Below, one piece after another: positions 1-64,000 of a stretch of 64,000 nt of DNA (position 1 is the first letter of the stretch; each line of letters begins with the position of its first letter). The notes beneath the pieces were generated by a model that searched no databases, was not told the DNA's origin, and worked only from the letters and a program-made list of their open reading frames with translations. The position numbers and the translations under genes were made by a program. This DNA comes from Streptomyces sp. NBC_01294 (GTDB lineage Bacteria > Actinomycetota > Actinomycetes > Streptomycetales > Streptomycetaceae), in assembly GCF_035917235.1 (NCBI RefSeq), contig NZ_CP108423.1, positions 3,971,001-4,035,000 on the forward strand, given 5' to 3'.

Positions 1-83
1 CTTGAGGCGCGGGGTCCGGGGCGGAGCCCCGATCTTTGAGCCCCGCCGGCGATTGAGGCGCGGGGTACGGGGCGGGGCCCCGG
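1..83. repeat. Dispersed GC-rich intergenic repeat, two adjacent copies
   Basis: Two tandem copies of a repeat with core TTGAGGCGCGGGG followed by an inverted GGGGC...GCCCC pair. Related copies lie near 4571, 19594 and 26941, always between genes. Each can fold into a GC-rich hairpin, so a terminator-like or REP-like role is possible. Similar elements are common in Streptomyces intergenic regions. The sequence shows the repetition; the function is inferred. Confidence 0.7.
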
Positions 84-150
84 CAGCCGGGAGAAGCCAC
101 CGGTAAGTGGGGCTCCCCGCAGGGGACATGCTCGACGCATACTCTGGGGC

Positions 151-1089
151 ATGAGCTACGACGCGATCGTGCTGGCCGGCGGTGCCGCGCAGCGACTCGG
201 CGGGGTGGACAAGCCCGCGCTGAGCGTCGGCGGCCGCGCCCTCCTCGACCGCGTCCTCGACGCCTGCCCGGACGCCCGGACCACCATCGTGGTCGGCTCC
301 CGCCGCCCCACCGCCCGCCCGGTCCGCTGGACCCGCGAGGACCCGCCCGGCGGCGGCCCGGTGGCCGCGCTGGACGCCGGACTGCGCCAGACCACCGCCG
401 AGCTGGTCCTCGTCCTCTCCGCAGACCTGCCCTTCCTCGACCGGGACACCGTACGGACCCTGCTGAACCCGCCCGGCGCGGGCGGCGCGGGCGGCACGGG
501 CGGCACGGCCGGCACGGGCGGCGCACCCGGCACGGACACCGCACCCGGCACCGACGGCGCGATGCTCCAGGACCCCGACGGCCGCGACCAGCCCCTGGTC
601 GCCGCCTACCGGGCCGAACCCCTGCGCCGCGAGATCGCCCTGCTCGCCGCCGAACACGGCAACCTGACCGGGCTCCCGCTCCGCGCGCTCACCGCCGAAC
701 TCGACCTCGCCCGCGTCACGACGCAGCCGCTCGCCTCCTTCGACTGCGACACCTGGGACGATCTCGCCGCCGCCCGCGCCCGGATCAGGGAGCATGGAAC
801 CGTGCTGGACCAATGGATCACCGCCGTCAAGAACGAGCTGGGCGTCGACCTCGCCGTCGACACCAAGACCCTGCTCGACCTCGCCCGCGACGCCGCCCAC
901 GGCGTCGCCCGGCCCGCCGCCCCGCTGACCACCTTCCTGGTCGGCTACGCGGCCGCCCAGGCCGCCGCCACCGGCGCCGACCCCGCCCAGGCCGTCGCCG
1001 AAGCCTCCCGCAAGGCGGCCGACCTGGCGCTGCGCTGGGCCGCCGAGGCCGAGGCCGACGATGCCGCCGAACAGAACGGCTCCGGATGA
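151..1089 (+). CDS. MobA-like nucleotidyltransferase fused to a DUF6457-type C-terminal domain
   Basis: Predicted molybdenum cofactor guanylyltransferase family protein (312 aa), which would attach a nucleotide to molybdopterin in the cytoplasm. The N-terminus has the nucleotide-binding pattern LAGGAAQRLGG-DKP at about residues 8-22 and an acidic SADLPFLD motif near 90. Residues of about 215-305 form a separate small helical domain of the DUF6457 type often attached to or next to MobA in actinobacteria. A Gly/Thr-rich stretch (about residues 110-138) interrupts the catalytic domain and looks like a low-complexity expansion. The stop overlaps the moeA start by 4 bp (ATGA), so the two are co-translated. 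MobA family membership is well supported; the exact nucleotide (GTP or CTP) cannot be read. Confidence 0.85.
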   Translation: MSYDAIVLAGGAAQRLGGVDKPALSVGGRALLDRVLDACPDARTTIVVGSRRPTARPVRWTREDPPGGGPVAALDAGLRQTTAELVLVLSADLPFLDRDTVRTLLNPPGAGGAGGTGGTAGTGGAPGTDTAPGTDGAMLQDPDGRDQPLVAAYRAEPLRREIALLAAEHGNLTGLPLRALTAELDLARVTTQPLASFDCDTWDDLAAARARIREHGTVLDQWITAVKNELGVDLAVDTKTLLDLARDAAHGVARPAAPLTTFLVGYAAAQAAATGADPAQAVAEASRKAADLALRWAAEAEADDAAEQNGSG

Positions 1090-2381
1090 CCCCCACGAAC
1101 TCCGCCGACCAGGCCCTGGACGAGGCCCTGGCCCTGGTCAGCCGCGCCCCCGAGGGCGGCGGCGCGGGCGGACACCGTGCCGTGGACTGGCAGCGGGCCC
1201 GGGACGCCGCCGTGCACGCCGGGGCCGCGGTGCGGCCCCGTACGCACCGGGTCCCCCTCGCGGACGCCCTCGGCGAGGTACTGGCCGTCTCCCTGGAGGC
1301 GCTCACCGACCTGCCGTCCTTCGACACCTCCGCCATGGACGGCTGGGCCGTCGCCGGCCCGGGCCCCTGGAGCATGCGCAGCGGCGGCGGCGTCCTGGCC
1401 GGCTCGGACCGGCCGGAGCCGCTCGCCGACGGCGAGGCCGTACGGATCGCCACCGGCGCCCGGATCCCCGCCGACACCACGGCTGTCATCCGCAGCGAGC
1501 ACTGCCGTGAGGCCGGCACCCAGCTCTTCGCCGACCGGGCCGTCCTCACCGGCCAGGACATCCGCCCGCGCGGGCAGGAGTGCCGCTCCGGCGACCTGCT
1601 GCTGCCCGCCGGCTCCCTGGTCACCCCGGCCGTGCTCGGGCTCGCCGCGGCCGCCGGGTACGACGAGCTGGCCACCCGGCCGCGCCCCCGCGTGGAGATC
1701 CTGGTGCTCGGCGACGAGCTGCTCACCGAGGGCCTCCCGCACGACGGGCTGATCCGCGACGCCCTCAGCCCCATGCTCGGGCCCTGGCTCACCCGCCTCG
1801 GCGCCGAGGTCGTCGGCACGCGCCGGCTCGGCGACGATCCGGCGGGCGCCGCGGCCCTGCTGGAGGCCGTCACCACGTCCACCGCAGACGTCCTCGTGAC
1901 CACCGGCGGCACCGCCTCCGGACCCGTCGACCACGTCCACCCCGTACTGCGCCAGGCCGACGCCGACCTGCTGGTCGACGGGGTCGCCGTACGCCCCGGC
2001 CATCCGATGCTGCTGGCCCGCATCGGGTCCCGCGACGCCGGCCGGCACCTGGTCGGGCTGCCGGGGAACCCCCTGGCCGCCGTGTCCGGGCTGCTGACCC
2101 TCGCCGAACCCCTGCTGCGCGCCCTCGCCGGCCGCAGCAGGCGCCCCGGCTACACCGCGCCGGTCCAGGGCGACGTACCGGGCCACCCGTACGACACCCG
2201 GCTGGTCCCGGTGCTGCTGAGCGACGAGCACGCCGTGCCGCTGCGCTTCCACGGTCCCGCGATGCTGCGCGGCGTGGCGGCCGCCGACGCGCTGGCCGTC
2301 GTACCGCCCAAGGGCGCGCGGTCCGGGCAGGACCTGGAAATTCTCGATCTGCCGTGGGCTTCAGGAGGATGTTTCACGTGA
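1086..2381 (+). CDS. moeA: Molybdopterin molybdenumtransferase MoeA
   Basis: Inserts molybdate into adenylylated molybdopterin to form the molybdenum cofactor. At 431 aa it is a normal length for MoeA. Visible hallmarks are SFDTSAMDGWAV near residue 77, the MoCF-biosynthesis domain with VTTGGTASGPVDHV near 271, and GLPGNPLA near 323, followed by the C-terminal domain IV. The ATG at 1086 overlaps the preceding stop by 4 bp and is preferred over longer in-frame starts, which would run inside the mobA-like gene. Its last codons overlap the next gene and contain a perfect parS site (2371-2384). Confidence 0.93.
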   Translation: MTPTNSADQALDEALALVSRAPEGGGAGGHRAVDWQRARDAAVHAGAAVRPRTHRVPLADALGEVLAVSLEALTDLPSFDTSAMDGWAVAGPGPWSMRSGGGVLAGSDRPEPLADGEAVRIATGARIPADTTAVIRSEHCREAGTQLFADRAVLTGQDIRPRGQECRSGDLLLPAGSLVTPAVLGLAAAAGYDELATRPRPRVEILVLGDELLTEGLPHDGLIRDALSPMLGPWLTRLGAEVVGTRRLGDDPAGAAALLEAVTTSTADVLVTTGGTASGPVDHVHPVLRQADADLLVDGVAVRPGHPMLLARIGSRDAGRHLVGLPGNPLAAVSGLLTLAEPLLRALAGRSRRPGYTAPVQGDVPGHPYDTRLVPVLLSDEHAVPLRFHGPAMLRGVAAADALAVVPPKGARSGQDLEILDLPWASGGCFT

Positions 2382-2384
2382 AAC
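2371..2384. promoter_or_regulatory. parS: parS site (ParB binding), inside moeA/channel overlap
   Basis: Perfect 14-bp palindrome GTTTCACGTGAAAC, identical to the published Streptomyces parS consensus, of which about 20 copies cluster around oriC in S. coelicolor. Here it spans the moeA stop codon and the start of the next gene, so it is under dual coding and ParB constraint. Confidence 0.9.
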
Positions 2385-3469
2385 TTCACGGCCAGGACGC
2401 CATGGCCCGCGCCGCCGACGAGAAACTCGTCTCCCGGCGCGTCAAACTGCCCAAACGCATCGTCGAGCAGCCTCTGAGCCAGGTCACCAAGCGCCTGCTG
2501 ATGGCCCTGTCCGTGCTCTTCCTGACGGTCTTCATCGTCTGGCTCGACCGCGACGGCTACCACGACAACGCCAACGAGACGGTCGATCTCCTCGACTGCT
2601 TCTACTACGCCACCGTCACGCTGTCGACGACCGGCTACGGCGACATCGTCCCGTACAGCGACAGCGCACGGCTGATCAACATCCTGCTGATCACCCCGCT
2701 GCGCGTGCTGTTCCTGATCATCCTGGTCGGTACCACCCTGGAAGTCCTCACGGAGCGGACGAGGGAAGAGTGGCGGCTGAAGCGCTGGGGGAAGAACTTG
2801 CGTGAGCACACGGTCGTCGTCGGCTTCGGCACGAAGGGCCGCTCGGCCCTGCAGACGCTGCTGGCCACCGGCCTCTCCAAGGAGCAGGTCGTCATCGTCG
2901 ACCCCAGCGCCAAGGTGATCGACACGGCCAACGCGGAAGGGTTCACGGGCGTGGTCGGCGACGCCACCCGCTCCGACGTCCTGCTCCGCGCCGAGGTGCA
3001 GAAGGCCCGTCAGATCGTCATCGCCACCCAGCGGGACGACACGGCGGTCCTGGTCACGCTGACGGCCCGGCAGCTCAACCGCGGCGCGAAGATCGTCGCG
3101 GCGGTGCGCGAGGAGGAGAACGCCCCGCTGCTGCGCCAGTCCGGCGCGGACGCCGTCATCACCAGCGCGAGCGCGGCCGGCCGGCTGCTGGGCCTGTCGG
3201 TGCTCAGCCCGAGCGCGGGCACGGTGATGGAGGACCTGATCCATCAGGGCAGCGGACTCGACCTGATCGAACGCCCGGCCAGGAAGTCCGAGGTCGGCAA
3301 GTCGGTACGGGACACCGAGGACCTGGTGGTGAACGTGCTGCGCGGGCACCGGCTGCTCGCCTACGACGACCCGCACGCGAGCCCGATCCAGCTGACGGAC
3401 CGTCTCATCACCATCGTGCGGGCGGCGCCGCCCACTTCGCCGAAGGTGACGCTAGGTCCCGCCGAGTAG
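2378..3469 (+). CDS. Two-TM potassium channel with RCK (TrkA-N/TrkA-C) domains
   Basis: Membrane K+ channel of the MthK/Kch class, 363 aa from the chosen start. TM1 is at about residues 37-57, the selectivity filter TTGYGD is near 83-88, and TM2 is at about 96-115. A cytosolic Rossmann-type RCK domain begins at HTVVVGFGTKGRS near 143 and a TrkA-C-like part follows about residue 275. The GTG at 2378 lies 9 bases after AGGAGG (2363-2368), whereas ATG 2369 directly abuts that ribosome site, so GTG is favoured; ATG 2402 is another option. The start overlaps the moeA stop by 4 bp. The ligand of the RCK domain is unknown. Confidence 0.88.
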   Translation: MKLHGQDAMARAADEKLVSRRVKLPKRIVEQPLSQVTKRLLMALSVLFLTVFIVWLDRDGYHDNANETVDLLDCFYYATVTLSTTGYGDIVPYSDSARLINILLITPLRVLFLIILVGTTLEVLTERTREEWRLKRWGKNLREHTVVVGFGTKGRSALQTLLATGLSKEQVVIVDPSAKVIDTANAEGFTGVVGDATRSDVLLRAEVQKARQIVIATQRDDTAVLVTLTARQLNRGAKIVAAVREEENAPLLRQSGADAVITSASAAGRLLGLSVLSPSAGTVMEDLIHQGSGLDLIERPARKSEVGKSVRDTEDLVVNVLRGHRLLAYDDPHASPIQLTDRLITIVRAAPPTSPKVTLGPAE

Positions 3470-3495
3470 GCGCGAGTTGGCGTAGCCTCCGGGCC

Positions 3496-4473
3496 ATGCA
3501 TGCGATCACCATCGAGCAGCCCGGCGGCCCCGAGGCCCTCGTCTGGACCGACGTACCCGATCCGGTGCCGGGCGAGGGCGAGGTCCTCGTCGAGGTCGCG
3601 GCGAGCGCCGTGAACCGCGCCGACGTACTCCAGCGTCAGGGGTTCTACGACCCGCCGCCCGGCGCCTCGCGCCATCCGGGGCTGGAGTGTTCCGGGCGGA
3701 TCGCCGCGGTCGGGCCGGGGGTGTCCGGCTGGTCGGTGGGCGACGAGGTGTGCGCCCTGCTGGCCGGCGGCGGGTACGCCCAGCGGGTGGCCGTCCCGGC
3801 GGGCCAGCTGCTGCCGGTCCCGGCGGGCGTGGACCTGGTGACGGCCGCCGCGCTGCCCGAGGTCGTCGCGACGGTGTGGTCCAACGTGTTTATGGTGGCC
3901 GGACTGCGCCCCGGCGAGACCCTGCTGGTGCACGGCGGGTCCAGCGGGATCGGGACGATGGCCATCCAGCTCGCGAAGGCGGTGGGCGCGACGGTCGCCG
4001 TGACGGCCGGCGGCCCGGAGAAGCTGGCGCGCTGCAAGGAGCTGGGCGCGGACATCCTCATCGACTACCGCGAGCAGGACTTCGTGGCGGAGCTGCGGGC
4101 GGCGACGGGCGGCGGCGGGGCGGACGTGATCCTGGACATCATGGGCGCGAAGTACCTCGCCCGGAACGTGGACGCGCTGGCCGTGAACGGCCGGCTCGCG
4201 GTGATCGGTCTCCAGGGCGGGGTCAAGGCGGAGCTGAACCTCGGCGCGCTGCTGGCCAAGCGGGCGGCGATCACCGCCACCTCCCTGCGGGCCCGCCCGC
4301 TGGAGGAGAAGGCGGCCATCATCGCGGCCGTACGGGAGCACGTGTGGCCGCTGGTGGCTGCGGGGCGGGTGCGTCCGGTGGTCCACGGGACGTTCCCGAT
4401 GCGGGAGGCCGCCGAGGCCCACCGCGTCCTGGAGTCGAGCACCCACGTGGGCAAACTCCTGCTCACGGTCTGA
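3496..4473 (+). CDS. NAD(P)H-quinone oxidoreductase, zinc-less MDR family
   Basis: Medium-chain dehydrogenase/reductase of the quinone oxidoreductase (QOR/PIG3-like) class, 325 aa. It has the N-terminal GroES-like fold with the NRADVLQRQG motif near 37-46, and a Rossmann domain with HGGSSGIGTMA near residue 145. No zinc ligands are evident. It probably reduces quinones or enones with NADPH in the cytoplasm. It starts 26 bp after the channel gene and could share its transcript. The substrate is not predictable. Confidence 0.87.
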   Translation: MHAITIEQPGGPEALVWTDVPDPVPGEGEVLVEVAASAVNRADVLQRQGFYDPPPGASRHPGLECSGRIAAVGPGVSGWSVGDEVCALLAGGGYAQRVAVPAGQLLPVPAGVDLVTAAALPEVVATVWSNVFMVAGLRPGETLLVHGGSSGIGTMAIQLAKAVGATVAVTAGGPEKLARCKELGADILIDYREQDFVAELRAATGGGGADVILDIMGAKYLARNVDALAVNGRLAVIGLQGGVKAELNLGALLAKRAAITATSLRARPLEEKAAIIAAVREHVWPLVAAGRVRPVVHGTFPMREAAEAHRVLESSTHVGKLLLTV

Positions 4474-4809
4474 GAACCGGCGCGCCGCCGCTGCGGGCGC
4501 GCTGCCCCCGAACCCCCGCGCCTCAAACTCCCCCGGCTACCGCTGGGAGGGGCCCCCTGGCGGGGCTGAATGTTTCAGCCCGTCCGGCGTTTGAGGACCG
4601 GGTCCGGGCAGAGCCCGGGACACGGAGCGAGGGCGGGGCGGGGAGAGGCTCCGCGGAGCGGGACCCGTACCCGCCCGCCCGCTCCCCGACCCCTACCGAG
4701 CTACCGGGAGTAGAGGTCGTCTCAGTTGGCGGCTGGCACGTGTACTGCCAACGGCGGCCGACTGGCATACGGAGTTGACGTCCGAGGAGTACTCGGGTCT
4801 CCTGCTGCG
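4474..4809. other. Gene-free interval with a dispersed repeat
   Basis: 336 bp without a convincing gene. The segment 4571-4619 contains a diverged copy of the dispersed repeat (CCGGCGTTTGAGG core followed by a GGGTCCGGGC...GCCCGGG inverted pair). The remainder is GC-rich low-complexity sequence and probably the promoter region of the degraded GNAT gene. No tRNA or other RNA structure was seen. Confidence 0.6.
4571..4619. repeat. Dispersed GC-rich intergenic repeat, diverged copy
   Basis: CCGGCGTTTGAGG core followed by an inverted repeat, related to the copies at 1-83, 19594-19660 and 26941-26987. Confidence 0.6.
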
Positions 4810-5251
4810 ATGTCTGACCTTCGCTTTCAGCAGCCGGACGGCGATGCCACTCTCAAAGACTGGCAGTACGTCCACAACATGATCATCCCCACCCACCTCC
4901 TGTCTCTGGACGAGGTACGGGAACGTTCCCAGCTCCACCACCTGGAGGTCGCGTATCTCGGTGATGCACTCGTGGGCTGCTAGCACGGTGCGCCCGTCGG
5001 CAGACGACACGTTGACGGCCACAGTGATCGCCCGCGTGCTCAGCACTCACCGTGGACAGGGATTCGGCGAAGTACTCTACGCGCGCGGGGTCAACCGGGC
5101 GCGGGAGCTGGGTGCCAAGGTGATCGAGACCGTCGTCCTGTCCTCAAACGACGACGGTCTGCGGTTCGCGCAGAATCACCGGTTCGTCGAGACCGAGCGA
5201 TACCTGCTATCGGGGGACACCATCCCCTATATCGACCTGCGGCTTCCCTGA
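4810..5251 (+). pseudogene. GNAT acetyltransferase, broken by a one-base frameshift
   Basis: The upstream frame begins MSDLRFQQPDGDATL and reads DALVGC followed by an in-frame stop at 4981-4983. The protein continues in the next frame from codon 4982 as STVRP, then the acetyl-CoA-binding signature VIARVLSTHRGQGFGE and a normal C-terminus to 5251. Removing the single T at 4981 restores one continuous reading frame of about 146 codons typical of GNAT N-acetyltransferases. The gene is therefore a recent pseudogene or contains a sequencing error. It lies directly beside the left end of an insertion element and its codon usage is less GC-biased than its neighbours. The substrate is unknown. Confidence 0.8.
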
Positions 5252-5269
5252 CCCCGACTGGCCTGGAGC

Positions 5270-5640
5270 TCGTTGCTCCGGGCATGGTGATAGTCGAACA
5301 GCTTTTGTTCGAAGGCGCTGGGCCCGCCAGCAGCGCCGGACTTGGTTCGGGGTACCCCTGGCGGAGCATGCCGGGAGGAGAGGCTCATGAGGGAGTTGAG
5401 CAGCTTCGAGATGGCGACCTCGGGCAGGAAGTCACGAGGAGGTGTACTTAATCGTTCTCGGAACTCGTTCAGCTCGCGTTCTTAAGTCCGCGCACACCGT
5501 GCACATGGTCTCCTCTTAGATGCGCATCGGTGCGCATTTTATGCCGGTATTTCGTCACGAAGACCAAGTGTGCGCGCCCACGAAAGCACAATGCGTAAAT
5601 TTCCGAATCCAGGTCATGCCGATCGTAAACCGTCGGCACG
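5270..5640 (-). pseudogene. tnpA: tnpA remnant, Y1/HUH transposase (IS200 type)
   Basis: Reading leftward from a GTG near 5640, the frame contains the family motif AHLVFVTKYRHK. It then loses frame near 5517 and resumes as ETMCTVCADL. It shifts again to ELNEF, and later shows HLLV-like and VAISKLLNSL segments in successive frames. In the frame that matches family members, the first histidine of the catalytic HUH motif (normally HVH) is replaced by a TAA stop at 5448-5450. Several frameshifts plus this stop make it clearly nonfunctional. Family assignment rests on the motifs; exact boundaries are uncertain. Confidence 0.78.
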
Positions 5641-5648
5641 CTGAGAGC

Positions 5649-6932
5649 GTGAAGGCAGACGCGGGGCGCAAGTATCGTGCGTACCCCACCGGGGATCAGA
5701 GCCAGGTCCTGATCGGGTGGGGGCATACGGCGCGCGCTCTGTGGAACGTGGCCCTCGAACAGCGCGTGTACCTGTGGGAGCAGCGCCGGTACACCCTGCG
5801 CTCAGCCGAGCAGTGCAAGCAGCTCACCGCCGCCCGCAACGACCTGGAGTGGATCGGGGAGCTCCCAGCTCAGGCAGGCCAGCAGATCCTCCGCAGCCTT
5901 GACCGGGCCTACGACAACTTCTGGAACCCCGAGCATCCGGCCCGGTTTCCGGCGCGGAAGAAGCGCGGGCACCGCCTGTCGATTCCGTTTCCCGGGCAGG
6001 CGGTCGAGGTCCGCAAGCTGAACCGTAAGTGGGCCGAAGTGCGCCTGCCGAAACTCGGCTGGCTGCGGTTCAGGCTCTCCCGCGCGATCGGCGGGACGAT
6101 CCGCAACGCCACCATCTCCCGGGATGGCAACGGCTGGCACATCTCCTTCGGTGTCCACACCGGCCGCAAGCCGGACGCGCCGAACGGGAAGCCCGCGTGC
6201 GGGGTGGACTTCGGGGTCGCCGCCTCCGCGTTCGTGTCCACCGAGACGGCACCCCGCCTCATGCCGCCGTCGCTGACCGCCAACGAGCAGAAGCGGCTCA
6301 GGGCGCTGGAGCAGCGCAAGGCCCGCCAGGTCACGTACGCGAAGAAGTACAACGGAGGGAAGTACGGCAACCGGCTGCGTACGACGATCGCCCAGATCGC
6401 TGGGCTCACCACCCGGCAGGCCAACCGACGCCAGGACTTCACGCACAAGCTCACCACTGATCTCGCCAAAAACCACGGCCTAATCGGTATTGAGAACCTG
6501 TGCGTGAAGAACATGAGCAAATCCGCGAAGGGCACCGCCGAGAAGCCGGGAAGGAACGTCCGGCAGAAAGCCCGGCTGAACCGGGCCATCCTCGACAACA
6601 CCCCCGGCGAACGGCGGCGCCAGCTTGAGTACAAGGCCTGCATGCACGGGTCCGTACTCGTCACCGTCCCGCCGTTCCACACATCCCAGACCTGCGCCGC
6701 TTGCGGCCAAGTTGATCCCGGATCCCGTAAGGGATGCGGCCGGCTGTTCGCCTGCACCCACTGCGGGCACGAGGACGACGCCGACCACAACGCCTCGGTC
6801 GAGATCGAGGCCCGAGCCCGCCGGACGGGTGGCTCGGACATCAACAGCACGCGCAGCATCCCCAGGGTGCGAGTCCCGGCCTCAGGCCGGAGGCGGATGC
6901 GTGAAGCCCCGAAGCCCGCCCACGCGAGCTGA
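5649..6932 (+). CDS. tnpB: TnpB (OrfB) RNA-guided nuclease of an IS605-type element
   Basis: About 427 aa from GTG 5649 (start uncertain; longer in-frame starts exist upstream but overlap tnpA remnants). It carries all three RuvC acidic motifs: GVDFGVA near residue 184, IGIENLCVKNM near 278, and DADHNAS near 376. A zinc ribbon has CAAC near 348 and CTHC near 368. TnpB proteins are ancestors of Cas12 and use an RNA made from the element's right end to cut DNA, aiding retention of the element. The reading frame is complete despite loss of tnpA, which suggests either recent decay of tnpA or selection for the nuclease. An alternative role as a transposition regulator is older literature. Confidence 0.9.
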   Translation: MKADAGRKYRAYPTGDQSQVLIGWGHTARALWNVALEQRVYLWEQRRYTLRSAEQCKQLTAARNDLEWIGELPAQAGQQILRSLDRAYDNFWNPEHPARFPARKKRGHRLSIPFPGQAVEVRKLNRKWAEVRLPKLGWLRFRLSRAIGGTIRNATISRDGNGWHISFGVHTGRKPDAPNGKPACGVDFGVAASAFVSTETAPRLMPPSLTANEQKRLRALEQRKARQVTYAKKYNGGKYGNRLRTTIAQIAGLTTRQANRRQDFTHKLTTDLAKNHGLIGIENLCVKNMSKSAKGTAEKPGRNVRQKARLNRAILDNTPGERRRQLEYKACMHGSVLVTVPPFHTSQTCAACGQVDPGSRKGCGRLFACTHCGHEDDADHNASVEIEARARRTGGSDINSTRSIPRVRVPASGRRRMREAPKPAHAS

Positions 6933-6990
6933 AGGGAATCGCCCCCATACCCGGGGGCGAGGATCGTCAAAGGCCGCGCAGCAGGACCGC
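6860..6990 (+). ncRNA. Predicted omega-RNA (reRNA) of TnpB with guide segment
   Basis: Inference from known TnpB systems: the guide RNA covers the 3' end of tnpB and the right end of the element and continues about 16-20 nt into flanking DNA. Here the scaffold would end with the 6940-6959 hairpin and TCAA at 6970. The guide would be 6971 to about 6990, antisense to the end of bkdC. The 5' end is not determinable by eye. Confidence 0.4.
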
Positions 6991-8304
6991 CGGGGATTCG
7001 ACGCAGTCGGCGACGTAGCGCAGGAAGCCGCCCGCCGTGCCCCCGTCGCAGACCCGGTGGTCGAACGTCAGCGACAGCTGCACGACCTTCCGCACCGCCA
7101 GCTCACCCTGGTGCACCCACGGCTTCGCGATGATCCGGCCGACGCCGAGCATCGCCGCCTCGGGGTGGTTGATGATCGGCGTGGAGCCGTCGACCCCGAA
7201 CACCCCGTAGTTGTTCAGGGTGAAGGTGCCGCCCGTCAGGTCGGACGGGGCCAGCTTCCCGGCGCGGGCCAGCTCGGTCAGCCGGGCGAACTCCGCCGAC
7301 AGGGACTCGGGGTTGAGGTTCTGCGCGTCCCGGACCACCGGGACCACCAGGCCCCGCTCGGTCTGCGCGGCGAACCCCAGGTGCACGGACGGGAGCCGGA
7401 CGATCTCCTTGGCCGCGAGGTCCACGGTGGAGTTGAGCTCCGGGTACCGGGCCAGTGCGGCCGTGCAGATCCGGGCCAGCAGCGCGAGCACCGAGATCTT
7501 GGGTCCGGCCGCGGCGTTCATCGCGGCCCGGGCGGCCATCAGCTCGGTGGCGTCGGCATCGACCCAGCAGGTGGCGTCCGGGATCTCCCGGCGGCTGCGC
7601 GAGAGCTTCTCGGCGACCGCCCCGCGCACGCCCTTGAGCGGGATCCGCTCGCCCTGCACCGCCACGGCCGCAGCCGCGACGGGAGCCGGCTCGGGGGCCC
7701 GCAGCGCGGCCAGCGCCGCCTCGACGTCCGCCCGCAGGATCAGGCCCTCGGGTCCGGATCCGTGCAGGGCGCGCAGGTCGACCCCGCCGTCCCGCGCCAG
7801 CTTGCGCACCAGCGGCGAGATCACGGGCACGGGCCCGGCCGGGACGGCCGGGGCGGGCGCGACGGGCGCCGCGGCCGGCACGGTGACCTGAGCCGCGACC
7901 GGAGCCGCGGCCGGCGCCGAGACCTCGGCGGTGACGGGTCGCACCCGTCGCCGACGCGCCGGGCGCGAGTGGTCCGTGCCGTAACCGATCAGGGGCCGGG
8001 GCACGTTGCCGGAGCCTTCGCCTTCGGCTTCGGCCTCGGGGGCCTCCGGGAGCGTCTGCGCGCCCACCGCGACGGTGATCAGCGGCGCCCCGACCGGGAG
8101 TTCCGTGCCCTCCTCCCCGAAGCGGGCGGTGACCACACCGCCGTAGGGGCACGGAACCTCCACCATCGCCTTGGCCGTCTCGACCTCGACCACCGGCTGG
8201 TCGATGGCGACGACGTCGCCCACGGCCACCAGCCAGCGGACGATCTCGGCCTCGGTCAGGCCCTCCCCGAGATCGGGAAGCTTGAATTCCATTACCTGCG
8301 GCAT
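6967..8304 (-). CDS. bkdC: Branched-chain 2-oxoacid dehydrogenase E2 (lipoamide acyltransferase)
   Basis: 445-aa E2 core of the branched-chain 2-oxoacid dehydrogenase complex; it transfers the acyl group from lipoamide to CoA. It has an N-terminal lipoyl domain with the lysine in VETAKAMVEV near residue 44. An Ala/Pro-rich linker follows, then a peripheral-subunit-binding domain near 160-195 and a catalytic domain with FDHRVCDGG near 415. The start ATG shares one base with the bkdB stop (TGATG). The stop codon TGA lies in the last bases of the adjoining IS element, yet the protein ends at the normal family position. The product supplies isobutyryl-, isovaleryl- and 2-methylbutyryl-CoA for catabolism, branched fatty acids and polyketide starters. 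Confidence 0.93.
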   Translation of the reverse strand: MPQVMEFKLPDLGEGLTEAEIVRWLVAVGDVVAIDQPVVEVETAKAMVEVPCPYGGVVTARFGEEGTELPVGAPLITVAVGAQTLPEAPEAEAEGEGSGNVPRPLIGYGTDHSRPARRRRVRPVTAEVSAPAAAPVAAQVTVPAAAPVAPAPAVPAGPVPVISPLVRKLARDGGVDLRALHGSGPEGLILRADVEAALAALRAPEPAPVAAAAVAVQGERIPLKGVRGAVAEKLSRSRREIPDATCWVDADATELMAARAAMNAAAGPKISVLALLARICTAALARYPELNSTVDLAAKEIVRLPSVHLGFAAQTERGLVVPVVRDAQNLNPESLSAEFARLTELARAGKLAPSDLTGGTFTLNNYGVFGVDGSTPIINHPEAAMLGVGRIIAKPWVHQGELAVRKVVQLSLTFDHRVCDGGTAGGFLRYVADCVESPAVLLRGL

Positions 8305-9326
8305 CAGTTCTCCCACTGCAGGCGGGCCACGGTGTCCAGGATCCGGTCCACTCCCGGCAGGTGGTGCTTCTCCAGCATCGGCGGCGGGTACGGGATGTCG
8401 AAGCCCGTCACCCGCAGCACCGGCGCCTCCAGGTGGTGGAAGCACCGCTCCATGATGCGAGCGGCGATCTCCGCGCCGGGTCCGCCGAAGCCGTTCGCCT
8501 CGTGGACGACCACCGCGCGCCCGGTACGGCGTACGGACTGCATGACCGTCTCCTCGTCGAAGGGGACGAGCGAGCGCAGGTCGACGACCTCCAGCTCCCA
8601 GCCCTCCTCGCGCGCCGCCTCGGCCGCCTCCAGGCAAACCGGAAGCGAAGGGCCGTAGGTGATCAGCGTCGCGCTCGCGCCCGTCCGCCGGACCATCGCC
8701 TTCCCGATGCCCGGGACGGCCGTCGGCGCCTCGGGCGACCAGTCGGCCTTCGACCAGTACAGCCGCTTCGGCTCCAGGAAGATCACCGGGTCGTCGCTCG
8801 CGATCGACGCGCGCAGCAGCCCGTAGGCGTCCTCGACCGTCGCCGGGGTCACCACGTGCAGACCGGGGGTCGCCACGTAGTACGCCTCGGAGGAGTCGCA
8901 GTGGTGCTCCACGCCGCCGATCCCGCCGCCGTACGGCACCCGGATGGTGATCGGCAGGGGCATCGCGCCGCGGGTGCGGTTGCGCATCTTGGCCACGTGC
9001 GAGATGAGCTGCTCGAAGGCCGGGTACGCGAAGGCGTCGAACTGCATCTCGACCACCGGCCGCAGCCCGTACATGGCCATGCCGACCGCCGCGCCCAGGA
9101 TTCCCGCCTCCGCGAGCGGGGTGTCCGTGCAGCGCTCCTCGCCGAACTCCTTGGCGAGCCCGTCCGTGATCCGGAAGACCCCGCCGAGCGTCCCGACGTC
9201 CTCGCCCATGACGTGGACCGTCGGGTCCTCGGCCATCGCGTCGCGCATGGCCCGGGTCAGGGCCTGCGCCATCGTCGAGGGCTTGGCCCCCGGCTTCGCG
9301 GACTTCGCCGCCGCCACCGTCGTCAC
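8304..9326 (-). CDS. bkdB: Branched-chain 2-oxoacid dehydrogenase E1 beta
   Basis: 340 aa, transketolase-type beta subunit of the thiamine-diphosphate E1 enzyme. It shows MGEDVGTLGGVFRIT near residue 40, the DTPLAEAGILGAAVGMA region near 68, and the C-terminal domain with RRTGRAVVVHEA. The GTG start overlaps the bkdA stop by 4 bp and the stop overlaps bkdC by one base, giving a tightly coupled three-gene operon. It forms the alpha2beta2 E1 heterotetramer with BkdA. Confidence 0.94.
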   Translation of the reverse strand: MTTVAAAKSAKPGAKPSTMAQALTRAMRDAMAEDPTVHVMGEDVGTLGGVFRITDGLAKEFGEERCTDTPLAEAGILGAAVGMAMYGLRPVVEMQFDAFAYPAFEQLISHVAKMRNRTRGAMPLPITIRVPYGGGIGGVEHHCDSSEAYYVATPGLHVVTPATVEDAYGLLRASIASDDPVIFLEPKRLYWSKADWSPEAPTAVPGIGKAMVRRTGASATLITYGPSLPVCLEAAEAAREEGWELEVVDLRSLVPFDEETVMQSVRRTGRAVVVHEANGFGGPGAEIAARIMERCFHHLEAPVLRVTGFDIPYPPPMLEKHHLPGVDRILDTVARLQWEN

Positions 9327-10459
9327 GCCTGGTCCTCGGCTTCCAGCTCTGCACGGAGCATGGCCGCCTGCTCGCGCAGCCGGTCGGTCTGCTCCGCGTA
9401 CACGTGCGCGAACAGGTCCATCGGGTCCACCACCGGGTCCGCGTTCATCCCCTCGCGGAGCGCCGCCGCCATCACCTCGGCCTCGTCGCGCGCCGCCTGG
9501 ACGGCCGCTTCGTCGATGATCCCGCGCGCGGTCAGCTCGCGCTCGAGCAGGACGATCGGGTCGTGCGCCTTCCAGGCCTCGACCTCGGCGTCACCGCGGT
9601 AGCGGGTCGCGTCGTCGGCGTTCGTGTGGGCTTCCATGCGGTACGTGACGGCCTCGATCAGGGTCGGACCGCCGCCGGCCCGGGCCCGCCGGACCGCCTC
9701 GGACAGCACCTCGTGCATCGCGGCGATGTCGTTGCCGTCGACCAGCCGGCCGGGCATCCCGTATCCGACGGCCTTGTGGGCCAGGGTCGGGGCCGCGGTC
9801 TGCTTGGCGAGCGGGACGGAGATCGCGAAGCCGTTGTTCTGCACGAGGAAGACCACCGGGGCCTGCCAGACGGCGGCGAAGTTCAGCGCCTCGTGGAAGT
9901 CGCCCTCGCTGGTGCCGCCGTCGCCGACCATGGCGAGGGCGACGACGTCGTCGCCGCGAAGCCGGGCCGCGTGCGCCAGGCCCACCGCGTGCGGCAGCTG
10001 GGTGGCGAGCGGGGTGCTCAGCGGGGCTATGCGGTGCTCACGCGGGTCGTATCCGGTGTGCCAGTCGCCGCGCAGCAGGGTCAGCGCCTGTACGGGGTCC
10101 AGTCCGCGCGCCACGGCCGCCAGGGTGTCGCGGTAGCTCGGGAAGAGCCAGTCCTGGTCCTCCAGGACCATCGCGGCCGCGATCTCGCAGGCCTCCTGGC
10201 CGACGGTGGAGGGGTAGACGGCGAGCCTGCCCTGCTTGGTCAGCGCGGTGGCCTGGGCGTTGTAGCGGCGGCCGCGCACCAGCTCGGCGTAGCACCGGCG
10301 CATCAACGCGGGGTCCAGCCGGTCGGCCGCCTCGGTTCCGAGGACCCGGTAGGGCTCGGCGTCCGGGAGCAGCGGGGCGGCGTCCGTACGGGGCCTCCAG
10401 GCGGGCGGCGGGGTGGGACGGTGGGACGCACCGGCACCGGGCAGCTCTTGGACCGTCAT
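9323..10459 (-). CDS. bkdA: Branched-chain 2-oxoacid dehydrogenase E1 alpha
   Basis: 378 aa from ATG 10459 (a GTG at 10471 would add four residues, but the ribosome site GGAGG sits 11 bases before the ATG). Thiamine-diphosphate binding motif GDGGTSEGD starts near residue 175 and ends in NN near 207. YRMEAHTNADDATRYR is the conserved phosphorylation-loop region of E1 alpha. First gene of the bkdABC operon. Upstream, at 10523-10537, is a palindrome resembling the PaaR-type operator found at the phenylacetate genes. A divergent Lrp-type regulator lies beyond it. Confidence 0.94.
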   Translation of the reverse strand: MTVQELPGAGASHRPTPPPAWRPRTDAAPLLPDAEPYRVLGTEAADRLDPALMRRCYAELVRGRRYNAQATALTKQGRLAVYPSTVGQEACEIAAAMVLEDQDWLFPSYRDTLAAVARGLDPVQALTLLRGDWHTGYDPREHRIAPLSTPLATQLPHAVGLAHAARLRGDDVVALAMVGDGGTSEGDFHEALNFAAVWQAPVVFLVQNNGFAISVPLAKQTAAPTLAHKAVGYGMPGRLVDGNDIAAMHEVLSEAVRRARAGGGPTLIEAVTYRMEAHTNADDATRYRGDAEVEAWKAHDPIVLLERELTARGIIDEAAVQAARDEAEVMAAALREGMNADPVVDPMDLFAHVYAEQTDRLREQAAMLRAELEAEDQA

Positions 10460-10522
10460 GGCGGCGTACACCTCCTCGTGGGAAGCGGGCAGGGGGTGCC
10501 CCGGATGTGAGGCCCCTCACCT

Positions 10523-10537
10523 ACCGATTGTTCGGTT
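10523..10537. promoter_or_regulatory. PaaR-like operator candidate upstream of bkdA
   Basis: ACCGATTGTTCGGTT: arms ACCGA/TCGGT around a 4-bp spacer. It differs by one base from the element at 15338-15352, and that element equals the reverse complement of 21569-21583. It lies 64 bp upstream of bkdA, well placed for repression. The published Corynebacterium PaaR site, as recalled, contains ACCGNNCGNNCGGT; this copy has TG instead of the central CG. Confidence 0.55.
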
Positions 10538-10570
10538 GTCTGCGCATTTTGGCTACAGGCGGCTCCAGGC

Positions 10571-10579
10571 TGTGGACAA
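10571..10579 (-). promoter_or_regulatory. Single DnaA-box-like 9-mer
   Basis: TGTGGACAA, the complement of TTGTCCACA, the preferred Streptomyces DnaA box. A lone copy in the bkdA/bkdR intergenic region; could be a chance match. Confidence 0.4.
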
Positions 10580-10637
10580 ACTGGCGCCTGGGCCCTGGGA
10601 TGGATGCAGGACGTCCAGGAGAGGGAGGCATCGGGCA

Positions 10638-11216
10638 ATGCCGGATGAACAAATGGCCGGAGCGGGTTCCGTACCGGCACCACCGGGTGGCGCACCCGGC
10701 TCCTCCGCAAGCCCTCCTGTGGCACCGCGCCCCCTGGACCCGATCGACCGGTCGATCATGCGGCTGCTCCAGGCGGACGGCCGTGCGTCGATACGGTCGG
10801 TGGCGGAGCAGGTGCACGTCTCGCGGGCGAACGCCTACGCCCGCATCAACCGGCTCATCGACGACGGGGTGATCCGCGGCTTCACGGCCCGCGTCAACCA
10901 CGAACGCGCAGGCCAGGGCGCATCCGCCTATATCACCCTGAAGATCGTCCAGAATTCCTGGCGCACGGTCCGCGAGCAGCTCCGCGAGCTCCCGGGCGCC
11001 GCGCACATCGCCCTGGTCAGCGGGGATTTCGACGTGCTGCTCCTCGTGCACACCCCGGACAACCGGACCCTGCGCGAACTGGTCCTCACGCGCCTCCAGG
11101 CCATCCCGGAGGTCCTCTCGACGCGCACCCTGCTGGTCTTCGAGGAGACGGACCTGCTGGACACGGGGCCGGGCGGGCCGGGCCCGGGCGGGGCCCCGGC
11201 GATCGCCGAGGAGTAG
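10638..11216 (+). CDS. bkdR: Lrp/AsnC-family regulator divergent from bkd (BkdR-like)
   Basis: 192-aa DNA-binding protein. After a Pro/Ala-rich N-terminus comes the winged HTH LDPIDRSIMRLLQADGRAS (about residues 33-85), then the Lrp ligand-binding RAM domain (about 95-175). It is divergent from bkdABC, the standard position of the Lrp-type bkd activator/repressor. The ATG at 10638 follows GGAGG (about 10624-10628) at a good distance. It probably senses branched-chain amino acids and controls bkdABC. The symbol rests on context, not on a direct match. Confidence 0.85.
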   Translation: MPDEQMAGAGSVPAPPGGAPGSSASPPVAPRPLDPIDRSIMRLLQADGRASIRSVAEQVHVSRANAYARINRLIDDGVIRGFTARVNHERAGQGASAYITLKIVQNSWRTVREQLRELPGAAHIALVSGDFDVLLLVHTPDNRTLRELVLTRLQAIPEVLSTRTLLVFEETDLLDTGPGGPGPGGAPAIAEE

Positions 11217-11301
11217 GCCGCCGCCGGGAGCGTGGCGGCCGGTGGGGCGTGGCGGCCCGCCAGAAGCGCGTGGCGGCCGGTGGGCCGTCCGGGTACGACA
11301 G

Positions 11302-11339
11302 CGCCCCGGGAACGGCCTGTACGGGCCGTTCCCGGGGCG
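11302..11339. terminator. Bidirectional terminator hairpin
   Basis: Perfect 16-bp inverted repeat (left arm 11302-11317, right arm 11324-11339) with a 6-base loop TGTACG, between the convergent bkdR and the secreted-protein gene. No U-tract, as is common in Streptomyces. Confidence 0.85.
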
Positions 11340-11372
11340 TCGGCTGTGTGCCCCTCCGGTGCTACCGGTGGA

Positions 11373-13076
11373 TCACTTGGTGTCGTAGTAGCCGAAGAGG
11401 TCGACGATCAGGTCGGTGTCGTCCCAGCCCTGGTTCCAGAAGTCGACGATGCCGGTGGACCCGGTGCTCGCCTGGACCAGGTTCGGGACGGTGGCGCCCC
11501 TCGTCCAGTTCAGGTTCGAGGAGTTGGGCGGCGTCGGCCAGTCCTCGGCCCCGTTGATGTAGTCGTCCATCGAGTTGGGGTCCGGGGTGACCGTGAGGAA
11601 CCCGTCGCCCTGCGTGTTGGTGACCGTGGCGTTCATCACGAAGCCCGAGATGGCGGGCTCGTCGTAGGAGAGCGGCATGTAGATGTAGCTGCGAGCCCCC
11701 AGCGGGCCCCCGTCCCAGCTCGCGGGGTCACGGGTGTCGAGCAGACGCTCCGGCGCCAGCGGCAGGAAGGCGCCCTTGCTGTCGGTGCTGTAGAAGCCGA
11801 CGACGTCGACGATGACGTCGGTGCCCGCCCAGGCGCCGTTGAAGACGCTGATCTTGCCGTCCGCGCCGACGGGCACGATCACCGAGTTGGCGATCGTCTG
11901 ACCGGCGGTGAAGTTCAGGTTGGACGCGGTCGGGGTGGCCGCGCCGCCCGGGAAGACCGACAGGTGGCCGGCCTCCTTCGGGTTGGTGACCGTCACGTTG
12001 AGCGCGACGGCGCTGATGCCCTGGGGCACGCCGCGCAGGCCGCTGATCTGGGTGGAGAAGGTCTTCCGTCCGCCGAGCTGGCCCTTGACGGTGCCGAGGC
12101 CGTCGCGGGTGTCGACGAAGCGGGACGGGGTGATCGGGCTGTAGCCGCTGGACGCGGAGTGGCTGAAGTAGCCCGTGACGTCCGCGATCAGGTTGACCGG
12201 CATCGAGCTGCGGTTGGCCAGCTCGACGTAGCCGTTCTTGCCGACCGGCACGATGACCAGGTTCGGAACGGTCTGACGGGCCTTGAAGTTGACGTTCGAC
12301 GTGGTCGGACGCTCGGTGCCCTCGGGGAAGGCGATGATGTGGCCGTCGCTGTTGGTGTCGGTGACGGTGACGTTGAGGACCACGGCGGTGACCCCGGCCG
12401 GGATGCCGCCGTTGCCGCCGACCTTCACGCGGGTCGAGCTGTACGGCTGGACCGTGCCCGCCGGCGCGCCGGTCCCGTTGCGGGTGTCCAGCAGGCGGGT
12501 CGGGGCGTACGGGGTGAAGTCCGAACCCGGAGTGACGACCGCGATGGTGTTGGTCGCCGTCACGTTGTTCGCGACGTCCTTCACGGTGACCTTGACCGTG
12601 TAGGCGCCGACCTCGGCGTAGGTGTGCGCCTTGGTCAGCGTGGTGGTCTTCTCGTCCGTGTTGTCCACCGTCGTGCTGACCACCTCCGTCTTCTCGTCGC
12701 CCCAGTCGATGGTGACCTCCAGCGTGGCGTCCACGCTGGTGAAAGCGGTGTCCAGCTCCAGGGAGTGCGCCGAGGTGCCGTAGGCGTTCAGGCCTATCGC
12801 GAGGTCCGGGTTGCCGGCGACGGCCGCCTGCGCCTGCGGGGCGGCGGCGACGCCGGTCTTGGCGGAGGGCAGCGCCTTGCGGACCGTGCGGTCGGCGGGG
12901 CTGGTGAAGGAGTGCTCCTTGGACTTGGACGCCTTGCCGAGGCCCAGGTCCAGGTCGGGCTTGCTCATACCCTGCGCGTCAGGCTTGGCCGGATCGGCCT
13001 GGGCCACGCCAGGGATGAGGCCAATGCCGGCCGCGACCATGGCGGCAGCGGAGATTACGAGACGGCGATTGCGCAC
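11373..13076 (-). CDS. Secreted protein with PKD-like domain and three repeated beta modules
   Basis: 567 aa with an obvious Sec signal peptide (MRNRRLVISAAAMVAAG... cleaved after GVAQA, about residue 26). A PKD-like domain with IDWGD and AHTYAEVGAYTVKVTV covers about residues 85-185. Three homologous modules of about 120 aa begin near 190, 310 and 437. Each opens with a (Y/I/L)-P-x-R-x-(L/V)-DTR motif and contains a VLNVTVT-like strand, an SN(L/V)NF motif, VPNLV/ANSVIVPVG and a V(T/V)G(Y/F)F ending. Such modules occur in secreted actinobacterial proteins, where their role is unknown, perhaps surface or carbohydrate binding. It ends at the strong terminator shared with bkdR and is monocistronic. 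Confidence 0.8.
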   Translation of the reverse strand: MRNRRLVISAAAMVAAGIGLIPGVAQADPAKPDAQGMSKPDLDLGLGKASKSKEHSFTSPADRTVRKALPSAKTGVAAAPQAQAAVAGNPDLAIGLNAYGTSAHSLELDTAFTSVDATLEVTIDWGDEKTEVVSTTVDNTDEKTTTLTKAHTYAEVGAYTVKVTVKDVANNVTATNTIAVVTPGSDFTPYAPTRLLDTRNGTGAPAGTVQPYSSTRVKVGGNGGIPAGVTAVVLNVTVTDTNSDGHIIAFPEGTERPTTSNVNFKARQTVPNLVIVPVGKNGYVELANRSSMPVNLIADVTGYFSHSASSGYSPITPSRFVDTRDGLGTVKGQLGGRKTFSTQISGLRGVPQGISAVALNVTVTNPKEAGHLSVFPGGAATPTASNLNFTAGQTIANSVIVPVGADGKISVFNGAWAGTDVIVDVVGFYSTDSKGAFLPLAPERLLDTRDPASWDGGPLGARSYIYMPLSYDEPAISGFVMNATVTNTQGDGFLTVTPDPNSMDDYINGAEDWPTPPNSSNLNWTRGATVPNLVQASTGSTGIVDFWNQGWDDTDLIVDLFGYYDTK

Positions 13077-13186
13077 CGGCCCCCCATTTTCTTTACAAAA
13101 GCGGCTTTTTGAACGCGCTCAGGACGGAAATCCTGATCAGCGTACAGAGCCCCGCCGACACCGGGCGGATCGGTCCCCCCGAAGCC

Positions 13187-13774
13187 TCAGCGGACCGTGC
13201 GCAGGCCGTCGAAGGCCATGTGGACGACCGCGTCCGCGAGCTGGTCGGGGCCCGTCCCCGAGTGCGGGCGGTACCACTCGACCAGGGAGTTCACCATGCC
13301 GAAGAGCAGGCGGGTGGCCAGCCGGATGTCCACGTCCGCCCGGAGGTCGCCGTCCGCCGCGGCGGCCTTGAGCAGGTCGGCGACCTGGTGGTCGAACTCG
13401 CGGCGGCGTTCCAGAGCCCAGCGCTCGGTCAGGGTGTTGCCGCGGACGCGCAGCAGCAGCGTCACGTACGGCAGCTCGGAGAGCAGCACCTCGACCGTGC
13501 GGCGCGTGACGTACTCGACGCGCTCGACCGCCCGGCCCCGTACCGCGCCGGGCTCCTCCAGGACCGCGAAGAGCTCGTCGAGGGCGCGGCTGACGGCCCG
13601 CCGCAGCAGCTCTTCCTTGCCCGCGACGTGGTGGTAGATCGAGGACTTCGAGATGCCCGCGGCCTTGGACAGGTGCTCCATCGAGGTGCCGTCGTAGCCG
13701 CGCTCGTTGAAGACCTGGACGGCGACGGACAGCAGCGTCTCGGGGGTGTACGTGTCCCGCTTGGCCGTGGTCAC
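13187..13774 (-). CDS. paaR: TetR-family repressor, PaaR-like
   Basis: 195 aa with an N-terminal TetR HTH (about residues 15-60; GYDGTSMEHLSKAAGIS and SSIYHHVAGKEELL) and an all-helical ligand domain. The GTG start overlaps the paaH-like stop by 4 bp (GTGA), so it is made from the paaH promoter. That promoter carries the palindrome ACCGATCGTTCGGTT shared with paaA, arguing for autoregulation and control of phenylacetate genes, probably relieved by phenylacetyl-CoA as for known PaaR proteins. The name is an inference from operon context and operator similarity. Confidence 0.75.
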   Translation of the reverse strand: MTTAKRDTYTPETLLSVAVQVFNERGYDGTSMEHLSKAAGISKSSIYHHVAGKEELLRRAVSRALDELFAVLEEPGAVRGRAVERVEYVTRRTVEVLLSELPYVTLLLRVRGNTLTERWALERRREFDHQVADLLKAAAADGDLRADVDIRLATRLLFGMVNSLVEWYRPHSGTGPDQLADAVVHMAFDGLRTVR

Positions 13775-15282
13775 TGCTCCCCCTCCTCGTCGCCGGCGGC
13801 GTAGCCCAGCTTGAACAGCGCCAGCGAGGGCGCGTACCGGCCGCCGGGGCAGCGCTCGTCGAGGTGGTGCAGCAGGTCGTAGGCCCAGTCCCGGCCGAGC
13901 CGGTCGTGCCATTCGGCCGGTCCCACCGGGTAGTTGACGCCGAGCCGCATGGCCGTGTCGATGTCCTCGGCGGAGGCCACGCCGCGGGCGACGGCGTCGG
14001 CCGTGAGGTCGATCAGCATCGCGACGGTCCGCGCGACGATCATGCCGGGGACGTCGCCGATGACGGAGACCTGCTTGCCCAGCTTCTGGAAGAGGCCGAT
14101 CGCCTCGGCGAGGGTCCGCTCGCTGGTGTCCTCGCCCGCCGAGAGCGCGATCCGGGTGGCGCCGCGGTAGTCGAGCGCGAGGTCGAAGTACACGACGTCC
14201 GTGAACTCGACGGAGGTCTTCCCGTCCGCGAGGACCAGCTGGCCCTCGCCGGGCAGCTGGATGTACGGGCCCCCGTGCTCGGTGGCCGTGACCGCGATCC
14301 CGGCCTCCTCCAGCAGGTCGGCCAGGTCCGCCGCCGGTCCGAGGTCGCCGACGACGGTGACCTTGGCCGGGGCCTCCTCGGGTCCGGCGGTGTGCGGCTG
14401 CGCGGCCACGGCCTGCGGGCCGTACGGGAACCAGCCGTGCCCCGACTTGCGGCCGAGGCGGCCGGACTGGACCAGCCGGCGCTGCGCGAGGGAGGGGGTG
14501 AACTTGGGACTGCGGAAGAAGGACTCCCACACGGAGCGGGTCACAGCCTCGTTGACGTCCTGGCCGATCAGGTCGGTCAGCTGGAACGGGCCCATCTTGA
14601 AGCCGCCGCTCTCGCGGAGCACGGCGTCGATGGTGGCCGGGTCGGCGCCCTGCTCCTCGTACACCGCGAAGGCCTCGGCGTAGAAGGGGCGGGCGATCCG
14701 GTTGACGATGAAACCGGGGGTGTCGGCGCAGCGGACCGGCGTCTTCCCCCAGCCGAGGACGGTGCGGTACGCGCGCTCGGCGGCGGCCGGGTCGGTCGCG
14801 GAACCGCTGACCACCTCGACGAGCGGGAGCAGCGGGGCCGGGTTGAAGAAGTGCAGGCCGAGGAAGCGGCCGGGGTGCGCGAGCCCGGCGGCCAGCTCGG
14901 TGACGGAGAGGGAGGAGGTGTTGGTGGCCAGCAGCGCGTCCGGCTCCACCACCTCTTCGAGCGCGGCGAAGAGCGCCTGCTTCACGGTGACGTTCTCGAC
15001 CACCGCCTCGATGACCAGGGAGGCCCCTGCGAGGGCCGCGAGGTCGCCCGCCGCACCGATCCGGTCGATCGCGTCCTCGGCCTCGGCCCGGTCGAGGCGG
15101 CCCTTGGCGGCCATCCGCTCGACGCGGTCCTGCACGAAACCGACGCCGTCGGCGGCGAGGGCGGCGTTGATGTCGTAGATCAGCACGCGGTGACCTGCGA
15201 GAAGGGCGACCTGGGCAATGCCTTGGCCCATGGTGCCCGCGCCGACGACCGCCACAGTGCGGGACCGTTCGATTGCTGTCAT
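13771..15282 (-). CDS. paaH: 3-hydroxyacyl-CoA dehydrogenase, phenylacetate type (PaaH/PaaC-3OH-AcCoADH)
   Basis: 503 aa, the length of the phenylacetate-pathway 3-hydroxyadipyl-CoA dehydrogenases rather than the roughly 290-aa fatty-acid form. NAD-binding GAGTMGQGIAQV is near residue 13, catalytic region NTSSLSVTE near 120, and HFFNPAPLLPLVEVV near 145. A duplicated C-terminal 3HCDH domain lies near 400-500. It oxidises 3-hydroxyadipyl-CoA to 3-oxoadipyl-CoA late in the pathway. Divergent from paaN, with a PaaR-like palindrome in between. The ATG at 15282 is chosen over a longer frame because of the nearby AGGA and the conserved N-terminus. Confidence 0.85.
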   Translation of the reverse strand: MTAIERSRTVAVVGAGTMGQGIAQVALLAGHRVLIYDINAALAADGVGFVQDRVERMAAKGRLDRAEAEDAIDRIGAAGDLAALAGASLVIEAVVENVTVKQALFAALEEVVEPDALLATNTSSLSVTELAAGLAHPGRFLGLHFFNPAPLLPLVEVVSGSATDPAAAERAYRTVLGWGKTPVRCADTPGFIVNRIARPFYAEAFAVYEEQGADPATIDAVLRESGGFKMGPFQLTDLIGQDVNEAVTRSVWESFFRSPKFTPSLAQRRLVQSGRLGRKSGHGWFPYGPQAVAAQPHTAGPEEAPAKVTVVGDLGPAADLADLLEEAGIAVTATEHGGPYIQLPGEGQLVLADGKTSVEFTDVVYFDLALDYRGATRIALSAGEDTSERTLAEAIGLFQKLGKQVSVIGDVPGMIVARTVAMLIDLTADAVARGVASAEDIDTAMRLGVNYPVGPAEWHDRLGRDWAYDLLHHLDERCPGGRYAPSLALFKLGYAAGDEEGEQ

Positions 15283-15304
15283 GTCCTGATCCTCCCGCAC
15301 CGAC

Positions 15305-15313
15305 TTGTCCACA
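15305..15313 (+). promoter_or_regulatory. Single DnaA-box-like 9-mer
   Basis: TTGTCCACA, the Streptomyces-preferred DnaA box, in the paaH/paaN intergenic region. A lone match; significance unknown. Confidence 0.4.
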
Positions 15314-15337
15314 GGTCCGCCGGGCCCACTTGTCCCG

Positions 15338-15352
15338 ACCGATCGTTCGGTT
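15338..15352. promoter_or_regulatory. PaaR-like operator between paaH and paaN
   Basis: ACCGATCGTTCGGTT, palindromic arms ACCGA/TCGGT. It is the exact reverse complement of 21569-21583 in front of paaA, a 15-bp identity between two divergent intergenic regions of the same pathway. It could control both paaH-paaR and paaN. Confidence 0.75.
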
Positions 15353-15406
15353 ACTCTAACTCCAGTCTGCTCTTCTTCGCCCGGCTCAACGAGGAGTTGG
15401 TCCCTG

Positions 15407-17089
15407 ATGGCCGCCGAGCTCACCGTCCCCCAGCTGTCCGCCAAGCACCGGCCCACCCTGGACCAGGCCTTGTCGGCGATCCGCAGTCGTGCCTACTGGT
15501 CCCCGCACCCCGAGCACCCCAAGGCGTACGGCGAGACCGCGCCGGCCGACGGGCTCGCCGCTTTCGAGGCCGTCCGCGGCACGCGGCTGGACCTGGGGCA
15601 GCCCGGCACCGACGGCTGGACGGGCGCCGAGGTGTCCCCGTACGGCCCGGAGCTGGGTGTCGAGTACCCGCACGTGGACCCGGACGTGCTGCTGCCCGCG
15701 ATGAAGGCCGGCATGGGTGCCTGGCGCGACGCGGGCCCCGAGGCGCGCGCCCTGGTCTGTATCGAGATCCTGGCCCGCATCTCCGCCCGGACCCACGAGT
15801 TCGCGCACGCGGTCATGCACACCAGCGGCCAGGCCTTCATGATGGCGTTCCAGGCGGGCGGCCCGCACGCGCAGGACCGCGGCCTGGAGGCGGTGGCCTA
15901 CGCGTACGAGGAGCAGACCCGGGTCCCGGGGCAGGCCGACTGGTCGAAGCCGCAGGGCAAGAAGGACCCGCTGAATCTCGGCAAGAGCTTCACGGCGGTC
16001 CCGCGCGGCATCGCCCTCATGATCGGCTGCAACACCTTCCCGACGTGGAACGGCTACCCCGGCCTGTTCGCCTCCCTCGCCACCGGCAACGCGGTGCTGG
16101 TCAAGCCGCACCCGCGGGCCGTGCTGCCACTCGCGCTGACCGTCCAGGTGGCGCGCGAGGTCCTCGCCGAGGCGGGCTTCGACCCGAACCTGGTGGCGCT
16201 CGCGGTGGAGCGTCCGGGCGAGGGCATCGCCAAGGCCCTCGCGGTCCGCCCCGAGATCAAGCTGATCGACTACACCGGGTCCACGGAGTTCGGCGACTGG
16301 CTGGAGACCAACGCCCGCCAGGCGCAGGTCTACACGGAGAAGGCCGGCGTCAACACCGTCGTCCTCGACTCCACCGACAACTACAAGGGCATGCTGGCGA
16401 ACCTCGCGTTCTCCCTCTCCCTGTACAGCGGCCAGATGTGCACCACCCCGCAGAACCTGCTGATCCCGCGCGACGGCATCGCGACGGACGCCGGCCCCAA
16501 GACGTACGACGAGGTCGTCGCCGACCTCGCCGCCTCGGTCGGCGGCCTGCTGGGCGACGACGCCCGGGCCAACGCGCTGCTCGGCGCGCTGGTCAACCCG
16601 GACGTCAAGGCGCGCCTGGAGGCGGCGGCCGGACTGGGCGAGGTCGCGCTGGCCTCCCGGGAGGTCGTGAACCCCGAATTCCCGGACGCGGTGGTCCGCA
16701 CCCCCGTCCTGGTCAAGCTGGACGCGGCCAAGCCGGACCCGGAGGCGCCCTACCTCTCGGAGTGCTTCGGCCCGGTCTCCTTCGCGGTGGCCGTGGACAC
16801 CACCGCCGACGCCCTCGACCTGCTGCGCCGCACGGTGCGGGAGAAGGGCGCCATGACGGTGGGCGCGTACACGACGTCCGCGGACACCGAGCGGGCGATC
16901 GAGGAGGTCTGCCTGGAGGAGTCCGCGCAGCTCTCCCTGAACCTGACCGGCGGGGTCTACGTCAACCAGACCGCGGCGTTCTCGGACTTCCACGGCTCGG
17001 GCGGCAACCCCGCGGCCAACGCGGCGCTGTGCGACGGAGCCTTCGTCGCGAACCGCTTCCGCGTGGTGGAGGTCCGCCGCCAGGCCTGA
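15407..17089 (+). CDS. paaN: Phenylacetate degradation protein PaaN, aldehyde dehydrogenase type
   Basis: 560-aa aldehyde-dehydrogenase-fold protein. It matches the shorter PaaN form without the C-terminal MaoC-type hydratase seen in E. coli PaaZ, so ring-cleaving oxepin-CoA hydrolase activity must come from another protein. It has the IGCNTFPTWNGYPGLFAS region near residue 205 and the catalytic-cysteine region SGQMCTTPQNLL near 342. The product oxidises the open-chain CoA semialdehyde. The ATG at 15407 lies 10 bases after GAGGAG. Divergent from paaH-paaR and preceded by their shared operator. Confidence 0.88.
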   Translation: MAAELTVPQLSAKHRPTLDQALSAIRSRAYWSPHPEHPKAYGETAPADGLAAFEAVRGTRLDLGQPGTDGWTGAEVSPYGPELGVEYPHVDPDVLLPAMKAGMGAWRDAGPEARALVCIEILARISARTHEFAHAVMHTSGQAFMMAFQAGGPHAQDRGLEAVAYAYEEQTRVPGQADWSKPQGKKDPLNLGKSFTAVPRGIALMIGCNTFPTWNGYPGLFASLATGNAVLVKPHPRAVLPLALTVQVAREVLAEAGFDPNLVALAVERPGEGIAKALAVRPEIKLIDYTGSTEFGDWLETNARQAQVYTEKAGVNTVVLDSTDNYKGMLANLAFSLSLYSGQMCTTPQNLLIPRDGIATDAGPKTYDEVVADLAASVGGLLGDDARANALLGALVNPDVKARLEAAAGLGEVALASREVVNPEFPDAVVRTPVLVKLDAAKPDPEAPYLSECFGPVSFAVAVDTTADALDLLRRTVREKGAMTVGAYTTSADTERAIEEVCLEESAQLSLNLTGGVYVNQTAAFSDFHGSGGNPAANAALCDGAFVANRFRVVEVRRQA

Positions 17090-17133
17090 CACCGGCGCGT
17101 TGCCGGCCCGGGTGGGCGCCCCCCGCCACCTCG

Positions 17134-17775
17134 CTACCCCGCTGCCTCGCTTCCGAAGGTGCGGGCGGAGGCGTCCACCTGGGCCAGCCTGCGCAACGCC
17201 GCGAACATGGCGTCGCCCAGGACCGTCCCGACCACGACGGACTCGACCAGGTCCTCGCGTGCCACCTGGCGCATGACGTGGTCGAGATCCGCGCGGGCCA
17301 CCCGCTCGGCCGCCTCGGCGTACTCGTCGAGCACCCCGGTGCCGAAGCCCGCGTGCCCCACGCGGGCCAGCGCCGCCAGCGCCACCGTGAGGGCCTCCGC
17401 CGCCGGGGCGTCGGCCGACACCCGCCAGCCCCGCGCCCCGATCAGCCGCGCCACCTTGTCCCGGGCCAGGTCCGTCTCCGCGTCCGGCTCCGAGGCGTGC
17501 CCCGGCACGAGCCGGTCGGCCGCCGCGCCCAGCACCTTGTGCACCGGCCGCTCCTTGTCGTCGACGGCGTCGAGGACCTCGCCGATGGCGGAGAGGGAGA
17601 GACCGCCCACCTCCAGCAGGGCCCGGATGAGCCGCAGCCGCCGCTCGTGGGCCTCTCCGTAGCTGGCCTGGTTGGGGCTGGTCAGCTCGCCGGGCGGGAG
17701 CAGGCCCTCCCGTACGTAGTACTTGATCGTCGGTACCGAGACCCCGGTCCGGCGGCCCAATTCCCCGATGCGCAT
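17134..17775 (-). CDS. MerR-family transcriptional regulator
   Basis: 213 aa. Winged helix MRIGELGRRTGVSVPTIKYY at the N-terminus, then a coiled coil and a helical effector region (about residues 80-205) without cysteine clusters, so probably not a metal sensor. It is divergent from a membrane protein gene. The 17776-17876 gap contains an 11-bp inverted repeat (17821-17831 and 17846-17856) expected for its operator. The effector is unknown. Confidence 0.88.
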   Translation of the reverse strand: MRIGELGRRTGVSVPTIKYYVREGLLPPGELTSPNQASYGEAHERRLRLIRALLEVGGLSLSAIGEVLDAVDDKERPVHKVLGAAADRLVPGHASEPDAETDLARDKVARLIGARGWRVSADAPAAEALTVALAALARVGHAGFGTGVLDEYAEAAERVARADLDHVMRQVAREDLVESVVVGTVLGDAMFAALRRLAQVDASARTFGSEAAG

Positions 17776-17820
17776 CGTGCGTCCACCCGTTTCTGCTTGC
17801 TCTGTCCCCGCCCATCATAG

Positions 17821-17856
17821 ATAGTGGCGCTATCAGATAGCGGCAAGCGCCACTAT
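17821..17856. promoter_or_regulatory. Inverted repeat, likely MerR operator
   Basis: ATAGTGGCGCT (17821-17831) and its exact complement AGCGCCACTAT (17846-17856) separated by 14 bp, with a further GATAG/CTATC symmetry. It sits between the divergent MerR gene and the membrane protein gene. Confidence 0.65.
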
Positions 17857-17876
17857 CCATTCCTGTGGGGGGAACC

Positions 17877-18914
17877 GTGTCTTCACTGCGTACCTGGCAC
17901 CGGCCACTGACCGTGTTCGCGGGCGTGATGGCGGTGTGGGCCGTCGGCTCCGCCGTGGGCCTCGCCGTCGACGACAGGGTGCTCGTGGGCGCCCCGATCT
18001 GGGCCAAACCCTTCAAGTTCGCCGTCTCGTTCGTGGGCTACGCGCTCAGCCTGGCCTGGATGCTCTCCCTGGCCGTCGAGGCCCGCCCACGGCTGCGCAG
18101 GACCGCCTGGTGGGCCGGCACGGTCGTCACCGCGGCCAGTGCGGTGGAGATGCTGCTCATGACGGGTCAGGTGATCCGGGGCAGGCAGAGCCACTTCAAC
18201 CAAGGCACTCCGTTCGACGAGCGGCTCTACAACGCGATGGCCGTGACCGTCGTCGTGCTGTGGACGGCCACGCTCGTCATCGCCGTGCTGCTCTTCCGCA
18301 CCCGCGTCGCCGACCGGGCCACCACCTGGGCGATCCGGACCGCCACCGTCCTCGCCCTCGCGGGCGCCGGAATCGGCTTCGCGATGACCCGCCCCACCGA
18401 GGCGCAGCTCGCGGTCGACGACGCGCCGGTGGTGGGCGCCCACAGCGTGGGCGTACCGGACGGCGGCCCCGCCATGCCGCTCACGGGCTGGTCGACCACC
18501 GGCGGTGACCTGCGCGTCCCGCACTTCTTCGGCATGCACGCACTGCAGCTGCTCCCGCTGCTCGTCCTCGCGCTGACCGTCCTCGCGGCGCGCTTCGCCC
18601 TGCTGCGGCGGGAGCGGGTACGGCTGCACCTGGTCCTGGTGGCCGGCGGGGTCTACGCCGCGACGTTCGCGCTGGTGACCTGGCAGGCGCTGCGCGGCCA
18701 GTCGCTCATCCACCCGGACGGGGCGACGCTCGGCGCGGCCGCGCTGATCCTGGCCGCGGGCGCGCTAGGCGTCCTCGCCGCCCTGCTCGCCGGCCGGCGG
18801 GCCGCCCCAGTGGAAGAGGGTCATGGCCACGCTGGTGGCGAGGTTGTAGCTGGAGACCTGCGGACGCATCGGCAGGGAGACGAGGTGGTCGGCCCGGGCG
18901 CGCAGCTCCGGTGA
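17877..18914 (+). CDS. Polytopic membrane protein of unknown function
   Basis: 345 aa with about seven to eight hydrophobic helices (near residues 10-30, 40-60, 75-95, 120-140, 155-172, 225-245, 260-280, 290-312). A PFKFAVSFVGYALSLAWML segment follows the second helix. No recognised domain. GTG 17877 follows GGGGGGAA; GTG 17865 is an alternative. It is probably the target of the divergent MerR regulator. Its last 50 codons, rich in Gly, Glu and His, overlap the 3' end of the convergent methyltransferase gene by 150 bp and look like a read-through tail, so the functional protein may end near residue 312. Confidence 0.75.
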   Translation: MSSLRTWHRPLTVFAGVMAVWAVGSAVGLAVDDRVLVGAPIWAKPFKFAVSFVGYALSLAWMLSLAVEARPRLRRTAWWAGTVVTAASAVEMLLMTGQVIRGRQSHFNQGTPFDERLYNAMAVTVVVLWTATLVIAVLLFRTRVADRATTWAIRTATVLALAGAGIGFAMTRPTEAQLAVDDAPVVGAHSVGVPDGGPAMPLTGWSTTGGDLRVPHFFGMHALQLLPLLVLALTVLAARFALLRRERVRLHLVLVAGGVYAATFALVTWQALRGQSLIHPDGATLGAAALILAAGALGVLAALLAGRRAAPVEEGHGHAGGEVVAGDLRTHRQGDEVVGPGAQLR

Positions 18915-19544
18915 GATCCCGTGGCGTTCCGAGCCGAAGGCGAGCAGGGCGTCGTCCGGGAGGGTGAGGGCGCGGATGTCCTCGCCCTCCGGGTCGAGGG
19001 CGTAGAGCGGCCCGGGCGGCAGCTCGTCCAGGGTGAGGCGCGCGACGGTGGTGGCGTAGTGCAGCCCGGCCCCGGCCCGGACCACGTTCGGGTGCCAGGG
19101 GTCGAGGTCGCCGCGGGTCACCACGCCGGTGGCGCCGAAGCCGGCGGCGAGGCGGACGACGGCGCCGACGTTGCCGAGGTTGCGCGGGTTGTCGAGCACG
19201 ACGACGGGCGCGGGCCTGGGCATCCGCCCGAGCGCGGCGAGGCCGGCCGCCCGGTCGGGGCGTACCGCGAGGGCCGCGACGCCGGTGGGGTGCACGCGGG
19301 GCATGACCTCCCTGAGCGTGGCCCGCCGCACCAGCCGGGCCACGTCGGGCTCGACGTCCGGGGCCAGCTCGGCGGCGAGGGCCCGTACGGCGGCGGGGTC
19401 CTCGGCGATGACCATCCGCACGTCGGCCCCGAAGCGCAGGGCGTGCTTCAGCGCGTGGAACCCGTCGAGCAGGACGAGATCCGCCCGCACGGCGGCCTCC
19501 CGCCAGTGCCGCGCGACCGCTTCGGGATCCTGATCCTCACTCAT
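18765..19544 (-). CDS. TrmH/SpoU-family RNA 2'-O-methyltransferase
   Basis: 259 aa SPOUT methyltransferase acting on tRNA or rRNA with S-adenosylmethionine. The three family motifs are present: DNPRNLGNVGAVVRLAAGFG (motif 1, near residues 115-135), LLAFGSERHGIS (motif 2), and SLPMRPQVSSYNLATSVAMT (motif 3) near the C-terminus. The target nucleotide is not predictable. Convergent with the membrane protein gene, with a 150-bp 3' overlap. Confidence 0.88.
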   Translation of the reverse strand: MSEDQDPEAVARHWREAAVRADLVLLDGFHALKHALRFGADVRMVIAEDPAAVRALAAELAPDVEPDVARLVRRATLREVMPRVHPTGVAALAVRPDRAAGLAALGRMPRPAPVVVLDNPRNLGNVGAVVRLAAGFGATGVVTRGDLDPWHPNVVRAGAGLHYATTVARLTLDELPPGPLYALDPEGEDIRALTLPDDALLAFGSERHGISPELRARADHLVSLPMRPQVSSYNLATSVAMTLFHWGGPPAGEQGGEDA

Positions 19545-19593
19545 ACCCCGACCCTACGGCCCGCCCCTGTTCGAGCCGCTGCGCGGGCCTCTC

Positions 19594-19660
19594 CGGGCTG
19601 AAAATCCAGCCTCGCCGGCGTTTGAGGCGCGGGGTCCGGGGCGGAGCCCCGTTCTTTCAG
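19594..19660. repeat. Dispersed GC-rich intergenic repeat
   Basis: Contains GCCGGCGTTTGAGGCGCGG and the inverted GGGGC...GCCCC pair, nearly identical to the first copy at 1-31 over about 30 bp, flanked by GGGCTGAAA...TTTCAGC complementary ends. It lies at the 3' side of the HTTM gene and upstream of the methyltransferase gene. Confidence 0.7.
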
Positions 19661-20826
19661 CGGGGGACGGGGCTCGGCTCCGCGTCCAGCGGGACGGGGT
19701 CCGCGGGGGAATCCGCCGCGGCCCGCCGAGCCCGCAGCACAGCGCACCGCACGCCCACCCACACCAGGAACCCCGTCGGCAGGAACACCGCGTCGGCGGC
19801 GATCATCGCCAAGGAGAAGAACGGCAGGCCCAGCAGCACCGCGATCCCCGCGTGCTCCAGCATCATCACGGCCAGCAGCACGTTCTTGATCCGCCGGTTG
19901 AACAGCGTGAACGGAAACGCCACCTGCACCGCCACCGTCCCGTACGTCAGCAGCATCACCAGCGTCCCGCTCCCCGCCACCAGCGCGGACAGCCCCGGCC
20001 ACGGGGTGAAGTAGTCCAGCCCCAGGGGGTAGTACAGCGCCGTCCCGTCCTGCCACCGCGACCCCTGGATCTTGTACCAGCCCGCCGTCGCGTAGATCAG
20101 GCAGACCTCCGCCATGATCACCAGCATCCCCGCGTTGTGCAGCAGGTTGGCGAGGACGTCCAGGACCGCCCGCCCCTCGCCCTCCGGCTCGTAGCGGTCG
20201 ACCAGCCACCACAGCGCGCAGACCACCCACACCGCCGCGAACCCCGCCAGCCAGCCGTAGCTGAACCGCCCGGTCGCGGCCCCGTACGCGAACACCGCCC
20301 CCAGCACGGCCCACAGCACCGGCCCGCCCGCCCCCGCCGTCGCCGAGCCGTGCGTACGGACCCTGCGCGCGTCCAGCGACCACACCTGCGCGCAGCGGGT
20401 CAGCACCAGGTAGATCGCCATCAGGTGGATGACGTTGTCGCCGCCGTCGCCCATGAACACGCTGCGGTTCTGCAGCGACAGCACCCCGATCATGAACACC
20501 ACGGACGTGGCCCGCGTCCGCCAGCCCAGCATGAGCCCCACGCTCGCCAGCACGGACAGCGCGTAGACGATCTCGAACCAGAGCGTCGAGTCGGACCACA
20601 TCAGCACCGTGAAGGCCCCGTTGGAGGCGGTCAGCCGCTCCGCCAGGGCCCAGCTCCACGGCCCGTCCGGCCCGTACAGCTCGGCGCGGTGCGGGAACTC
20701 GCGCAGCAGGAAGAAGAGCCAGGTACCGGCGAAGCCGATGCGCACCACGGCGCTCTGGTACGGGCCCAGCGCCTGCCCGGTGACCTGCGCGGCCGCCCGG
20801 CCCACGGCTTCGCGGGCGCGCCTCAC
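19657..20826 (-). CDS. HTTM-domain membrane protein (vitamin K-dependent carboxylase-like)
   Basis: 389 aa integral membrane protein with about eight helices and the HTTM-type arrangement (YQSAVVRIGFAGTWLFFLLR near the start; DGGDNVIHLMAIYLVLTRCA near 135; IYATAGWYKIQGSRWQDGTA near 245). Eukaryotic HTTM proteins include gamma-glutamyl carboxylase, but the bacterial ones are mostly uncharacterised. The GTG at 20826 overlaps the DUF5819 stop by 4 bp. The pair is transcribed together and probably works as a unit at the membrane. Confidence 0.82.
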   Translation of the reverse strand: MRRAREAVGRAAAQVTGQALGPYQSAVVRIGFAGTWLFFLLREFPHRAELYGPDGPWSWALAERLTASNGAFTVLMWSDSTLWFEIVYALSVLASVGLMLGWRTRATSVVFMIGVLSLQNRSVFMGDGGDNVIHLMAIYLVLTRCAQVWSLDARRVRTHGSATAGAGGPVLWAVLGAVFAYGAATGRFSYGWLAGFAAVWVVCALWWLVDRYEPEGEGRAVLDVLANLLHNAGMLVIMAEVCLIYATAGWYKIQGSRWQDGTALYYPLGLDYFTPWPGLSALVAGSGTLVMLLTYGTVAVQVAFPFTLFNRRIKNVLLAVMMLEHAGIAVLLGLPFFSLAMIAADAVFLPTGFLVWVGVRCAVLRARRAAADSPADPVPLDAEPSPVPR

Positions 20827-21485
20827 ACCGTCCACCACGGCAGCTCCCGGTAGTAGGTCTGGGTGTCGGTGGTCTCGGTGCTCCACTTCGGCGCGGGCAC
20901 CGCCGTCGTCGCCGAGCGCAGCTGGATCCGCAGGATGTGGCCGCCCCGGTGCTCCGGCGTGAGCCGGTCGACCGCGATCCGCCGCAGGTACTCCTCGGAC
21001 AGCTCGCCGCGCTCGCCGTTCGGCTTGTTGTCCTCGTCGTGGGAGCCGGTGAAGAAGTCCCAGGCCCGGCGGAGCTCGTTCTGCTCCGTGTGGCTCGGCA
21101 GCAGGCTGTGGCGGATGGCCTCGCCGTCCTCGGCGCTCAGGTTCCGCCAGTCGGTGGTGATCAGTTCGCCGCCGGCCGTCCGCACCTCCGCGCGCACCTC
21201 GACCGCGATGTTCTGCTGGAGCGGGTTGGGTGCGAAGAGCTTCCAGTTCTGTTCGAACTCGGGGTAGATCCAGTCGTCGATCGTCTTCGCGTGCCGCTTG
21301 CTCACCGTGTTGGACGGGGCCACGTGCAGGAACACGAACGCGAGGTGCGCGCACGCGGCCACGGCTATGGCCCCCAGGGCCAGCGCGGTCACGACCCGGT
21401 AGGGGGTGGAGAGGCCGGCGATTCCGGGTGCCCGCGGGGGTGGCGGAGCGGCCCCTTCGGCGGGCTCCTGCTCGTTCGAATCCAT
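20823..21485 (-). CDS. DUF5819-family membrane-anchored protein
   Basis: 220 aa: an acidic/proline-rich N-terminal tail, one TM helix at about residues 33-55, then a long extracytoplasmic domain containing WKLFAPNPLQQNIAVEV and a C-terminal WSTETTDTQTYYRELPWW. It is paired by a 4-bp overlap with the HTTM gene. The domain's function is unknown; a role as substrate or partner of the HTTM protein is an inference from coupling. ATG 21485 is preferred over far-upstream starts that run antisense through paaA. Confidence 0.8.
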   Translation of the reverse strand: MDSNEQEPAEGAAPPPPRAPGIAGLSTPYRVVTALALGAIAVAACAHLAFVFLHVAPSNTVSKRHAKTIDDWIYPEFEQNWKLFAPNPLQQNIAVEVRAEVRTAGGELITTDWRNLSAEDGEAIRHSLLPSHTEQNELRRAWDFFTGSHDEDNKPNGERGELSEEYLRRIAVDRLTPEHRGGHILRIQLRSATTAVPAPKWSTETTDTQTYYRELPWWTV

Positions 21486-21568
21486 CCCGCCCCGATCGTC
21501 CGGCGTCCACAGGGTTGACCACAGAGGTTGACACCCTACGGGCCGCCGTCTCACCATTGAAGCGGATG

Positions 21569-21583
21569 AACCGAACGATCGGT
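21569..21583. promoter_or_regulatory. PaaR-like operator upstream of paaA
   Basis: AACCGAACGATCGGT, the exact reverse complement of 15338-15352. It lies 38 bp upstream of the paaA start, overlapping the expected promoter, and is followed by CGGTCGG. Confidence 0.75.
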
Positions 21584-21620
21584 CGGTCGGGCGGACGGCA
21601 GACTCTGAGAAGGGGCCGGA

Positions 21621-22670
21621 ATGGTGGCAGTGACCCCGGAAACGGGACCGGACACGGCCCTGGGGACAGACGGGACGGACGGGACAGGCATGACTGCTGA
21701 CCTGGGCGCACAGCTCGCGGCGGCATTCGACGCGGCGGTGGCGGCCGACGAGCGGGTGGAGCCGCGCGACTGGATGCCGGACGAATACCGGGCCTCCCTG
21801 GTCCGCCAGATGGCCCAGCACGCCCACTCCGAGATCATCGGCATGCAGCCCGAGGCCAACTGGATCACCCGCGCGCCCTCGCTGCGCCGCAAGGCCATCC
21901 TGATGGCCAAGGTCCAGGACGAGGCGGGCCACGGGCTGTACCTCTACAGCGCGGCCGAGACCCTCGGAACCAGCCGTGACGAGCTGCTCGACAAGCTCCA
22001 CTCGGGCAAGCAGAAGTACTCCTCGATCTTCAACTACCCCACCCTGACCTGGGCGGACGTCGGCGCGATCGGCTGGCTCGTGGACGGCGCGGCGATCACC
22101 AACCAGGTGCCGATCTGCCGCTGCTCCTACGGTCCGTACGCGCGCGCCATGGTCCGCATCTGCAAGGAGGAGTCCTTCCACCAGCGCCAGGGGTACGAGC
22201 TGCTCCTCGCCCTCTCGCAGGGCACCGAGGCCCAGCACGCGATGGCCCAGGACGCGGTGGACCGGTGGTGGTGGCCGTCGCTGATGATGTTCGGCCCGCC
22301 GGACGACGCGTCGGCGCACTCGGCGCAGTCGATGGCCTGGCGCATCAAGCGGCACTCGAACGACGAGCTGCGCCAGCGGTTCGTGGACATCGCCGTCCCG
22401 CAGGCCGAATCCCTCGGCCTGACCCTGCCCGACCCGGACCTGAAGTGGAACGAGGAGCGCGGGCACCACGACTTCGGCGCCATCGACTGGGCGGAGTTCT
22501 GGGACGTGCTCAAGGGCAACGGCCCCTGCAACGAGCAGCGGATCAGCCAGCGGCGCACGGCGCACGAGGAAGGCGCCTGGGTGCGCGACGCGGCCGCGGC
22601 GTATGCGGACAAGCAGGCGGCACAGCAAGCGGCGAAGCACGCCGGACAGAACGAGGAGGCACGGGTATGA
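21621..22670 (+). CDS. paaA: Phenylacetyl-CoA 1,2-epoxidase catalytic subunit PaaA
   Basis: 349 aa ferritin-like di-iron oxygenase subunit that epoxidises the ring of phenylacetyl-CoA with O2. Iron-ligand regions are visible: HAHSEIIGM near residue 72, [13 protein letters not shown] near 98, and [15 protein letters not shown] near 182. First gene of paaABCDE. ATG 21621 follows AAGGGG; ATG 21690 (MTADLGAQ) would also give a good N-terminus. Preceded by a PaaR-like palindrome. Confidence 0.95.
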
Positions 22671-22951
22671 CGCAGAACTGGCCCCTGTGGGAGGTGTTCG
22701 TGCGCTCGCGCCGCGGCCTCTCGCACACGCACGCGGGAAGCCTGCACGCCCCCGACGCGGAGATGGCCCTGCGCAACGCCCGCGACCTCTACACCCGGCG
22801 CGGCGAGGGCATCTCGATCTGGGTGGTGCCCTCCACCGAGATCACCGCCTCCTCCCCGGACGAGCGGGACCCGTTCTTCGCCCCGTCCGCCGACAAGCCG
22901 TACCGGCACCCCACCTTCTACGACATCCCGGAGGGGGTGAGCCACCTGTGA
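22667..22951 (+). CDS. paaB: Phenylacetyl-CoA epoxidase subunit PaaB
   Basis: 94 aa, normal for PaaB, the small subunit that bridges PaaA-PaaC heterodimers. The [21 protein letters not shown] start and the [22 protein letters not shown] region are typical. It overlaps paaA and paaC by 4 bp each. Confidence 0.94.
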
Positions 22952-23691
22952 CCAGCACCGACACCACCGCCGGCACCGCCGGCACCTACGCGGCGGCTCT
23001 CGCGCTCGGCGACGACGCGCTGATCCTCTCCCACCGCCTCGGCGAATGGGCCGGGCACGCCCCCGTCCTGGAGGAGGAGGTCGCCCTCGCCAACATCGCC
23101 CTCGACCTGCTCGGCCAGGCCCGCATCCTGCTGTCCATGGCCGGCGACGAGGACGAGCTGGCGTTCCTGCGCGAGGAGCGGTCCTTCCGCAACCTCCAGC
23201 TGGTCGAGCAGCCGAACGGCGACTTCGCCCACACCATCGCCCGCCAGCTCTACTTCTCCCTCTACCAGCACGGGCTCTACACGGAGCTCGCGCGCGGGGA
23301 CGGCCCGTTCGCGGCGCTCGCGGCCAAGGCCGTCAAGGAGACCGCGTACCACGTCGACCACGCCGAGCAGTGGACCCTGCGGCTCGGCGACGGCACCGAC
23401 GAGAGCCGGCGCCGTATGCGGGCCGGCCTGGACGCCCTGTGGAAGTTCACCGGGGAGATGTTCCAGCCGGTGGAGGGGCTCGGCGACCTGGACCGGGACG
23501 CCCTGGAAGGACGCTGGCTGGCCGCGCTGACCGGCGTACTGGAGCGGGCCGGTCTCGCTCTGCCCGAGGGACCGCGCACCGGCGCCTGGGTGGCCGGAGC
23601 CGGCCGCCAGGGGCTGCACACCGAGCCGTTCGGCCGGTTGCTCGCCGAGATGCAGCACCTGCACCGCAGCCACCCGGGGGCGTCATGGTGA
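22948..23691 (+). CDS. paaC: Phenylacetyl-CoA epoxidase structural subunit PaaC
   Basis: 247 aa ferritin-fold subunit pairing with PaaA. Hallmarks are LGDDALILSHRLGEW near residue 20, NIALDLLGQAR near 47, and VKETAYHVDHAEQW near 130. The GTG start overlaps the paaB stop by 4 bp and the C-terminus overlaps paaD by 7 bp. Confidence 0.94.
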   Translation: MTSTDTTAGTAGTYAAALALGDDALILSHRLGEWAGHAPVLEEEVALANIALDLLGQARILLSMAGDEDELAFLREERSFRNLQLVEQPNGDFAHTIARQLYFSLYQHGLYTELARGDGPFAALAAKAVKETAYHVDHAEQWTLRLGDGTDESRRRMRAGLDALWKFTGEMFQPVEGLGDLDRDALEGRWLAALTGVLERAGLALPEGPRTGAWVAGAGRQGLHTEPFGRLLAEMQHLHRSHPGASW

Positions 23692-24191
23692 CCACCGACG
23701 CCGCGACGACCCGCCTGGAGGCGGAGCTGGCCGAGCTGGCCGGCTCCGTCCCCGACCCCGAGCTGCCCGTGCTCACCCTGGGCGAGCTGGGCGTGGTGCG
23801 CGGGGTGCGAATGCACGAGGACGGCCACGCCGAGGTCACCCTCACCCCCACGTACACCGGCTGCCCGGCCATCGAGGCCATGTCGGCCGACATCGAGCGG
23901 GCCCTGACCGGTCACGGCATACCCCAGGTGCGGGTGACCACCGTGCTGGCCCCCGCCTGGTCCACCGACGACATCAGCGCCGAGGGCCGCCGCAAGCTCG
24001 CCGAGTTCGGCATCGCCCCGCCCCGGCCGCACGCGGCCGGCGGGCCGGTCCCGATCGCCCTGTCGGTCCGCTGCCCCCACTGCGGATCGACCGACACCGA
24101 ACTGCTCAGCCGGTTCTCCTCCACCGCATGCAAGGCGCTGCGCCGCTGCACCGCCTGCCGCGAACCGTTCGACCACTTCAAGGAGCTCTAG
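23685..24191 (+). CDS. paaD: Phenylacetyl-CoA epoxidase assembly factor PaaD
   Basis: 168 aa. N-terminal DUF59/MIP18 domain (VPDPELPVLTLGELG, TPTYTGCPA) implicated in iron-sulfur or metal loading of the epoxidase. A C-terminal zinc-ribbon has cysteine pairs CPHC and CTAC. The ATG at 23685 overlaps paaC; GTG 23688 is an alternative. Confidence 0.93.
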   Translation: MVTTDAATTRLEAELAELAGSVPDPELPVLTLGELGVVRGVRMHEDGHAEVTLTPTYTGCPAIEAMSADIERALTGHGIPQVRVTTVLAPAWSTDDISAEGRRKLAEFGIAPPRPHAAGGPVPIALSVRCPHCGSTDTELLSRFSSTACKALRRCTACREPFDHFKEL

Positions 24192-25295
24192 ATGGCCGCC
24201 CCCCGCCACGGCGCGTTCCACCCGCTGACGGTGGCGGCAGTCGACCGGCTCACCGACGACTCGGTGGCACTGACCCTGCGGGTTCCCGGGGAACTGCGCG
24301 AGGAGTACCGGCACGCCCCCGGCCAGCACCTGACCCTGCGCCGCACCGCCCCCGAGGGCGGCTCGGAGATCCGCCGCACGTATTCGATCTGCTCCCCCGC
24401 CCCGGTGCCGGACGGCCCGGGACCGGCGGAGCTGCGGGTCGGGGTGCGGCTGGTGGAGGGCGGCGAGTTCTCCACGTTCGCGCACAAGGAGATCGTCGCC
24501 GGGGACGTGCTGGACGTCATGGTCCCGGCCGGTCGCTTCGTCCTTGAGCCCGCCGCGGCACCGGCCTCGGGGCACTACGCGGCGATCGTCGGCGGCAGCG
24601 GCATCACGCCCGTGCTGTCGATCGCCGCGAGCCTGCTGGCCACCCGGCCCGATGCCCGCTTCTGCCTCGTGCGCAGCGACCGTACGGCGGCCTCGACGAT
24701 GTTCCTGGAGGAGGTCGCCGACCTCAAGGACCGCTACCCGGCCCGGTTCCAGCTGGTGACGGTCCTCTCCCGGGAGGAGCAGGAGTCCGGGCTGCCCTCC
24801 GGACGGCTGGACGAGGAGCGACTGGCGGCCCTGCTGCCCGCGCTGCTGCCGGTGACGGAGGTGACGAGCTGGTTCCTGTGCGGCCCCTACGGCCTGGTGC
24901 AGGGCGCGGAGCGGGCCCTGGGCGCGCTCGGCGTCGCCCGGACGCGGGTGCACGAGGAGATCTTCCACGTCGAGGACACCACGGCGCCGGTCCGCACGGG
25001 CGCCGCGGCGGCCCCGGCGCACGGGCGGGTCACCGCACGGCTGGACGGGCGCTCCGGCACCTGGCCGGTCCAGGACGGGGAATCGCTGCTGGACGCGGTG
25101 CTCCGCAACCGTGCGGACGCCCCGTACGCCTGCAAGGGCGGGGTCTGCGGCACCTGCCGGGCGTTCGTGGTGTCGGGCGAGGTCCGGATGGACCGGAACT
25201 TCGCGCTGGAGGCCGAGGAGACGGAGGCCGGGTTCGTGCTGGCCTGCCAGTCGCACCCGGTGACGGAGGAAGTGGAGATCGACTTCGACCGCTAG
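24192..25295 (+). CDS. paaE: Phenylacetyl-CoA epoxidase reductase PaaE
   Basis: 367 aa ferredoxin-NADP reductase type protein passing electrons from NADPH to PaaA. FAD domain with RRTYSICSPAP near residue 60, NAD domain with AIVGGSGITPVLS near 130, and a C-terminal plant-type [2Fe-2S] domain with CKGGVCGTC near 315 and a last cysteine near 350. The ATG directly follows the paaD stop. Last gene of the paaABCDE operon. Confidence 0.95.
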   Translation: MAAPRHGAFHPLTVAAVDRLTDDSVALTLRVPGELREEYRHAPGQHLTLRRTAPEGGSEIRRTYSICSPAPVPDGPGPAELRVGVRLVEGGEFSTFAHKEIVAGDVLDVMVPAGRFVLEPAAAPASGHYAAIVGGSGITPVLSIAASLLATRPDARFCLVRSDRTAASTMFLEEVADLKDRYPARFQLVTVLSREEQESGLPSGRLDEERLAALLPALLPVTEVTSWFLCGPYGLVQGAERALGALGVARTRVHEEIFHVEDTTAPVRTGAAAAPAHGRVTARLDGRSGTWPVQDGESLLDAVLRNRADAPYACKGGVCGTCRAFVVSGEVRMDRNFALEAEETEAGFVLACQSHPVTEEVEIDFDR

Positions 25296-25316
25296 GGAGT
25301 ACCCCTGTCCAATTTC

Positions 25317-25330
25317 CAGAACGTGTTCTA
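25317..25330. promoter_or_regulatory. KstR-like palindrome upstream of acyl-CoA dehydrogenase
   Basis: CAGAACGTGTTCTA, arms AGAAC/GTTCT with 2-bp spacer. It fits the actinobacterial KstR core AACnnGTT with one mismatch in the outer bases (TnnAACnnGTTnnA). It lies 45 bp before the GTG start of the downstream gene. No KstR gene is in the window. Confidence 0.45.
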
Positions 25331-25374
25331 TCTTGACGCACCGTCAGACCTGAACGCGCGCGGGAGGACAGGCA

Positions 25375-26517
25375 GTGGACTTCACCTTCACCGAGGAGCA
25401 GCAGGCGGCCGTCGAGGCGGCCGGGGCCGTGTTCGCCGACGTCGCCCCCGACGGCGTTCCCAGCCCCGCGCTGACCCCGGGGGCCGTCGCCGACGACTTC
25501 GACCGCCCCCTGTGGGCCAAGCTCGCCGGGTCCGACCTGCTGGGCCTGGTCCTCGCCGAGGAACACGGCGGCGCCGGCCTGGACGCCATCGCCCTGTGCC
25601 TGGTCCTGCGCGAGGCCGGCCGGGTACTGGCGCGGGTCCCGCTGCTGGAGCACTGCGCCGCCGCGATGGCCGTCCAGGCCCACGGCAGCCCCGAACTGGC
25701 CGCCGCCCTGCTGCCCGCCGCGGGGCGCGGCACGCTCGTGCTCACCGCCGCCGCGCACGGCCGCTCCGGCCACGACCCGGCCGAACTCGCCGTCACCGCA
25801 CGCCTCGACGGCGGGGTGTGGATCCTGGAGGGCACGCAGACCGCCGTCCCCTGGGCGCAGAACGCCGACTGGATCGCCGTACCGGCCCACACCGGCGAGG
25901 GCGAGGCCGTCCTCGCGTTCGTCCCGCGCACCGCCGAAGGCCTCGCGCTCGCCGAGCAGGTGTCCACCAGCGGGGAGCGGCTCGCCGAACTCGCCCTGGA
26001 CGGCGTCCGGGTGGAGCGGACCCACCTCATCGACAACCCGGAGGCCTGGGAGCGGCTGCGCCTCCTCCTCGCCACCGGGACCTGCGCGCTGGCGCTCGGG
26101 CTCGGCGAGGCCGTCCTCGGCATGACCAGCCAGTACACCGGAAAGCGCGAGCAGTTCGGCTTCCCGGTGGCCACCTTCCAGGCCGTCGCCGTCCAGGCCG
26201 CCGACCGCTACATCGACCTGCGCGCGATGGAGGTCACCCTGTGGCAGGCCGCCTGGCGGCTGGACGCCGCGACCGGCGGCGCCGGCGGTCCGCTGCCGAG
26301 CCCGGGGGACGTCGCGGTCGCCAAGATCTGGGCCTCGGAGGGCGTACGGCGGGTCGTGCAGACCGCCCAGCACCTGCACGGAGGCTTCGGCGCCGACACC
26401 GACTACCCGCTGCACCGCTATCACGCCTGGGCCAAGCAGCTGGAACTCCAGCTCGGCCCGGCCGCCGCGCACGAGGAGGCCCTGGGCGACCTGCTGGCCG
26501 CCCACCCCCTCGCCTGA
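25375..26517 (+). CDS. Acyl-CoA dehydrogenase
   Basis: 380 aa flavoprotein of the ACAD fold oxidising an acyl-CoA to the enoyl-CoA. MDFTFTEEQQAAVEAAG start, substrate/FAD region WAQNADWIAVPA mid-protein, and YTGKREQFGFPVATFQAVA near 245. The C-terminal HGGFGADTDYPLHRYHAW resembles actinobacterial steroid/branched-chain FadE proteins that often act as heteromers. GTG start with GGAGG upstream. It is separated from paaE by 79 bp that contain a KstR-like palindrome, so it is probably a separate transcript. The substrate is uncertain. Confidence 0.87.
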   Translation: MDFTFTEEQQAAVEAAGAVFADVAPDGVPSPALTPGAVADDFDRPLWAKLAGSDLLGLVLAEEHGGAGLDAIALCLVLREAGRVLARVPLLEHCAAAMAVQAHGSPELAAALLPAAGRGTLVLTAAAHGRSGHDPAELAVTARLDGGVWILEGTQTAVPWAQNADWIAVPAHTGEGEAVLAFVPRTAEGLALAEQVSTSGERLAELALDGVRVERTHLIDNPEAWERLRLLLATGTCALALGLGEAVLGMTSQYTGKREQFGFPVATFQAVAVQAADRYIDLRAMEVTLWQAAWRLDAATGGAGGPLPSPGDVAVAKIWASEGVRRVVQTAQHLHGGFGADTDYPLHRYHAWAKQLELQLGPAAAHEEALGDLLAAHPLA

Positions 26518-26523
26518 GCGGGA

Positions 26524-26868
26524 CTACAGCACGAAGGCCGGGTTCCCGTTGTCCGTCACCATCGGGCGCCCGGCACCGTCCCAGGCCTGCATCCCGCCGT
26601 CGACGTTCACGGCGTCGATCTCCTGGCGCACCAGGTACTGGGTGACCTGCGCGGAACGCCCGCCGACCCGGCACATCACGAAGACCCGGCGGCCGTCGTC
26701 GACGGCCTCCGTCAGCTCACCGAAGCGGGCCACGAAGTCGCTCATCGGGATGTGCAGAGCGCCCTCGACGTGGCCGGCCGCCCATTCGTCGTCCTCACGG
26801 ACGTCAAGGACAAAGCCTTCGGAGGGCACCGCGGCGGCGTCCACCGAGGGAAGCGGTCCGAAGTTCAT
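26524..26868 (-). CDS. Single-domain rhodanese-like protein
   Basis: 114 aa. The rhodanese fold is evident from VLDVREDDEWAAGHVEGALH and the active-site loop CRVGGRS, with the catalytic cysteine near residue 71. It probably carries persulfide in the cytoplasm. Convergent with the acyl-CoA dehydrogenase gene only 6 bp away. No partner gene nearby identifies its role. Confidence 0.9.
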   Translation of the reverse strand: MNFGPLPSVDAAAVPSEGFVLDVREDDEWAAGHVEGALHIPMSDFVARFGELTEAVDDGRRVFVMCRVGGRSAQVTQYLVRQEIDAVNVDGGMQAWDGAGRPMVTDNGNPAFVL

Positions 26869-26940
26869 ACGTCGCCTTCTCTCATCGCAGATTGTCCTTC
26901 CAACCTAGCCGACGCCCGCCCCAGCCCCGCGGGCACCAAT

Positions 26941-26987
26941 CCAGCCCCGCCGGCGTTTGAGGCGCGGGCTCCGGGGCGGAGCCCCGG
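26941..26987. repeat. Dispersed GC-rich intergenic repeat
   Basis: GCCGGCGTTTGAGGCGCGG core with the inverted GGGGC/GCCCC pair, about 30 bp almost identical to the copies at 1-31 and 19594-19660. It lies between rhodanese and the J-domain-like gene. Confidence 0.7.
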
Positions 26988-27017
26988 CAGCGGCGCCGCA
27001 CCCGCCCTCACTCAGCC

Positions 27018-27869
27018 TCACTCAGCGGCGAGCGCAACCGCCAGCTCCGCCTCACGCTCGGACACCTGCGCCAGCAGCTGCTCCGCGATCTCCTCCAGCA
27101 GCCGGTCCGGATCCTCGGGCGCCATCCTCAGCATCGACCCGATCGCGCTGTCCTCCAGCTCCCGGGCCACCAGCGCCAACAGCTCCTTGCGCCGAGCCAG
27201 CCACTCCAGCCGTTCGTACAGCTCCTCGCTCTCGCTCAGCCGCGCAGCAACCGGCGCCGGCCCGGCCGCCCACTCCTCGGCCAGCTCGCGCAGCAGCCCC
27301 TCGTCGCCCCGCCCGTACGCGGCGTTGACCCGCGCGATGAACGCGTCGCGCCGCTCCCGCTCGGTGTCCTCCTGGGCCAGGTCCGGGTGGGCCTGGCGGA
27401 CCAGCTCGCGGTAGAGGCGGCGGACCTCCTCCGAGGGCCGCACCCGCTCCGGGGGCCGCACGGGCCGGTCGGTGAGCATCGCGGCGGCGTCGTCGGAGAT
27501 CCCGTCCGAGTCCAGCCAGTCGTGGAAAAGCTCGTCCACCCCGGGCATCGGCATGACCAGCGCACGCGCTTCCTTCGCCCGCCGGAGGTCCTCGGGATCC
27601 CCGCTGCGGGCCGCTTTCGCCTCGGCGATCAGCGCGTCCAGTTCGTCGAGCCTCGAGTACATGGGGCCGAGCTTCTGGTGGTGCAGGCGGGAGAAGTTCT
27701 CCACCTCCACCCGGAAGGTCTCCACCGCGATCTCGAACTCGATCAGTGCCTGTTCGGCGGCCCGTACAGCCCGCTCCAGGCGCGCTTCGGGGCGCTCCTC
27801 ACCGGTGACGGAGGAGTCGCCGGAATCACCGGGGACTGGCTGCTCGGGCTGCTCGGTCTGCTCGCTCAC
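27018..27869 (-). CDS. J-domain-like protein with coiled-coil regions
   Basis: 283 aa, highly charged. A long helical N-terminal half (about residues 25-95) is followed by a segment resembling a DnaJ J-domain: RRLYRELVRQAHPDL with the HPD triad near residue 160, then RDAFIARVNAAYGRGD. A Glu/Arg-rich C-terminal helix ends the protein. It may be a DnaK cochaperone or a protein that merely uses the J fold; no Gly/Phe or zinc region is present. The gene starts 34 bp from a parS site. Confidence 0.7.
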   Translation of the reverse strand: MSEQTEQPEQPVPGDSGDSSVTGEERPEARLERAVRAAEQALIEFEIAVETFRVEVENFSRLHHQKLGPMYSRLDELDALIAEAKAARSGDPEDLRRAKEARALVMPMPGVDELFHDWLDSDGISDDAAAMLTDRPVRPPERVRPSEEVRRLYRELVRQAHPDLAQEDTERERRDAFIARVNAAYGRGDEGLLRELAEEWAAGPAPVAARLSESEELYERLEWLARRKELLALVARELEDSAIGSMLRMAPEDPDRLLEEIAEQLLAQVSEREAELAVALAAE

Positions 27870-27902
27870 CCGGCCAGCCTACGGCCACCCCGCGCGGGCG
27901 AT

Positions 27903-27916
27903 GTTTCACGTGAAAC
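27903..27916. promoter_or_regulatory. parS: parS site (ParB binding), intergenic
   Basis: Second perfect GTTTCACGTGAAAC, flanked by AT on the left and AT on the right, extending the symmetry to ATGTTTCACGTGAAACAT. It lies upstream of the J-domain-like gene. Identical to the site at 2371. Confidence 0.92.
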
Positions 27917-27960
27917 ATCGCCCGCACCACAGCGGCCGAGAGCGCCCGGAACGGACCATG

Positions 27961-28056
27961 AACCCCGGCCTGAACCCCGGCCTGAACCCCGGCCTGAACC
28001 CCGGCCTGAACCCCGGCCCGGACCCCGGCCTAGACCCCGGCCTAGACCCCGGCCTC
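27961..28056. repeat. Eight tandem copies of a 12-bp unit
   Basis: Unit AACCCCGGCCTG: four identical copies, then four variants (CCCG ending; GACCCCGGCCTA twice; GACCCCGGCCTC). The array runs into the end of the DUF2252 gene, and its stop codon lies in a variant unit. Confidence 0.9.
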
Positions 28057-29442
28057 CGCCGCGATCCGCCCGGCCCGTACCGCCGCGACCAGATCGGCGT
28101 GATCGGCCTCGGTCCGGTCGGCGTAGGCCACCGCGAAGGCCGCCATCGCCTCGTCCAGCTCCTCGTTCTTCCCGCAGTACCCGGCCAGCAGCCGCGGGTC
28201 GACGCTGTGCGCGTGCGCCCGGGCCAGCAGGGCGCCGGTCATCCGGCCGTAGTCGTCGATCTGGTCGACGGCCAGCGCCGCCGGATCCACACTGCCCTTG
28301 CGGTTGCGGAACTGCCGCACCTGGAACGGCCGGCCCTCCACCGTGGTCCAGCCGAGCATGATGTCCGAGACCACCTGCATCCGCTTCTGCCCGGCCACCA
28401 CCCGCAGGCCCTCGTGCTCCTCCGGCTGCGACACGAAGCCCAGACCGGGCAGGTACGGCAACAGCACCGACGGCCGCGCCTCCTTCACCTGCAGCACCAG
28501 CGGCTCGCCCCGGTGGTCCAGCAGCAGCACCACGTACGAGCGGGTGCCGACGCTGCCGGTGCCCACCACGCGGAAGGCCACGTCGTGGATGGCGTACCGG
28601 GCCAGCAGCGGCAGCCGGTCGCCCTGCAGCGTATGGAGGTAGGAGCCGAGCGAGGCCGCCACGGCCGCCGCCTCCCGGTCCCCGACCCGGCGCAGCACGG
28701 GCAGCGCGTCGACGAAGCGGCGGCCACCGTCCGGACCGATCTCCGTCGACCTGGCGGCGAACCGGGCGGAGGTGTTGTTGCGGGCCTTCTCCGAGACCCG
28801 CTCCAGCGTGCCCAGCAGGTCGCGGGCATCGGTGTGCGAGACCAGTTCCTCGTCCGCGATGGCGTTCCACGCGTCCATCGCGGGCAGCTTGGCCAGCAGC
28901 CGCATGGTGCGCCGGTAGGCGCCCACCGAGTCCAGCGCGGCCGCCCGGCAGGTGTCCTCGTCCGCGCCGGCCACCCGGCCGGCCAGCACCAGCGAGGTCG
29001 CCAGCCGCTTCACGTCCCATTCCCACGGGCCGAAGACGGTCTCGTCGAAGTCGTTCAGGTCGATGACCAGGCGCCCGCGGGCGTCGCCGTACAGACCGAA
29101 GTTCGCCGCGTGCGCGTCACCGCAGATCTGCGCGCCGACCCCGGTCACCGGACCGCCGGACAGGTCGTGCGCCATCAGCCCGGCCGCCCCGCGCAGGAAC
29201 GCGAAGGGGTTCGCGGCCATCCGGCCCACCCGTATCGGAGTCAGCTCGGCGACCCGGCCGGCGTTGGACTCCTCCACCGCCCGCACGGCGTCCGGCCGCC
29301 CGGCCGGCGCCTCGAACGCGGCGTGCGCCGCCCGCGGCACGCGTGCGCGCAGCGCCTTGCCCTCCTCCTTGGGAGAGCCCGCCGCCACCCGCGGCGCGAA
29401 CCCCGCCACGTCCGGAATCCGCTGCCCTGCTACCGCCGCCAT
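28042..29442 (-). CDS. DUF2252 family protein
   Basis: 466 aa. The kinase-like DUF2252 signature is clear: GDAHAANFGLY near residue 108, LVIDLNDFDETVFGPWEWDVKR near 122, and later CGKNEELDEAMAAFA. The fold resembles aminoglycoside phosphotransferases, but substrates are unknown. Monocistronic between parS/tandem repeats and the two-component genes. The C-terminal EAGV-stop is written in the 12-bp tandem array. Confidence 0.88.
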   Translation of the reverse strand: MAAVAGQRIPDVAGFAPRVAAGSPKEEGKALRARVPRAAHAAFEAPAGRPDAVRAVEESNAGRVAELTPIRVGRMAANPFAFLRGAAGLMAHDLSGGPVTGVGAQICGDAHAANFGLYGDARGRLVIDLNDFDETVFGPWEWDVKRLATSLVLAGRVAGADEDTCRAAALDSVGAYRRTMRLLAKLPAMDAWNAIADEELVSHTDARDLLGTLERVSEKARNNTSARFAARSTEIGPDGGRRFVDALPVLRRVGDREAAAVAASLGSYLHTLQGDRLPLLARYAIHDVAFRVVGTGSVGTRSYVVLLLDHRGEPLVLQVKEARPSVLLPYLPGLGFVSQPEEHEGLRVVAGQKRMQVVSDIMLGWTTVEGRPFQVRQFRNRKGSVDPAALAVDQIDDYGRMTGALLARAHAHSVDPRLLAGYCGKNEELDEAMAAFAVAYADRTEADHADLVAAVRAGRIAAEAGV

Positions 29443-29489
29443 GGCGCCGCCCCCACCCGTTGATCGCTTCTCGAACGCGCCGACCGTAT

Positions 29490-30149
29490 CTACAGCCCGG
29501 CGTCCCTGGCCAGCAGTGCCGCCTGGACCCGGTTCTCGCAGTCCAGCTTCGCCAGGATCCGGCTGACGTACGTCTTCACGGTCGCCTCGCTCATGTGCAG
29601 CCGCCGGCCCGCGTCCGCGTTGGACAGCCCTTCGCCCAGCAGCGCCAGCACACCGCGCTCCCGCTCGCTCAGTTCCGCCACCTGGCGCCGGGCCTCCTCA
29701 CCGCGCACGGCGGCCTTCCCCGACGCCAGCTGGTCCACCACGTGCCGGGCCGCCCCCGGCGAGAGGTACGCGTCCCCGGCCGCGGCCGCCCGGACCGCTC
29801 CGATCAGCTCGCCGGGAGCCGAGTCCTTCAGCAGGAATCCCGCGCCGCCCTGGCCCAGCGCCCGCAGCACGTTCTCCTTCTCGCCGAAGGTGGTCAGGAT
29901 CAGCGCCCGCACCTCCGGCGCGGCCCGCCGCAGTTCCCCCAGCGCGGTCAGCCCGTCCATCACCGGCATCTGGATGTCCAGCAGCATCACGCCTGGGGCG
30001 TGCAGGCGGGCCAGCTCCACCGCCTCCCTGCCGTTCGCCGCCTCCGCGACGACCTCGATGTCCGGCGCCGAGGTCAGGATCATCCTGATCCCGGCCCGGA
30101 TCAGCGGCTCGTCGTCGGCGATCACCACTCTGATCACTTCGGCTGTCAC
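29490..30149 (-). CDS. LuxR/NarL-type response regulator
   Basis: 219 aa. Receiver domain with DDEPLIRAGIRMIL and phosphoacceptor aspartate in MLLDIQMPVMDG (near residue 56), conserved Thr (LILTTFGE) and Lys. C-terminal LuxR HTH LSERERGVLALLGEGLSNAD (about 152-215). It lies 9 bp after the histidine kinase gene, forming an operon. The target genes are unknown. Confidence 0.93.
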   Translation of the reverse strand: MTAEVIRVVIADDEPLIRAGIRMILTSAPDIEVVAEAANGREAVELARLHAPGVMLLDIQMPVMDGLTALGELRRAAPEVRALILTTFGEKENVLRALGQGGAGFLLKDSAPGELIGAVRAAAAGDAYLSPGAARHVVDQLASGKAAVRGEEARRQVAELSERERGVLALLGEGLSNADAGRRLHMSEATVKTYVSRILAKLDCENRVQAALLARDAGL

Positions 30150-30158
30150 CCCGTGCTC

Positions 30159-31865
30159 CTACTGCTTGACCTCGTACGCCTGCTTGTCGACGAGCTTGCC
30201 GTCCTTGAAGCAGAACCGGTACACCAGATCCGTGGTCAGTGTGCTGGGCTGATGGTCGGCGAGCAGCGCCAGGCACTGCGAGCCCTCCGGCCGGGGCGGC
30301 CCCTTCCGATCGGCTCCCGCGGTCAGGAAGCTCGCGCCGCTCGGCAGCCGCCCCCGGACCGCCTTCTCGCTCTCGTTCACCTGCGCGGCGTCGTACTCGT
30401 CCCGGCTGATCATCGCGTCACCCGCCGAGTCCATCAACATCACCGCCGCGGCGACCGTCACGATCACTAGCACCACCACCGCCGCGAAGGCGATCCCGCA
30501 GCCCACCGCGATCCCACCGCTGCGGCTGGGCACCCGTACGGCCAGCTCCCGGTCCACCGCCGCCCAGTCCATCGGCTGCTGCTCGCCGCGCCGCCCCCGC
30601 GCCTGAGGCTGCGTGAGCTTCTGCGCCTGCGCCCGCTGCCCGAAGTCGTCGGCCACGTCCTGGGCACCGGCCGGCTCCGCGCCGTACGGCAGCACCCCGG
30701 CCACCCGGAAGCCGCCCCCCTCGGCGGGACCCGCGTGCACCATGCCGCCGACCAGCCGGGCCCGCTCGCGCAGCCCCGTCAGCCCCTGCCCGCCCGACAC
30801 CACGTCCTCGCCCGGTCCGGCCGACGGCCCGTTGGCGATCTCCACCACCAGCGAGTCGTCCTCGTACCGCAGTTCCACCGTGATCGGCGCCCCCGGAGCG
30901 TGCTTGTAGGCGTTCGTCAGGGCCTCCTGCACGATCCTGTACGCGGCGTGGTCGCACGCCGCGACCAGCGGCCTCGGCCGCCCCGAGGTGGTCATCCGCA
31001 CCTCGGTCCCGGCACCGCGTGCCGCCTCCACGACCCCCACGATCCCGGCCACGCCGCGCGCCGCGGGCTGGGCCTCCTCCACCGGCGCGGGCGCCTCCAC
31101 GCCGTCGCGCAGGATGCCGACGACCTCGCGCAGTTCGTGCATCGCGGACACCGAGGCCTGCCGCAGCACGCCCACGGCCTCCCGCTGACGGTCGGTGAGC
31201 ACGGGATCCACCTCCAGCGCACCCGTGTGCACGGAGATCAACGCCAGCTGGTGGCCGAGGCTGTCGTGCATGTCCTGGGCGATGCGCTGCCGCTCGCGCA
31301 GCCGCGCCTGCCCGGCGACCATGGCACGCTCGCGCAGCAGCTGCCCGTTGCGCTCGTGCAGCGCGGCCAGCAGGGTGCGGCGCTGCGACCAGTACCGGCT
31401 GGCCAGCCCCGGCATCACCGTGACCGCCAGGAACATCAGCGTGGAGAACACGATCACCAGCAGCGGTCGCATCTGCGACCACTGGTCCAGGACGCTGAAG
31501 GCGAGCGACGCGGCGAAGGCCAGCGTGAAGCAGCCCAGCGCCCGGCCCACGCCGACGATGCGCCGCCCTGCCGACCAGCCCAGCAGCGGCAGGACGAAGA
31601 ACAGTCCCGGGAGGGCGGAGCTCAGCGCCGAACCGGCCACGAGCGTCGTCGCCGGCAGCCGCCGGCGCAGCAGGGTCAGCGCCACCACGACCACGGCGCC
31701 CAGCAGCATCCGCTGCCCGGACCCCCGGTCGAGTTCCTCGACGCCCAGCCCGAGGATGGCCAGCACACCGGCGAGCGCGAGGTCCCCCGCCAGCATCCGC
31801 CGGGTCCACGGCTCGGGCCCCCTCAGCCAGTCCCAGCCCGCACGCGTCTTCGCCTTCACATCCAC
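30159..31865 (-). CDS. HisKA_3 sensor kinase with extra C-terminal TM and extracytoplasmic domain
   Basis: 568 aa from GTG 31865 (start uncertain; longer starts give non-coding-looking sequence). Several N-terminal TM helices occupy about residues 20-150. The dimerisation segment RQRIAQDMHDSLGHQLALIS has the phospho-His near 200. HATPase-c follows with TNAYKHAPGAP and GLTGLRERARLVGG (about 300-395). Unusually, after a linker there is another TM helix (about 455-485) and about 85 residues probably outside the cell, with two cysteines. Partner of the response regulator 9 bp downstream. The tail may be the true sensor. Confidence 0.88.
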   Translation of the reverse strand: MDVKAKTRAGWDWLRGPEPWTRRMLAGDLALAGVLAILGLGVEELDRGSGQRMLLGAVVVVALTLLRRRLPATTLVAGSALSSALPGLFFVLPLLGWSAGRRIVGVGRALGCFTLAFAASLAFSVLDQWSQMRPLLVIVFSTLMFLAVTVMPGLASRYWSQRRTLLAALHERNGQLLRERAMVAGQARLRERQRIAQDMHDSLGHQLALISVHTGALEVDPVLTDRQREAVGVLRQASVSAMHELREVVGILRDGVEAPAPVEEAQPAARGVAGIVGVVEAARGAGTEVRMTTSGRPRPLVAACDHAAYRIVQEALTNAYKHAPGAPITVELRYEDDSLVVEIANGPSAGPGEDVVSGGQGLTGLRERARLVGGMVHAGPAEGGGFRVAGVLPYGAEPAGAQDVADDFGQRAQAQKLTQPQARGRRGEQQPMDWAAVDRELAVRVPSRSGGIAVGCGIAFAAVVVLVIVTVAAAVMLMDSAGDAMISRDEYDAAQVNESEKAVRGRLPSGASFLTAGADRKGPPRPEGSQCLALLADHQPSTLTTDLVYRFCFKDGKLVDKQAYEVKQ

Positions 31866-32154
31866 CCGACCGACCCTAGACACCCGCCCGCACCCGCGGC
31901 CGCCCTCTTTCGTCGCCGTCCGCCGCAACGAAAGTCGGACGGACACAACTGGTCTCGCCATGCGGACAGTTGATCAACCCGAACCGGGTCCGTCGAAACA
32001 CCGCACGTCAGGAGCCCCTTGGGAGGGACGTACGTCACACACGCGACCGGGATCGGGACCGGGCCGGACCGGGCCGGGCCGGACCGGGCCGGGCCGGGCC
32101 GGACAACACGAAACGGCCGCCACCGCTTTCGCAGTGACGACCGTCTCGTCGATG
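31866..32154. other. Kinase promoter region with pentanucleotide repeats
   Basis: Holds the probable leftward kinase promoter, with an inverted repeat CTTTCGT (31907-31913) / ACGAAAG (31928-31934). A run of nine GG(A/G)CC pentamers (32056-32100) also lies close to the 3' end of the tRNA. No gene seen. Confidence 0.5.
32056..32100. repeat. Nine tandem pentanucleotides GGACC/GGGCC
   Basis: Alternating GGACC and GGGCC units in exact register. Position, downstream of tRNA-Leu in its direction of transcription, suggests a slippage-prone low-complexity tract without clear function. Confidence 0.8.
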
Positions 32155-32237
32155 TGGGCGAGGGGGGATTTGAACCCCCACGTCCCGAAGGACACTGGCA
32201 CCTGAAGCCAGCGCGTCTGCCGTTCCGCCACTCGCCC
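32155..32237 (-). tRNA. tRNA-Leu(CAG)
   Basis: Full cloverleaf on the minus strand: acceptor stem GGGCGAG pairing with CTCGCCC, discriminator A at 32155, anticodon stem CTGGC/GCCAG with loop TTCAGGT (anticodon CAG). Long variable arm GTCC-TTCG-GGAC typical of leucine tRNAs, and TTCAAAT T-loop. CCA is not encoded. A leucine tRNA next to fhaA is also found in other actinobacteria. Confidence 0.95.
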
Positions 32238-32530
32238 GAGCAGCGCCCCAGTGGTTCTTCCCTTTCGGGCCGTTCCCCTGGCGACGTCGAAACATTAGCA
32301 CGGTGGACGGGGTGGTTTCACATCGCTTTCCCGCCGCCCCCGCACCCCGCTGCGGACGGCCCCTCCCGCGCTCCGCTCCCGGTGCGGGACACTGTCCTGG
32401 GAGCGCCCCTACGATCGCCTGTGAGGACCAACACTCGTCCTCACAGGAGCGATGGGGAACCACCCGAATCCGCCACGCGTGGATACGATCAGTAAGCAGT
32501 ACAGGGCGACAACGACGGAGGAGGTGCCCC

Positions 32531-33388
32531 ATGGGAGTTCTGAAGCGGTTCGAGCAGCGACTCGAAGGTCTGGTGAACGGCACCTTCGCCAAGGTCTTCA
32601 AGTCCGAGGTCCAGCCGGTGGAGATCGCCGGCGCCCTCCAGCGGGAGTGCGACAACAACGCCACCATCTGGAACCGCGAGCGGACCGTCGTCCCCAACGA
32701 CTTCATCGTCGAACTCAGCGCCGGTGACTACGACCGCCTGAGCCCCTACTCCGGGCAGCTCGGCGACGAGCTCGCGGGCCTCGTCCGCGACTACGCCAAG
32801 CAGCAGCGCTACAGCTTCATGGGCCCCATCAAGGTCCACCTGGAGAAGGCCGAAGACCTCGACACCGGGCTCTACCGGGTCCGCAGCCGCACCCTCGCCT
32901 CCAGCACCTCCCAGCCGCAGGCAGGGCCGCCCTCACCGCAGGGCGGCTACGGATACCCGCCGGAGAACCAGCCGCAGGGCGGTTACGGCTACCCGCCGGT
33001 CGCCGCCCCGCCCATGCCCAGCGCCCCGCCGCCCGGCGGACCCGGCGCGCGACGGCCCGCTCCCGGCGGACCCGCCGGAGCGGCCCCCGTGGCGACCCCG
33101 GGGGGTCCCCGGCGCCACTGGATCGAGATCAACGGCACCCGCCACCAGATCTCGCGCCCCACGCTCGTACTCGGCCGAAGCACGGAAGCCGACGTGCGGA
33201 TCGACGACCCCGGCGTATCGCGCCGGCACTGTGAGATCCGGACCGGAACGCCCTCGACGATCCAGGATCTCGGGTCCACCAACGGCATCGTGGTGGACGG
33301 GCAGCACACCACCCGCGCTACGCTCCGCGACGGCTCGCGGATCGTCGTGGGCAGCACGACCATCATTTACCGGCAAGCCGAAGGGTGA
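32531..33388 (+). CDS. fhaA: FHA-domain protein FhaA (DUF3662-FHA)
   Basis: 285 aa. N-terminal DUF3662 domain (MGVLKRFEQRLEGLVNGTFA, PNDFIVELS) over about residues 1-115. A Gly/Tyr/Pro-rich linker with GGYGYPP repeats follows, then a C-terminal FHA phosphothreonine-binding domain (LGRSTEADVRIDDPGVSRRH, LGSTNGIVVDG) about 210-285. Mycobacterial FhaA binds phosphorylated MviN and PknB, linking kinase signalling to cell-wall synthesis. First gene of the fhaA-fhaB-pstP-ftsW-pbpA-pknB cluster. ATG 32531 follows GGAGG. Confidence 0.92.
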   Translation: MGVLKRFEQRLEGLVNGTFAKVFKSEVQPVEIAGALQRECDNNATIWNRERTVVPNDFIVELSAGDYDRLSPYSGQLGDELAGLVRDYAKQQRYSFMGPIKVHLEKAEDLDTGLYRVRSRTLASSTSQPQAGPPSPQGGYGYPPENQPQGGYGYPPVAAPPMPSAPPPGGPGARRPAPGGPAGAAPVATPGGPRRHWIEINGTRHQISRPTLVLGRSTEADVRIDDPGVSRRHCEIRTGTPSTIQDLGSTNGIVVDGQHTTRATLRDGSRIVVGSTTIIYRQAEG

Positions 33389-33398
33389 AGCGGGGGCA

Positions 33399-33896
33399 AT
33401 GTCAGAGCTGACCCTGACGGTCATGCGGTTGGGTTTCCTAGCCGTTCTGTGGCTGTTCGTCATCGTGGCCGTTCAGGTCATCCGCAGCGATCTCTTCGGA
33501 ACGAGAGTGACCCAGCGCGGCTCCCGCCGCGGCGGCGCCGGCGGCGCCCCGCAGCAGGCGGGCCGCCAGGCTGCCCCACCGCAGCAGCGCCAGCGCCGTG
33601 GTGCGCCGACCAAGCTCGTCGTCTCCGAGGGCATCCTCACCGGAACCACGGTGGCCCTCGCAGGCCAGACGATCACGCTGGGCCGCGCCCACGACTCCAC
33701 GATCGTGCTGGACGACGACTACGCGTCCAGCCGCCATGCCAGGATCTACCCCGACCGTGACGGCCAGTGGATCGTCGAGGATCTCGGGTCCACCAACGGC
33801 ACGTATCTCGACCGGACCCGGCTGACCACCCCGACGCCCATTCCGCCGGGCGCACCGATCCGCATCGGCAAGACCGTCATCGAGCTGCGGAAGTAG
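33399..33896 (+). CDS. fhaB: FHA-domain membrane protein FhaB/FipA
   Basis: 165 aa. One N-terminal TM helix (about residues 8-28), an Arg/Gln/Gly-rich linker, and a C-terminal FHA domain with TLGRAHDSTIVLDDDYASSRH and DLGSTNGTYLD. In mycobacteria the equivalent (FipA) binds phosphorylated FtsZ/FtsQ. It lies 10 bp after fhaA and within the same operon. Confidence 0.92.
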   Translation: MSELTLTVMRLGFLAVLWLFVIVAVQVIRSDLFGTRVTQRGSRRGGAGGAPQQAGRQAAPPQQRQRRGAPTKLVVSEGILTGTTVALAGQTITLGRAHDSTIVLDDDYASSRHARIYPDRDGQWIVEDLGSTNGTYLDRTRLTTPTPIPPGAPIRIGKTVIELRK

Positions 33897-33989
33897 TACG
33901 AGAATGAGCGAGCGGAGCGAGCGCGCGGCGGCGATCCGTCCCACCGAGGACACGGACACGAGCGCGCTCCCGACCGGAGGGTGGGCAGT

Positions 33990-35513
33990 GTGGCTCGAGA
34001 CCGGTTGTACCCGGAGGAAGCTTCGTCGACAGGGCAGGTGCGCATGAGTCTGTCCCTGCGGTTCGCAGCCGGATCCCACAAGGGCATGATCCGCGAGGGG
34101 AACGAGGACTCCGGCTACGCCGGCCCCCGTCTCCTCGCGATCGCCGACGGCATGGGCGGTCAGGCCGCCGGCGAGGTCGCGAGCTCCGAGGTGATCTCCA
34201 CCCTCGTGCAGCTCGACGACGACGTCCCGGGCTCCGACATCCTCACGTCCCTGGCCACGGCCGTGCAGCGCGCCAACGACCAGCTGCGGGCCATGGTCGA
34301 GGAGGATCCCCAGCTCGAGGGCATGGGCACCACCCTGACCGCCCTGCTGTGGACCGGCCAGCGCCTGGGCCTCGTGCACGTCGGCGACTCCCGCGCCTAT
34401 CTGCTGCGCGACGGCGTCCTCACCCAGATCACCCAGGACCACACCTGGGTGCAGCGCCTTGTCGACGAGGGACGCATCACGGAGGAGGAGGCGACCACCC
34501 ACCCGCAGCGCTCGCTCCTGATGCGCGCGCTCGGCAGCGGCGACATCGTCGAACCCGACCTCTCCATCCGTGAGGTCCGGGCCGGCGACCGCTACCTGAT
34601 CTGCTCCGACGGGCTCTCCGGCGTCGTCTCCCACCAGACCCTGGAAGAGACCCTCGCCGACTACCACGGTCCCCGCGCGACCGTGCAGTCCCTGATCCAG
34701 CTCGCGCTGCGCGGCGGCGGCCCGGACAACATCACCTGCATCGTCGCCGACGTCCTCGACACGGACAGCGGCGACACCCTCGCCGCCCAGGTCAGCGACA
34801 CCCCGGTGGTCGTCGGCGCGGTCGCCGAGAACCAGCACCAGCTCTTCGACGGCGGCAACGCCATGCAGACCCCGGCGGGCCGCGCCTCGGGCCTCGGCCG
34901 CCAGGCACCGCCGCCCGCCGGATCCTTCGGCCCCCCCGGCAGCGGCGACGCCCCCGGCTACGGGTACTCCGAGCAGGGCCAGGCCAAGGGCGGCGGCGGT
35001 TACGGCAGCTTCGGCGAGGCCGACGGCTACGACGCCGACCCCGGCTACGAGGACACGTACGACCACCCCCGCAGGCGCCGCAGCAAAGGGCGCAAGTGGA
35101 CCACGCGTACGCTGACCCTGCTGCTCGTCGTCGGCGTCATCGGCGGCGGCCTCTACGCCGGCTGGCGCTGGACCCAGACCCAGTTCTACGTCGGCAAGAA
35201 CGGCGAGCACGTGGCGCTCTTCCGCGGCATCAGCCCCAAGCTGGGGCCGCTGGAGCTCTCCAAGGTGGAGACCGACCGCCCCGACATCGAACTGAAGTAC
35301 CTCCCGCCCTTCAAGCGCAAGCTGGTCGAGGCCACCATCAGCGAAGGCAGCCTCGACGGCGCCCGGAAGAAGCTCGACGACCTCGGCGTCCAGGTCTCCG
35401 CCTGCAAGAAGGACGAGGAACGCCGCAACGCCGAGGCACAGAACAGCCAGCCACCCGGCCCCAGCCTGACTCCCGAGGAGCAGCAGCTGGTCGGCCTGTG
35501 CGGGAAGCAGTAG
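33990..35513 (+). CDS. pstP: PP2C-family Ser/Thr phosphatase PstP, membrane anchored
   Basis: 507 aa. Cytoplasmic PP2C domain (about residues 20-255) with metal-binding motifs REGNEDSGYAG, IADGMGG, VGDSRAYLLRDG, CSDGLSGVV and GGPDNITCI. Then a Gly/Tyr-rich linker, one TM helix near 373-395, and an extracytoplasmic tail of about 110 residues with cysteines near its end. It removes phosphates placed by PknB-type kinases. GTG 33990 is 9 bases after GGAGG; GTG 33981 and ATG 34044 are alternatives. Confidence 0.93.
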   Translation: MARDRLYPEEASSTGQVRMSLSLRFAAGSHKGMIREGNEDSGYAGPRLLAIADGMGGQAAGEVASSEVISTLVQLDDDVPGSDILTSLATAVQRANDQLRAMVEEDPQLEGMGTTLTALLWTGQRLGLVHVGDSRAYLLRDGVLTQITQDHTWVQRLVDEGRITEEEATTHPQRSLLMRALGSGDIVEPDLSIREVRAGDRYLICSDGLSGVVSHQTLEETLADYHGPRATVQSLIQLALRGGGPDNITCIVADVLDTDSGDTLAAQVSDTPVVVGAVAENQHQLFDGGNAMQTPAGRASGLGRQAPPPAGSFGPPGSGDAPGYGYSEQGQAKGGGGYGSFGEADGYDADPGYEDTYDHPRRRRSKGRKWTTRTLTLLLVVGVIGGGLYAGWRWTQTQFYVGKNGEHVALFRGISPKLGPLELSKVETDRPDIELKYLPPFKRKLVEATISEGSLDGARKKLDDLGVQVSACKKDEERRNAEAQNSQPPGPSLTPEEQQLVGLCGKQ

Positions 35514-35544
35514 ACACACGCGGGCACAGGGGGCCTGCCACACC

Positions 35545-36969
35545 ATGAGCGTTGTCACCAACACGACCACCATCGGCGCCATCGAGCTGCCGAGCCGGCG
35601 GAACACCGAGCTTCTGCTGCTCGTCTTCGCCGTGGTCATCCCGATCTTCGCCTACGCCAACGTGGGTCTGGCGATCCACGGCGACCTGCCCCCCGGCATG
35701 TTCGTCTACGGCCTCGGCTTCGCGGTCCTCGCCGGCATCGCGCACCTCGTCGTGCGCCGGTACGCGAAGTACGCCGACCCGCTGCTGCTTCCGCTCGCCA
35801 CCCTGCTCAACGGGCTCGGCGTGGTCCTGATCTGGCGCCTGGACCAGTCCGAGCGGCTGCAGAACCTCGCCAAGCGCAGTTTCGGTGACTTCTCGCCCTC
35901 CGCGCCCCGCCAGATGATGTACACGGCGCTGGCGATCGCCCTGTTCGCCGCCGTACTGCTGATCCTCAAGGACCACCGCGTCCTGCAGCGCTTCACGTAC
36001 ATCTCCATGGCCGGCGCCCTGGTGCTGCTGATCCTGCCCGTCATCCCGGGCCTGGGCGCCGACGTCTTCGGCGCCAAGATCTGGATCAGCGTCGGCGGCT
36101 TCTCCATCCAGCCCGGCGAGTTCGCGAAGATCGTGATCGCGATCTTCTTCGCCGGCTACCTGATGGTGAAGCGTGACGCCCTGGCCCTGGCCAGCCGCCG
36201 CTTCATGGGCCTCTACCTGCCCCGCGGCCGCGACCTCGGCCCGATCCTGATGATCTGGGCGATGAGCCTGCTGGTCCTGGTCTTCGAGAACGACCTCGGC
36301 ACCTCGCTGCTCTTCTTCGGCATGTTCGTGGTCATGCTGTACGTGGCCACCGAGCGCACCAGCTGGATCGTCATCGGCCTGCTGATGTCGGTGGGCGGCG
36401 CCGTCGTCGTGGCCTCCTTCGCCAGCCACGTCCAGGCCCGCGTCAACGCCTGGCTCGACCCCTTCGGCTGCTACGCCACCTCGGGCGCCTGCGAGCAGGT
36501 CGGCCAGTCGATCATGAGCTTCGGCTCCGGCGGTGTCCTCGGCGCCGGATGGGGCCAGGGCAACTCCGACCTCATCGGCTTCGCCGCCAACTCCGACTTC
36601 ATCTTCTCCACCGTCGGCGAAGAGCTCGGCCTCGCCGGGGTGATGGCCTTCCTCCTGATCTACGGGCTGATCATCGAGCGGGGCGTCCGCACCGCCCTCG
36701 CCGCCCGTGACCCCTTCGGCAAGCTCTTCGCCATCGGCCTCTCCGGCGCCTTCGCGCTCCAGATCTTCGTGGTCGCCGGCGGCGTCATGGGCCTCATCCC
36801 CCTCACCGGCATGACGATGCCCTTCCTCGCGTCGGGCGGTTCCTCCGTCCTCGCGAACTGGATCCTCATCGCCGTCCTCATCCGGATCAGCGACACCGCA
36901 CGCCGACCTGCCCCGGCCCCCGCCCCGTCCCCCGACTCCGAGATGACCCAGGTGGTCCGCCCGTCATGA
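35545..36969 (+). CDS. FtsW/RodA/SpoVE-family glycosyltransferase
   Basis: 474 aa with about ten to twelve TM helices. SEDS family motifs include FENDLGTSLLFFG near 250 and the VMGLIPLTGMTMPFLASGGSS motif near the C-terminus. It polymerises lipid II glycan with a class B PBP partner, here the overlapping pbpA (4-bp ATGA). In Streptomyces this locus carries a second ftsW/rodA-like gene distinct from the one in the dcw cluster, so the exact role (lateral or spore wall) is not certain. Confidence 0.92.
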   Translation: MSVVTNTTTIGAIELPSRRNTELLLLVFAVVIPIFAYANVGLAIHGDLPPGMFVYGLGFAVLAGIAHLVVRRYAKYADPLLLPLATLLNGLGVVLIWRLDQSERLQNLAKRSFGDFSPSAPRQMMYTALAIALFAAVLLILKDHRVLQRFTYISMAGALVLLILPVIPGLGADVFGAKIWISVGGFSIQPGEFAKIVIAIFFAGYLMVKRDALALASRRFMGLYLPRGRDLGPILMIWAMSLLVLVFENDLGTSLLFFGMFVVMLYVATERTSWIVIGLLMSVGGAVVVASFASHVQARVNAWLDPFGCYATSGACEQVGQSIMSFGSGGVLGAGWGQGNSDLIGFAANSDFIFSTVGEELGLAGVMAFLLIYGLIIERGVRTALAARDPFGKLFAIGLSGAFALQIFVVAGGVMGLIPLTGMTMPFLASGGSSVLANWILIAVLIRISDTARRPAPAPAPSPDSEMTQVVRPS

Positions 36970-38435
36970 ACAAGCCCCTGCGCCGCATCTCGCTGTTCTG
37001 CGGGCTGCTCGTCCTCGCCCTGCTGATCCGCACCAACTGGCTGCAGTACGTGCAGGCCGAGGAACTCAGCACGCGCAAGGAGAACCGCCGGGTCCAGATC
37101 GCCCAGTACGCCACCGAACGCGGCAACATCATCGTGAACGGCGGCGCACCGATCACCGGCTCCGCGGTCACCGCCGGCAGCGACTACAAGTACAAGCGGA
37201 CCTACGTGGACGGCCCGCTCTGGGCGCCCGTGACCGGGTACGCCTCGCAGGCCTTCGGCGCCACCCAGCTCGAATCGCTCGAGGACGGCATCCTCACCGG
37301 CAACGACGACCGGCTGTTCTTCGACCGCACCATCGGCATGTTCACCGGGGAGAAGAAGCAGGGCGGCAACGTCGTCACCACGCTCAACCCCGAGGCCCAG
37401 AAGGCCGCTTTCAAGGCGCTCGGCGAGAAGAAGGGCGCGGTCGCCGCCATCGACCCGCGCACCGGCGCGATCCTCGCCCTCGTCTCCACCCCCTCGTACG
37501 ACCCCTCCAGCTTCGCGGGCAACTCCAAGGCCGACGAGAAGGCCTGGGTCGAGCTGAAGGACAGCGAGGACAAGAAGCTCGTCAACCGCGCGCTGCGCGA
37601 GACGTATCCGCCCGGCTCCACGTTCAAGGTGGTCACCGCGGCCGCGGCCCTCGAGCACGGCGTCGTCAAGGGCATCGACGACCCGACGGACACCCCCGAG
37701 CCGTACTTCCTCCCCGGCACCAAGACCCAGCTGCCGAACTCCCACACAGGGTGCGAGAAGGCCAGCCTCAACGAGGCGCTGCGCATCTCGTGCAACTCCG
37801 TCTTCGCGAACCTCGGTGACAAGGTCACCCGCGACAAGATGGTGGAGACCTCGGAGAAGTTCGGCTTCAACAACGACAAGATCGACATCCCGGTCCGCGC
37901 GTTCGCCAGCATCTACGACAAGAAGATGGGCAAGGACGGCAACGCGCAGAGCGCCATCGGCCAGTTCAACACCGCCGCCACCCCGCTGCAGATGGCCATG
38001 GTCACGGCCGCGATCGCCAACGACGGCAAGCTGATGAAGCCCTACATGGTGGACAACCTCACGTCCCCCAACCTGGACATCATCGAGAAGCACGACCCGT
38101 CGGAGATGAGCCGGCCGCTGTCCGCCGAGAACGCCGAGAAGCTCCAGCAGATGATGGTCAACGTCGTCGAGAAGGGCACGGGCGAGAAGGCCAAGATCAA
38201 GAACGTGACGGTCGGCGGCAAGACCGGCACCGCCCAGCACGGCGAGGGCAACAAGAAGCGTCCGTACGCCTGGTTCATCTCCTACGCCGAGAACCCGGAA
38301 GGCGCCTCGCCCGTCGCCGTAGCCGTCGTCATCGAGGACAGCGAGGGCACGGCCCGCGACGACATCAGCGGTGGCGGTCTCGCCGCCCCCGTCGCCAAGG
38401 CCGTGATGGAAGCGGTGCTCAAGAGCCAGAAGTAA
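36966..38435 (+). CDS. pbpA: Class B penicillin-binding protein PbpA
   Basis: 489 aa transpeptidase. N-terminal TM anchor (about residues 8-26), dimerisation domain, then the catalytic domain with PPGSTFKVV (active Ser near 219), SCNS near 278, and GGKTGTAQH near 418. It cross-links peptidoglycan made by the SEDS protein encoded immediately upstream. Its start overlaps that gene by 4 bp. Regulated presumably with pknB, which senses peptidoglycan fragments. Confidence 0.94.
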   Translation: MNKPLRRISLFCGLLVLALLIRTNWLQYVQAEELSTRKENRRVQIAQYATERGNIIVNGGAPITGSAVTAGSDYKYKRTYVDGPLWAPVTGYASQAFGATQLESLEDGILTGNDDRLFFDRTIGMFTGEKKQGGNVVTTLNPEAQKAAFKALGEKKGAVAAIDPRTGAILALVSTPSYDPSSFAGNSKADEKAWVELKDSEDKKLVNRALRETYPPGSTFKVVTAAAALEHGVVKGIDDPTDTPEPYFLPGTKTQLPNSHTGCEKASLNEALRISCNSVFANLGDKVTRDKMVETSEKFGFNNDKIDIPVRAFASIYDKKMGKDGNAQSAIGQFNTAATPLQMAMVTAAIANDGKLMKPYMVDNLTSPNLDIIEKHDPSEMSRPLSAENAEKLQQMMVNVVEKGTGEKAKIKNVTVGGKTGTAQHGEGNKKRPYAWFISYAENPEGASPVAVAVVIEDSEGTARDDISGGGLAAPVAKAVMEAVLKSQK

Positions 38436-38458
38436 CCGCCGGATTGCGGGTGGAGCGG

Positions 38459-38474
38459 AGTGACGCACGTCACT
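38459..38474. promoter_or_regulatory. Crp-like palindrome upstream of pknB
   Basis: AGTGACGCACGTCACT: 6-bp arms with 4-bp spacer. The inner 14 bp fit the published Streptomyces Crp pattern GTG(N6)GNCAC exactly. It lies about 155 bp before the pknB start in a 194-bp intergenic region. Confidence 0.5.
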
Positions 38475-38629
38475 GAATTCCGCCCGGAACCGAGCGTACG
38501 GTACCGGTCCAGTATCAGCCTGTGGCCACGAACCGATCACGGACGATCGGCCGGTAGCCTTTGCGCGAACAGCACACCGCCGGACCACACACAGGTGCGG
38601 TCGGGACTGACGGAGAGGGCTGCAACGTT

Positions 38630-40657
38630 ATGGAAGAGCCGCGTCGCCTCGGCGGCCGGTACGAGCTGAGCCACGTGCTCGGCCGTGGTGGCATGGCCGA
38701 GGTCTACCTCGCCCACGACACCCGGCTCGGCCGTACCGTCGCCGTCAAGACCCTGCGTGCCGATCTCGCCCGTGACCCGTCCTTCCAGGCCCGGTTCCGG
38801 CGCGAGGCCCAGTCGGCCGCGTCGCTGAACCATCCGGCGATCGTCGCCGTCTACGACACCGGCGAGGACTACGTCGACAACATCTCCATCCCGTACATCG
38901 TGATGGAGTACGTCGACGGTTCCACCCTGCGCGAGCTGCTGCACTCCGGCCGCAAGCTGCTGCCCGAGCGCACGCTGGAGATGTGCATCGGCATCCTCCA
39001 GGCCCTCGAGTACTCGCACCGCGCCGGCATCGTGCACCGCGACATCAAGCCCGCCAACGTGATGCTGACGCGCACCGGCCAGGTCAAGGTCATGGACTTC
39101 GGCATCGCCCGCGCCATGGGCGACTCCGGCATGACCATGACGCAGACGGCTGCCGTCATCGGCACCGCCCAGTACCTCTCGCCCGAGCAGGCCAAGGGCG
39201 AGCAGGTCGACGCGCGCTCCGACCTCTACTCCGCGGGCTGCCTGCTCTACGAGCTGCTCAGCGTCCGGCCCCCGTTCGTCGGCGACTCCCCCGTGGCCGT
39301 CGCCTACCAGCACGTACGGGAAGAGCCGCAGCCCCCGTCGAACTTCGACCCCGAGATCACGCCCGAGATGGACGCCATCGTCCTCAAGGCCCTGGTCAAG
39401 GACCCCGACTACCGCTACCAGTCGGCCGACGAGATGCGCGCCGACATCGAGGCCTGCCTCGACGGCCAGCCCGTCGCCGCCACCGCCACCATGGGCGCGG
39501 CCGGCTACGGCTACCCGCACGACCAAGGCCACGGCTACGGGCAGCCCGGCTACGACCAGCCCACCACCGCCCTGCGCACCACCGACGCCGGCCAGACCTC
39601 GATGATGCCGCCGATGCCCCCGGGCGACGGCGGGTACGGCTACGGCGACCAGGGCCACGGCGGCTACGACCAGGGCCCCAGCCGCCGCCAGCAGAAGAAG
39701 AGCAAGGCCTCCACGATCCTGCTCGTCGCGGCGGGCATCCTCGTCCTCGTCGGCGCGATCCTCATCGGCCGCTCCCTCTTCGGCGACACCGCCGACAACC
39801 GCCCCGCCGTGCCCAAACTCATCGGCCAGACCCTCGAACAGGCCCAGAAGAGCGGCAACAACGTCGGACTCACGGTGGTCAAGGGCGGCGACGCACCCTG
39901 CGCGGACCAGCCGAAGGGCAACGTCTGCAAGCAGGACCCGCAGCCCGACAAGAAGGTCGAGGACGGCTCCACGGTCACGGTGACGATCTCCGCGGGCGCG
40001 CCCAAGGAGCCGGTCCCCAACGTCATCAACCTGATGTACGAGCAGGCCGAGGCGGCGCTGAAGGAGAAGGGCTTCCAGGTCGACCGGAAGGCCAAGGAGT
40101 CCGACCGCCCCGCCGGAACCGTGCTCGACCAGAGCCCCAAGGGCGGCGAGGCGGAGAAGAACTCCGTCGTCACGCTGACCGTCGCCAAGGAAGTCTCCAA
40201 GGCCTCGGTCCCGGAGCTCAAGGGCAAGAAGCAGGAAGACGCGGAGAAGGCCCTCAAGGCCGTCAACCTCCGGCTCGGCAGCGTGACCGAGATCGACTCG
40301 CCCGGAGCCGCGCCGGGCACGGTCGTCGATCAGCAGTACCCGGCGGGGACGCCGCTCGAGCTGAACAAGACGGTGAACATCAGCATCGCGAAGGCCTCGG
40401 CGCAGACCGCGGTGCCGAACTTCGCGGGCCGGACCCTCGGCCAGTACAAGGACGATCTGCGGCGCGCCAACCTGAGGTTCGGCAGCGTCGTCGTCGGCCC
40501 GTCGGACGACAACGCGATCGTGGTGGGCACCGACCCGCAGCCCGGTGCCCCGGCCACCCCGGGCCAGAACGTGAACGTCATCACGACGCCGGGCCAGGGC
40601 GGCAACAACGGCGGCAACAACGGCGGCGGCTTCATCGGAGGCCTGGACGGCCGCTAG
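38630..40657 (+). CDS. pknB: PASTA-domain Ser/Thr protein kinase PknB
   Basis: 675 aa. Kinase domain (about residues 10-275) with GRGGMAEVYLAHD (Gly loop), VAVKTL lysine, HRDIKPANV near 137, DFGIA, and APE-like SPEQAKGEQ. A Gly/Tyr-rich juxtamembrane region precedes one TM helix near 359-379. Four extracellular PASTA repeats follow (begin near 388, 460, 528, 595) that bind muropeptides/lipid II. It ends with a Gly/Asn-rich tail. ATG 38630 follows GGAGAGGG. Last gene of the cluster, closed by a strong terminator. Confidence 0.95.
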   Translation: MEEPRRLGGRYELSHVLGRGGMAEVYLAHDTRLGRTVAVKTLRADLARDPSFQARFRREAQSAASLNHPAIVAVYDTGEDYVDNISIPYIVMEYVDGSTLRELLHSGRKLLPERTLEMCIGILQALEYSHRAGIVHRDIKPANVMLTRTGQVKVMDFGIARAMGDSGMTMTQTAAVIGTAQYLSPEQAKGEQVDARSDLYSAGCLLYELLSVRPPFVGDSPVAVAYQHVREEPQPPSNFDPEITPEMDAIVLKALVKDPDYRYQSADEMRADIEACLDGQPVAATATMGAAGYGYPHDQGHGYGQPGYDQPTTALRTTDAGQTSMMPPMPPGDGGYGYGDQGHGGYDQGPSRRQQKKSKASTILLVAAGILVLVGAILIGRSLFGDTADNRPAVPKLIGQTLEQAQKSGNNVGLTVVKGGDAPCADQPKGNVCKQDPQPDKKVEDGSTVTVTISAGAPKEPVPNVINLMYEQAEAALKEKGFQVDRKAKESDRPAGTVLDQSPKGGEAEKNSVVTLTVAKEVSKASVPELKGKKQEDAEKALKAVNLRLGSVTEIDSPGAAPGTVVDQQYPAGTPLELNKTVNISIAKASAQTAVPNFAGRTLGQYKDDLRRANLRFGSVVVGPSDDNAIVVGTDPQPGAPATPGQNVNVITTPGQGGNNGGNNGGGFIGGLDGR

Positions 40658-40668
40658 ACGCCCCGCTA

Positions 40669-40718
40669 CGTACGCAAAAGGTCCGGCCCCTCCCCGGGGG
40701 CCGGACCTTTTGCGTACG
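40669..40718. terminator. Strong terminator after pknB
   Basis: Perfect 22-bp stem (40669-40690 with 40697-40718), 6-base loop TCCCCG. Contains AAAAGG in the left arm and CCTTTT in the right arm, so a short T-run lies in the stem. It can serve pknB and the convergent sortase. Confidence 0.9.
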
Positions 40719-40789
40719 GGCCTCACAGCGGCGCCCAGGGGCCTTCCTGGTCCGGAGCACCGCAGCCGCCGGGCTCAGCGGCCCCGCAG

Positions 40790-40829
40790 CTCAGCGGCTC
40801 AGCGGCTCAGCGGCTCAGCGGCTCAGCGG
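40790..40829. repeat. Five tandem copies of octamer CTCAGCGG
   Basis: Exact 8-bp repeats, followed by CGG and one more CTCAGCG that includes the sortase stop region (40834-40836). Likely a slippage tract just downstream of the sortase gene. Confidence 0.85.
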
Positions 40830-40833
40830 CGGC

Positions 40834-41562
40834 TCAGCGCAGCTCGGCCGGCGGCGTGCGCTTCGCGTCCACCTTCTCCGTCCGGACCAGCTCGCCCCAC
40901 ACGATGTAGCGGTACTTCGAGGTGTAGACCGGGGTGCAGGTGGTGAGCGTGATGAACCGGCCGGGGGCGGCCTTGCCCGAGTCCTTCGGGACCGGGTTGA
41001 TCACGTCGGTGTTGTACTTCGAGGTCTGGCGCAGCTCCGCGAACACCTTGTAGACGTACCAGGTGTCCCGGGTCTCGAAGACGATCGCGTCGCCGTTCTT
41101 CACCTTGTCGATGTTGTGGAACTTCGCCCCGTGACCGTCCCGGTGGGCGGCGAGCGCGAAGTTCCCCTTCTCGTCCCACGGCAGGGCCGACTTCACCGGC
41201 TCCGTGTAGTACCCGGCCACGCCGTCGTCGAGGATGTCCGGCGCCGTCCCCTGCTTGACGAGCACCTCGCCGTTCTTCATCGCCGGCACGTGCAGGAAGC
41301 CGACGCCGTCCTTGGTGTCCAGCGCCCCCGGCTGCGCGGGCGTCGACGGGTCCGGTGTCTGCCACTGCCGGCGCACCTGGTCGCCCCCCGCCGACGCGTG
41401 CCGGTCCGCGAGCACGTTCGTCCACCACAGCGAGTAGGCCACGAACAGGCCGAGCACCAGGCCGACCGTGATCAGGACCTCGCCCAGCAGGCTCAGGAAC
41501 CCGGCGAGCACACTGCGGCTGCCGGCGGGCGGGGCCGCGGCGCGGCGGCGGGCACGAGACAC
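40834..41562 (-). CDS. Class E sortase
   Basis: 242 aa. Arg/Ala-rich cytoplasmic N-terminus, one TM helix (about residues 25-50), then the sortase barrel with catalytic His in FALAAHRDGHG (near 130), active Cys in ITLTTCTP (near 205) and a following Arg (YRYIVWGE context). Class E sortases attach LAxTG proteins to the wall in actinobacteria. It lies 13 bp downstream of a second sortase in the same operon. GTG start; ribosome site weak. Confidence 0.92.
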   Translation of the reverse strand: MSRARRRAAAPPAGSRSVLAGFLSLLGEVLITVGLVLGLFVAYSLWWTNVLADRHASAGGDQVRRQWQTPDPSTPAQPGALDTKDGVGFLHVPAMKNGEVLVKQGTAPDILDDGVAGYYTEPVKSALPWDEKGNFALAAHRDGHGAKFHNIDKVKNGDAIVFETRDTWYVYKVFAELRQTSKYNTDVINPVPKDSGKAAPGRFITLTTCTPVYTSKYRYIVWGELVRTEKVDAKRTPPAELR

Positions 41563-41575
41563 TGCTGATTCGTCC

Positions 41576-42415
41576 TTAGCTGGTCAGCGCGGGCGGCGGG
41601 CCCTGGCTGCGGGGGCGTTCCTCGGTCATCCTGCCCCATACGATCATCCGGTAGGTGCTGGTGAACTCCGGGGTGCAGGTGGTCAGCGTGATGTACCGGC
41701 CCTCGGACGTGAACCCCGATCCCTCGGGCACGGGCTTGATCACCGCCACGTTCGTCGGCGGGGTCTGCGCCAGCGACGAGGTCATCTCGTACGTGTAGTA
41801 GGCGTCCCGGGTCTCGACCACGACGGGATCCCCGGGCACCAGCCGGTTGATGTAGCGGAAGGGCTCACCGTGCGTGTTGCGGTGTCCGGCCACCGCGAAG
41901 TTGCCCTTCTCGTCCGCCGGCATCGCCGTCTTCAGTGCGCCCTCGCCGTAGTGCCCGACCATGCCGCGGTCCAGCACCTTCGGCTTGCTGATGCCCTCCG
42001 CGACGGGGACCTTCACGTCCAGCTTCGGGATGTGGAGGATCGCGAAGCCCTGGCCGGGCTCGAAGGCCGTGACGGGCGGTGCGGCGGCCCCGACCTCACC
42101 CGGCTCGCCCTCACCGGCCTGGCGCTCCCACGTCTGCCGCAGCGAGCCGGCGGCCCCGTTCGCCGCCCGCTCCGCCACGAGGTTCGTGTACCAGAGCTGG
42201 TAGGCGACGAACAGCAGCATCACCAGGCCCAGCGTGATGAACAGCTCTCCGCCCAGCCGGCTCGCGATGACCACCGGGCCGCCCGACGCGGGCCGCCTGC
42301 GCCGCCGCCCGCCCCGCCTCCGGGTGCGTCTGGCGGTCCGTTTCGCGGCCTCCTGAGCTGCCCTGCGTCGCGCGGCCCGGCCCTCCGTGGGCGCGGACGG
42401 CGCGACCGCGGTCAC
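41576..42415 (-). CDS. Class E sortase
   Basis: 279 aa. Very basic N-terminus (Arg-rich to residue 42), TM helix near 50-72, catalytic VAGHRNTHG (His near 170), ITLTTCTPEF (Cys near 245) and Arg in STYRMIVWGR. Its GTG start overlaps the pabA/trpG stop by 4 bp. Related to the neighbouring sortase gene and probably arose by duplication. Confidence 0.92.
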   Translation of the reverse strand: MTAVAPSAPTEGRAARRRAAQEAAKRTARRTRRRGGRRRRRPASGGPVVIASRLGGELFITLGLVMLLFVAYQLWYTNLVAERAANGAAGSLRQTWERQAGEGEPGEVGAAAPPVTAFEPGQGFAILHIPKLDVKVPVAEGISKPKVLDRGMVGHYGEGALKTAMPADEKGNFAVAGHRNTHGEPFRYINRLVPGDPVVVETRDAYYTYEMTSSLAQTPPTNVAVIKPVPEGSGFTSEGRYITLTTCTPEFTSTYRMIVWGRMTEERPRSQGPPPALTS

Positions 42416-43050
42416 GCGACGGCCTTGCCCACCACCGGGGCCAGCCCCACCGAGCGCTCCACGGCACCCGCGTCACCGCACCGCACGAGCCAGTTCGCGA
42501 GCATCCGGTGGCCCCACTCGGTCAGCACCGACTCGGGGTGGAACTGCACGCCCTCGACGTCGTGCTCCCGGTGGCGCAGGCCCATGATGATCCCGTCCTC
42601 GGTGCGCGCGGTGACCTCCAGCGTGCCGGGCAGGGTCTCGGGCTCGGCGGCGAGGGAGTGGTACCGGGTGGCGGTGAACGGTGACGGCAGCCCCTCGAAG
42701 ACCCCGCGGCCCTCGTGCACCACGGGCGAGGTCTTGCCGTGCAGCAGCTCCGGCGCCCGGCCCACGACCCCTCCGTAGGCGACGGCCATCGACTGCATGC
42801 CGAGGCAGACGCCGAAGACGGGAACGCCGCTCTGCGCGCAGTGACGGACCATGTCGATGCAGACGCCCGCCTCCTCCGGCGTGCCCGGCCCGGGGGACAG
42901 GAGCACGCCGTCGAAGCCGTCCTGCGCGTGCGAGAGCTCGACCTCGTCGTTGCGCAGGACCTCGCATTCGGCGCCGAGCTGGTAGAGGTACTGGACCAGG
43001 TTGAAGACGAAACTGTCGTAGTTGTCGACAACCAGAATGCGCGCGCTCAC
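42412..43050 (-). CDS. Glutamine amidotransferase, TrpG/PabA type
   Basis: 212 aa class I glutaminase subunit of anthranilate or aminodeoxychorismate synthase. ARILVVDNYDSFVFNLVQYL start, LLSPGPGTPEEAG, nucleophile Cys in GVCLGMQSMA near residue 83, and HPESVLTEWGH with the catalytic His-Glu near 178. No chorismate-binding partner gene is adjacent. It is overlapped by 4 bp on both sides (58-residue membrane peptide upstream, sortase downstream). PabA (folate) is the more usual assignment at this locus, but the two cannot be told apart by eye. Confidence 0.9.
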   Translation of the reverse strand: MSARILVVDNYDSFVFNLVQYLYQLGAECEVLRNDEVELSHAQDGFDGVLLSPGPGTPEEAGVCIDMVRHCAQSGVPVFGVCLGMQSMAVAYGGVVGRAPELLHGKTSPVVHEGRGVFEGLPSPFTATRYHSLAAEPETLPGTLEVTARTEDGIIMGLRHREHDVEGVQFHPESVLTEWGHRMLANWLVRCGDAGAVERSVGLAPVVGKAVA

Positions 43051-43223
43051 GGAGTGGCTCCCGATCCCTCGTCCACCGTCACATCGTTGAACGGCAGGAG
43101 CGGCTCGGCCCACGGGAAGACGTACTGGAACAGCACGAAGACCACCGCGAGGACCAGTACGAGTGAGATCAGCGCGCGTACCCACGCGTTGCCCGGCAGG
43201 TGCCGCCAGATCCAGCCGTACAT
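43047..43223 (-). CDS. Small single-TM membrane peptide, 58 aa
   Basis: Short gene read directly from the sequence: starts MYGWIWRHLPGNAWVRALIS, continues with a hydrophobic TM stretch (about residues 18-37), then FPWAEPLLPFND and an acidic tail. ATG 43223. The stop overlaps the GTG of the amidotransferase gene by 4 bp (GTGA), strong evidence that it is translated. The function is unknown; its position between sortases suggests an envelope role. No homologous family recognised. Confidence 0.8.
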   Translation of the reverse strand: MYGWIWRHLPGNAWVRALISLVLVLAVVFVLFQYVFPWAEPLLPFNDVTVDEGSGATP

Positions 43224-43312
43224 GCCGCCTGATTCCTTTTCGTCCGCGTTCGTTCAACGCACCGCAGGGGCGGTACGCGAACAGACTAAAGGCAGCGGCC
43301 CGAAAGGGTGGG

Positions 43313-44065
43313 TCACCTGGACAAACCGTCCGGTCTGCCCCGCTCGGCGGTGCGCGTGCCGGTCAGCTCCGCCCAGACGACCAGCCGGTGGCTGTGGCCC
43401 CACTCCGGGTCGCAGGTCGTCAGCGTCAGGTACCGGCCGGGCTGCCCGAAGGGCGATTTCTCCGGGACCGGGTCGACCACGCCGATGTCGGTCGGGAGCG
43501 TGCGCAGGGGTCCGCCCCGCACCGTGTACGTGTACCAGGTGCCCGCGTCCTTGAGGATCACCTCGTCTCCCGGGCGCAGCCGCGGGAAGTCCTTGAAGGG
43601 GTCCCCGTACGTGCGCCGGTGGCCGGCCACCGAGAAGTTCCCGACGGCGCCGAGGCGGGCGGTGCCGGCGTAGTGGCCGAGGCCCCGCTTGAGCAGCTCG
43701 GGGTCCGTGCCCTCCAGGACGGGCTTGACCCAGTCCGGGCCGAAGCGGGGGACGTACATCTCGGCGAAGGCCTTGCCGGCGGGGTAGCGCTCCGGCTCCG
43801 CGGGGGCCGCCGGGGGTGCCGACGGCGTGGGCTGCGCGGGCTGCGGCGCGGCCGCCGGAGCCGCCGCCCAGCCGTCGCGCAGCCGGGTCATCTCGCCGTC
43901 CATGGCCCGGTCGGCCTTGACCCCGGTCCACAGCAGGACGTACGCCACGAACAGCACGATCAGCGTGCCCGCCGTCAGGCACACCTCGCTGAACGTCCGT
44001 ACCACCAGGCGCAGCAGGACGTCGGGACGGACCCGATCACGGGGTGGGCGCCACCGGCTTCGCAT
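43313..44065 (-). CDS. Class E sortase
   Basis: 250 aa, the third class E sortase in 3.3 kb. TM helix near residues 28-48, Ala/Pro-rich linker, VAGHRRTYGD (His near 147) and YLTLTTCDPEWGHSHR (Cys near 225). It overlaps the 3' end of the DUF881 gene by 29 bp. It is separated from the 58-residue gene by 89 bp, so it may be in the same leftward transcript. Confidence 0.9.
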   Translation of the reverse strand: MRSRWRPPRDRVRPDVLLRLVVRTFSEVCLTAGTLIVLFVAYVLLWTGVKADRAMDGEMTRLRDGWAAAPAAAPQPAQPTPSAPPAAPAEPERYPAGKAFAEMYVPRFGPDWVKPVLEGTDPELLKRGLGHYAGTARLGAVGNFSVAGHRRTYGDPFKDFPRLRPGDEVILKDAGTWYTYTVRGGPLRTLPTDIGVVDPVPEKSPFGQPGRYLTLTTCDPEWGHSHRLVVWAELTGTRTAERGRPDGLSR

Positions 44066-44810
44066 AGTGGAGGTCCACTGTGCCGGAGTAGGCGGGAAGT
44101 GTCAGCGCCTTGTGCTCGTCCACTTTCCAGCCGAGCCCGTACGCGTTCACGTACGCCTGGTAGTTCTGCAGGGCGGGGGAGGCGGCGAGGGCCTTCTTCA
44201 GCGCGGCCGGGTCGCCGACCGCCGAGATCTTGTACGGCGGGGAGTAGACCCGGCCCTGGAGGATCAGGGTGTTGCCCACGCAGCGCACCGCGCTGGTGGA
44301 GATGAGCCGCTGGTCCATGACCTGGATGCCCTCGGCGCCGCCCTGCCAGAGGGCGTTCACCACGGCCTGCAGGTCCTGCTGGTGGATCACCAGGTCGTTG
44401 GGCTGCGGCTCGGGCACGTTGGGGATGCGGGCGGTGGCGTTCGGCGGGGCGTCGTTGAGGGTGACCGTCAGGCCCTTGCCGGACAGCTCCTGGGTGCCCG
44501 AGGCCGCGCGCAGGGCGGCCAGCTTGGCGTCCTCGGCCTTGGTGCTGCCGTCGTCGCGATCGGCGAGCGTGTCCACCCGGCGGCGTACCGCCCCCATGCT
44601 CTGCTCCAGCTCCGCGTTGTCCTGGCTGCGTTCCTTGATCAGGTCCGACAGCTTCAGGAGTGAGGCGTCCGTCCGGATGTTCGTACCCTTGGAGGTGTTG
44701 AAACTGGTGACGAAGAGCAGCCCGGCCAGGGCGAAGACGGCGGCCGTCAGCAGCCGGACCGGTCTGGCCCGGCGACGGGGACCCGCGGAGGAGTCGTCGG
44801 AATTGCTCAA
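44037..44810 (-). CDS. DUF881 family membrane protein
   Basis: 257 aa from TTG 44810, which follows GGAG at 9 bases; GTG 44834 is possible but lacks a ribosome site. Short Ser/Arg N-terminus, TM helix about residues 22-40, coiled coil near 55-90, then the DUF881 domain (GLTVTLNDAPP, NDLVIHQQDLQAVVNALW, GAEGIQVMDQRLI). DUF881 genes sit beside crgA in many actinobacteria and are suspected to act in cell division, without direct proof. Divergent from crgA. Confidence 0.85.
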   Translation of the reverse strand: MSNSDDSSAGPRRRARPVRLLTAAVFALAGLLFVTSFNTSKGTNIRTDASLLKLSDLIKERSQDNAELEQSMGAVRRRVDTLADRDDGSTKAEDAKLAALRAASGTQELSGKGLTVTLNDAPPNATARIPNVPEPQPNDLVIHQQDLQAVVNALWQGGAEGIQVMDQRLISTSAVRCVGNTLILQGRVYSPPYKISAVGDPAALKKALAASPALQNYQAYVNAYGLGWKVDEHKALTLPAYSGTVDLHYAKPVAPTP

Positions 44811-44901
44811 CGTACCCTTCTCCTTCAACGCCACAGGTCCACTACGCTAACGGACGCCCGGGGCAGGCAAGGTCCCCAGCGCATCGACAGGAGAGCCCCT
44901 C

Positions 44902-45156
44902 GTGCCGAAGTCACGTATCCGCAAGAAGGACGACTACACGCCGCCGCCGACGCGGACGCCGCAGAGCATCCGGCTGACGAACCGCAGCTGGGTCGCCCCG
45001 GTCATGCTGGCGTTCTTCCTGATCGGACTCGCGTGGATCGTCGTCTTCTACGTGACCGAGACCCAGCTGCCGATCCAGGCACTGGGCAATTGGAACATCG
45101 TGGTCGGTTTCGGATTCATCGCCGCGGGATTCGGCGTTTCCACGCAGTGGAAGTAG
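44902..45156 (+). CDS. crgA: Cell division regulator CrgA
   Basis: 84 aa with a basic N-terminal tail ([12 protein letters not shown]) and two TM helices (about residues 32-52 and 62-79; [15 protein letters not shown]). CrgA inhibits or coordinates FtsZ-ring assembly and septation in Streptomyces and recruits wall enzymes in mycobacteria. Normal length, GGAG upstream. Divergent from DUF881. Confidence 0.94.
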
Positions 45157-45192
45157 CACGCACCAGTCCCTGATGGAAGCTCTCCCCATGAG

Positions 45193-45256
45193 TTATCCAC
45201 AGCGTCATCCACACCTGAGGAAAAGACAGAAGATCTGTGGATAACTCTGTGGAGAG
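45193..45256. promoter_or_regulatory. Cluster of DnaA-box-like sites
   Basis: Two perfect TTATCCACA boxes in opposite orientation (45193-45201 forward; 45236-45244 as TGTGGATAA), plus degenerate neighbours TCATCCACA (45205-45213) and TGTGGAGAG (45248-45256). All fall within 64 bp of the crgA/rhomboid convergent gap, which is AT-richer than its surroundings. Known oriC-flanking DnaA clusters titrate DnaA. Confidence 0.65.
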
Positions 45257-45271
45257 TTGACGCCGATGTGA

Positions 45272-46156
45272 TCAGGTGAGTTCCGCCGTGCGGAGCACGA
45301 TCACCGCCGCGGCCAGCAGGAACGCCACCACACAGGTACCCCACTGGACGAGTGTGCGGGTCCTGCCGGTGGCGGGCGTGAGCATGCCCAGGCCGACCAG
45401 GGCGCCGGTCACCAGGCCGCCCACGTGGGCCTGCCAGGAGACGTTGAGGCTGCCGCCGAGCGGGACGAAGGTCAGGACCAGCATCAGCACGACCATGACG
45501 ATCACCGGCCGCATCTCGTACCGCAGCCGGCGCACCAGCACGACGGTGGCGCCGAGCAGGCCGAAGACGGCGCCGGACGCACCGAGGGTCGCGGTGTTCG
45601 GCGCGGTCAGCAGATAGACGAGGGCGCTGGCGCCCAGGCCCGACAGCAGGTAGACCGCGAGGTAGCGGGCCCGGCCCAGTGCCGCTTCCAGCGGACCGCC
45701 GATGACCCACAGGGCGAGCATGTTGCCGATGATGTGCCACCACTCGGTGTGCAGGAACACCGAGGTCAGCAGTCGGTAGTACTCGCCGGTGGAGACGCCC
45801 TCGACGGGGCCGACGAGGAACTGGTCGAATTCCCGGTACCGGCCGATCAACTCCAGCTGGACCACCAGGGCCGGGTTGGCCGCGGCCACCAGGAACACCA
45901 GGACGTTGATCCCGATGAGGATCTTGGTCACGAGGTGGGGGTCGGCGGCGACCACCCCGCCGGCGATGGTGCGCGGCGCGTTCGCGGTGGGGCGGTGCCC
46001 CGCGCCGGAGCCCTCGCGGACGCATTCGGGGCACTGGAAGCCGACCGAGGCGCTGATCATGCACTCGGGGCAGATGGGACGCTCGCAGCGGGTGCAGCTG
46101 ATCCCCGTGTCGCGGTCCGGGTGGCGGTAGCAGCCCGGCAGACGGTCGGTGTCCAT
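45272..46156 (-). CDS. Rhomboid-family intramembrane serine protease
   Basis: 294 aa. N-terminal zinc-binding region with cysteine pairs (CYRHPDRDTGISCTRC, CPEC twice; B-box-like), then six TM helices. Rhomboid signatures: HTEWWHIIGNMLALWVIGG, GASGAVFG (catalytic Ser near 192) and AHVGG (catalytic His near 240). It cleaves substrates inside the membrane; substrates are unknown. Single gene, convergent with crgA. Confidence 0.93.
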   Translation of the reverse strand: MDTDRLPGCYRHPDRDTGISCTRCERPICPECMISASVGFQCPECVREGSGAGHRPTANAPRTIAGGVVAADPHLVTKILIGINVLVFLVAAANPALVVQLELIGRYREFDQFLVGPVEGVSTGEYYRLLTSVFLHTEWWHIIGNMLALWVIGGPLEAALGRARYLAVYLLSGLGASALVYLLTAPNTATLGASGAVFGLLGATVVLVRRLRYEMRPVIVMVVLMLVLTFVPLGGSLNVSWQAHVGGLVTGALVGLGMLTPATGRTRTLVQWGTCVVAFLLAAAVIVLRTAELT

Positions 46157-46288
46157 CGGTCCCCTCGATCGGCGGCGGGGCAGGGGGGCGCCCCGCCGGT
46201 CCGGTATGTATCCAGTACGGACGGGCGGGGCGGAAAGGTTCCCGGTGCGCCCGGTGAGCCCGCTGGGCCCGGGACGGAATCCGGTCCG

Positions 46289-46816
46289 TCAGCGCTTCTC
46301 GACGACGACGGACTGGATGATCACGTCGTCCAGGGGGCGCTCGGTGCGCGGGTTGGTGGCGCTGCCGGCGATGGCGTCCACGACCTTGCGGCTGGCCGGG
46401 TCGGCGACCTCGCCGAAGATGGTGTGCTTGCGCGTCAGCCAGGCGGTGGGCGCGACGGTGATGAAGAACTGCGAGCCGTTGGTGCCCGGGCCCGCGTTGG
46501 CCATGGCGAGCAGGTAGGGCTTGGTGAAGGCCAGATCGGGGTGGAACTCGTCCGCGAACTGGTAGCCGGGGCCGCCGGTGCCGTTGCCGAGCGGGTCGCC
46601 GCCCTGGATCATGAAGCCGCTGATGACGCGGTGGAAGACGGTGCCGTCGTACAGCGGGTCCGTGGTCTTCTGGCCGTCGGTGGGGCGGGTCCATTCGCGG
46701 GCGCCCGTGGCGAGCTCGACGAAGTTCCGGACGGTCTTCGGAGCGAAGTTCTCCAGAAGCTCGATCTCGATGTCGCCGTGGGTGGTCTTCAGGGTGGCGT
46801 AGAGCTTCTCGGCCAC
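46289..46816 (-). CDS. ppiA: Cyclophilin-type peptidyl-prolyl isomerase
   Basis: 175 aa cytoplasmic cyclophilin. GTG 46816 is preceded by GGAAGG at 7 bases and gives VAEKLYATLKTTHGDIEIEL, the usual family start. Core motifs are FHRVISGFMIQGGDP, GTNGSQFFITVAPTAWLT and HTIFGEV. It assists proline isomerisation in folding. No TM or signal. Located at the usual place near crgA/rhomboid in streptomycetes. Confidence 0.94.
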   Translation of the reverse strand: MAEKLYATLKTTHGDIEIELLENFAPKTVRNFVELATGAREWTRPTDGQKTTDPLYDGTVFHRVISGFMIQGGDPLGNGTGGPGYQFADEFHPDLAFTKPYLLAMANAGPGTNGSQFFITVAPTAWLTRKHTIFGEVADPASRKVVDAIAGSATNPRTERPLDDVIIQSVVVEKR

Positions 46817-46990
46817 GGATCTGCCTTCCATAGTCATCACTGTCGGTCCAGATGGTCGCACGGAGCGCTCCGCGGCACTGAAATCGTCCACCCGTATGCC
46901 CTGTCACGCATGCCTGTCAGCGATATGGCAGGCATGATCCGACAAAGGGTGGAAAGGTGAACTGTGTCCGCCACCGAGGAGGAGGATCCC

Positions 46991-47686
46991 GTGACCGGCA
47001 AGGACAGCGTGCGCCTGGCAGCCGAGAGCGCCAGGGAGACCGTGCGGCACGCGACGGAGGCAGTTGCGCCGTATGCGGAATCCGCCAGGGACGCCGCGGT
47101 GCACTACGCGCAGGAGGCGAACGAGCTGCTGGCGCCCAAGATGTCGCACGCGGCCAACGGCGCCGCGCGGCATGCCCGCATGACCTACGACAGCCATCTG
47201 CATCCCCGGCTCAAGGCCGCGCGGGCGCACGTGCCGCCGCACGTGGACCGGGCGGCGACGAAGGCGGTGGAGCAGACGCGCCTGGCGGCGCGGCAGGCGG
47301 CCGATTACACACAGCCGCGGATCGAGAGCGCGATCGCGGCCGCCACGCCGGTGGCCGAGGAGGCCGCGTCGCGGTCGACGGCGGCCCTGGCGGCGCTGCG
47401 CGGCCAGGTGTCGGCCAAGGAGGTGCAGAAGCTGGTGCGGCGTCACGAGCGGCGGGCCAAGTGCGGCCGGCTGTTCAAGGGCGTCGCGGTGGTCGGCGTG
47501 CTGGCCGTCGGCGCCTACCTGGCGTGGCGTTGGTGGGACCAGCAGTCGAACCCGGACTGGCTCGTCGAACCGCCGGCGGCCACGGAGCTGTCCACGCAGG
47601 ACGCCGCTCCCGCGAGCTTCGACGACGAGCTGGCGGAGAAGGAGCGCGAGGCCGGGTCCGGTCCGGGCCCGGAGGACAAGCGCTGA
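46991..47686 (+). CDS. DUF5324 family protein
   Basis: 231 aa. Mostly amphipathic helical Ala-rich region (about residues 1-145) with repeated apolipoprotein-like spacing, then one TM helix (about 160-180) and an acidic C-terminal tail. GTG 46991 follows GAGGAGGAGG closely; GTG 46964 is an alternative. The family is restricted to streptomycetes and its function is unknown. The long helical part could bind membranes or DNA. Confidence 0.82.
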   Translation: MTGKDSVRLAAESARETVRHATEAVAPYAESARDAAVHYAQEANELLAPKMSHAANGAARHARMTYDSHLHPRLKAARAHVPPHVDRAATKAVEQTRLAARQAADYTQPRIESAIAAATPVAEEAASRSTAALAALRGQVSAKEVQKLVRRHERRAKCGRLFKGVAVVGVLAVGAYLAWRWWDQQSNPDWLVEPPAATELSTQDAAPASFDDELAEKEREAGSGPGPEDKR

Positions 47687-47731
47687 ACACGCGCTGAGCC
47701 GCGCCGGGCGACGCGCGCCGGCAACGAGCAC

Positions 47732-47773
47732 CGTGGAAGGGCCCGGATCCTGCTGGATCCGGGCCCTTCCACG
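47732..47773. terminator. Bidirectional terminator hairpin
   Basis: Perfect 19-bp stem (47732-47750 with 47755-47773), 4-base loop TGCT, between convergent DUF5324 and LysM genes. Confidence 0.9.
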
Positions 47774-47823
47774 TGGGACCGGCCGTTGCGGATTCCGCCG
47801 CCCACGCCGCCCTGTCAGCCGGG

Positions 47824-48357
47824 TCAGCCGGGGAGGGTGAGGACGATGCCCGGGCGCAGGAGGTCGGGGTTGGAGCCGACGACGCCCTGGTTCATGGCGT
47901 AGAGCTCACGCCAGCGGGCTTCGTTGCCCAGCTCGCGACGGGCGATCTCGGAGAGCGAGTCCCCGGCCCTGACGGTGTACGTGCGCTGCGCCGCGGCGGC
48001 CGGCGGCTTCGGCACCGGGGCCGCCGGCACGGCCTTGTGCGCGGCCGACTTGGGCGTGGGGGTGTGCATCGCCCCCGGCGCCGCGGCGGAGGGAGCGGCC
48101 TTCGGCATCGCGGGGGGCCTGGGCGTGGCGGGCACCGCCTTGTGCGCGGCGGACCCGGGTGTCGGGGTCGCGGGCCGGGGCGGCGCCGCGGCCGTCATCC
48201 GCTCGGCGGCGGCCCTGGTGGCAGCGGCGGCGTCGGCCGCCGAACTCGCGTGAGGCGTCCCCCGCGCGGCCGCCTGTTCCTGCACCTGCTGCTTCACCTT
48301 CTCGGCGGCCTCGTCCGCCTTCTTCTTGTCGGACTTCAGGAAGTCGAAGAGTCCCAT
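47824..48357 (-). CDS. LysM-domain protein
   Basis: 177 aa. N-terminal MGLFDFLKSDKKKADEAAE, a Lys/Glu-rich helix, then an Ala/Pro/Thr-rich linker with two SAAHKAVPA repeats. A C-terminal LysM domain (about residues 126-177) contains YTVRAGDSLSEIARRELG and PDLLRPGIVLTLPG. No signal peptide is visible, so the domain may act inside the cell as in YgaU/BON-LysM proteins rather than on peptidoglycan. Two 15-bp direct repeats lie just upstream of its start (48361-48390). Confidence 0.85.
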   Translation of the reverse strand: MGLFDFLKSDKKKADEAAEKVKQQVQEQAAARGTPHASSAADAAAATRAAAERMTAAAPPRPATPTPGSAAHKAVPATPRPPAMPKAAPSAAAPGAMHTPTPKSAAHKAVPAAPVPKPPAAAAQRTYTVRAGDSLSEIARRELGNEARWRELYAMNQGVVGSNPDLLRPGIVLTLPG

Positions 48358-48565
48358 GTCTGTACGCCTCCGGTGTGTACGCCTCCGGCGTGATGGTGCC
48401 CCCTGGGCTCGGTGCCTTCCCCCACTGTCGGACACCGGGCGCCGGGCGGCCCAGTGACGGGGCCATCCGGGGGATGCAAGGCCCGTACACCTATTCGGTA
48501 CCGCGGCGGGAAGGGACCGGGAAGACGGGGCGCCAGCATCGTGGGACACGATGGAGGAGAATGCT

Positions 48566-49489
48566 GTGATCATCAAACAGGCCGCGGAACGAGTGGTGCT
48601 GGTCAGGCCCGGACCCGGGCTCGTGAGCGCCGCGGTCGTGGCGGGCCTGGACGTCTGGGTGGTGTCGGATCTCGGACCGCGGCCACGGCCGCAGGACGCG
48701 CGACCCCCCGCCGGACTGCCCCCGCAGCGGCTCCTCAAGGTGGACTTCGACGACGCGGAAGCACTGCGCGCTCTGCTGGCGGACACGGTCCTCAAGCACG
48801 GGATCGGGCACGTCCTGTACCTCGCGAGCGATCTGGAGAAGGGTCTGGGAACGGGGTCCGCGGCCGCCGCGGAGGAAGTCCTGCGTGAGCTCTCCGCGAG
48901 CCGGGAGGAGCCCGCGGGCCGGCTGCCCGACGCGGTGACGATCCGGCGGATCCTCAATCAGAGCCGGACCTCGGCCGTCCGCGCCGAGGAGGCGCAGTCC
49001 GTCGCCGAGGCGCGCGCCCTGGCGGAGGACTTCCCGCTGCCGGTGGTCATCAAGTCGGCCGACAAGAGCGGCTGTTGGTGGACCGTACCGGTGCACGACC
49101 GGCCAGGACTCGACCAGTGGGCCGAACAGGCCGTCACCGCCCGGCACTCGGCCCCGTACCTCGTCGAAGAGCTGCTGACGGGGGCCAAGTTCCGCGTGGA
49201 GACCCTCACGGTCGACGGGATGCACCTGGTCGCCGACATCACCCCCGAGGGGAACGCGGCGCCGCTCCACGACGCGGAGCGGGCCGGGATCCGCGCGACG
49301 GTGCGGGCCCTGCTGGATCTGGCCGGGTACGAATCGGGGGCCACGCGGACGGACGTGCTGGTCAGCGCGCGGGGATCGCGGATCGCGGCGGCCCGGGACG
49401 AGGACCGGGAACGGGAACGGGAACGGGGCGGGAACGGCGGTTCCCGTGCCACGGCCGCGAGCGGTATCGAGAGGGGAACGGACCGGTAA
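48566..49489 (+). CDS. ATP-grasp-like protein, lacking the usual C-terminal part
   Basis: 307 aa from GTG 48566 (GGAGGA upstream). A Rossmann-like N-terminus is followed by central ATP-grasp features: FPLPVVIKSADKSGCWWTVP (ATP-binding Lys near residue 158) and APYLVEELLTGAKFRVETLT. The Mg-binding E-x-N-x-R segment that closes ATP-grasp active sites is not seen. Instead the protein ends in a charged repeat (RERERERGG) and a Ser/Arg tail. It could be an inactive or divergent ligase. Located beside a small exported peptide and two STAND regulators, near another ATP-grasp cluster. Confidence 0.65.
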   Translation: MIIKQAAERVVLVRPGPGLVSAAVVAGLDVWVVSDLGPRPRPQDARPPAGLPPQRLLKVDFDDAEALRALLADTVLKHGIGHVLYLASDLEKGLGTGSAAAAEEVLRELSASREEPAGRLPDAVTIRRILNQSRTSAVRAEEAQSVAEARALAEDFPLPVVIKSADKSGCWWTVPVHDRPGLDQWAEQAVTARHSAPYLVEELLTGAKFRVETLTVDGMHLVADITPEGNAAPLHDAERAGIRATVRALLDLAGYESGATRTDVLVSARGSRIAAARDEDRERERERGGNGGSRATAASGIERGTDR

Positions 49490-49577
49490 GGCCCTCGGCC
49501 AGTCTTTGTCTTGTCGAGAGCGGCCACCGCACCACACGGGAACCGCGCACCGGGTACGCAACCAGGGGGTTCAACAC

Positions 49578-49751
49578 ATGCGCAGCAAGCTGGCTGGACT
49601 GATCGGGATCTTCGCCGCGACGCTGGCGATCGCGGTCGGTGTGACGGTGTCCTCGGTGGACGCCGGTCAGCCCTCCGGGTACCAGGTGGTCGCGGACAAC
49701 AAGGGTCCGGGGGCTCCCTCCCCGCTCCCCTCCCCGGTCCCCACCCCGTAA
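49578..49751 (+). CDS. Small exported peptide, 57 aa
   Basis: Begins MRSKLAGLIGIFAATLAIAV, a short basic N-terminus and hydrophobic core typical of a Sec signal. Then SSVDAGQPSGYQVVADNKGP and a Pro/Ser-rich end; cleavage near SVDA would release about 30 residues. GGGGG lies 10 bases upstream of ATG. It ends 22 bp before a strong terminator and is convergent with the AfsR-like regulator gene. No family recognised; a signalling or antimicrobial peptide is possible but unproven. Confidence 0.7.
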   Translation: MRSKLAGLIGIFAATLAIAVGVTVSSVDAGQPSGYQVVADNKGPGAPSPLPSPVPTP

Positions 49752-49772
49752 GCCGGCCGTGCGCCGCGCAGG

Positions 49773-49820
49773 ACGTGGACGTGCCCCGCACCGGAGATCC
49801 GGTGCGGGGCACGTCCACGT
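49773..49820. terminator. Bidirectional terminator hairpin
   Basis: Perfect 22-bp stem (49773-49794 with 49799-49820) and 4-base loop AGAT between the small peptide gene and the convergent AfsR-like gene. Confidence 0.9.
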
Positions 49821-49826
49821 GCGGGG

Positions 49827-52800
49827 TCAGTGCGACCGGCGGTGCTCCGGCAGACCCATGAAGTCGAATAATTCCTCCGCCGCGGCGCGGTGGCCGGCCG
49901 CGGTCTCCGCGTCGCCCAGCGCCTCGGCCGCCCGGGCGAGCCCCACCAGCGCGAACGCCTCCTCGGAGCGGAAGCTCATCGGCGCCGCGATCTTGTAGGC
50001 CTGGGCGTGCAGGGCCAGCGCCTCCTCGTGTTCCCCCCACGTCATGTGGAGCTGGCCGAGGACGTTCACGACCTTCGCCAGCCGGATCGGGGCACCGCTC
50101 GTCCGCCCGAGGACCAGGGCGCGCTCGGCGAACGCGCGCGCCTGCGAACCGTCGCCCCGCTGCTCCGCGACCTGGGCGGACAGCGCGAACACCAGGGCGA
50201 CGTCCCCGGGCGACCTGGTCTCGTCGCACAGGTCACGGGCACGCTTCAGGCTCTCGTGGGCGTCCGCGTCCTCGCCGAGGCCCACGTGGGCGAAGGCCAG
50301 GTCGGTCAGGGCCATGATCTCGTTGACCGGGTCACCGCCGACGTCGAGCGCCTGGCGGGCGGCGGCGGCCGCCTCCGGATAGCGGCCCCACCGCTCGTAC
50401 AGCGTGCTGAGGATGGTCAGGGCCTCGGCCTCCGCGCGCGGATTGCCCAGTTCCCGGGCCATGGCGACGGCCCGCTCCAGCAGGGGCAGCGCCTCTTCGT
50501 ACCTCCCGAGCATCGACATCAGCAGCCCGATGGTCGACTCGCTGTGCGCCTCGGTGTGCCGGTCCCCGGCGCGCACCGCGGTGTCGCGCGCCTCCGTGGC
50601 CACCTCCAGCCCTTCCTCGAAGCGGCCGAGCTTCCAGCAGGCGGCGCCCAGGTTGGCCAGGCTGATGCCCAGCAGTGCCGGGTCGTCGAGCCGGCGGGCG
50701 GCGGCGACCGCGAGGTGCCCGACGCTCCAGAACTCGTCGAGCTGTCCGTGCGCGTGCAGGTGGAAGCCGACGTTGCGGCTCAGACAGGCCGCGTACCGGT
50801 CGTGGCCACACCGCTCGGCGAGCGACACGGCGGCGAGCAGTCCCGCCTGTTCCCGGTCGAACCAGCTCACGGCCTGGTCGGCGTTCCTGAAGTACGGCCG
50901 CTCGCCGTGGTAGGGCGGGATGCCGGTGGGCCGGCGCTCACGGCCGGGGAAGAGCATCTCGCAGGCCGCGTTCGAGGTCGTCAGGTAGTAGCCGAGCAGC
51001 CGCTCGACCGCCGCGGCGTCGTCGGCCGCCGTCGCCGGGCCCCGCAGGCTCTGGGCGAAACTGCGCACCAGGTCGTGGAAGGTGTAGAGGCCGATGTCGG
51101 GCTGCTGCACGAGGTGGACGTCGAGCAGGAACTCCAGGGCGTCCTCGGCGTCGCGGACCGCCGTGCCGAGGAGCGCCGCCGCCGAGTGCACGTCCGTACC
51201 GGCGCACGGGTACAGGCTCAGGATGCGGAAAGCGGTGCGGTACTCCTCGTCCATCGCCAGGTACGACAGGCGCAGGGTCGCCGCGACGCTGCGCTCGCCC
51301 GAGCTGAGCTCGTCCATCCGGCGCGTCTCGTCGCGCAGCCGCTCGACCAGGTAACGCACCGTCCAGCGCGGCCTGTTGCGCAGCCGGGCGGTCGCGATCC
51401 GCAGGGCCAGCGGCAGGTGGCCGCACAGCTCGGCCAGTTCGGCGGACGCCTCCGGTTCGGCGCCCACCCGGTTCGTGCCGAGCGTCTCGGTCATCAGGCT
51501 GGTGCTGTCCTCGGGCTCCATCATCCCGATGGACACCCACTCGACGCCGTCGAGGTCCAGCAGCCGCCCCCGGCTCGTGATCAGCACCAGACAGCCGGGC
51601 GAAGCGGGCAGCAGGGGCCGGATCTGCGCGGCGTCGACCGCGTTGTCGCACAGGAGCAGCATCCGCCGGCCGTCCAGCCTCGAGCGCCACAGGCCGGTAC
51701 GGCCCTCCAGGTCCTCGGGGATGCGGTCGCCGGGTGTCCCGAGGGCCCGCAGCAGGCTGTCGAGCGCGGCGGCGGGCGTCACGGGCTGGCGGCCCGGGGT
51801 GAATCCGTGCAGGTCGATGTGGAGCTGCCCGTCGGGATACCGCGGGGCCAGGTGGTGGGCGGCGCGGACCGCCAGGGTGGTCTTGCCCATGCCGCCCATG
51901 CCGTCGATGGCGACGATCCGGGAGTGCCGCTCGCCGCCCCGGCCCTCATCCTGGGCGTAGTCGAAGAGTTCGGCCAGTTCCTTGACGCGGCCGGTGAAGT
52001 CGGGGAGGTCGTACGGCAGGGTGCACGGGGCGTCGGCGGGTGCGGGGGCCGCGTCCCCCGGCGGGGCCGGGGACAGCGGCTGGGACTGCGGCTGCTCTCG
52101 CGCCTGCCCGGGCACCGGCTGCGCACGGGCCGCGGGCTCGGGGGCCGCTTCCTCGGGCGCCGGCCGTACGGGGACCACCGCAGGCTCGGGCGCCGGCCGT
52201 ACGGGAGCGGCCGGTTCGGGCGCCGGGCGTACGGGGGCGGGCCGTTCGGGCGTGGCCAGTTCGGGGCTGTCCCGCAGGATCGCCTCGTACAGCCTGGCCA
52301 GCCGCGGTCCCGGATCGATCCCGAGTTCGTCCACGAGGAGCCCGCGGACCTCCCCGTACTCCTTGAGCGCCTCGGCCTGCCGTCCCGAGCGGTACAGGGC
52401 GAGCATCAGCTGGCCGCGCAGCGTCTCCCGCAGCGGGTGCCGGGTGATCAGTTCGCGCAGGCCGGAGATGAGTTCACCGCTCTCGCCCAGTGCCAGGCAC
52501 AGGTCGAAGAGCTGCTCGGCGGCCGCCAGCCGGCGTTCCTCCAGCGCCGTCGCCGCGGCCTCGATCACCGGTCCGCCCACGCCCGACAGGACGGAGCCCC
52601 GCCACAGCGCGAGCGCGGCCCGCAGGAGGTCGGCGGCCTCGGACTGCCGGCCCTGCCGCACGGCCCGGGCCGCGTCCTTGGTCAGCGCGTCGAACTCCAG
52701 GAGGTCGACCTGGTCGTCCGCCACCACCACGCGGTATCCCGGCCCGTCGGTGACGATCACCTCGGTCCCGTCCGGTATGCGCCGCCGCAGGTCGGCGACG

Positions 52801-53054
52801 GCCTTGCGGACCTGGTGCGCCGCGGTCACCGGCGGGTCGTTCTCCCAGGTCGCCTGCACGAGCCGGGCGACGGGCACCACCCGGCCGGCTTCGAGGAGCA
52901 ACATGCACAGGACCCGTTCCTGGATCGATCCCCCCAGCCGCAGCCGTTTCTCGTCGACCCAGCCCTCAAGTGACCCCAGCACGTTGAAGCGCGTCCTGTC
53001 CCCCACAGGATCCACGCTCCGTCTCTCCCCGGAATCCGAATCCGCCCCCGGCAT
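49827..53054 (-). CDS. AfsR/SARP-type STAND regulator
   Basis: 1075 aa. OmpR-like winged-helix DNA-binding domain (about residues 25-100), bacterial transcriptional activation domain (about 110-255), and a Pro/Ala/Glu-rich linker with repeated RPAPEP units (about 265-340). An NB-ARC ATPase domain follows with Walker A GMGGMGKTTLAVR near 390 and MLLLCDNAVDAA. C-terminal TPR-like repeats run from about 700. Such regulators activate specialised metabolism, often downstream of Ser/Thr kinases. ATG 53054 chosen; a longer start at 53111 is possible. Divergent from a second STAND gene, 176 bp apart. Confidence 0.9.
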   Translation of the reverse strand: MPGADSDSGERRSVDPVGDRTRFNVLGSLEGWVDEKRLRLGGSIQERVLCMLLLEAGRVVPVARLVQATWENDPPVTAAHQVRKAVADLRRRIPDGTEVIVTDGPGYRVVVADDQVDLLEFDALTKDAARAVRQGRQSEAADLLRAALALWRGSVLSGVGGPVIEAAATALEERRLAAAEQLFDLCLALGESGELISGLRELITRHPLRETLRGQLMLALYRSGRQAEALKEYGEVRGLLVDELGIDPGPRLARLYEAILRDSPELATPERPAPVRPAPEPAAPVRPAPEPAVVPVRPAPEEAAPEPAARAQPVPGQAREQPQSQPLSPAPPGDAAPAPADAPCTLPYDLPDFTGRVKELAELFDYAQDEGRGGERHSRIVAIDGMGGMGKTTLAVRAAHHLAPRYPDGQLHIDLHGFTPGRQPVTPAAALDSLLRALGTPGDRIPEDLEGRTGLWRSRLDGRRMLLLCDNAVDAAQIRPLLPASPGCLVLITSRGRLLDLDGVEWVSIGMMEPEDSTSLMTETLGTNRVGAEPEASAELAELCGHLPLALRIATARLRNRPRWTVRYLVERLRDETRRMDELSSGERSVAATLRLSYLAMDEEYRTAFRILSLYPCAGTDVHSAAALLGTAVRDAEDALEFLLDVHLVQQPDIGLYTFHDLVRSFAQSLRGPATAADDAAAVERLLGYYLTTSNAACEMLFPGRERRPTGIPPYHGERPYFRNADQAVSWFDREQAGLLAAVSLAERCGHDRYAACLSRNVGFHLHAHGQLDEFWSVGHLAVAAARRLDDPALLGISLANLGAACWKLGRFEEGLEVATEARDTAVRAGDRHTEAHSESTIGLLMSMLGRYEEALPLLERAVAMARELGNPRAEAEALTILSTLYERWGRYPEAAAAARQALDVGGDPVNEIMALTDLAFAHVGLGEDADAHESLKRARDLCDETRSPGDVALVFALSAQVAEQRGDGSQARAFAERALVLGRTSGAPIRLAKVVNVLGQLHMTWGEHEEALALHAQAYKIAAPMSFRSEEAFALVGLARAAEALGDAETAAGHRAAAEELFDFMGLPEHRRSH

Positions 53055-53229
53055 CGGGCATCCACCCCCAAGTGAACAGGGCCCCTGGCCAGGCCATGTC
53101 AACCGGATCATAGGGGTTCCTGCTAGCGCGCGGTAAGCATCCGGTAGCAGATCGGGAAGGGCGACATCGACAGTTCACGAGCAGGCCGCAGCAGGCAGCA
53201 CACGGAGCGAATGCCAAAGGAGCAGAGTC

Positions 53230-54678
53230 GTGGGAAGACTGGAGAGACCGCTGGCCCCCGATGCCGGACCAGTCACCGCGTTCGCCCGGGAGTTGCGCAG
53301 GCTGCGGGCCGCGGCCGGCAGTCCCGGCTACCGCGACATGGCCACGCGGGCCATGTTCTCCGCCTCGGTGCTCTCCGACGCGGCCGCCGGATACCGCCTC
53401 CCGACCCTTCAGGTGGCCCTCGCCTTCGCGGAGGCCTGTGGCGGGGACCGCGCCGGCTGGGAGCGCCGCTGGCACGAGGCGGCGCGCGCCGAGGGCGATG
53501 ACGGAGCGGCCCGGCCGGCGGCCAAGGCCGTCCAGCAGCACCAGGAGAACGAGCTGCGCGCCGCCGGCGTGCGCGCCGTCCTGCCGCCGCCCGCCCAGCT
53601 GCCGATGGAGCCCCACCCGCTGGTGGGACGGGGTGCACTGCTCCAGCAGGCCAGGGCCATGACGGCCCCTTCGTATGGTGAACAGCGCGCCGTCGCCCCC
53701 CTCGTGATCAGTGGTCAGGTCGGCGCGGGCAAGACCGCCTTCGCCCTGCGGCTCGCCCACGAGCTCGCCGTGAACCTGCCCGACGGGCAGCTCTACGCGA
53801 ACCTGGACCCGGCCGCGGACGGACGCAAGGACGCCGCCGGGATCGCGGGCGGCTTCCTGGAGGCGCTCGGCATCCCCGCCGACCGCATCCCGAACGACCC
53901 CGGGCAGCGGATCGGCCTGTACCGCTCGCTGCTCAACCGGCGGCGGCTGCTCGTGGTGCTGGACGGCGTCCAGCACGAGCGCCAGGTACGGGAGCTGCTC
54001 ATCGCGGCGCCCGAGAGCCGCATCATCATCACCAGCCGCTCCCGGCTGCTGGGCCTCGACGGAATTGGCCGGATCCGGCTGCCCGCCCTGGACCGCGACG
54101 AGTCGATGGAGCTGCTCGCGCAGCTGCTGGGCGGCGACCGGGTCGGCACCGAGCCGCGCGCCTGCCTGCGCCTCGCCGATGCCTGCGGGGACCTGCCGCT
54201 GGCGCTGAACCTGGCCGGCCGGCGCATCGCGGCCCGGCCCGAGTGGATGCTCCAGGACGCCGTGTCCGAGCTGCTCGGCGACGGACGGCCGGAGCCCGGC
54301 CGGTTCCTGAGACGGCTGCAGGTCGGGGACGACTCCCTGAGCGTCCGCCTCGACAGCGCCTACCGGCTGCTGACCCCGTGGGCCCGGCTGATGCTGCGCC
54401 AGTTCGCCGACTCGGACAACCCGCCCTCCGTGGACAACGTCGTGTACGAGTCCGCGGACGCGCTCGCCGTCCTGGTCGAGCGGTCCGCCCAGCCGGTGGA
54501 GGACCTCCTCGAACGGCTCCTCGACGCGGGCCTGCTCGACCACTCCGACCTGCCGGTGCAGTACGGACTGACCCCGATGGCCCGGGCCTTCGCGCTGGCC
54601 CAGCCGGACCCTACGGAGGAGGCGCCGGCGCCCGCCGCCCGCCCCGGGGCGCCCGTGCACGCGCGGCTCCCGCGGTAG
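53230..54678 (+). CDS. XRE-type HTH fused to NB-ARC ATPase
   Basis: 482 aa. N-terminal helix-turn-helix (about residues 14-90, FARELRRLRAAAGSPGYRDMA, LPTLQVALAFAEACGG), linker, then NB-ARC domain with Walker A SGQVGAGKTAF near 160, Walker B LLVVLDGVQ and RIIITSRSRLLGLDG. Unlike typical STAND proteins, it has no C-terminal TPR/WD sensor after the winged helix and ends with a Pro/Ala tail. GTG follows AAAGGAG. It is convergent with the accessory operon and divergent from the AfsR-like gene; it is probably their local regulator. Confidence 0.85.
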   Translation: MGRLERPLAPDAGPVTAFARELRRLRAAAGSPGYRDMATRAMFSASVLSDAAAGYRLPTLQVALAFAEACGGDRAGWERRWHEAARAEGDDGAARPAAKAVQQHQENELRAAGVRAVLPPPAQLPMEPHPLVGRGALLQQARAMTAPSYGEQRAVAPLVISGQVGAGKTAFALRLAHELAVNLPDGQLYANLDPAADGRKDAAGIAGGFLEALGIPADRIPNDPGQRIGLYRSLLNRRRLLVVLDGVQHERQVRELLIAAPESRIIITSRSRLLGLDGIGRIRLPALDRDESMELLAQLLGGDRVGTEPRACLRLADACGDLPLALNLAGRRIAARPEWMLQDAVSELLGDGRPEPGRFLRRLQVGDDSLSVRLDSAYRLLTPWARLMLRQFADSDNPPSVDNVVYESADALAVLVERSAQPVEDLLERLLDAGLLDHSDLPVQYGLTPMARAFALAQPDPTEEAPAPAARPGAPVHARLPR

Positions 54679-54700
54679 TCCCGGCCGGCCGCCCGCCCGC

Positions 54701-55687
54701 TCATGTCTTCCTCGCGTCGTAGGTGATCGTGACGTAGAGGTGTTCGTCGAGGATCTTCGACAGGGGAATGCCGGGCCGGCCGAGACGGGCGCACAGGGCC
54801 ACCTCGTCCGTGCCGCCGGCCTCCGCGAGCGCCGCACGCGCCCAGCTCCGGCCGATCCGCAGGTGGCGGCCGAAGGCCGCCCCGTCGCGGGCCCCGTGGA
54901 GCCGGTCGGCGATGGCCGCGTCCCAGGGCATGACCGAGGCGGGGCGCAGGGCGTACAGCGCCTTGGAGGCGGCGGTCGGGCCGAGGCTGCGGCGGCCGAT
55001 CGGCAGGGCCGCCAGTTCCTCGTAGGCCCGGACGAACCGGGCGATGTCGCGCGGGGTGAGCCCGGCCAGCGGTGCGTCCGGCAGGCGGTGGCGTCCCCAC
55101 CAGGCGGCGAGCCCCTCGCCGAACAGGTCGGGCTCGCCCTCGCGCGGGTAGCGGATCCGGCAGCCCCAGGAGTTCAGCCAGCGGTGCAGGGCCGTGCGGT
55201 GCCCGGCGTCGGAGAGGTCGAGGGCGCCCGCCGTCTCCTCGCGCAGCGCCAGCCAGCTGCGGTCGACTCCCGCGAACCCGTTGAACACCTCGGCCGAGGC
55301 CTCCAGTTCGGCCAGGGTCGGGGCGGGCGGGGGCTCCGGTGCGGCGGGCGGGTCCAGGTGCTCGCGGGCGACCCGGGCCGGCACCACCATCCGCCAGGCC
55401 TCGGTCACCAGCTCCGTCAGCTCGTCCAGGTCCAGGGCCGGGAGCCTGGCCTCCACCCAGTGGAACCGCAGGTCGGACTCGCGCGGCAGGAAGAACTTCT
55501 CCGGCTCGGCGGCGACGAGCGCCGCCCGCTCCTCCTTGGGGAAGGCGAAGCCCAGTTCGCTCTCGTCCCGGGAGAGCGCCAGATAGACGATCTGGCCGAT
55601 CCGGAACTTCACCCGGTCCCGGATCAGGTGCTCCTCGGTCCTGGGCAGGGCGAGCGCGAGCCGCCGTACGTCGTGCACCGTGACCAC
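54701..55687 (-). CDS. MmcQ/YjbR-like domain fused to an unknown C-terminal domain
   Basis: 328 aa from GTG 55687, which follows GGAGGAGG; GTG 55720 (overlapping the upstream stop by 4 bp) would add 11 residues. Residues 1-105 match the MmcQ/YjbR fold (TVHDVRRLALALPRTEEHL, FRIGQIVYLALSRDE, WVEARLPALD). Residues of about 150-328 form a separate helical domain containing RWLNSWGCRIRYPREGEP and ASKALYALRPASVMPWDAAI, which I do not recognise. Last gene of the accessory operon. Function unknown. Confidence 0.75.
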   Translation of the reverse strand: MVTVHDVRRLALALPRTEEHLIRDRVKFRIGQIVYLALSRDESELGFAFPKEERAALVAAEPEKFFLPRESDLRFHWVEARLPALDLDELTELVTEAWRMVVPARVAREHLDPPAAPEPPPAPTLAELEASAEVFNGFAGVDRSWLALREETAGALDLSDAGHRTALHRWLNSWGCRIRYPREGEPDLFGEGLAAWWGRHRLPDAPLAGLTPRDIARFVRAYEELAALPIGRRSLGPTAASKALYALRPASVMPWDAAIADRLHGARDGAAFGRHLRIGRSWARAALAEAGGTDEVALCARLGRPGIPLSKILDEHLYVTITYDARKT

Positions 55688-55716
55688 CGTGTCCTCCTCC
55701 ACTTCCGGCCGCCGGC

Positions 55717-56862
55717 TCACAGGCCCGCGAGCTGCGGGGCGTGGACGTCCAGCGGTGGCCCGTCGAGCGCGCCGAGGCCGATCAGCGACGGACTCCTGCC
55801 GGTCAGCCGGTCGGCCAGCGACCGTGCGATGAGCGGCGCGAACTTGAAGGATGTGCCACCGCAGGCCGCGTACGCGTATCCCGCGCCGCCTAGGGCGACC
55901 AGCAGCGGGCCGCCGGTCTCGGTGAAGGACGTGTAGTAGGCGTCCTTGGCGGCGGTGACCCAGGCCGGGCCGAAGCCGGGGAGGATGTCCCCGAACTCCT
56001 TCTCCAGCTTGCGCTGCCAGTACGGGTCGGTGGCGTAGTCGGTGATGTCGTCCACCACCCGGCAGGCGGTGGCCGAGGTCAGTTTGAGGGCCGTGCCCGC
56101 CACCGGCGGGATCAGCCAGGCCCCGCCCCTGGTGCCCAGGGCCGGGATGGCCGGGGTGGCCGCCCAGGCCCGCGCCTGGTTGCGGGGCACCCGGCAGTAG
56201 AGGAGGGACTGCCGGTGCAGGGTCAGCCGTTCCGCGACGGCCTGCGGCAGCAGGCCCCGGGACCAGGGCCCCACCGCCACGAGCACCGCGTCACCGTGCA
56301 GCACCCGCCCGTCCACCAGCCGTACGCTGCCGCTCTCGCCGTCCACGGCGGTCACGGCCCGGTGCTCGATCAGCTCGATGCCCCGCTGCCACTTCAGCCA
56401 GCCGACACAGGCGGCCAGGACGCGTTCGGCGAGCAGGACCCCCGCCTCGTCCTCGAGCACCGCGCCGAGACCGCCGTCCACGTGCAGGTGCGGATAGCGG
56501 TCGGACAGGCCGGCCGCCGTCAGCTCCCTCGCGCTGCCCCCGGCGTCGCCGAGCATCGCCGCGCCGTCCGCCGCCGCCGCGGGCGGCAGCACGGTGAGCG
56601 CGCCGACCTGCTCGTAGAACCGCGTCAGGAAGAGCTCTTCCAGTTCGACCCAGCGGCGGTGTGCCCGCAGCGCGGCCTCCGTGGTCCGCGGATCCGCGGG
56701 GTGCAGGGCCCGCAGGATCCGGTGCTGGTCGAAAGAGGTGGCTCTGCTGTGCGGGATGGGGCCTTGGTCCACGACCGTGACCTTGTGTCCTTCGAGCACG
56801 CACTCGACCGCCGTGAGCAGGGCGATCACACCGCCGCCCACTACCGTCACCCTCGCCGACAT
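55717..56862 (-). CDS. FAD-dependent amine/amino acid oxidase (DAO family)
   Basis: 381 aa. Dinucleotide-binding motif VTVVGGGVIALLTAVECVLE at residues 5-24, then HSRATSFDQHRI and LVALGGAGYAYAACGGTSFK near the C-terminus, like SolA/monomeric sarcosine oxidase and glycine oxidase. It likely oxidises a C-N bond of an amino acid or N-methyl amino acid to an imine. ATG 56862 with AGGAGG 4 bases upstream. In the operon it lies between an ATP-grasp ligase and the YjbR-type gene and would be a tailoring enzyme. Confidence 0.85.
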   Translation of the reverse strand: MSARVTVVGGGVIALLTAVECVLEGHKVTVVDQGPIPHSRATSFDQHRILRALHPADPRTTEAALRAHRRWVELEELFLTRFYEQVGALTVLPPAAAADGAAMLGDAGGSARELTAAGLSDRYPHLHVDGGLGAVLEDEAGVLLAERVLAACVGWLKWQRGIELIEHRAVTAVDGESGSVRLVDGRVLHGDAVLVAVGPWSRGLLPQAVAERLTLHRQSLLYCRVPRNQARAWAATPAIPALGTRGGAWLIPPVAGTALKLTSATACRVVDDITDYATDPYWQRKLEKEFGDILPGFGPAWVTAAKDAYYTSFTETGGPLLVALGGAGYAYAACGGTSFKFAPLIARSLADRLTGRSPSLIGLGALDGPPLDVHAPQLAGL

Positions 56863-56898
56863 CACACACCTCCTTTCCGTGTTCCGATGGCCTGTGGG

Positions 56899-58161
56899 TC
56901 AGCTGTCGAGGACGATCGTGGTCAGCGCCGTCGCCTTGGCGAGGGACTCCTCGCAGCTCAGCGGGGAGTCGCCGGCGCAGATCACGTTGGCGTACCGGCT
57001 GAGGTAGCCCTCCGGCGGCAGCAGCAGCGAGGTGCCTGGCCGGACCATGACGTTCGCCTCCAGCAGCCCCGGGCTGTCCGGGAGGGAGGGCACGTCGACC
57101 GAGCGGACCGTGCCGTTGCGGTGCGGGTAGAGGAAGCGGATGCCCACGGTGCGGGCCCTGGCCGGCGTCCACGCGGGCCGGCTGCCGGTGGCGACCTCGA
57201 CGGCCACCTCGCCCGGCTCGATCCCGGTGGCGAGACTGCCGAGGTACGGGATGAGGTCGCCGCCCAGCCGGGCGTTCACCTCGATGATCACCGGGCCGCG
57301 GGAGGTCAGCTTCACCTCGGTGTGGGTGATCCCGTAGCCGATGCCCAGGGCGCGGTGGGCTTCCCCGAGTACGCCGAGCAGTTCCTCGTCGGCCAGCAGC
57401 GGGTCGGTGGCGCTGACCATGTGCCCGGTCTCCTCGAAGTAGGGCTCCAGGCCCACTTCCTTGTGCGCGAGGAAGAGCGGGGTCCAGCTGCCGTCGAAGA
57501 CCGCTCCGTCGATGCTGATCTCGGGTCCCATGACGCATTCCTCGACCAGCACCCCGCCCTCGTAGGCGCTGTTCCCGCCGTGGCTGGCGGTGTCCGCGAC
57601 CTCGAAGGCCGCGCGGACCGCCTCGGGTCCGTCGACCCGGATGACGCCGATGCTCGCCCCCATGCCGCGGGGCTTGAGCACGACCGGGTAGCCGAAGGAG
57701 TCGGCCGCGGCGAGCGCCTCCCCGGCGTCGGTCACGCAGGCGAAGTGCGGCTGCGGCAGCCCGGCGGCGGTCAGCAGTTGCCGGGTGTTGTGCTTGTTGC
57801 GGCAGTTGTCGGCGCCCCGCGGGGTCAGGCCGGGCAGTCCGAGCCGTTCGGCGATGAGCGCGGTGGTCACCACGAGCGTCTCGTCGTAGCTGAACACCCC
57901 CACCACCCGGTGCTCGGCGGCCACCGCCTCGGCGGCCGCGATCAGCGCCTCCTGGTCGGGCACCAGGCGTTCCCGGTCGAGCAGTTCGACCGTGGTGGAG
58001 CCGATGACGTACTGCGTCTGCCAGGTCGGCTCCGCCGCGTCCAGGATCCAGATCGGGCGTCGGCGGGCCGCGCCCGCGAGCAGGTACTCGCGGTAGGCCT
58101 GCTGTCCGCTGCCGACCAGGATCACCACGCCGTCATCGGTCACGTTGGCGTCATCAGTCAT
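56899..58161 (-). CDS. ATP-grasp ligase (amino acid ligase-like)
   Basis: 420 aa. N-terminal Rossmann-like domain (DDGVVILVGSGQQAYREYLL), a middle domain with KHNTRQLLTAAGLPQP and ATP-binding YPVVLKPRGMGASIGVIRV, and the metal-binding VIIEVNARLGGDLIPYLGS near residue 295. It resembles BacD/carboxylate-amine ligases that make dipeptides or amides with ATP via an acyl phosphate. ATG 58161 with GAGG 9 bases upstream, 5 bp after the YbaK-like gene. It is likely a core bond-forming enzyme of the cluster. Confidence 0.85.
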   Translation of the reverse strand: MTDDANVTDDGVVILVGSGQQAYREYLLAGAARRRPIWILDAAEPTWQTQYVIGSTTVELLDRERLVPDQEALIAAAEAVAAEHRVVGVFSYDETLVVTTALIAERLGLPGLTPRGADNCRNKHNTRQLLTAAGLPQPHFACVTDAGEALAAADSFGYPVVLKPRGMGASIGVIRVDGPEAVRAAFEVADTASHGGNSAYEGGVLVEECVMGPEISIDGAVFDGSWTPLFLAHKEVGLEPYFEETGHMVSATDPLLADEELLGVLGEAHRALGIGYGITHTEVKLTSRGPVIIEVNARLGGDLIPYLGSLATGIEPGEVAVEVATGSRPAWTPARARTVGIRFLYPHRNGTVRSVDVPSLPDSPGLLEANVMVRPGTSLLLPPEGYLSRYANVICAGDSPLSCEESLAKATALTTIVLDS

Positions 58162-58166
58162 GTTCG

Positions 58167-58670
58167 TCACCTCGCGGAGTGGGTCAGGACCCGGTCCCCG
58201 GCCGTCGCGATGGCCGCGACCTGCGGCGTGGCGATGGCCAGGTAGTCGGGGGTGGACAGGGCCACGGAGCGGTCCAGGCGGGCCGCGTTGAAGTAGAGCT
58301 CTTCGGTGAGGATCAGGCCCTCGTCGACGACGAGGTGCAGATCGGGATGGAAGCTCAGCGGCATCACCGTGCCGCAGACGCTGCCGGCCAGCCGCTCGGC
58401 GATCTCGGGGGTGGCGAAGGCCGTGCGGCCCCCGCCGAACAGCGCGGCGACCGCGTCCAGGTCGACCTGCCGGTCCCCGGGCACCACCGCGAGCACGTAC
58501 TTGCCGACCCGCTTGGTGATGCTGACGCGGACGATGATGCACTTGGCGGCCTGCTCCAGCGGGTGGCCGCGCAGGACGCTCGCCAGGTCCGTCCGGCCCT
58601 CGGCCGGGTGGTCGATCAGCCGGTAGCGGGCCCGGTGCCCGTCGAGGAGGTCGATCAGCCGCTGGTACAT
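58167..58670 (-). CDS. YbaK/ProX-like aminoacyl-tRNA deacylase
   Basis: 167 aa. The YbaK/EbsC fold is clear: RYRLIDHPAEGRTDL, conserved Lys in QAAKCIIVRV near residue 42, YVLAVVPGDRQVDLDAVA near 58, and GTVMPLSFHPDLHLVVDEG near 100. Family members hydrolyse mischarged tRNAs carrying amino acid analogues. Its ATG shares one base with the stop of the solute-binding gene (TGATG). In this operon it may protect translation from a nonproteinogenic amino acid made by the pathway (inference). Confidence 0.85.
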   Translation of the reverse strand: MYQRLIDLLDGHRARYRLIDHPAEGRTDLASVLRGHPLEQAAKCIIVRVSITKRVGKYVLAVVPGDRQVDLDAVAALFGGGRTAFATPEIAERLAGSVCGTVMPLSFHPDLHLVVDEGLILTEELYFNAARLDRSVALSTPDYLAIATPQVAAIATAGDRVLTHSAR

Positions 58671-60448
58671 CACCGCTCCTCGCCGACGTAGTGCCAGTCC
58701 TCGGGGTTGATCAGCCCGAAGGGGTTGACCGGGGCCACGCCCTGGAGGTCCTTGGCGACCTCCAGCAGCCGGAAGGGGAAGTTCGGCATCCAGATGACCG
58801 GGACCTGCTGCGCGATGTGGTCCTGGTAGGCGTAGAGGTCCTCCAGGTCGTCGCTGACCACCGTGCGGGCGATCAGCTCGTCCGCCTTCGGGTCGCTGTA
58901 GCTGCCGAAGTTGACCGAGGAGCCGGTCGAGTACAGGGCCTCTCCGGTCGGGTAGAAGCCGGGGCCGTAACCCCACCCGCCGTTCCAGTCGCTGAACTCC
59001 CACAGGCAGGGGCTGTCGGGGCCCGGCGTGCAGGTGGTGTCCTCCAGGACCAGGACGCTCGCCTCGACCTCGGTCAGCACGATCTCGATGCCGGCCCGTG
59101 CGGCGTCGGCGGCGAACTTCCGCATGACCTCGGTCAGGGTCTCGTGCCCCTTGGCGTACCGCATCGAGAACCGCAGCGGGGTGCCGGCGGGAATGCCCTC
59201 GCCCGCCTCCCCGGGTCCGGTGCCCTCGCGGACGCACGTACCCGGGGTGGAGCTGGTGTCCCAGCCGTTCTCGGTCAGGAAGCGGCGGGCCGCGTCGACG
59301 TCGAAGGGGTACGGGTCCCCGTGCGCGGCGGGCGAGAGGAGCGGGCTGTCCGGCAGCGCCGGGATGGGCCCGGTCGTCGGGTAGCCGTAGCCCTTGTAGA
59401 CGTCGCGGATGGCGCCCCGGGAGTCGAGGCAGGACTGCAGGGCCTGGCGGAAGTAGAGCTGCTTGAAGATCTTTCCGGCGACCGTCGGGTTGTTGAAGTT
59501 GATCGGGAAGTAATGGATCTTGTAGGTGAGCTGGGGCACGAGATCGTAGTGCTCGCCCAGCGGATTGGGGCCGCCGCGCTGCGGGTCCTCGGCCGGCTCG
59601 GTGACCTCGTCGAAGGGCAGGAAGCCGATCTGCACGCCGTCGAGCGCGTCCGGGCCGCGGCGGAGCATCTCGTACTGCTCGGTGTCCGAGGCCGTGGGCA
59701 CCAGCCGGAACTCGTCCAGGTAGGGCTTGTTGGGGCCCGAGTAGCTCTCGTTGGGCACCAGGACGGCCTCGCCCGAGACCCCGTCGATGGTGTAACTGCT
59801 CAGCTTCCAGGGACCGTTGACCACGCTCCACACCGGGCTGGTGTCCCAGCTCTTGCGCTCGTCGTTGCAGGCCCGCAGGTAGGCGTAGACCGCGGAGGCC
59901 TGCGCCGGGTCGTGGGTGGCGTCGGCCGGCCGGTCGTCGCCGGTGCGGTCCCATGCCCTGGGCAGCGGGGTGATGGTGCTGAACTGGTTCATCAGCACCC
60001 AGTTGTGCGAGTAGGCGCGGTCGAAGGTGAAGCTGACCTTGTCGTCGGCGACCTTCTCGTAGCCGGCCAGGTTGTCCGGGAAGAAGCCCGGCGTGTAGCC
60101 GCCGAAGCTGTCCTTCTCGGCCTCCAGGAGGTGCATCCACAGCATCACGTTGTCGGCGTCGACCGTCTCGCCGTTGGACCACTTGTAGGGCTTGACGGTG
60201 ATCGTCGCCGTCAGGCCGTCCTCGCTCCACTGCGGCGGCTCGGCCAGGCTGCGCTCGTAGTCGACCGTCGGCTGGCCGCCGCTGCCGTACCAGTACAGCG
60301 GGCGGTACATCAGCGTCTGGAACTCGTGCAGGTTGGCCACCCCGTAGTACTCGCCGGGGGTGAACGGGAAGATGAAGACCGGGCTGAAGCCGCTGGTGCA
60401 GGCCCAGGTCACGCTGCCCCCGCGGAGCGGGGTGGTGGGCGGGGTCAT
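58670..60448 (-). CDS. Family-5 peptide solute-binding protein without signal peptide
   Basis: 592 aa. The SBP_bac_5 (DppA/OppA-like) fold is evident: LAEPPQWSEDGLTATITVKP, YKWSNGETVDADNVMLWM, SGPNKPYLDEFRL, FRQALQSCLDSRGAIRDVY and a C-terminal WMPNFPFRLLEVAKD. Yet it begins MTPPTTPLRGGSVTWACTSG with no signal peptide or lipobox, and no ABC permease or ATPase genes are nearby. ATG 60448 has GGAGG 7 bases upstream and a 4-bp overlap with the preceding stop, so no longer start is likely. It may be a cytoplasmic binding or enzyme-like protein. Confidence 0.82.
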   Translation of the reverse strand: MTPPTTPLRGGSVTWACTSGFSPVFIFPFTPGEYYGVANLHEFQTLMYRPLYWYGSGGQPTVDYERSLAEPPQWSEDGLTATITVKPYKWSNGETVDADNVMLWMHLLEAEKDSFGGYTPGFFPDNLAGYEKVADDKVSFTFDRAYSHNWVLMNQFSTITPLPRAWDRTGDDRPADATHDPAQASAVYAYLRACNDERKSWDTSPVWSVVNGPWKLSSYTIDGVSGEAVLVPNESYSGPNKPYLDEFRLVPTASDTEQYEMLRRGPDALDGVQIGFLPFDEVTEPAEDPQRGGPNPLGEHYDLVPQLTYKIHYFPINFNNPTVAGKIFKQLYFRQALQSCLDSRGAIRDVYKGYGYPTTGPIPALPDSPLLSPAAHGDPYPFDVDAARRFLTENGWDTSSTPGTCVREGTGPGEAGEGIPAGTPLRFSMRYAKGHETLTEVMRKFAADAARAGIEIVLTEVEASVLVLEDTTCTPGPDSPCLWEFSDWNGGWGYGPGFYPTGEALYSTGSSVNFGSYSDPKADELIARTVVSDDLEDLYAYQDHIAQQVPVIWMPNFPFRLLEVAKDLQGVAPVNPFGLINPEDWHYVGEER

Positions 60449-60780
60449 CTCGGTACCTCCTCCAATGCGGATTCGCCGCTGTCCGCGTGGGCGCCGTAGC
60501 GCTCCCAGCGCTCGTTGAGCCGGATCCGTCCGTCGTCCAGGAACTCGGGGGTGCTCCAGCACCGCCCGGCGACCACCTCGCCGTCCGCGAGGACCATCGT
60601 GTAGGCGAATTCGAGGTTCCCGTCGGGCTCCACGCGCCCGTTCAGCGAGCCCCGGCGGACCGGACCTCCGTCGAAGTCCGCCCAGAGCAGGTCGCCTTCC
60701 TGGCGGTAGTGGCCGACGGGGGCGTCCTGGTCGGACGGGTAACCGGTGTTGCGGAAACTCCTGCCGTCGTAGTCGATCAC
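60445..60780 (-). CDS. Small conserved protein (often labelled N-acetylglutamate synthase-like)
   Basis: 111 aa from GTG 60780, which overlaps the upstream stop by 4 bp. IDYDGRSFRNTGYPSD start, then HYRQEGDLLWADFDGGPVRRG and DGRIRLNERWERYG. Proteins of this type occur widely in bacteria under an N-acetylglutamate synthase label that has little experimental basis. It looks like a small beta-barrel, lipocalin-like. Its stop overlaps the solute-binding gene by 4 bp. Role unknown. Confidence 0.75.
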   Translation of the reverse strand: MIDYDGRSFRNTGYPSDQDAPVGHYRQEGDLLWADFDGGPVRRGSLNGRVEPDGNLEFAYTMVLADGEVVAGRCWSTPEFLDDGRIRLNERWERYGAHADSGESALEEVPR

Positions 60781-61601
60781 CGGTGTCGTATCTCCTGAGT
60801 GCAGCATTTGACCGCGCCGCCGGCCTTCAGCAGTTCCGACATGTCCACGCCGTGCGGCTCGAAGCCGCGTGCGCGCAGCTCATCGATCAGGTCCGTGGCG
60901 GTCTCCGTCAGGACCACGTTCAGTCCGTCGCTCACCGCGTTCAGACCGAAGGCCTCGGCATCGTCCCGGGTGGCGAGGATCGCGTCCGGGTACAGCTCCC
61001 GCAGCACCTCCCTGCTCTCTTCGGAGAAGGCGGCGGGGTAGTACGCCACCAGGTCGTCGTCGAGGACGCACAGCGCGGTGTCCAGGTGGTAGAAGCGCGG
61101 GTCGGTCAGGGTCAGGCCGACCACCGGAAGGCCGAAGAACGCGCGGAGCTCCTCGTGTGCGACGGGGTCGCTGCGGAATCCCGCGCCGGCCAGGACGCGC
61201 CGGCCGGCCGGGGCGAAGTCCCCCTCGCCCTCGTTGACGTGTTCCGGGACGAGGACCTCGCCGTAGCCGCGGTCCGCGAACCAGGCGCGGTACGCGTCGG
61301 CCTCGGCGGCCCGCTCCTGGTGGCGGAACTTCGCGATCAGCACCTTGTCGTCGATCACCGTGGCGCCGTTGGCGGAGAACACCATGTCCGGCAGGCCCTC
61401 GACCGGGTCGATGTACGAGACCTCGTGTCCGAAGCCGAGGTACAGGTCCCGAATCCGCTCCCACTGGGCCAGCGCGAGGCCCGCGTCCATCGGCTTGTCC
61501 GGGTTCATCCACGGGTTGATCGCGTAGCTCACCTCGAAGTGGGTGGGCCGGCACATCAGGTAGTACCGCTTCGTGGACCGCCGCTCCGTCGGCTCAGCCA
61601 T
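60777..61601 (-). CDS. DDAH-like hydrolase (guanidine-modifying family)
   Basis: 274 aa of the dimethylarginine dimethylaminohydrolase/arginine deiminase superfamily. Conserved points are VSYIDPVEGLPDMVFSANGA (substrate Asp and Asn), HVNEGEGDF, catalytic His in DPRFYHLDTALCVL near residue 170, and nucleophile Cys in GAVKCCTQEIR near 267. It hydrolyses a guanidine (methylarginine, hydroxyarginine or arginine-like) or acts on a related substrate. It overlaps the upstream ATP-grasp gene by 8 bp and the downstream gene by 4 bp. Probably supplies or tailors an arginine-derived building block. Confidence 0.85.
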   Translation of the reverse strand: MAEPTERRSTKRYYLMCRPTHFEVSYAINPWMNPDKPMDAGLALAQWERIRDLYLGFGHEVSYIDPVEGLPDMVFSANGATVIDDKVLIAKFRHQERAAEADAYRAWFADRGYGEVLVPEHVNEGEGDFAPAGRRVLAGAGFRSDPVAHEELRAFFGLPVVGLTLTDPRFYHLDTALCVLDDDLVAYYPAAFSEESREVLRELYPDAILATRDDAEAFGLNAVSDGLNVVLTETATDLIDELRARGFEPHGVDMSELLKAGGAVKCCTQEIRHR

Positions 61602-62847
61602 GTTCCGGCCTCATCTCCGTACGGATGCGGGTGGCCAGGACGTGGGCCGTGGTCAGCGCCTCCGTCAGGGAGGTGCCGGTGGCCCCGAGGAAGCCGAGGA
61701 TGGTGTTGCCCGCCGGCGGCCGCTTGACGACGGTCCCCGGCCCGGCCGTGATCTTGAGGAAGAACACCGCGGGGTCCTCGGCGACGTCGGCCGGCACCTC
61801 GATCGACTCGACCGTGCCCGCCCCGCTGATCAGGCACATCGCGGCGGTGTGCACGGACGTCGGCGCGTAGTGCGAGACGTCGGGCCGGGTGCCCCGGGCC
61901 ACGTCCACCACGCACTGGATGGGGTCGTGGCCCGCGCTGATCCGTGCCATGTGGTCGAGACCGCCGCCGCCGGGACGGATCGCGATCTCCAGGATGAACG
62001 GCTTGCCCTGGTGGAACCTCACCTCGGCGTGCAGCACCGACCGGCGCAGTCCCTGGGCGTGCGCCGCGTCCCGGACCACCTCGTGGACGGCGGCCACCTG
62101 CTCGGGGGTCAGGGAGCTCGGCGCGTGGTGGACGTCGTCGTCGAAGGTCCCGCTCTCGACGGTGATCCGGTCCACGATGGAGCCGAGGTACACCTCGTCG
62201 TCCCAGGCCAGCGCCTCGATGAGGTGCTCGTGGCCGTCGAGGTAGCCCTCGATGATGATCCCGTTCGGCCCCAGGTCCAGGCCGTCCGCCTCCATCAGCG
62301 CCCAGGACATGGTCTCGATGCCCCGGGTGGCGTCCTCGAAGCGGGCGCGCATCTCCTCGGCGTCGTCGACCTTGAACACGAAGTTGCTGGCCGCGCCCAG
62401 GGTCGGCTTGAGGATCAGCGGGTAGCCCAGCTCCGCGCCGGCGGCCACCGCGGCCTCGGCGTCGGGGGCGTAGCGGAAGCCGGGGTGGGCCGCGCCGCCG
62501 CGCTCGTGCGCCTGGCGCATCAGCAGCTTGTTGCGGCTGGTCCGGGCGGCTTCGAACCCGATGGTCGGCAGTCCCAGCGCGTCGGCGACGACCGCGACCG
62601 TGACGACCCCGGACTCCGAGAAGGTCAGGACCCCTTCGAACTCCTCCTCCGCGTGCCAGACCTTGGCGGCCGTGACGATGTCCTCGATGTGCTTGGATCC
62701 GGCGATCCGGTAGCGCTCCGCGTCCCAGAAGTCCTCGGTGCCCAGGCCGTTGAGCACGTAGACCTGTGCTCCGCGGTCCTGGATCTGCTGGTAGCGGGAG
62801 ACGTAGTAGGTGGCGTTCTGGCTGGCCTCGATGGCGAGCAGCTTCAT
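61594..62847 (-). CDS. ATP-grasp ligase
   Basis: 417 aa, second full ATP-grasp of the operon. MKLLAIEASQNATYYVSRYQ start, GVLTFSESGVVTVAVVADALG, RNKLLMRQAHERG, ATP site YPLILKPTLGAASNFVF and metal site FILEIAIRPGGGGLDHMARI near 300 (E-x-x-x-R in place of E-x-N-x-R). C-terminal region with PPAGNTILGFLGATG as in BacD/carbamoyl-phosphate-like amino acid ligases. ATG 62847, 14 bp after the MFS gene stop. It differs enough from the ligase at 56899 to suggest a different substrate pair. Confidence 0.85.
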   Translation of the reverse strand: MKLLAIEASQNATYYVSRYQQIQDRGAQVYVLNGLGTEDFWDAERYRIAGSKHIEDIVTAAKVWHAEEEFEGVLTFSESGVVTVAVVADALGLPTIGFEAARTSRNKLLMRQAHERGGAAHPGFRYAPDAEAAVAAGAELGYPLILKPTLGAASNFVFKVDDAEEMRARFEDATRGIETMSWALMEADGLDLGPNGIIIEGYLDGHEHLIEALAWDDEVYLGSIVDRITVESGTFDDDVHHAPSSLTPEQVAAVHEVVRDAAHAQGLRRSVLHAEVRFHQGKPFILEIAIRPGGGGLDHMARISAGHDPIQCVVDVARGTRPDVSHYAPTSVHTAAMCLISGAGTVESIEVPADVAEDPAVFFLKITAGPGTVVKRPPAGNTILGFLGATGTSLTEALTTAHVLATRIRTEMRPEHG

Positions 62848-62861
62848 CTCCGGTTCCCCCC

Positions 62862-64000
62862 TCAGACCTTGGCCGGGACCGGCTCGGCGACCACGGTCTC
62901 GGTGTCGGAGGCGGCGGACTCGGCGACCGGAGCGGCCTGCTCGGCGGCGGCGGCAGCCGCGACCTCGCGGTCGTGCTTGCGCAGGGAGATGACGGTGACG
63001 GTCGCGATGAGGGCCGTGAGCACGGACAGGGCGTAGAAGCCGTTGCGGACGTGGGTGGCGTCGACCAGGAGCGAGATCAGGACGACGGCCGTGGTGCCGG
63101 CCGCGAGGCCGAAGGCGTTGGTGGCGCCGAACACGAAGCCCGTGCGCTCCTCGGGCGCCGCGCTCATCAGGGCCGTACGGGCCGAGATGCGGGCCACGCA
63201 GAAGGCGATCGCCGCGAACGGGATGACGGCCATCATCGAGTAGAGGTGGATCGATTCCAGGACCAGGAGGACGGAGAAGGCGAGGTAGCCGATCAGGGCC
63301 GTCTTCAGGACGGTCGCCTTGGCGCTCAGCTTCTTGAAGGCCCACGCCGCGAACAGCGCGCCGATCCCGAACAGCGCGTCGACGATGCCGAGGTAGCCGG
63401 CGTTGGACTTGAAGCCCTCGATGACCAGGACCAGCATGATGCTGTTGCCGACGATGATCACGATGTTGCCGATGATGTAGAGCACCGCGAGGCGGGCCAG
63501 CGGGGCGCGGGCACTGGACAGCTTGGCGGCGGCGGCCGCCGCGGCCTTGGCCGCGGCCTCCGGGGCGCTGAGGACCACGTCGGCCGGACGGCGGCCCATG
63601 AAGAACAGCAGGGCGGCCGAGAGGAGGAAGGTGATGGCGTTGAAGTAGAACAGCGAGGTGGTGCCGACCCAGACGATCACCCAGCCGCCGAGGGCCGCCG
63701 AGGCGAGCGTGCCGCCCTGGATGGCGATCTCCGCGTTGCCGTTGAACTGGGCGAGCCGGGCCTCGGGGATGCGCTCCTTGATCAGGGCGTTGCTGGCCGG
63801 GAAGAAGAGCGCGGCCGAGATCGACAGGACGAAGCTGGCGACGTAGCTGACCGTGGACGGGTCACCGCCGAGGGCCAGCCAGATCGGCAGGCCGATCGCC
63901 GCGGCCGCACTGGCCAGGTCCGAGATCATCGCCAGCGTGCGGCGGTCGAAGCGGTCGGCGAGCTTGCCGAAGAAGAGGGAGAGCGCCACCTGCGGAATGG
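62862..64000 (-). CDS. MFS transporter (5' part beyond the window)
   Basis: At least 375 codons; the start lies outside the window. Repeated hydrophobic helices and the MFS loop motif GKLADRFDRRTLAMISD near the visible N-terminus. The segment FFPASNALIKERIPEARLAQ is typical of MFS drug/siderophore exporters of the enterobactin exporter/TetA-like group. Ala-rich C-terminal tail. It is followed 14 bp later by the ATP-grasp gene in the same direction, so it is likely the exporter or self-resistance pump of the cluster. Confidence 0.85.
   Translation of the reverse strand, partial: IPQVALSLFFGKLADRFDRRTLAMISDLASAAAAIGLPIWLALGGDPSTVSYVASFVLSISAALFFPASNALIKERIPEARLAQFNGNAEIAIQGGTLASAALGGWVIVWVGTTSLFYFNAITFLLSAALLFFMGRRPADVVLSAPEAAAKAAAAAAAKLSSARAPLARLAVLYIIGNIVIIVGNSIMLVLVIEGFKSNAGYLGIVDALFGIGALFAAWAFKKLSAKATVLKTALIGYLAFSVLLVLESIHLYSMMAVIPFAAIAFCVARISARTALMSAAPEERTGFVFGATNAFGLAAGTTAVVLISLLVDATHVRNGFYALSVLTALIATVTVISLRKHDREVAAAAAAEQAAPVAESAASDTETVVAEPVPAKV

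What the first reader, a model, noticed from the sequence alone, without database searches (positions are those of the whole stretch)
54701..64000. Candidate undescribed small-peptide or modified amino acid pathway
At least nine genes run leftward with overlaps of 1-8 bp or gaps of 5-36 bp: MFS pump, ATP-grasp, DDAH-like hydrolase, small conserved protein, signal-less SBP_5 protein, YbaK-like deacylase, second ATP-grasp, FAD amine oxidase, YjbR-type protein. Two ATP-grasp ligases plus a guanidine hydrolase and an amine oxidase suggest ATP-driven amide-bond formation on an arginine-derived unit with export. No PKS, NRPS, terpene or RiPP gene is visible, so standard mining rules may miss it. I do not recognise this gene combination.
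Basis: partly seen in the sequence, partly recalled or inferred. Interest (0 to 1): 0.78.

Follow-up and report, generated by a model that had tools for sequence, protein, structure and literature searches.

The report
Hydrazine-making peptide gene cluster beside oriC
This is half of a gene cluster that very probably joins two nitrogen atoms into a hydrazine and builds it into a small peptide without the usual peptide-assembly enzymes; the same set of genes recurs in several actinobacterial families and I found no described product for it.

Summary
The nine leftward genes are real, at the stated places, and tightly packed. The window cuts the operon off. Read on in the same genome, it continues with a MetRS-like protein, a zinc-type cupin and a lysine/ornithine N-hydroxylase: the known trio for hydrazine (N-N) formation. 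The FAD "amine oxidase" then fits the step that frees a hydrazino acid, and the two ATP-grasp proteins fit L-amino acid ligases.

The set is conserved: 20 of 38 MetRS-like loci carry ATP-grasp 1 plus the SBP_5 protein. All 20 also have the small protein, a second ATP-grasp and a DAO-type oxidase; 18 have a DDAH-like gene. They span 8 genera of 4 families.

Two parts are odd. The SBP_5 protein looks cytoplasmic: an export signal was detected in 1 of the 120 best relatives but in 17 of 20 ordinary ones. The small protein is modelled as avidin-like and occurs fused to SBP_5.

Verdict: a new variant of hydrazine synthetase clusters, product unknown.

The parts
54701..55702 (-). YjbR/MmcQ-domain protein with a C-terminal part without a Pfam match at cut-off
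   Evidence: PF04237 40.1 bits, cut-off 30.1; C-terminal piece has only one sub-threshold match. A YjbR-like stretch (45% identity or more over at least a fifth of the protein) lies in 18 of 38 related loci, 15 of the 20 core ones.
55717..56862 (-). FAD-dependent DAO-type oxidase; proposed to cleave or oxidise the hydrazine intermediate
   Evidence: PF01266 98.5 bits. Each of the 20 core loci has this type or a second PF01266 type, F7 (13 have F7 alone).
56899..58161 (-). ATP-grasp ligase 2 (L-amino acid ligase type)
   Evidence: PF13535 62.6 bits, PF18603 LAL_C2 38.7 bits
58167..58670 (-). YbaK-like aminoacyl-tRNA editing domain; proposed self-protection
   Evidence: PF04073 68.8 bits. In 6 of 20 core loci; the other 14 have a cation/proton antiporter gene.
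58670..60448 (-). SBP_5 (AppA/OppA-fold) protein without export signal; proposed cytoplasmic binder or catalyst
60445..60780 (-). Small protein modelled as an avidin-like 8-strand barrel
   Evidence: AF2 pLDDT 96.5; avidins head the Foldseek and VIA lists; natural fusions to SBP_5 in P0004 and P0020
60777..61601 (-). DDAH-like pentein-fold guanidine hydrolase
   Evidence: NF045659 dimethylargininase 430.9 bits, cut-off 300; H172 and C266 invariant in 21 rows
61594..62847 (-). ATP-grasp ligase 1 (L-amino acid ligase type)
   Evidence: PF13535 67.1 bits, PF18603 48.8 bits; nearest PDB BL00235 3.3e-27; in 25 of 38 related loci
62862..64000 (-). MFS exporter, cut by the window end (full gene to 64166 in extended coordinates). 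Upstream of it, outside the window and so not listed as parts: MetRS-like protein 64184-65803 (-), cupin 65800-66168 (-), lysine/ornithine N-monooxygenase 66229-67542 (-), and as a possible member the divergent second DDAH-like gene 67881-68747 (+)
   Evidence: MFS: PF07690 108.9 bits for the part inside the window, full gene. MetRS-like: PF09334 233.9 bits, below the NCBIfam MetRS cut-offs listed. Cupin: PF07883 52.5 bits, RHS1 5uqp match 2.1e-08, H48, H50, E54, H88 in 36 of 36. N-monooxygenase: PF13434 281 bits, nearest PDB PvdA 1.2e-71. Second DDAH: NF045659 439.8 bits, tree.

Best explanation
The operon (54701-67542 in extended coordinates) makes a small hydrazine-containing peptide without NRPS. 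Inferred order: (1) the monooxygenase N-hydroxylates lysine (or ornithine); (2) the MetRS-like protein activates an amino acid with ATP and puts it on the hydroxylamine oxygen; (3) the zinc cupin rearranges that ester into an N-N bond; (4) the DAO-type FAD oxidase oxidises a C-N bond next to the hydrazine, probably freeing a hydrazino acid as Spb39 does; (5) ATP-grasp 1 and 2 join amino acids to it; (6) the DDAH-like enzyme supplies or trims a guanidine-derived residue (citrulline or ornithine type); (7) the avidin-like protein and the signal-less SBP_5 protein together hold a peptide intermediate or product in the cytoplasm; (8) the MFS protein exports it and YbaK clears mischarged tRNA. Shown by sequence: gene identities, conserved catalytic residues, operon order, conservation. 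Inferred from described relatives: steps 1-4. Inferred only: steps 5-8 and the product. The confidence below is for a hydrazine-forming peptide pathway (steps 1-3 and 5), not for every step.
For: Trio identified by Pfam, NCBIfam and PDB matches. Cupin H48, H50, E54, H88 invariant in 36 of 36, with the spacing of PyrN H50/E56/H90 and of RHS1 D63/H65/E69 named in passages of PMC8664883. MetRS-like catalytic motifs kept (N15, H19, G21, H22; K336, S338; 36 rows); own MetRS elsewhere in the genome. Core set in 20 of 38 loci, 8 genera (titles). In 295 same-genus genomes all 9 SBP_5 matches of 59% or more lie in genomes with a MetRS-like match of 52% or more, 8 of 9 within 2.6-5.1 kb on one contig. 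L-amino acid ligase domains. Published precedent for stand-alone MetRS-like plus cupin pairs: RHS1, Afn8/Afn9.
Against: No metabolite or enzyme assay. The amino acid partner is unknown, and lysine versus ornithine was not settled. In 13 of the 20 core loci the oxidase is a different DAO-type family (F7), so step 4 may differ. No DDAH gene was found in 2 of 20 core loci. Of 38 MetRS-like loci, 18 lack the ATP-grasp 1 + SBP_5 pair (some cut by contig ends), and 6 of 15 same-genus genomes with a MetRS-like match of 49% or more lack this SBP_5, so the trio also serves other pathways. The ATP-grasp protein AzsJ of the azaserine cluster was judged probably not involved by its authors.
Confidence: 0.74

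Rival explanations
1. The hydrazine is only an intermediate: the FAD oxidase and other enzymes take it on to a hydrazone, diazo or azoxy warhead attached to an amino acid or peptide.
For: Hydrazone-to-diazo oxidation is reported downstream of homologous hydrazine enzymes (passages). Some related loci carry extra oxidases: TauD-type in 13 of 38. One Serratia locus carries an Ada-type O6-methylguanine-DNA methyltransferase nearby, as a DNA-alkylating product might need.
Against: The window's operon has only one oxidase besides the N-hydroxylase, and no carrier protein or TauD domain among its 12 genes by Pfam.
Confidence: 0.15
2. One reading: two ligases make an amide on an arginine-derived unit, with no N-N bond.
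For: DDAH-like and ATP-grasp genes are adjacent and overlap; DDAH in 18 of 20 core loci.
Against: The N-N-forming trio is in the same operon, and trio and ATP-grasp 1 stay together across genera. DDAH was not found in 2 of 20 core loci.
Confidence: 0.05
3. The N-hydroxylase feeds a hydroxamate siderophore, with SBP_5 as its receptor.
For: Nearest solved relatives of the N-hydroxylase are siderophore enzymes PvdA and MbtG (names; siderophore role recalled).
Against: No siderophore synthetase, acyltransferase or NRPS domain among the 12 genes; SBP_5 has no export signal; the cupin keeps the N-N-forming residues.
Confidence: 0.04

Closest known systems
s56-p1 pathway (Spb38 N-hydroxylase, Spb40 cupin-MetRS, Spb39 DAO oxidase)
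   Same: N-hydroxylase, MetRS-like plus cupin, DAO-family oxidase; product is a dipeptide with a hydrazone unit (passages; section part)
   Different: Here MetRS-like and cupin are separate genes, and DDAH-like, SBP_5, avidin-like and YbaK genes accompany two ATP-grasp ligases. The spb gene cluster itself was not available to compare.
RHS1 / PyrN hydrazine synthetases
   Same: Cupin residue pattern; stand-alone cupin plus MetRS-like protein as in Rhodococcus jostii RHA1
   Different: The RHS1 cluster was found through a saccharopine dehydrogenase-like gene and uses glutamate; here a DAO-type oxidase and ATP-grasp genes, partner amino acid unknown
Albofungin Afn8/Afn9/Afn18
   Same: Separate MetRS-like and cupin proteins with an N-hydroxylase
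   Different: Albofungin transfers hydrazine to an aromatic polyketide with an asparagine synthase-like enzyme; no PKS domain here
Azaserine cluster (azs)
   Same: N-hydroxylase, FAD oxidoreductase, cupin/MetRS, MFS and one ATP-grasp gene (passages)
   Different: azs has NRPS, carrier and acyl-CoA dehydrogenase proteins; no such domain among the 12 genes here
Negamycin and other KinJ-type hydrazine pathways
   Same: ATP-grasp genes lie in hydrazine clusters (neg, fzm) and peptide-like products are proposed (passages)
   Different: N-N bond made by a heme enzyme from nitrite; a KinJ relative was not searched for here
Clavulanic acid cluster (recalled, from no call)
   Same: OppA-like proteins beside an ATP-grasp ligase and a guanidine hydrolase
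   Different: Those OppA proteins are recalled as exported; no N-N chemistry

Membership tests
MetRS-like/cupin hydrazine synthetase | Class I MetRS-like protein that keeps catalytic motifs but is not the housekeeping MetRS | tested here: met
   PF09334 233.9 bits; under the listed NCBIfam MetRS cut-offs; motifs kept; true metG elsewhere, 495.2 bits
MetRS-like/cupin hydrazine synthetase | Cupin with the zinc-binding and catalytic residues of RHS1/PyrN | tested here: met
   H48, H50, E54, H88 in 36 of 36 cupins; RHS1 5uqp match 2.1e-08. HMMER's one-residue gap pairs H48/H50 one step off; I read the correspondence from the spacing, which equals PyrN's 50/56/90. Zinc binding itself not tested.
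MetRS-like/cupin hydrazine synthetase | Co-located lysine/ornithine N-hydroxylase | tested here: met
   PF13434 281 bits; of 38 loci, 34 have one at 40% identity or more, the other 4 one at 28-30%
MetRS-like/cupin hydrazine synthetase | Forms an N-N bond in vitro or in vivo | not testable with these tools
   Needs enzyme assay
s56-p1 type hydrazinoacetic acid pathway | DAO-family oxidase that cleaves the lysine-hydrazine adduct | tested here: inconclusive
Triacsin/azaserine-type clusters | PKS or NRPS and carrier proteins downstream of the trio | tested here: not met
   No such Pfam domain among the 12 operon genes
L-amino acid ligase (ATP-grasp) | ATP-grasp_4 with LAL C-terminal domain | tested here: met
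   Both proteins over cut-off for PF13535 and PF18603; nearest PDB are L-amino acid ligases for ATP-grasp 1 (ATP-grasp 2 not searched)
Dimethylargininase (DDAH) | Family score over curated cut-off and catalytic His/Cys | tested here: met
   430.9 against 300 bits; H172, C266 invariant in 21 rows, their catalytic role recalled. Nearest PDB are Sll1336 and Alr4995, recalled as arginine dihydrolases ArgZ and AgrE, so the reaction is open.
Extracellular SBP_5 transport lipoprotein | Export signal or lipobox | tested here: not met
   Detected in 0 of 20 locus relatives and 1 of the best 120 (P0054), against 17 of 20 ordinary relatives by the same rule
Avidin | Eight-strand avidin barrel | tested here: met
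Avidin | Biotin binding | not tested
   No pocket comparison was made
Hydroxamate siderophore (NIS) cluster | IucA/IucC synthetase or acyltransferase | tested here: not met
   No such Pfam domain among the 12 operon genes

The most novel reading that the evidence does not exclude
The avidin-like protein and the signal-less SBP_5 protein form one cytoplasmic unit, recruited from transport, that carries or catalyses a step on a reactive hydrazino-peptide, in the place a carrier protein would hold in NRPS pathways. The clusters would then be a large, unexplored class of ligase-made hydrazino-peptides in actinobacteria.
Probability: 0.35. Interest if true: 0.82.

Novelty: new variant of a known kind. 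Interest (0 to 1): 0.64.

Why it matters
N-N bonds are rare in biology and useful in drugs. This points to a recurrent cluster type (8 genera; the 120 best SBP_5 relatives are all 56% identical or more, and the 120 best small-protein relatives all 54% or more, though most were not placed in a cluster here) that would join hydrazines to amino acids with single ligases instead of NRPS. It also offers a testable case of a transport receptor fold turned into a cytoplasmic biosynthetic protein, and suggests a function for two cupins of solved structure named without one (4rd7, plu4264).

Tried and rejected
Rejected: the N-hydroxylase as a siderophore gene (no siderophore synthetase domain among the operon genes); the MetRS-like gene as the housekeeping MetRS; the idea that SBP_5 lost its signal through a wrong start call, since 20 locus relatives agree and most control proteins carry signals upstream. 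Left open: whether the divergent second DDAH-like gene (67881-68747, +) belongs to the cluster. It is beside the trio only in the four closest loci, yet groups with the cluster copies of other Streptomyces.

Led nowhere: the amino acid activated by the MetRS-like protein (no reference sequences of known specificity at hand); whether the DDAH-like enzyme makes citrulline or ornithine (the ArgZ and AgrE papers are not held); a name for the small protein's Pfam accession PF26421 (precomputed, no match in the held Pfam copy); the C-terminal part of the YjbR protein. In the SBP_5 protein a WNGGW motif (488-492) differs from ordinary relatives; meaning unknown.

Papers: ten searches, of which 41 and 45 served side questions. 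None of the titles and abstract starts listed showed a hydrazine cluster with ATP-grasp, DDAH, SBP_5 and the small protein together; one search listed only 20 of 188. Seen as passages: PMC11705231 (plus part 1 of 2 of its section 15), PMC8664883 (plus section 12), PMC13061610, PMC13274452, PMC12154649, PMC10445470, PMC11659421. The library lacks most subscription papers, among them the paper asked for (recalled as a review of these enzymes), so 'not described' is limited. The authors of PMC8664883 tested more than ten di-domain genes or stand-alone pairs; some may belong to this family.

Limits of counts: loci come from one scan with exact peptide words, 40 loci; L045 and L046 were dropped as short matches, leaving 38. 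Some loci are cut by contig ends (L025, L030, L036, L039, L041 among them). Gene calls are from my own simple GC-frame script, which failed on the two Serratia loci; presence counts use tblastn. One core locus, L020, scored for both oxidase types. The hydrophobicity mark alone passes only 12 of 20 controls, hence the combined rule; two of the three controls it misses look mis-started. One search used 26 of the 27 small-protein loci plus the window; one search used a chosen 36 sequences, one of which (L010) has a broken reading frame at its end.
Full report
OBSERVATION. The window is bases 3971001-4035000 of contig C1 of an 8.5 Mb genome; the closest loci found are from Streptomyces. The window stops inside the MFS gene.

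BEYOND THE WINDOW. Reading on, the operon has three more minus-strand genes: a 539-residue MetRS-like protein (64184-65803 in extended coordinates), a 122-residue cupin (65800-66168) and a 437-residue lysine/ornithine N-monooxygenase (66229-67542). A divergent second DDAH-like gene follows (67881-68747). The MetRS-like protein scores under the NCBIfam MetRS cut-offs listed, and the genome has its own MetRS elsewhere (495.2 bits against a cut-off of 336.35). The cupin matches the N-N-forming zinc cupin RHS1 (5uqp) at 2.1e-08 and two cupins of solved structure more closely, 4rd7 at 8.3e-47 and plu4264 at 6.3e-35. H48, H50, E54 and H88 are invariant in 36 of 36 cupins, the window genome's and those of 35 of 38 loci, with the spacing of PyrN H50, E56 and H90 (passages of PMC8664883). 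That paper reports that PyrN E56A and RHS1 E69A lose activity. Separate MetRS-like and cupin proteins are already known.

CONSERVATION. A scan of genome contigs (one genome for each of 84,980 species) with the MetRS-like protein returned 40 loci; two short matches were dropped. Of the 38 left, 25 have ATP-grasp 1 and 20 have ATP-grasp 1 plus the SBP_5 protein. Of these 20, all have the small protein, a second ATP-grasp and a DAO-type oxidase; 18 have a DDAH-like gene; 6 have YbaK and the other 14 an antiporter gene. YjbR-like stretches are in 15 of the 20. The 20 are from Streptomyces, Hamadaea, Saccharothrix, Actinosynnema, Streptosporangium, Planomonospora, Actinocrispum and Labedaea (titles). 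In all 20 the small protein lies before SBP_5 on the same strand, with 6-223 bases between the match ends. The oxidase is the window's DAO type in 7 of the 20 (one of which scored for both) and the F7 type alone in 13. The remaining 18 loci are six with TauD and NAD_binding_9-type proteins; four with cupin, MetRS-like, DAO, small protein and TauD (a formamidase-like family in three); two in Serratia; and six that are partial or variant.

LINKAGE TEST. In 295 genomes of the same genus, SBP_5 matches at E <= 1e-80 fall into two groups: 9 at 59-100% identity and the rest at 38% or less. All 9 genomes also have a MetRS-like match of 52% or more. In 8 of 9 the two lie 2.6-5.1 kb apart on one contig; the ninth genome is in about 1300 contigs and the two are on different ones. 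In the other direction, 15 genomes have a MetRS-like match of 49% or more, and 6 of them lack this SBP_5. So the SBP_5 protein keeps to the trio, while the trio is also used without it.

ENZYMES. The DDAH-like protein passes the NCBIfam dimethylargininase cut-off (430.9 against 300), and H172 and C266 are invariant in 21 rows. Its nearest solved relatives are Sll1336 and Alr4995, recalled as arginine dihydrolases. In a tree of 28 DDAH-like proteins the window's copy falls in a supported group of 7 cluster copies; the adjacent second copy groups with cluster copies of other Streptomyces; two further copies of the same genome fall outside (midpoint root). Both ATP-grasp proteins carry the L-amino acid ligase C-terminal domain.

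MECHANISM. From the described enzymes (PMC11705231 and PMC8664883): lysine is N-hydroxylated, the MetRS-like protein esterifies it with an activated amino acid, the cupin rearranges the ester to a hydrazine, and a DAO-type oxidase can cleave the lysine part to give a hydrazino acid (Spb39 in s56-p1). The rest is inference: the ATP-grasp enzymes add amino acids, the DDAH-like enzyme contributes or trims a guanidine-derived residue, the binding pair holds an intermediate, and MFS and YbaK protect the cell. The activated amino acid is unknown; published relatives use glycine, alanine, serine, glutamate or tyrosine.

WHAT IS NEW. The hydrazine synthetase is a known kind. The combination with two ligases, the DDAH-like enzyme, the signal-less SBP_5 and the avidin-like partner did not appear in the listings of my paper searches, within a library that lacks most subscription papers. 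Against full novelty: the azaserine cluster also has one ATP-grasp gene, and ATP-grasp genes accompany the unrelated KinJ hydrazine pathway. I therefore rate it a new variant of a known kind, with an orphan product.

Noticed in passing
extended window coordinates 73507-85539: gyrA, gyrB, recF, dnaN and dnaA follow the cluster: the operon lies about 16 kb from dnaA, mid-contig (4.0 of 8.2 Mb), so probably in the chromosome core and not in an arm.
   Followed up: partly
49827-53006 (-) and 53230-54678 (+): Two AfsR/SARP-like regulator genes lie next to the cluster's YjbR end (both under the AfsR cut-off); relatives of the second lie there in the four closest loci. Possible cluster regulators.
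   Followed up: partly
L035 13797-14684 and L042 15036-15923 (Serratia): In Serratia a 295-residue protein weakly like Peripla_BP_6 (28.2 bits in L035, under the 31.7 cut-off; 14.8 in L042) follows ATP-grasp 1: perhaps another binding-protein fold in a similar place.
   Followed up: partly
L035 15119-16183: An Ada-type O6-methylguanine-DNA methyltransferase gene lies among the hydrazine and ATP-grasp genes, as might be expected if a product alkylates DNA.
   Followed up: no
related loci L011, L017, L019, L028, L034, L036, L038, L041: An M1 aminopeptidase gene lies near the cluster in 8 of 38 loci: a peptide-processing step or a resistant target copy.
   Followed up: no
L028, L034, L038, L041 (ACP also in L027): Some clusters add a ketosynthase III-like gene, an acyl carrier protein and a protein of about 621 residues without a Pfam match in the one copy tested.
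   Followed up: no
PDB 4rd7 and 4mv2 (plu4264): Cupins of solved structure, named without a function, match the cluster cupin closely; they may be N-N-forming enzymes.
   Followed up: no
24082-24167 (-): ARAGORN tRNA-Ala of 86 bases lies antisense to a called gene 23685-24191 (+): probably a false positive.
   Followed up: no
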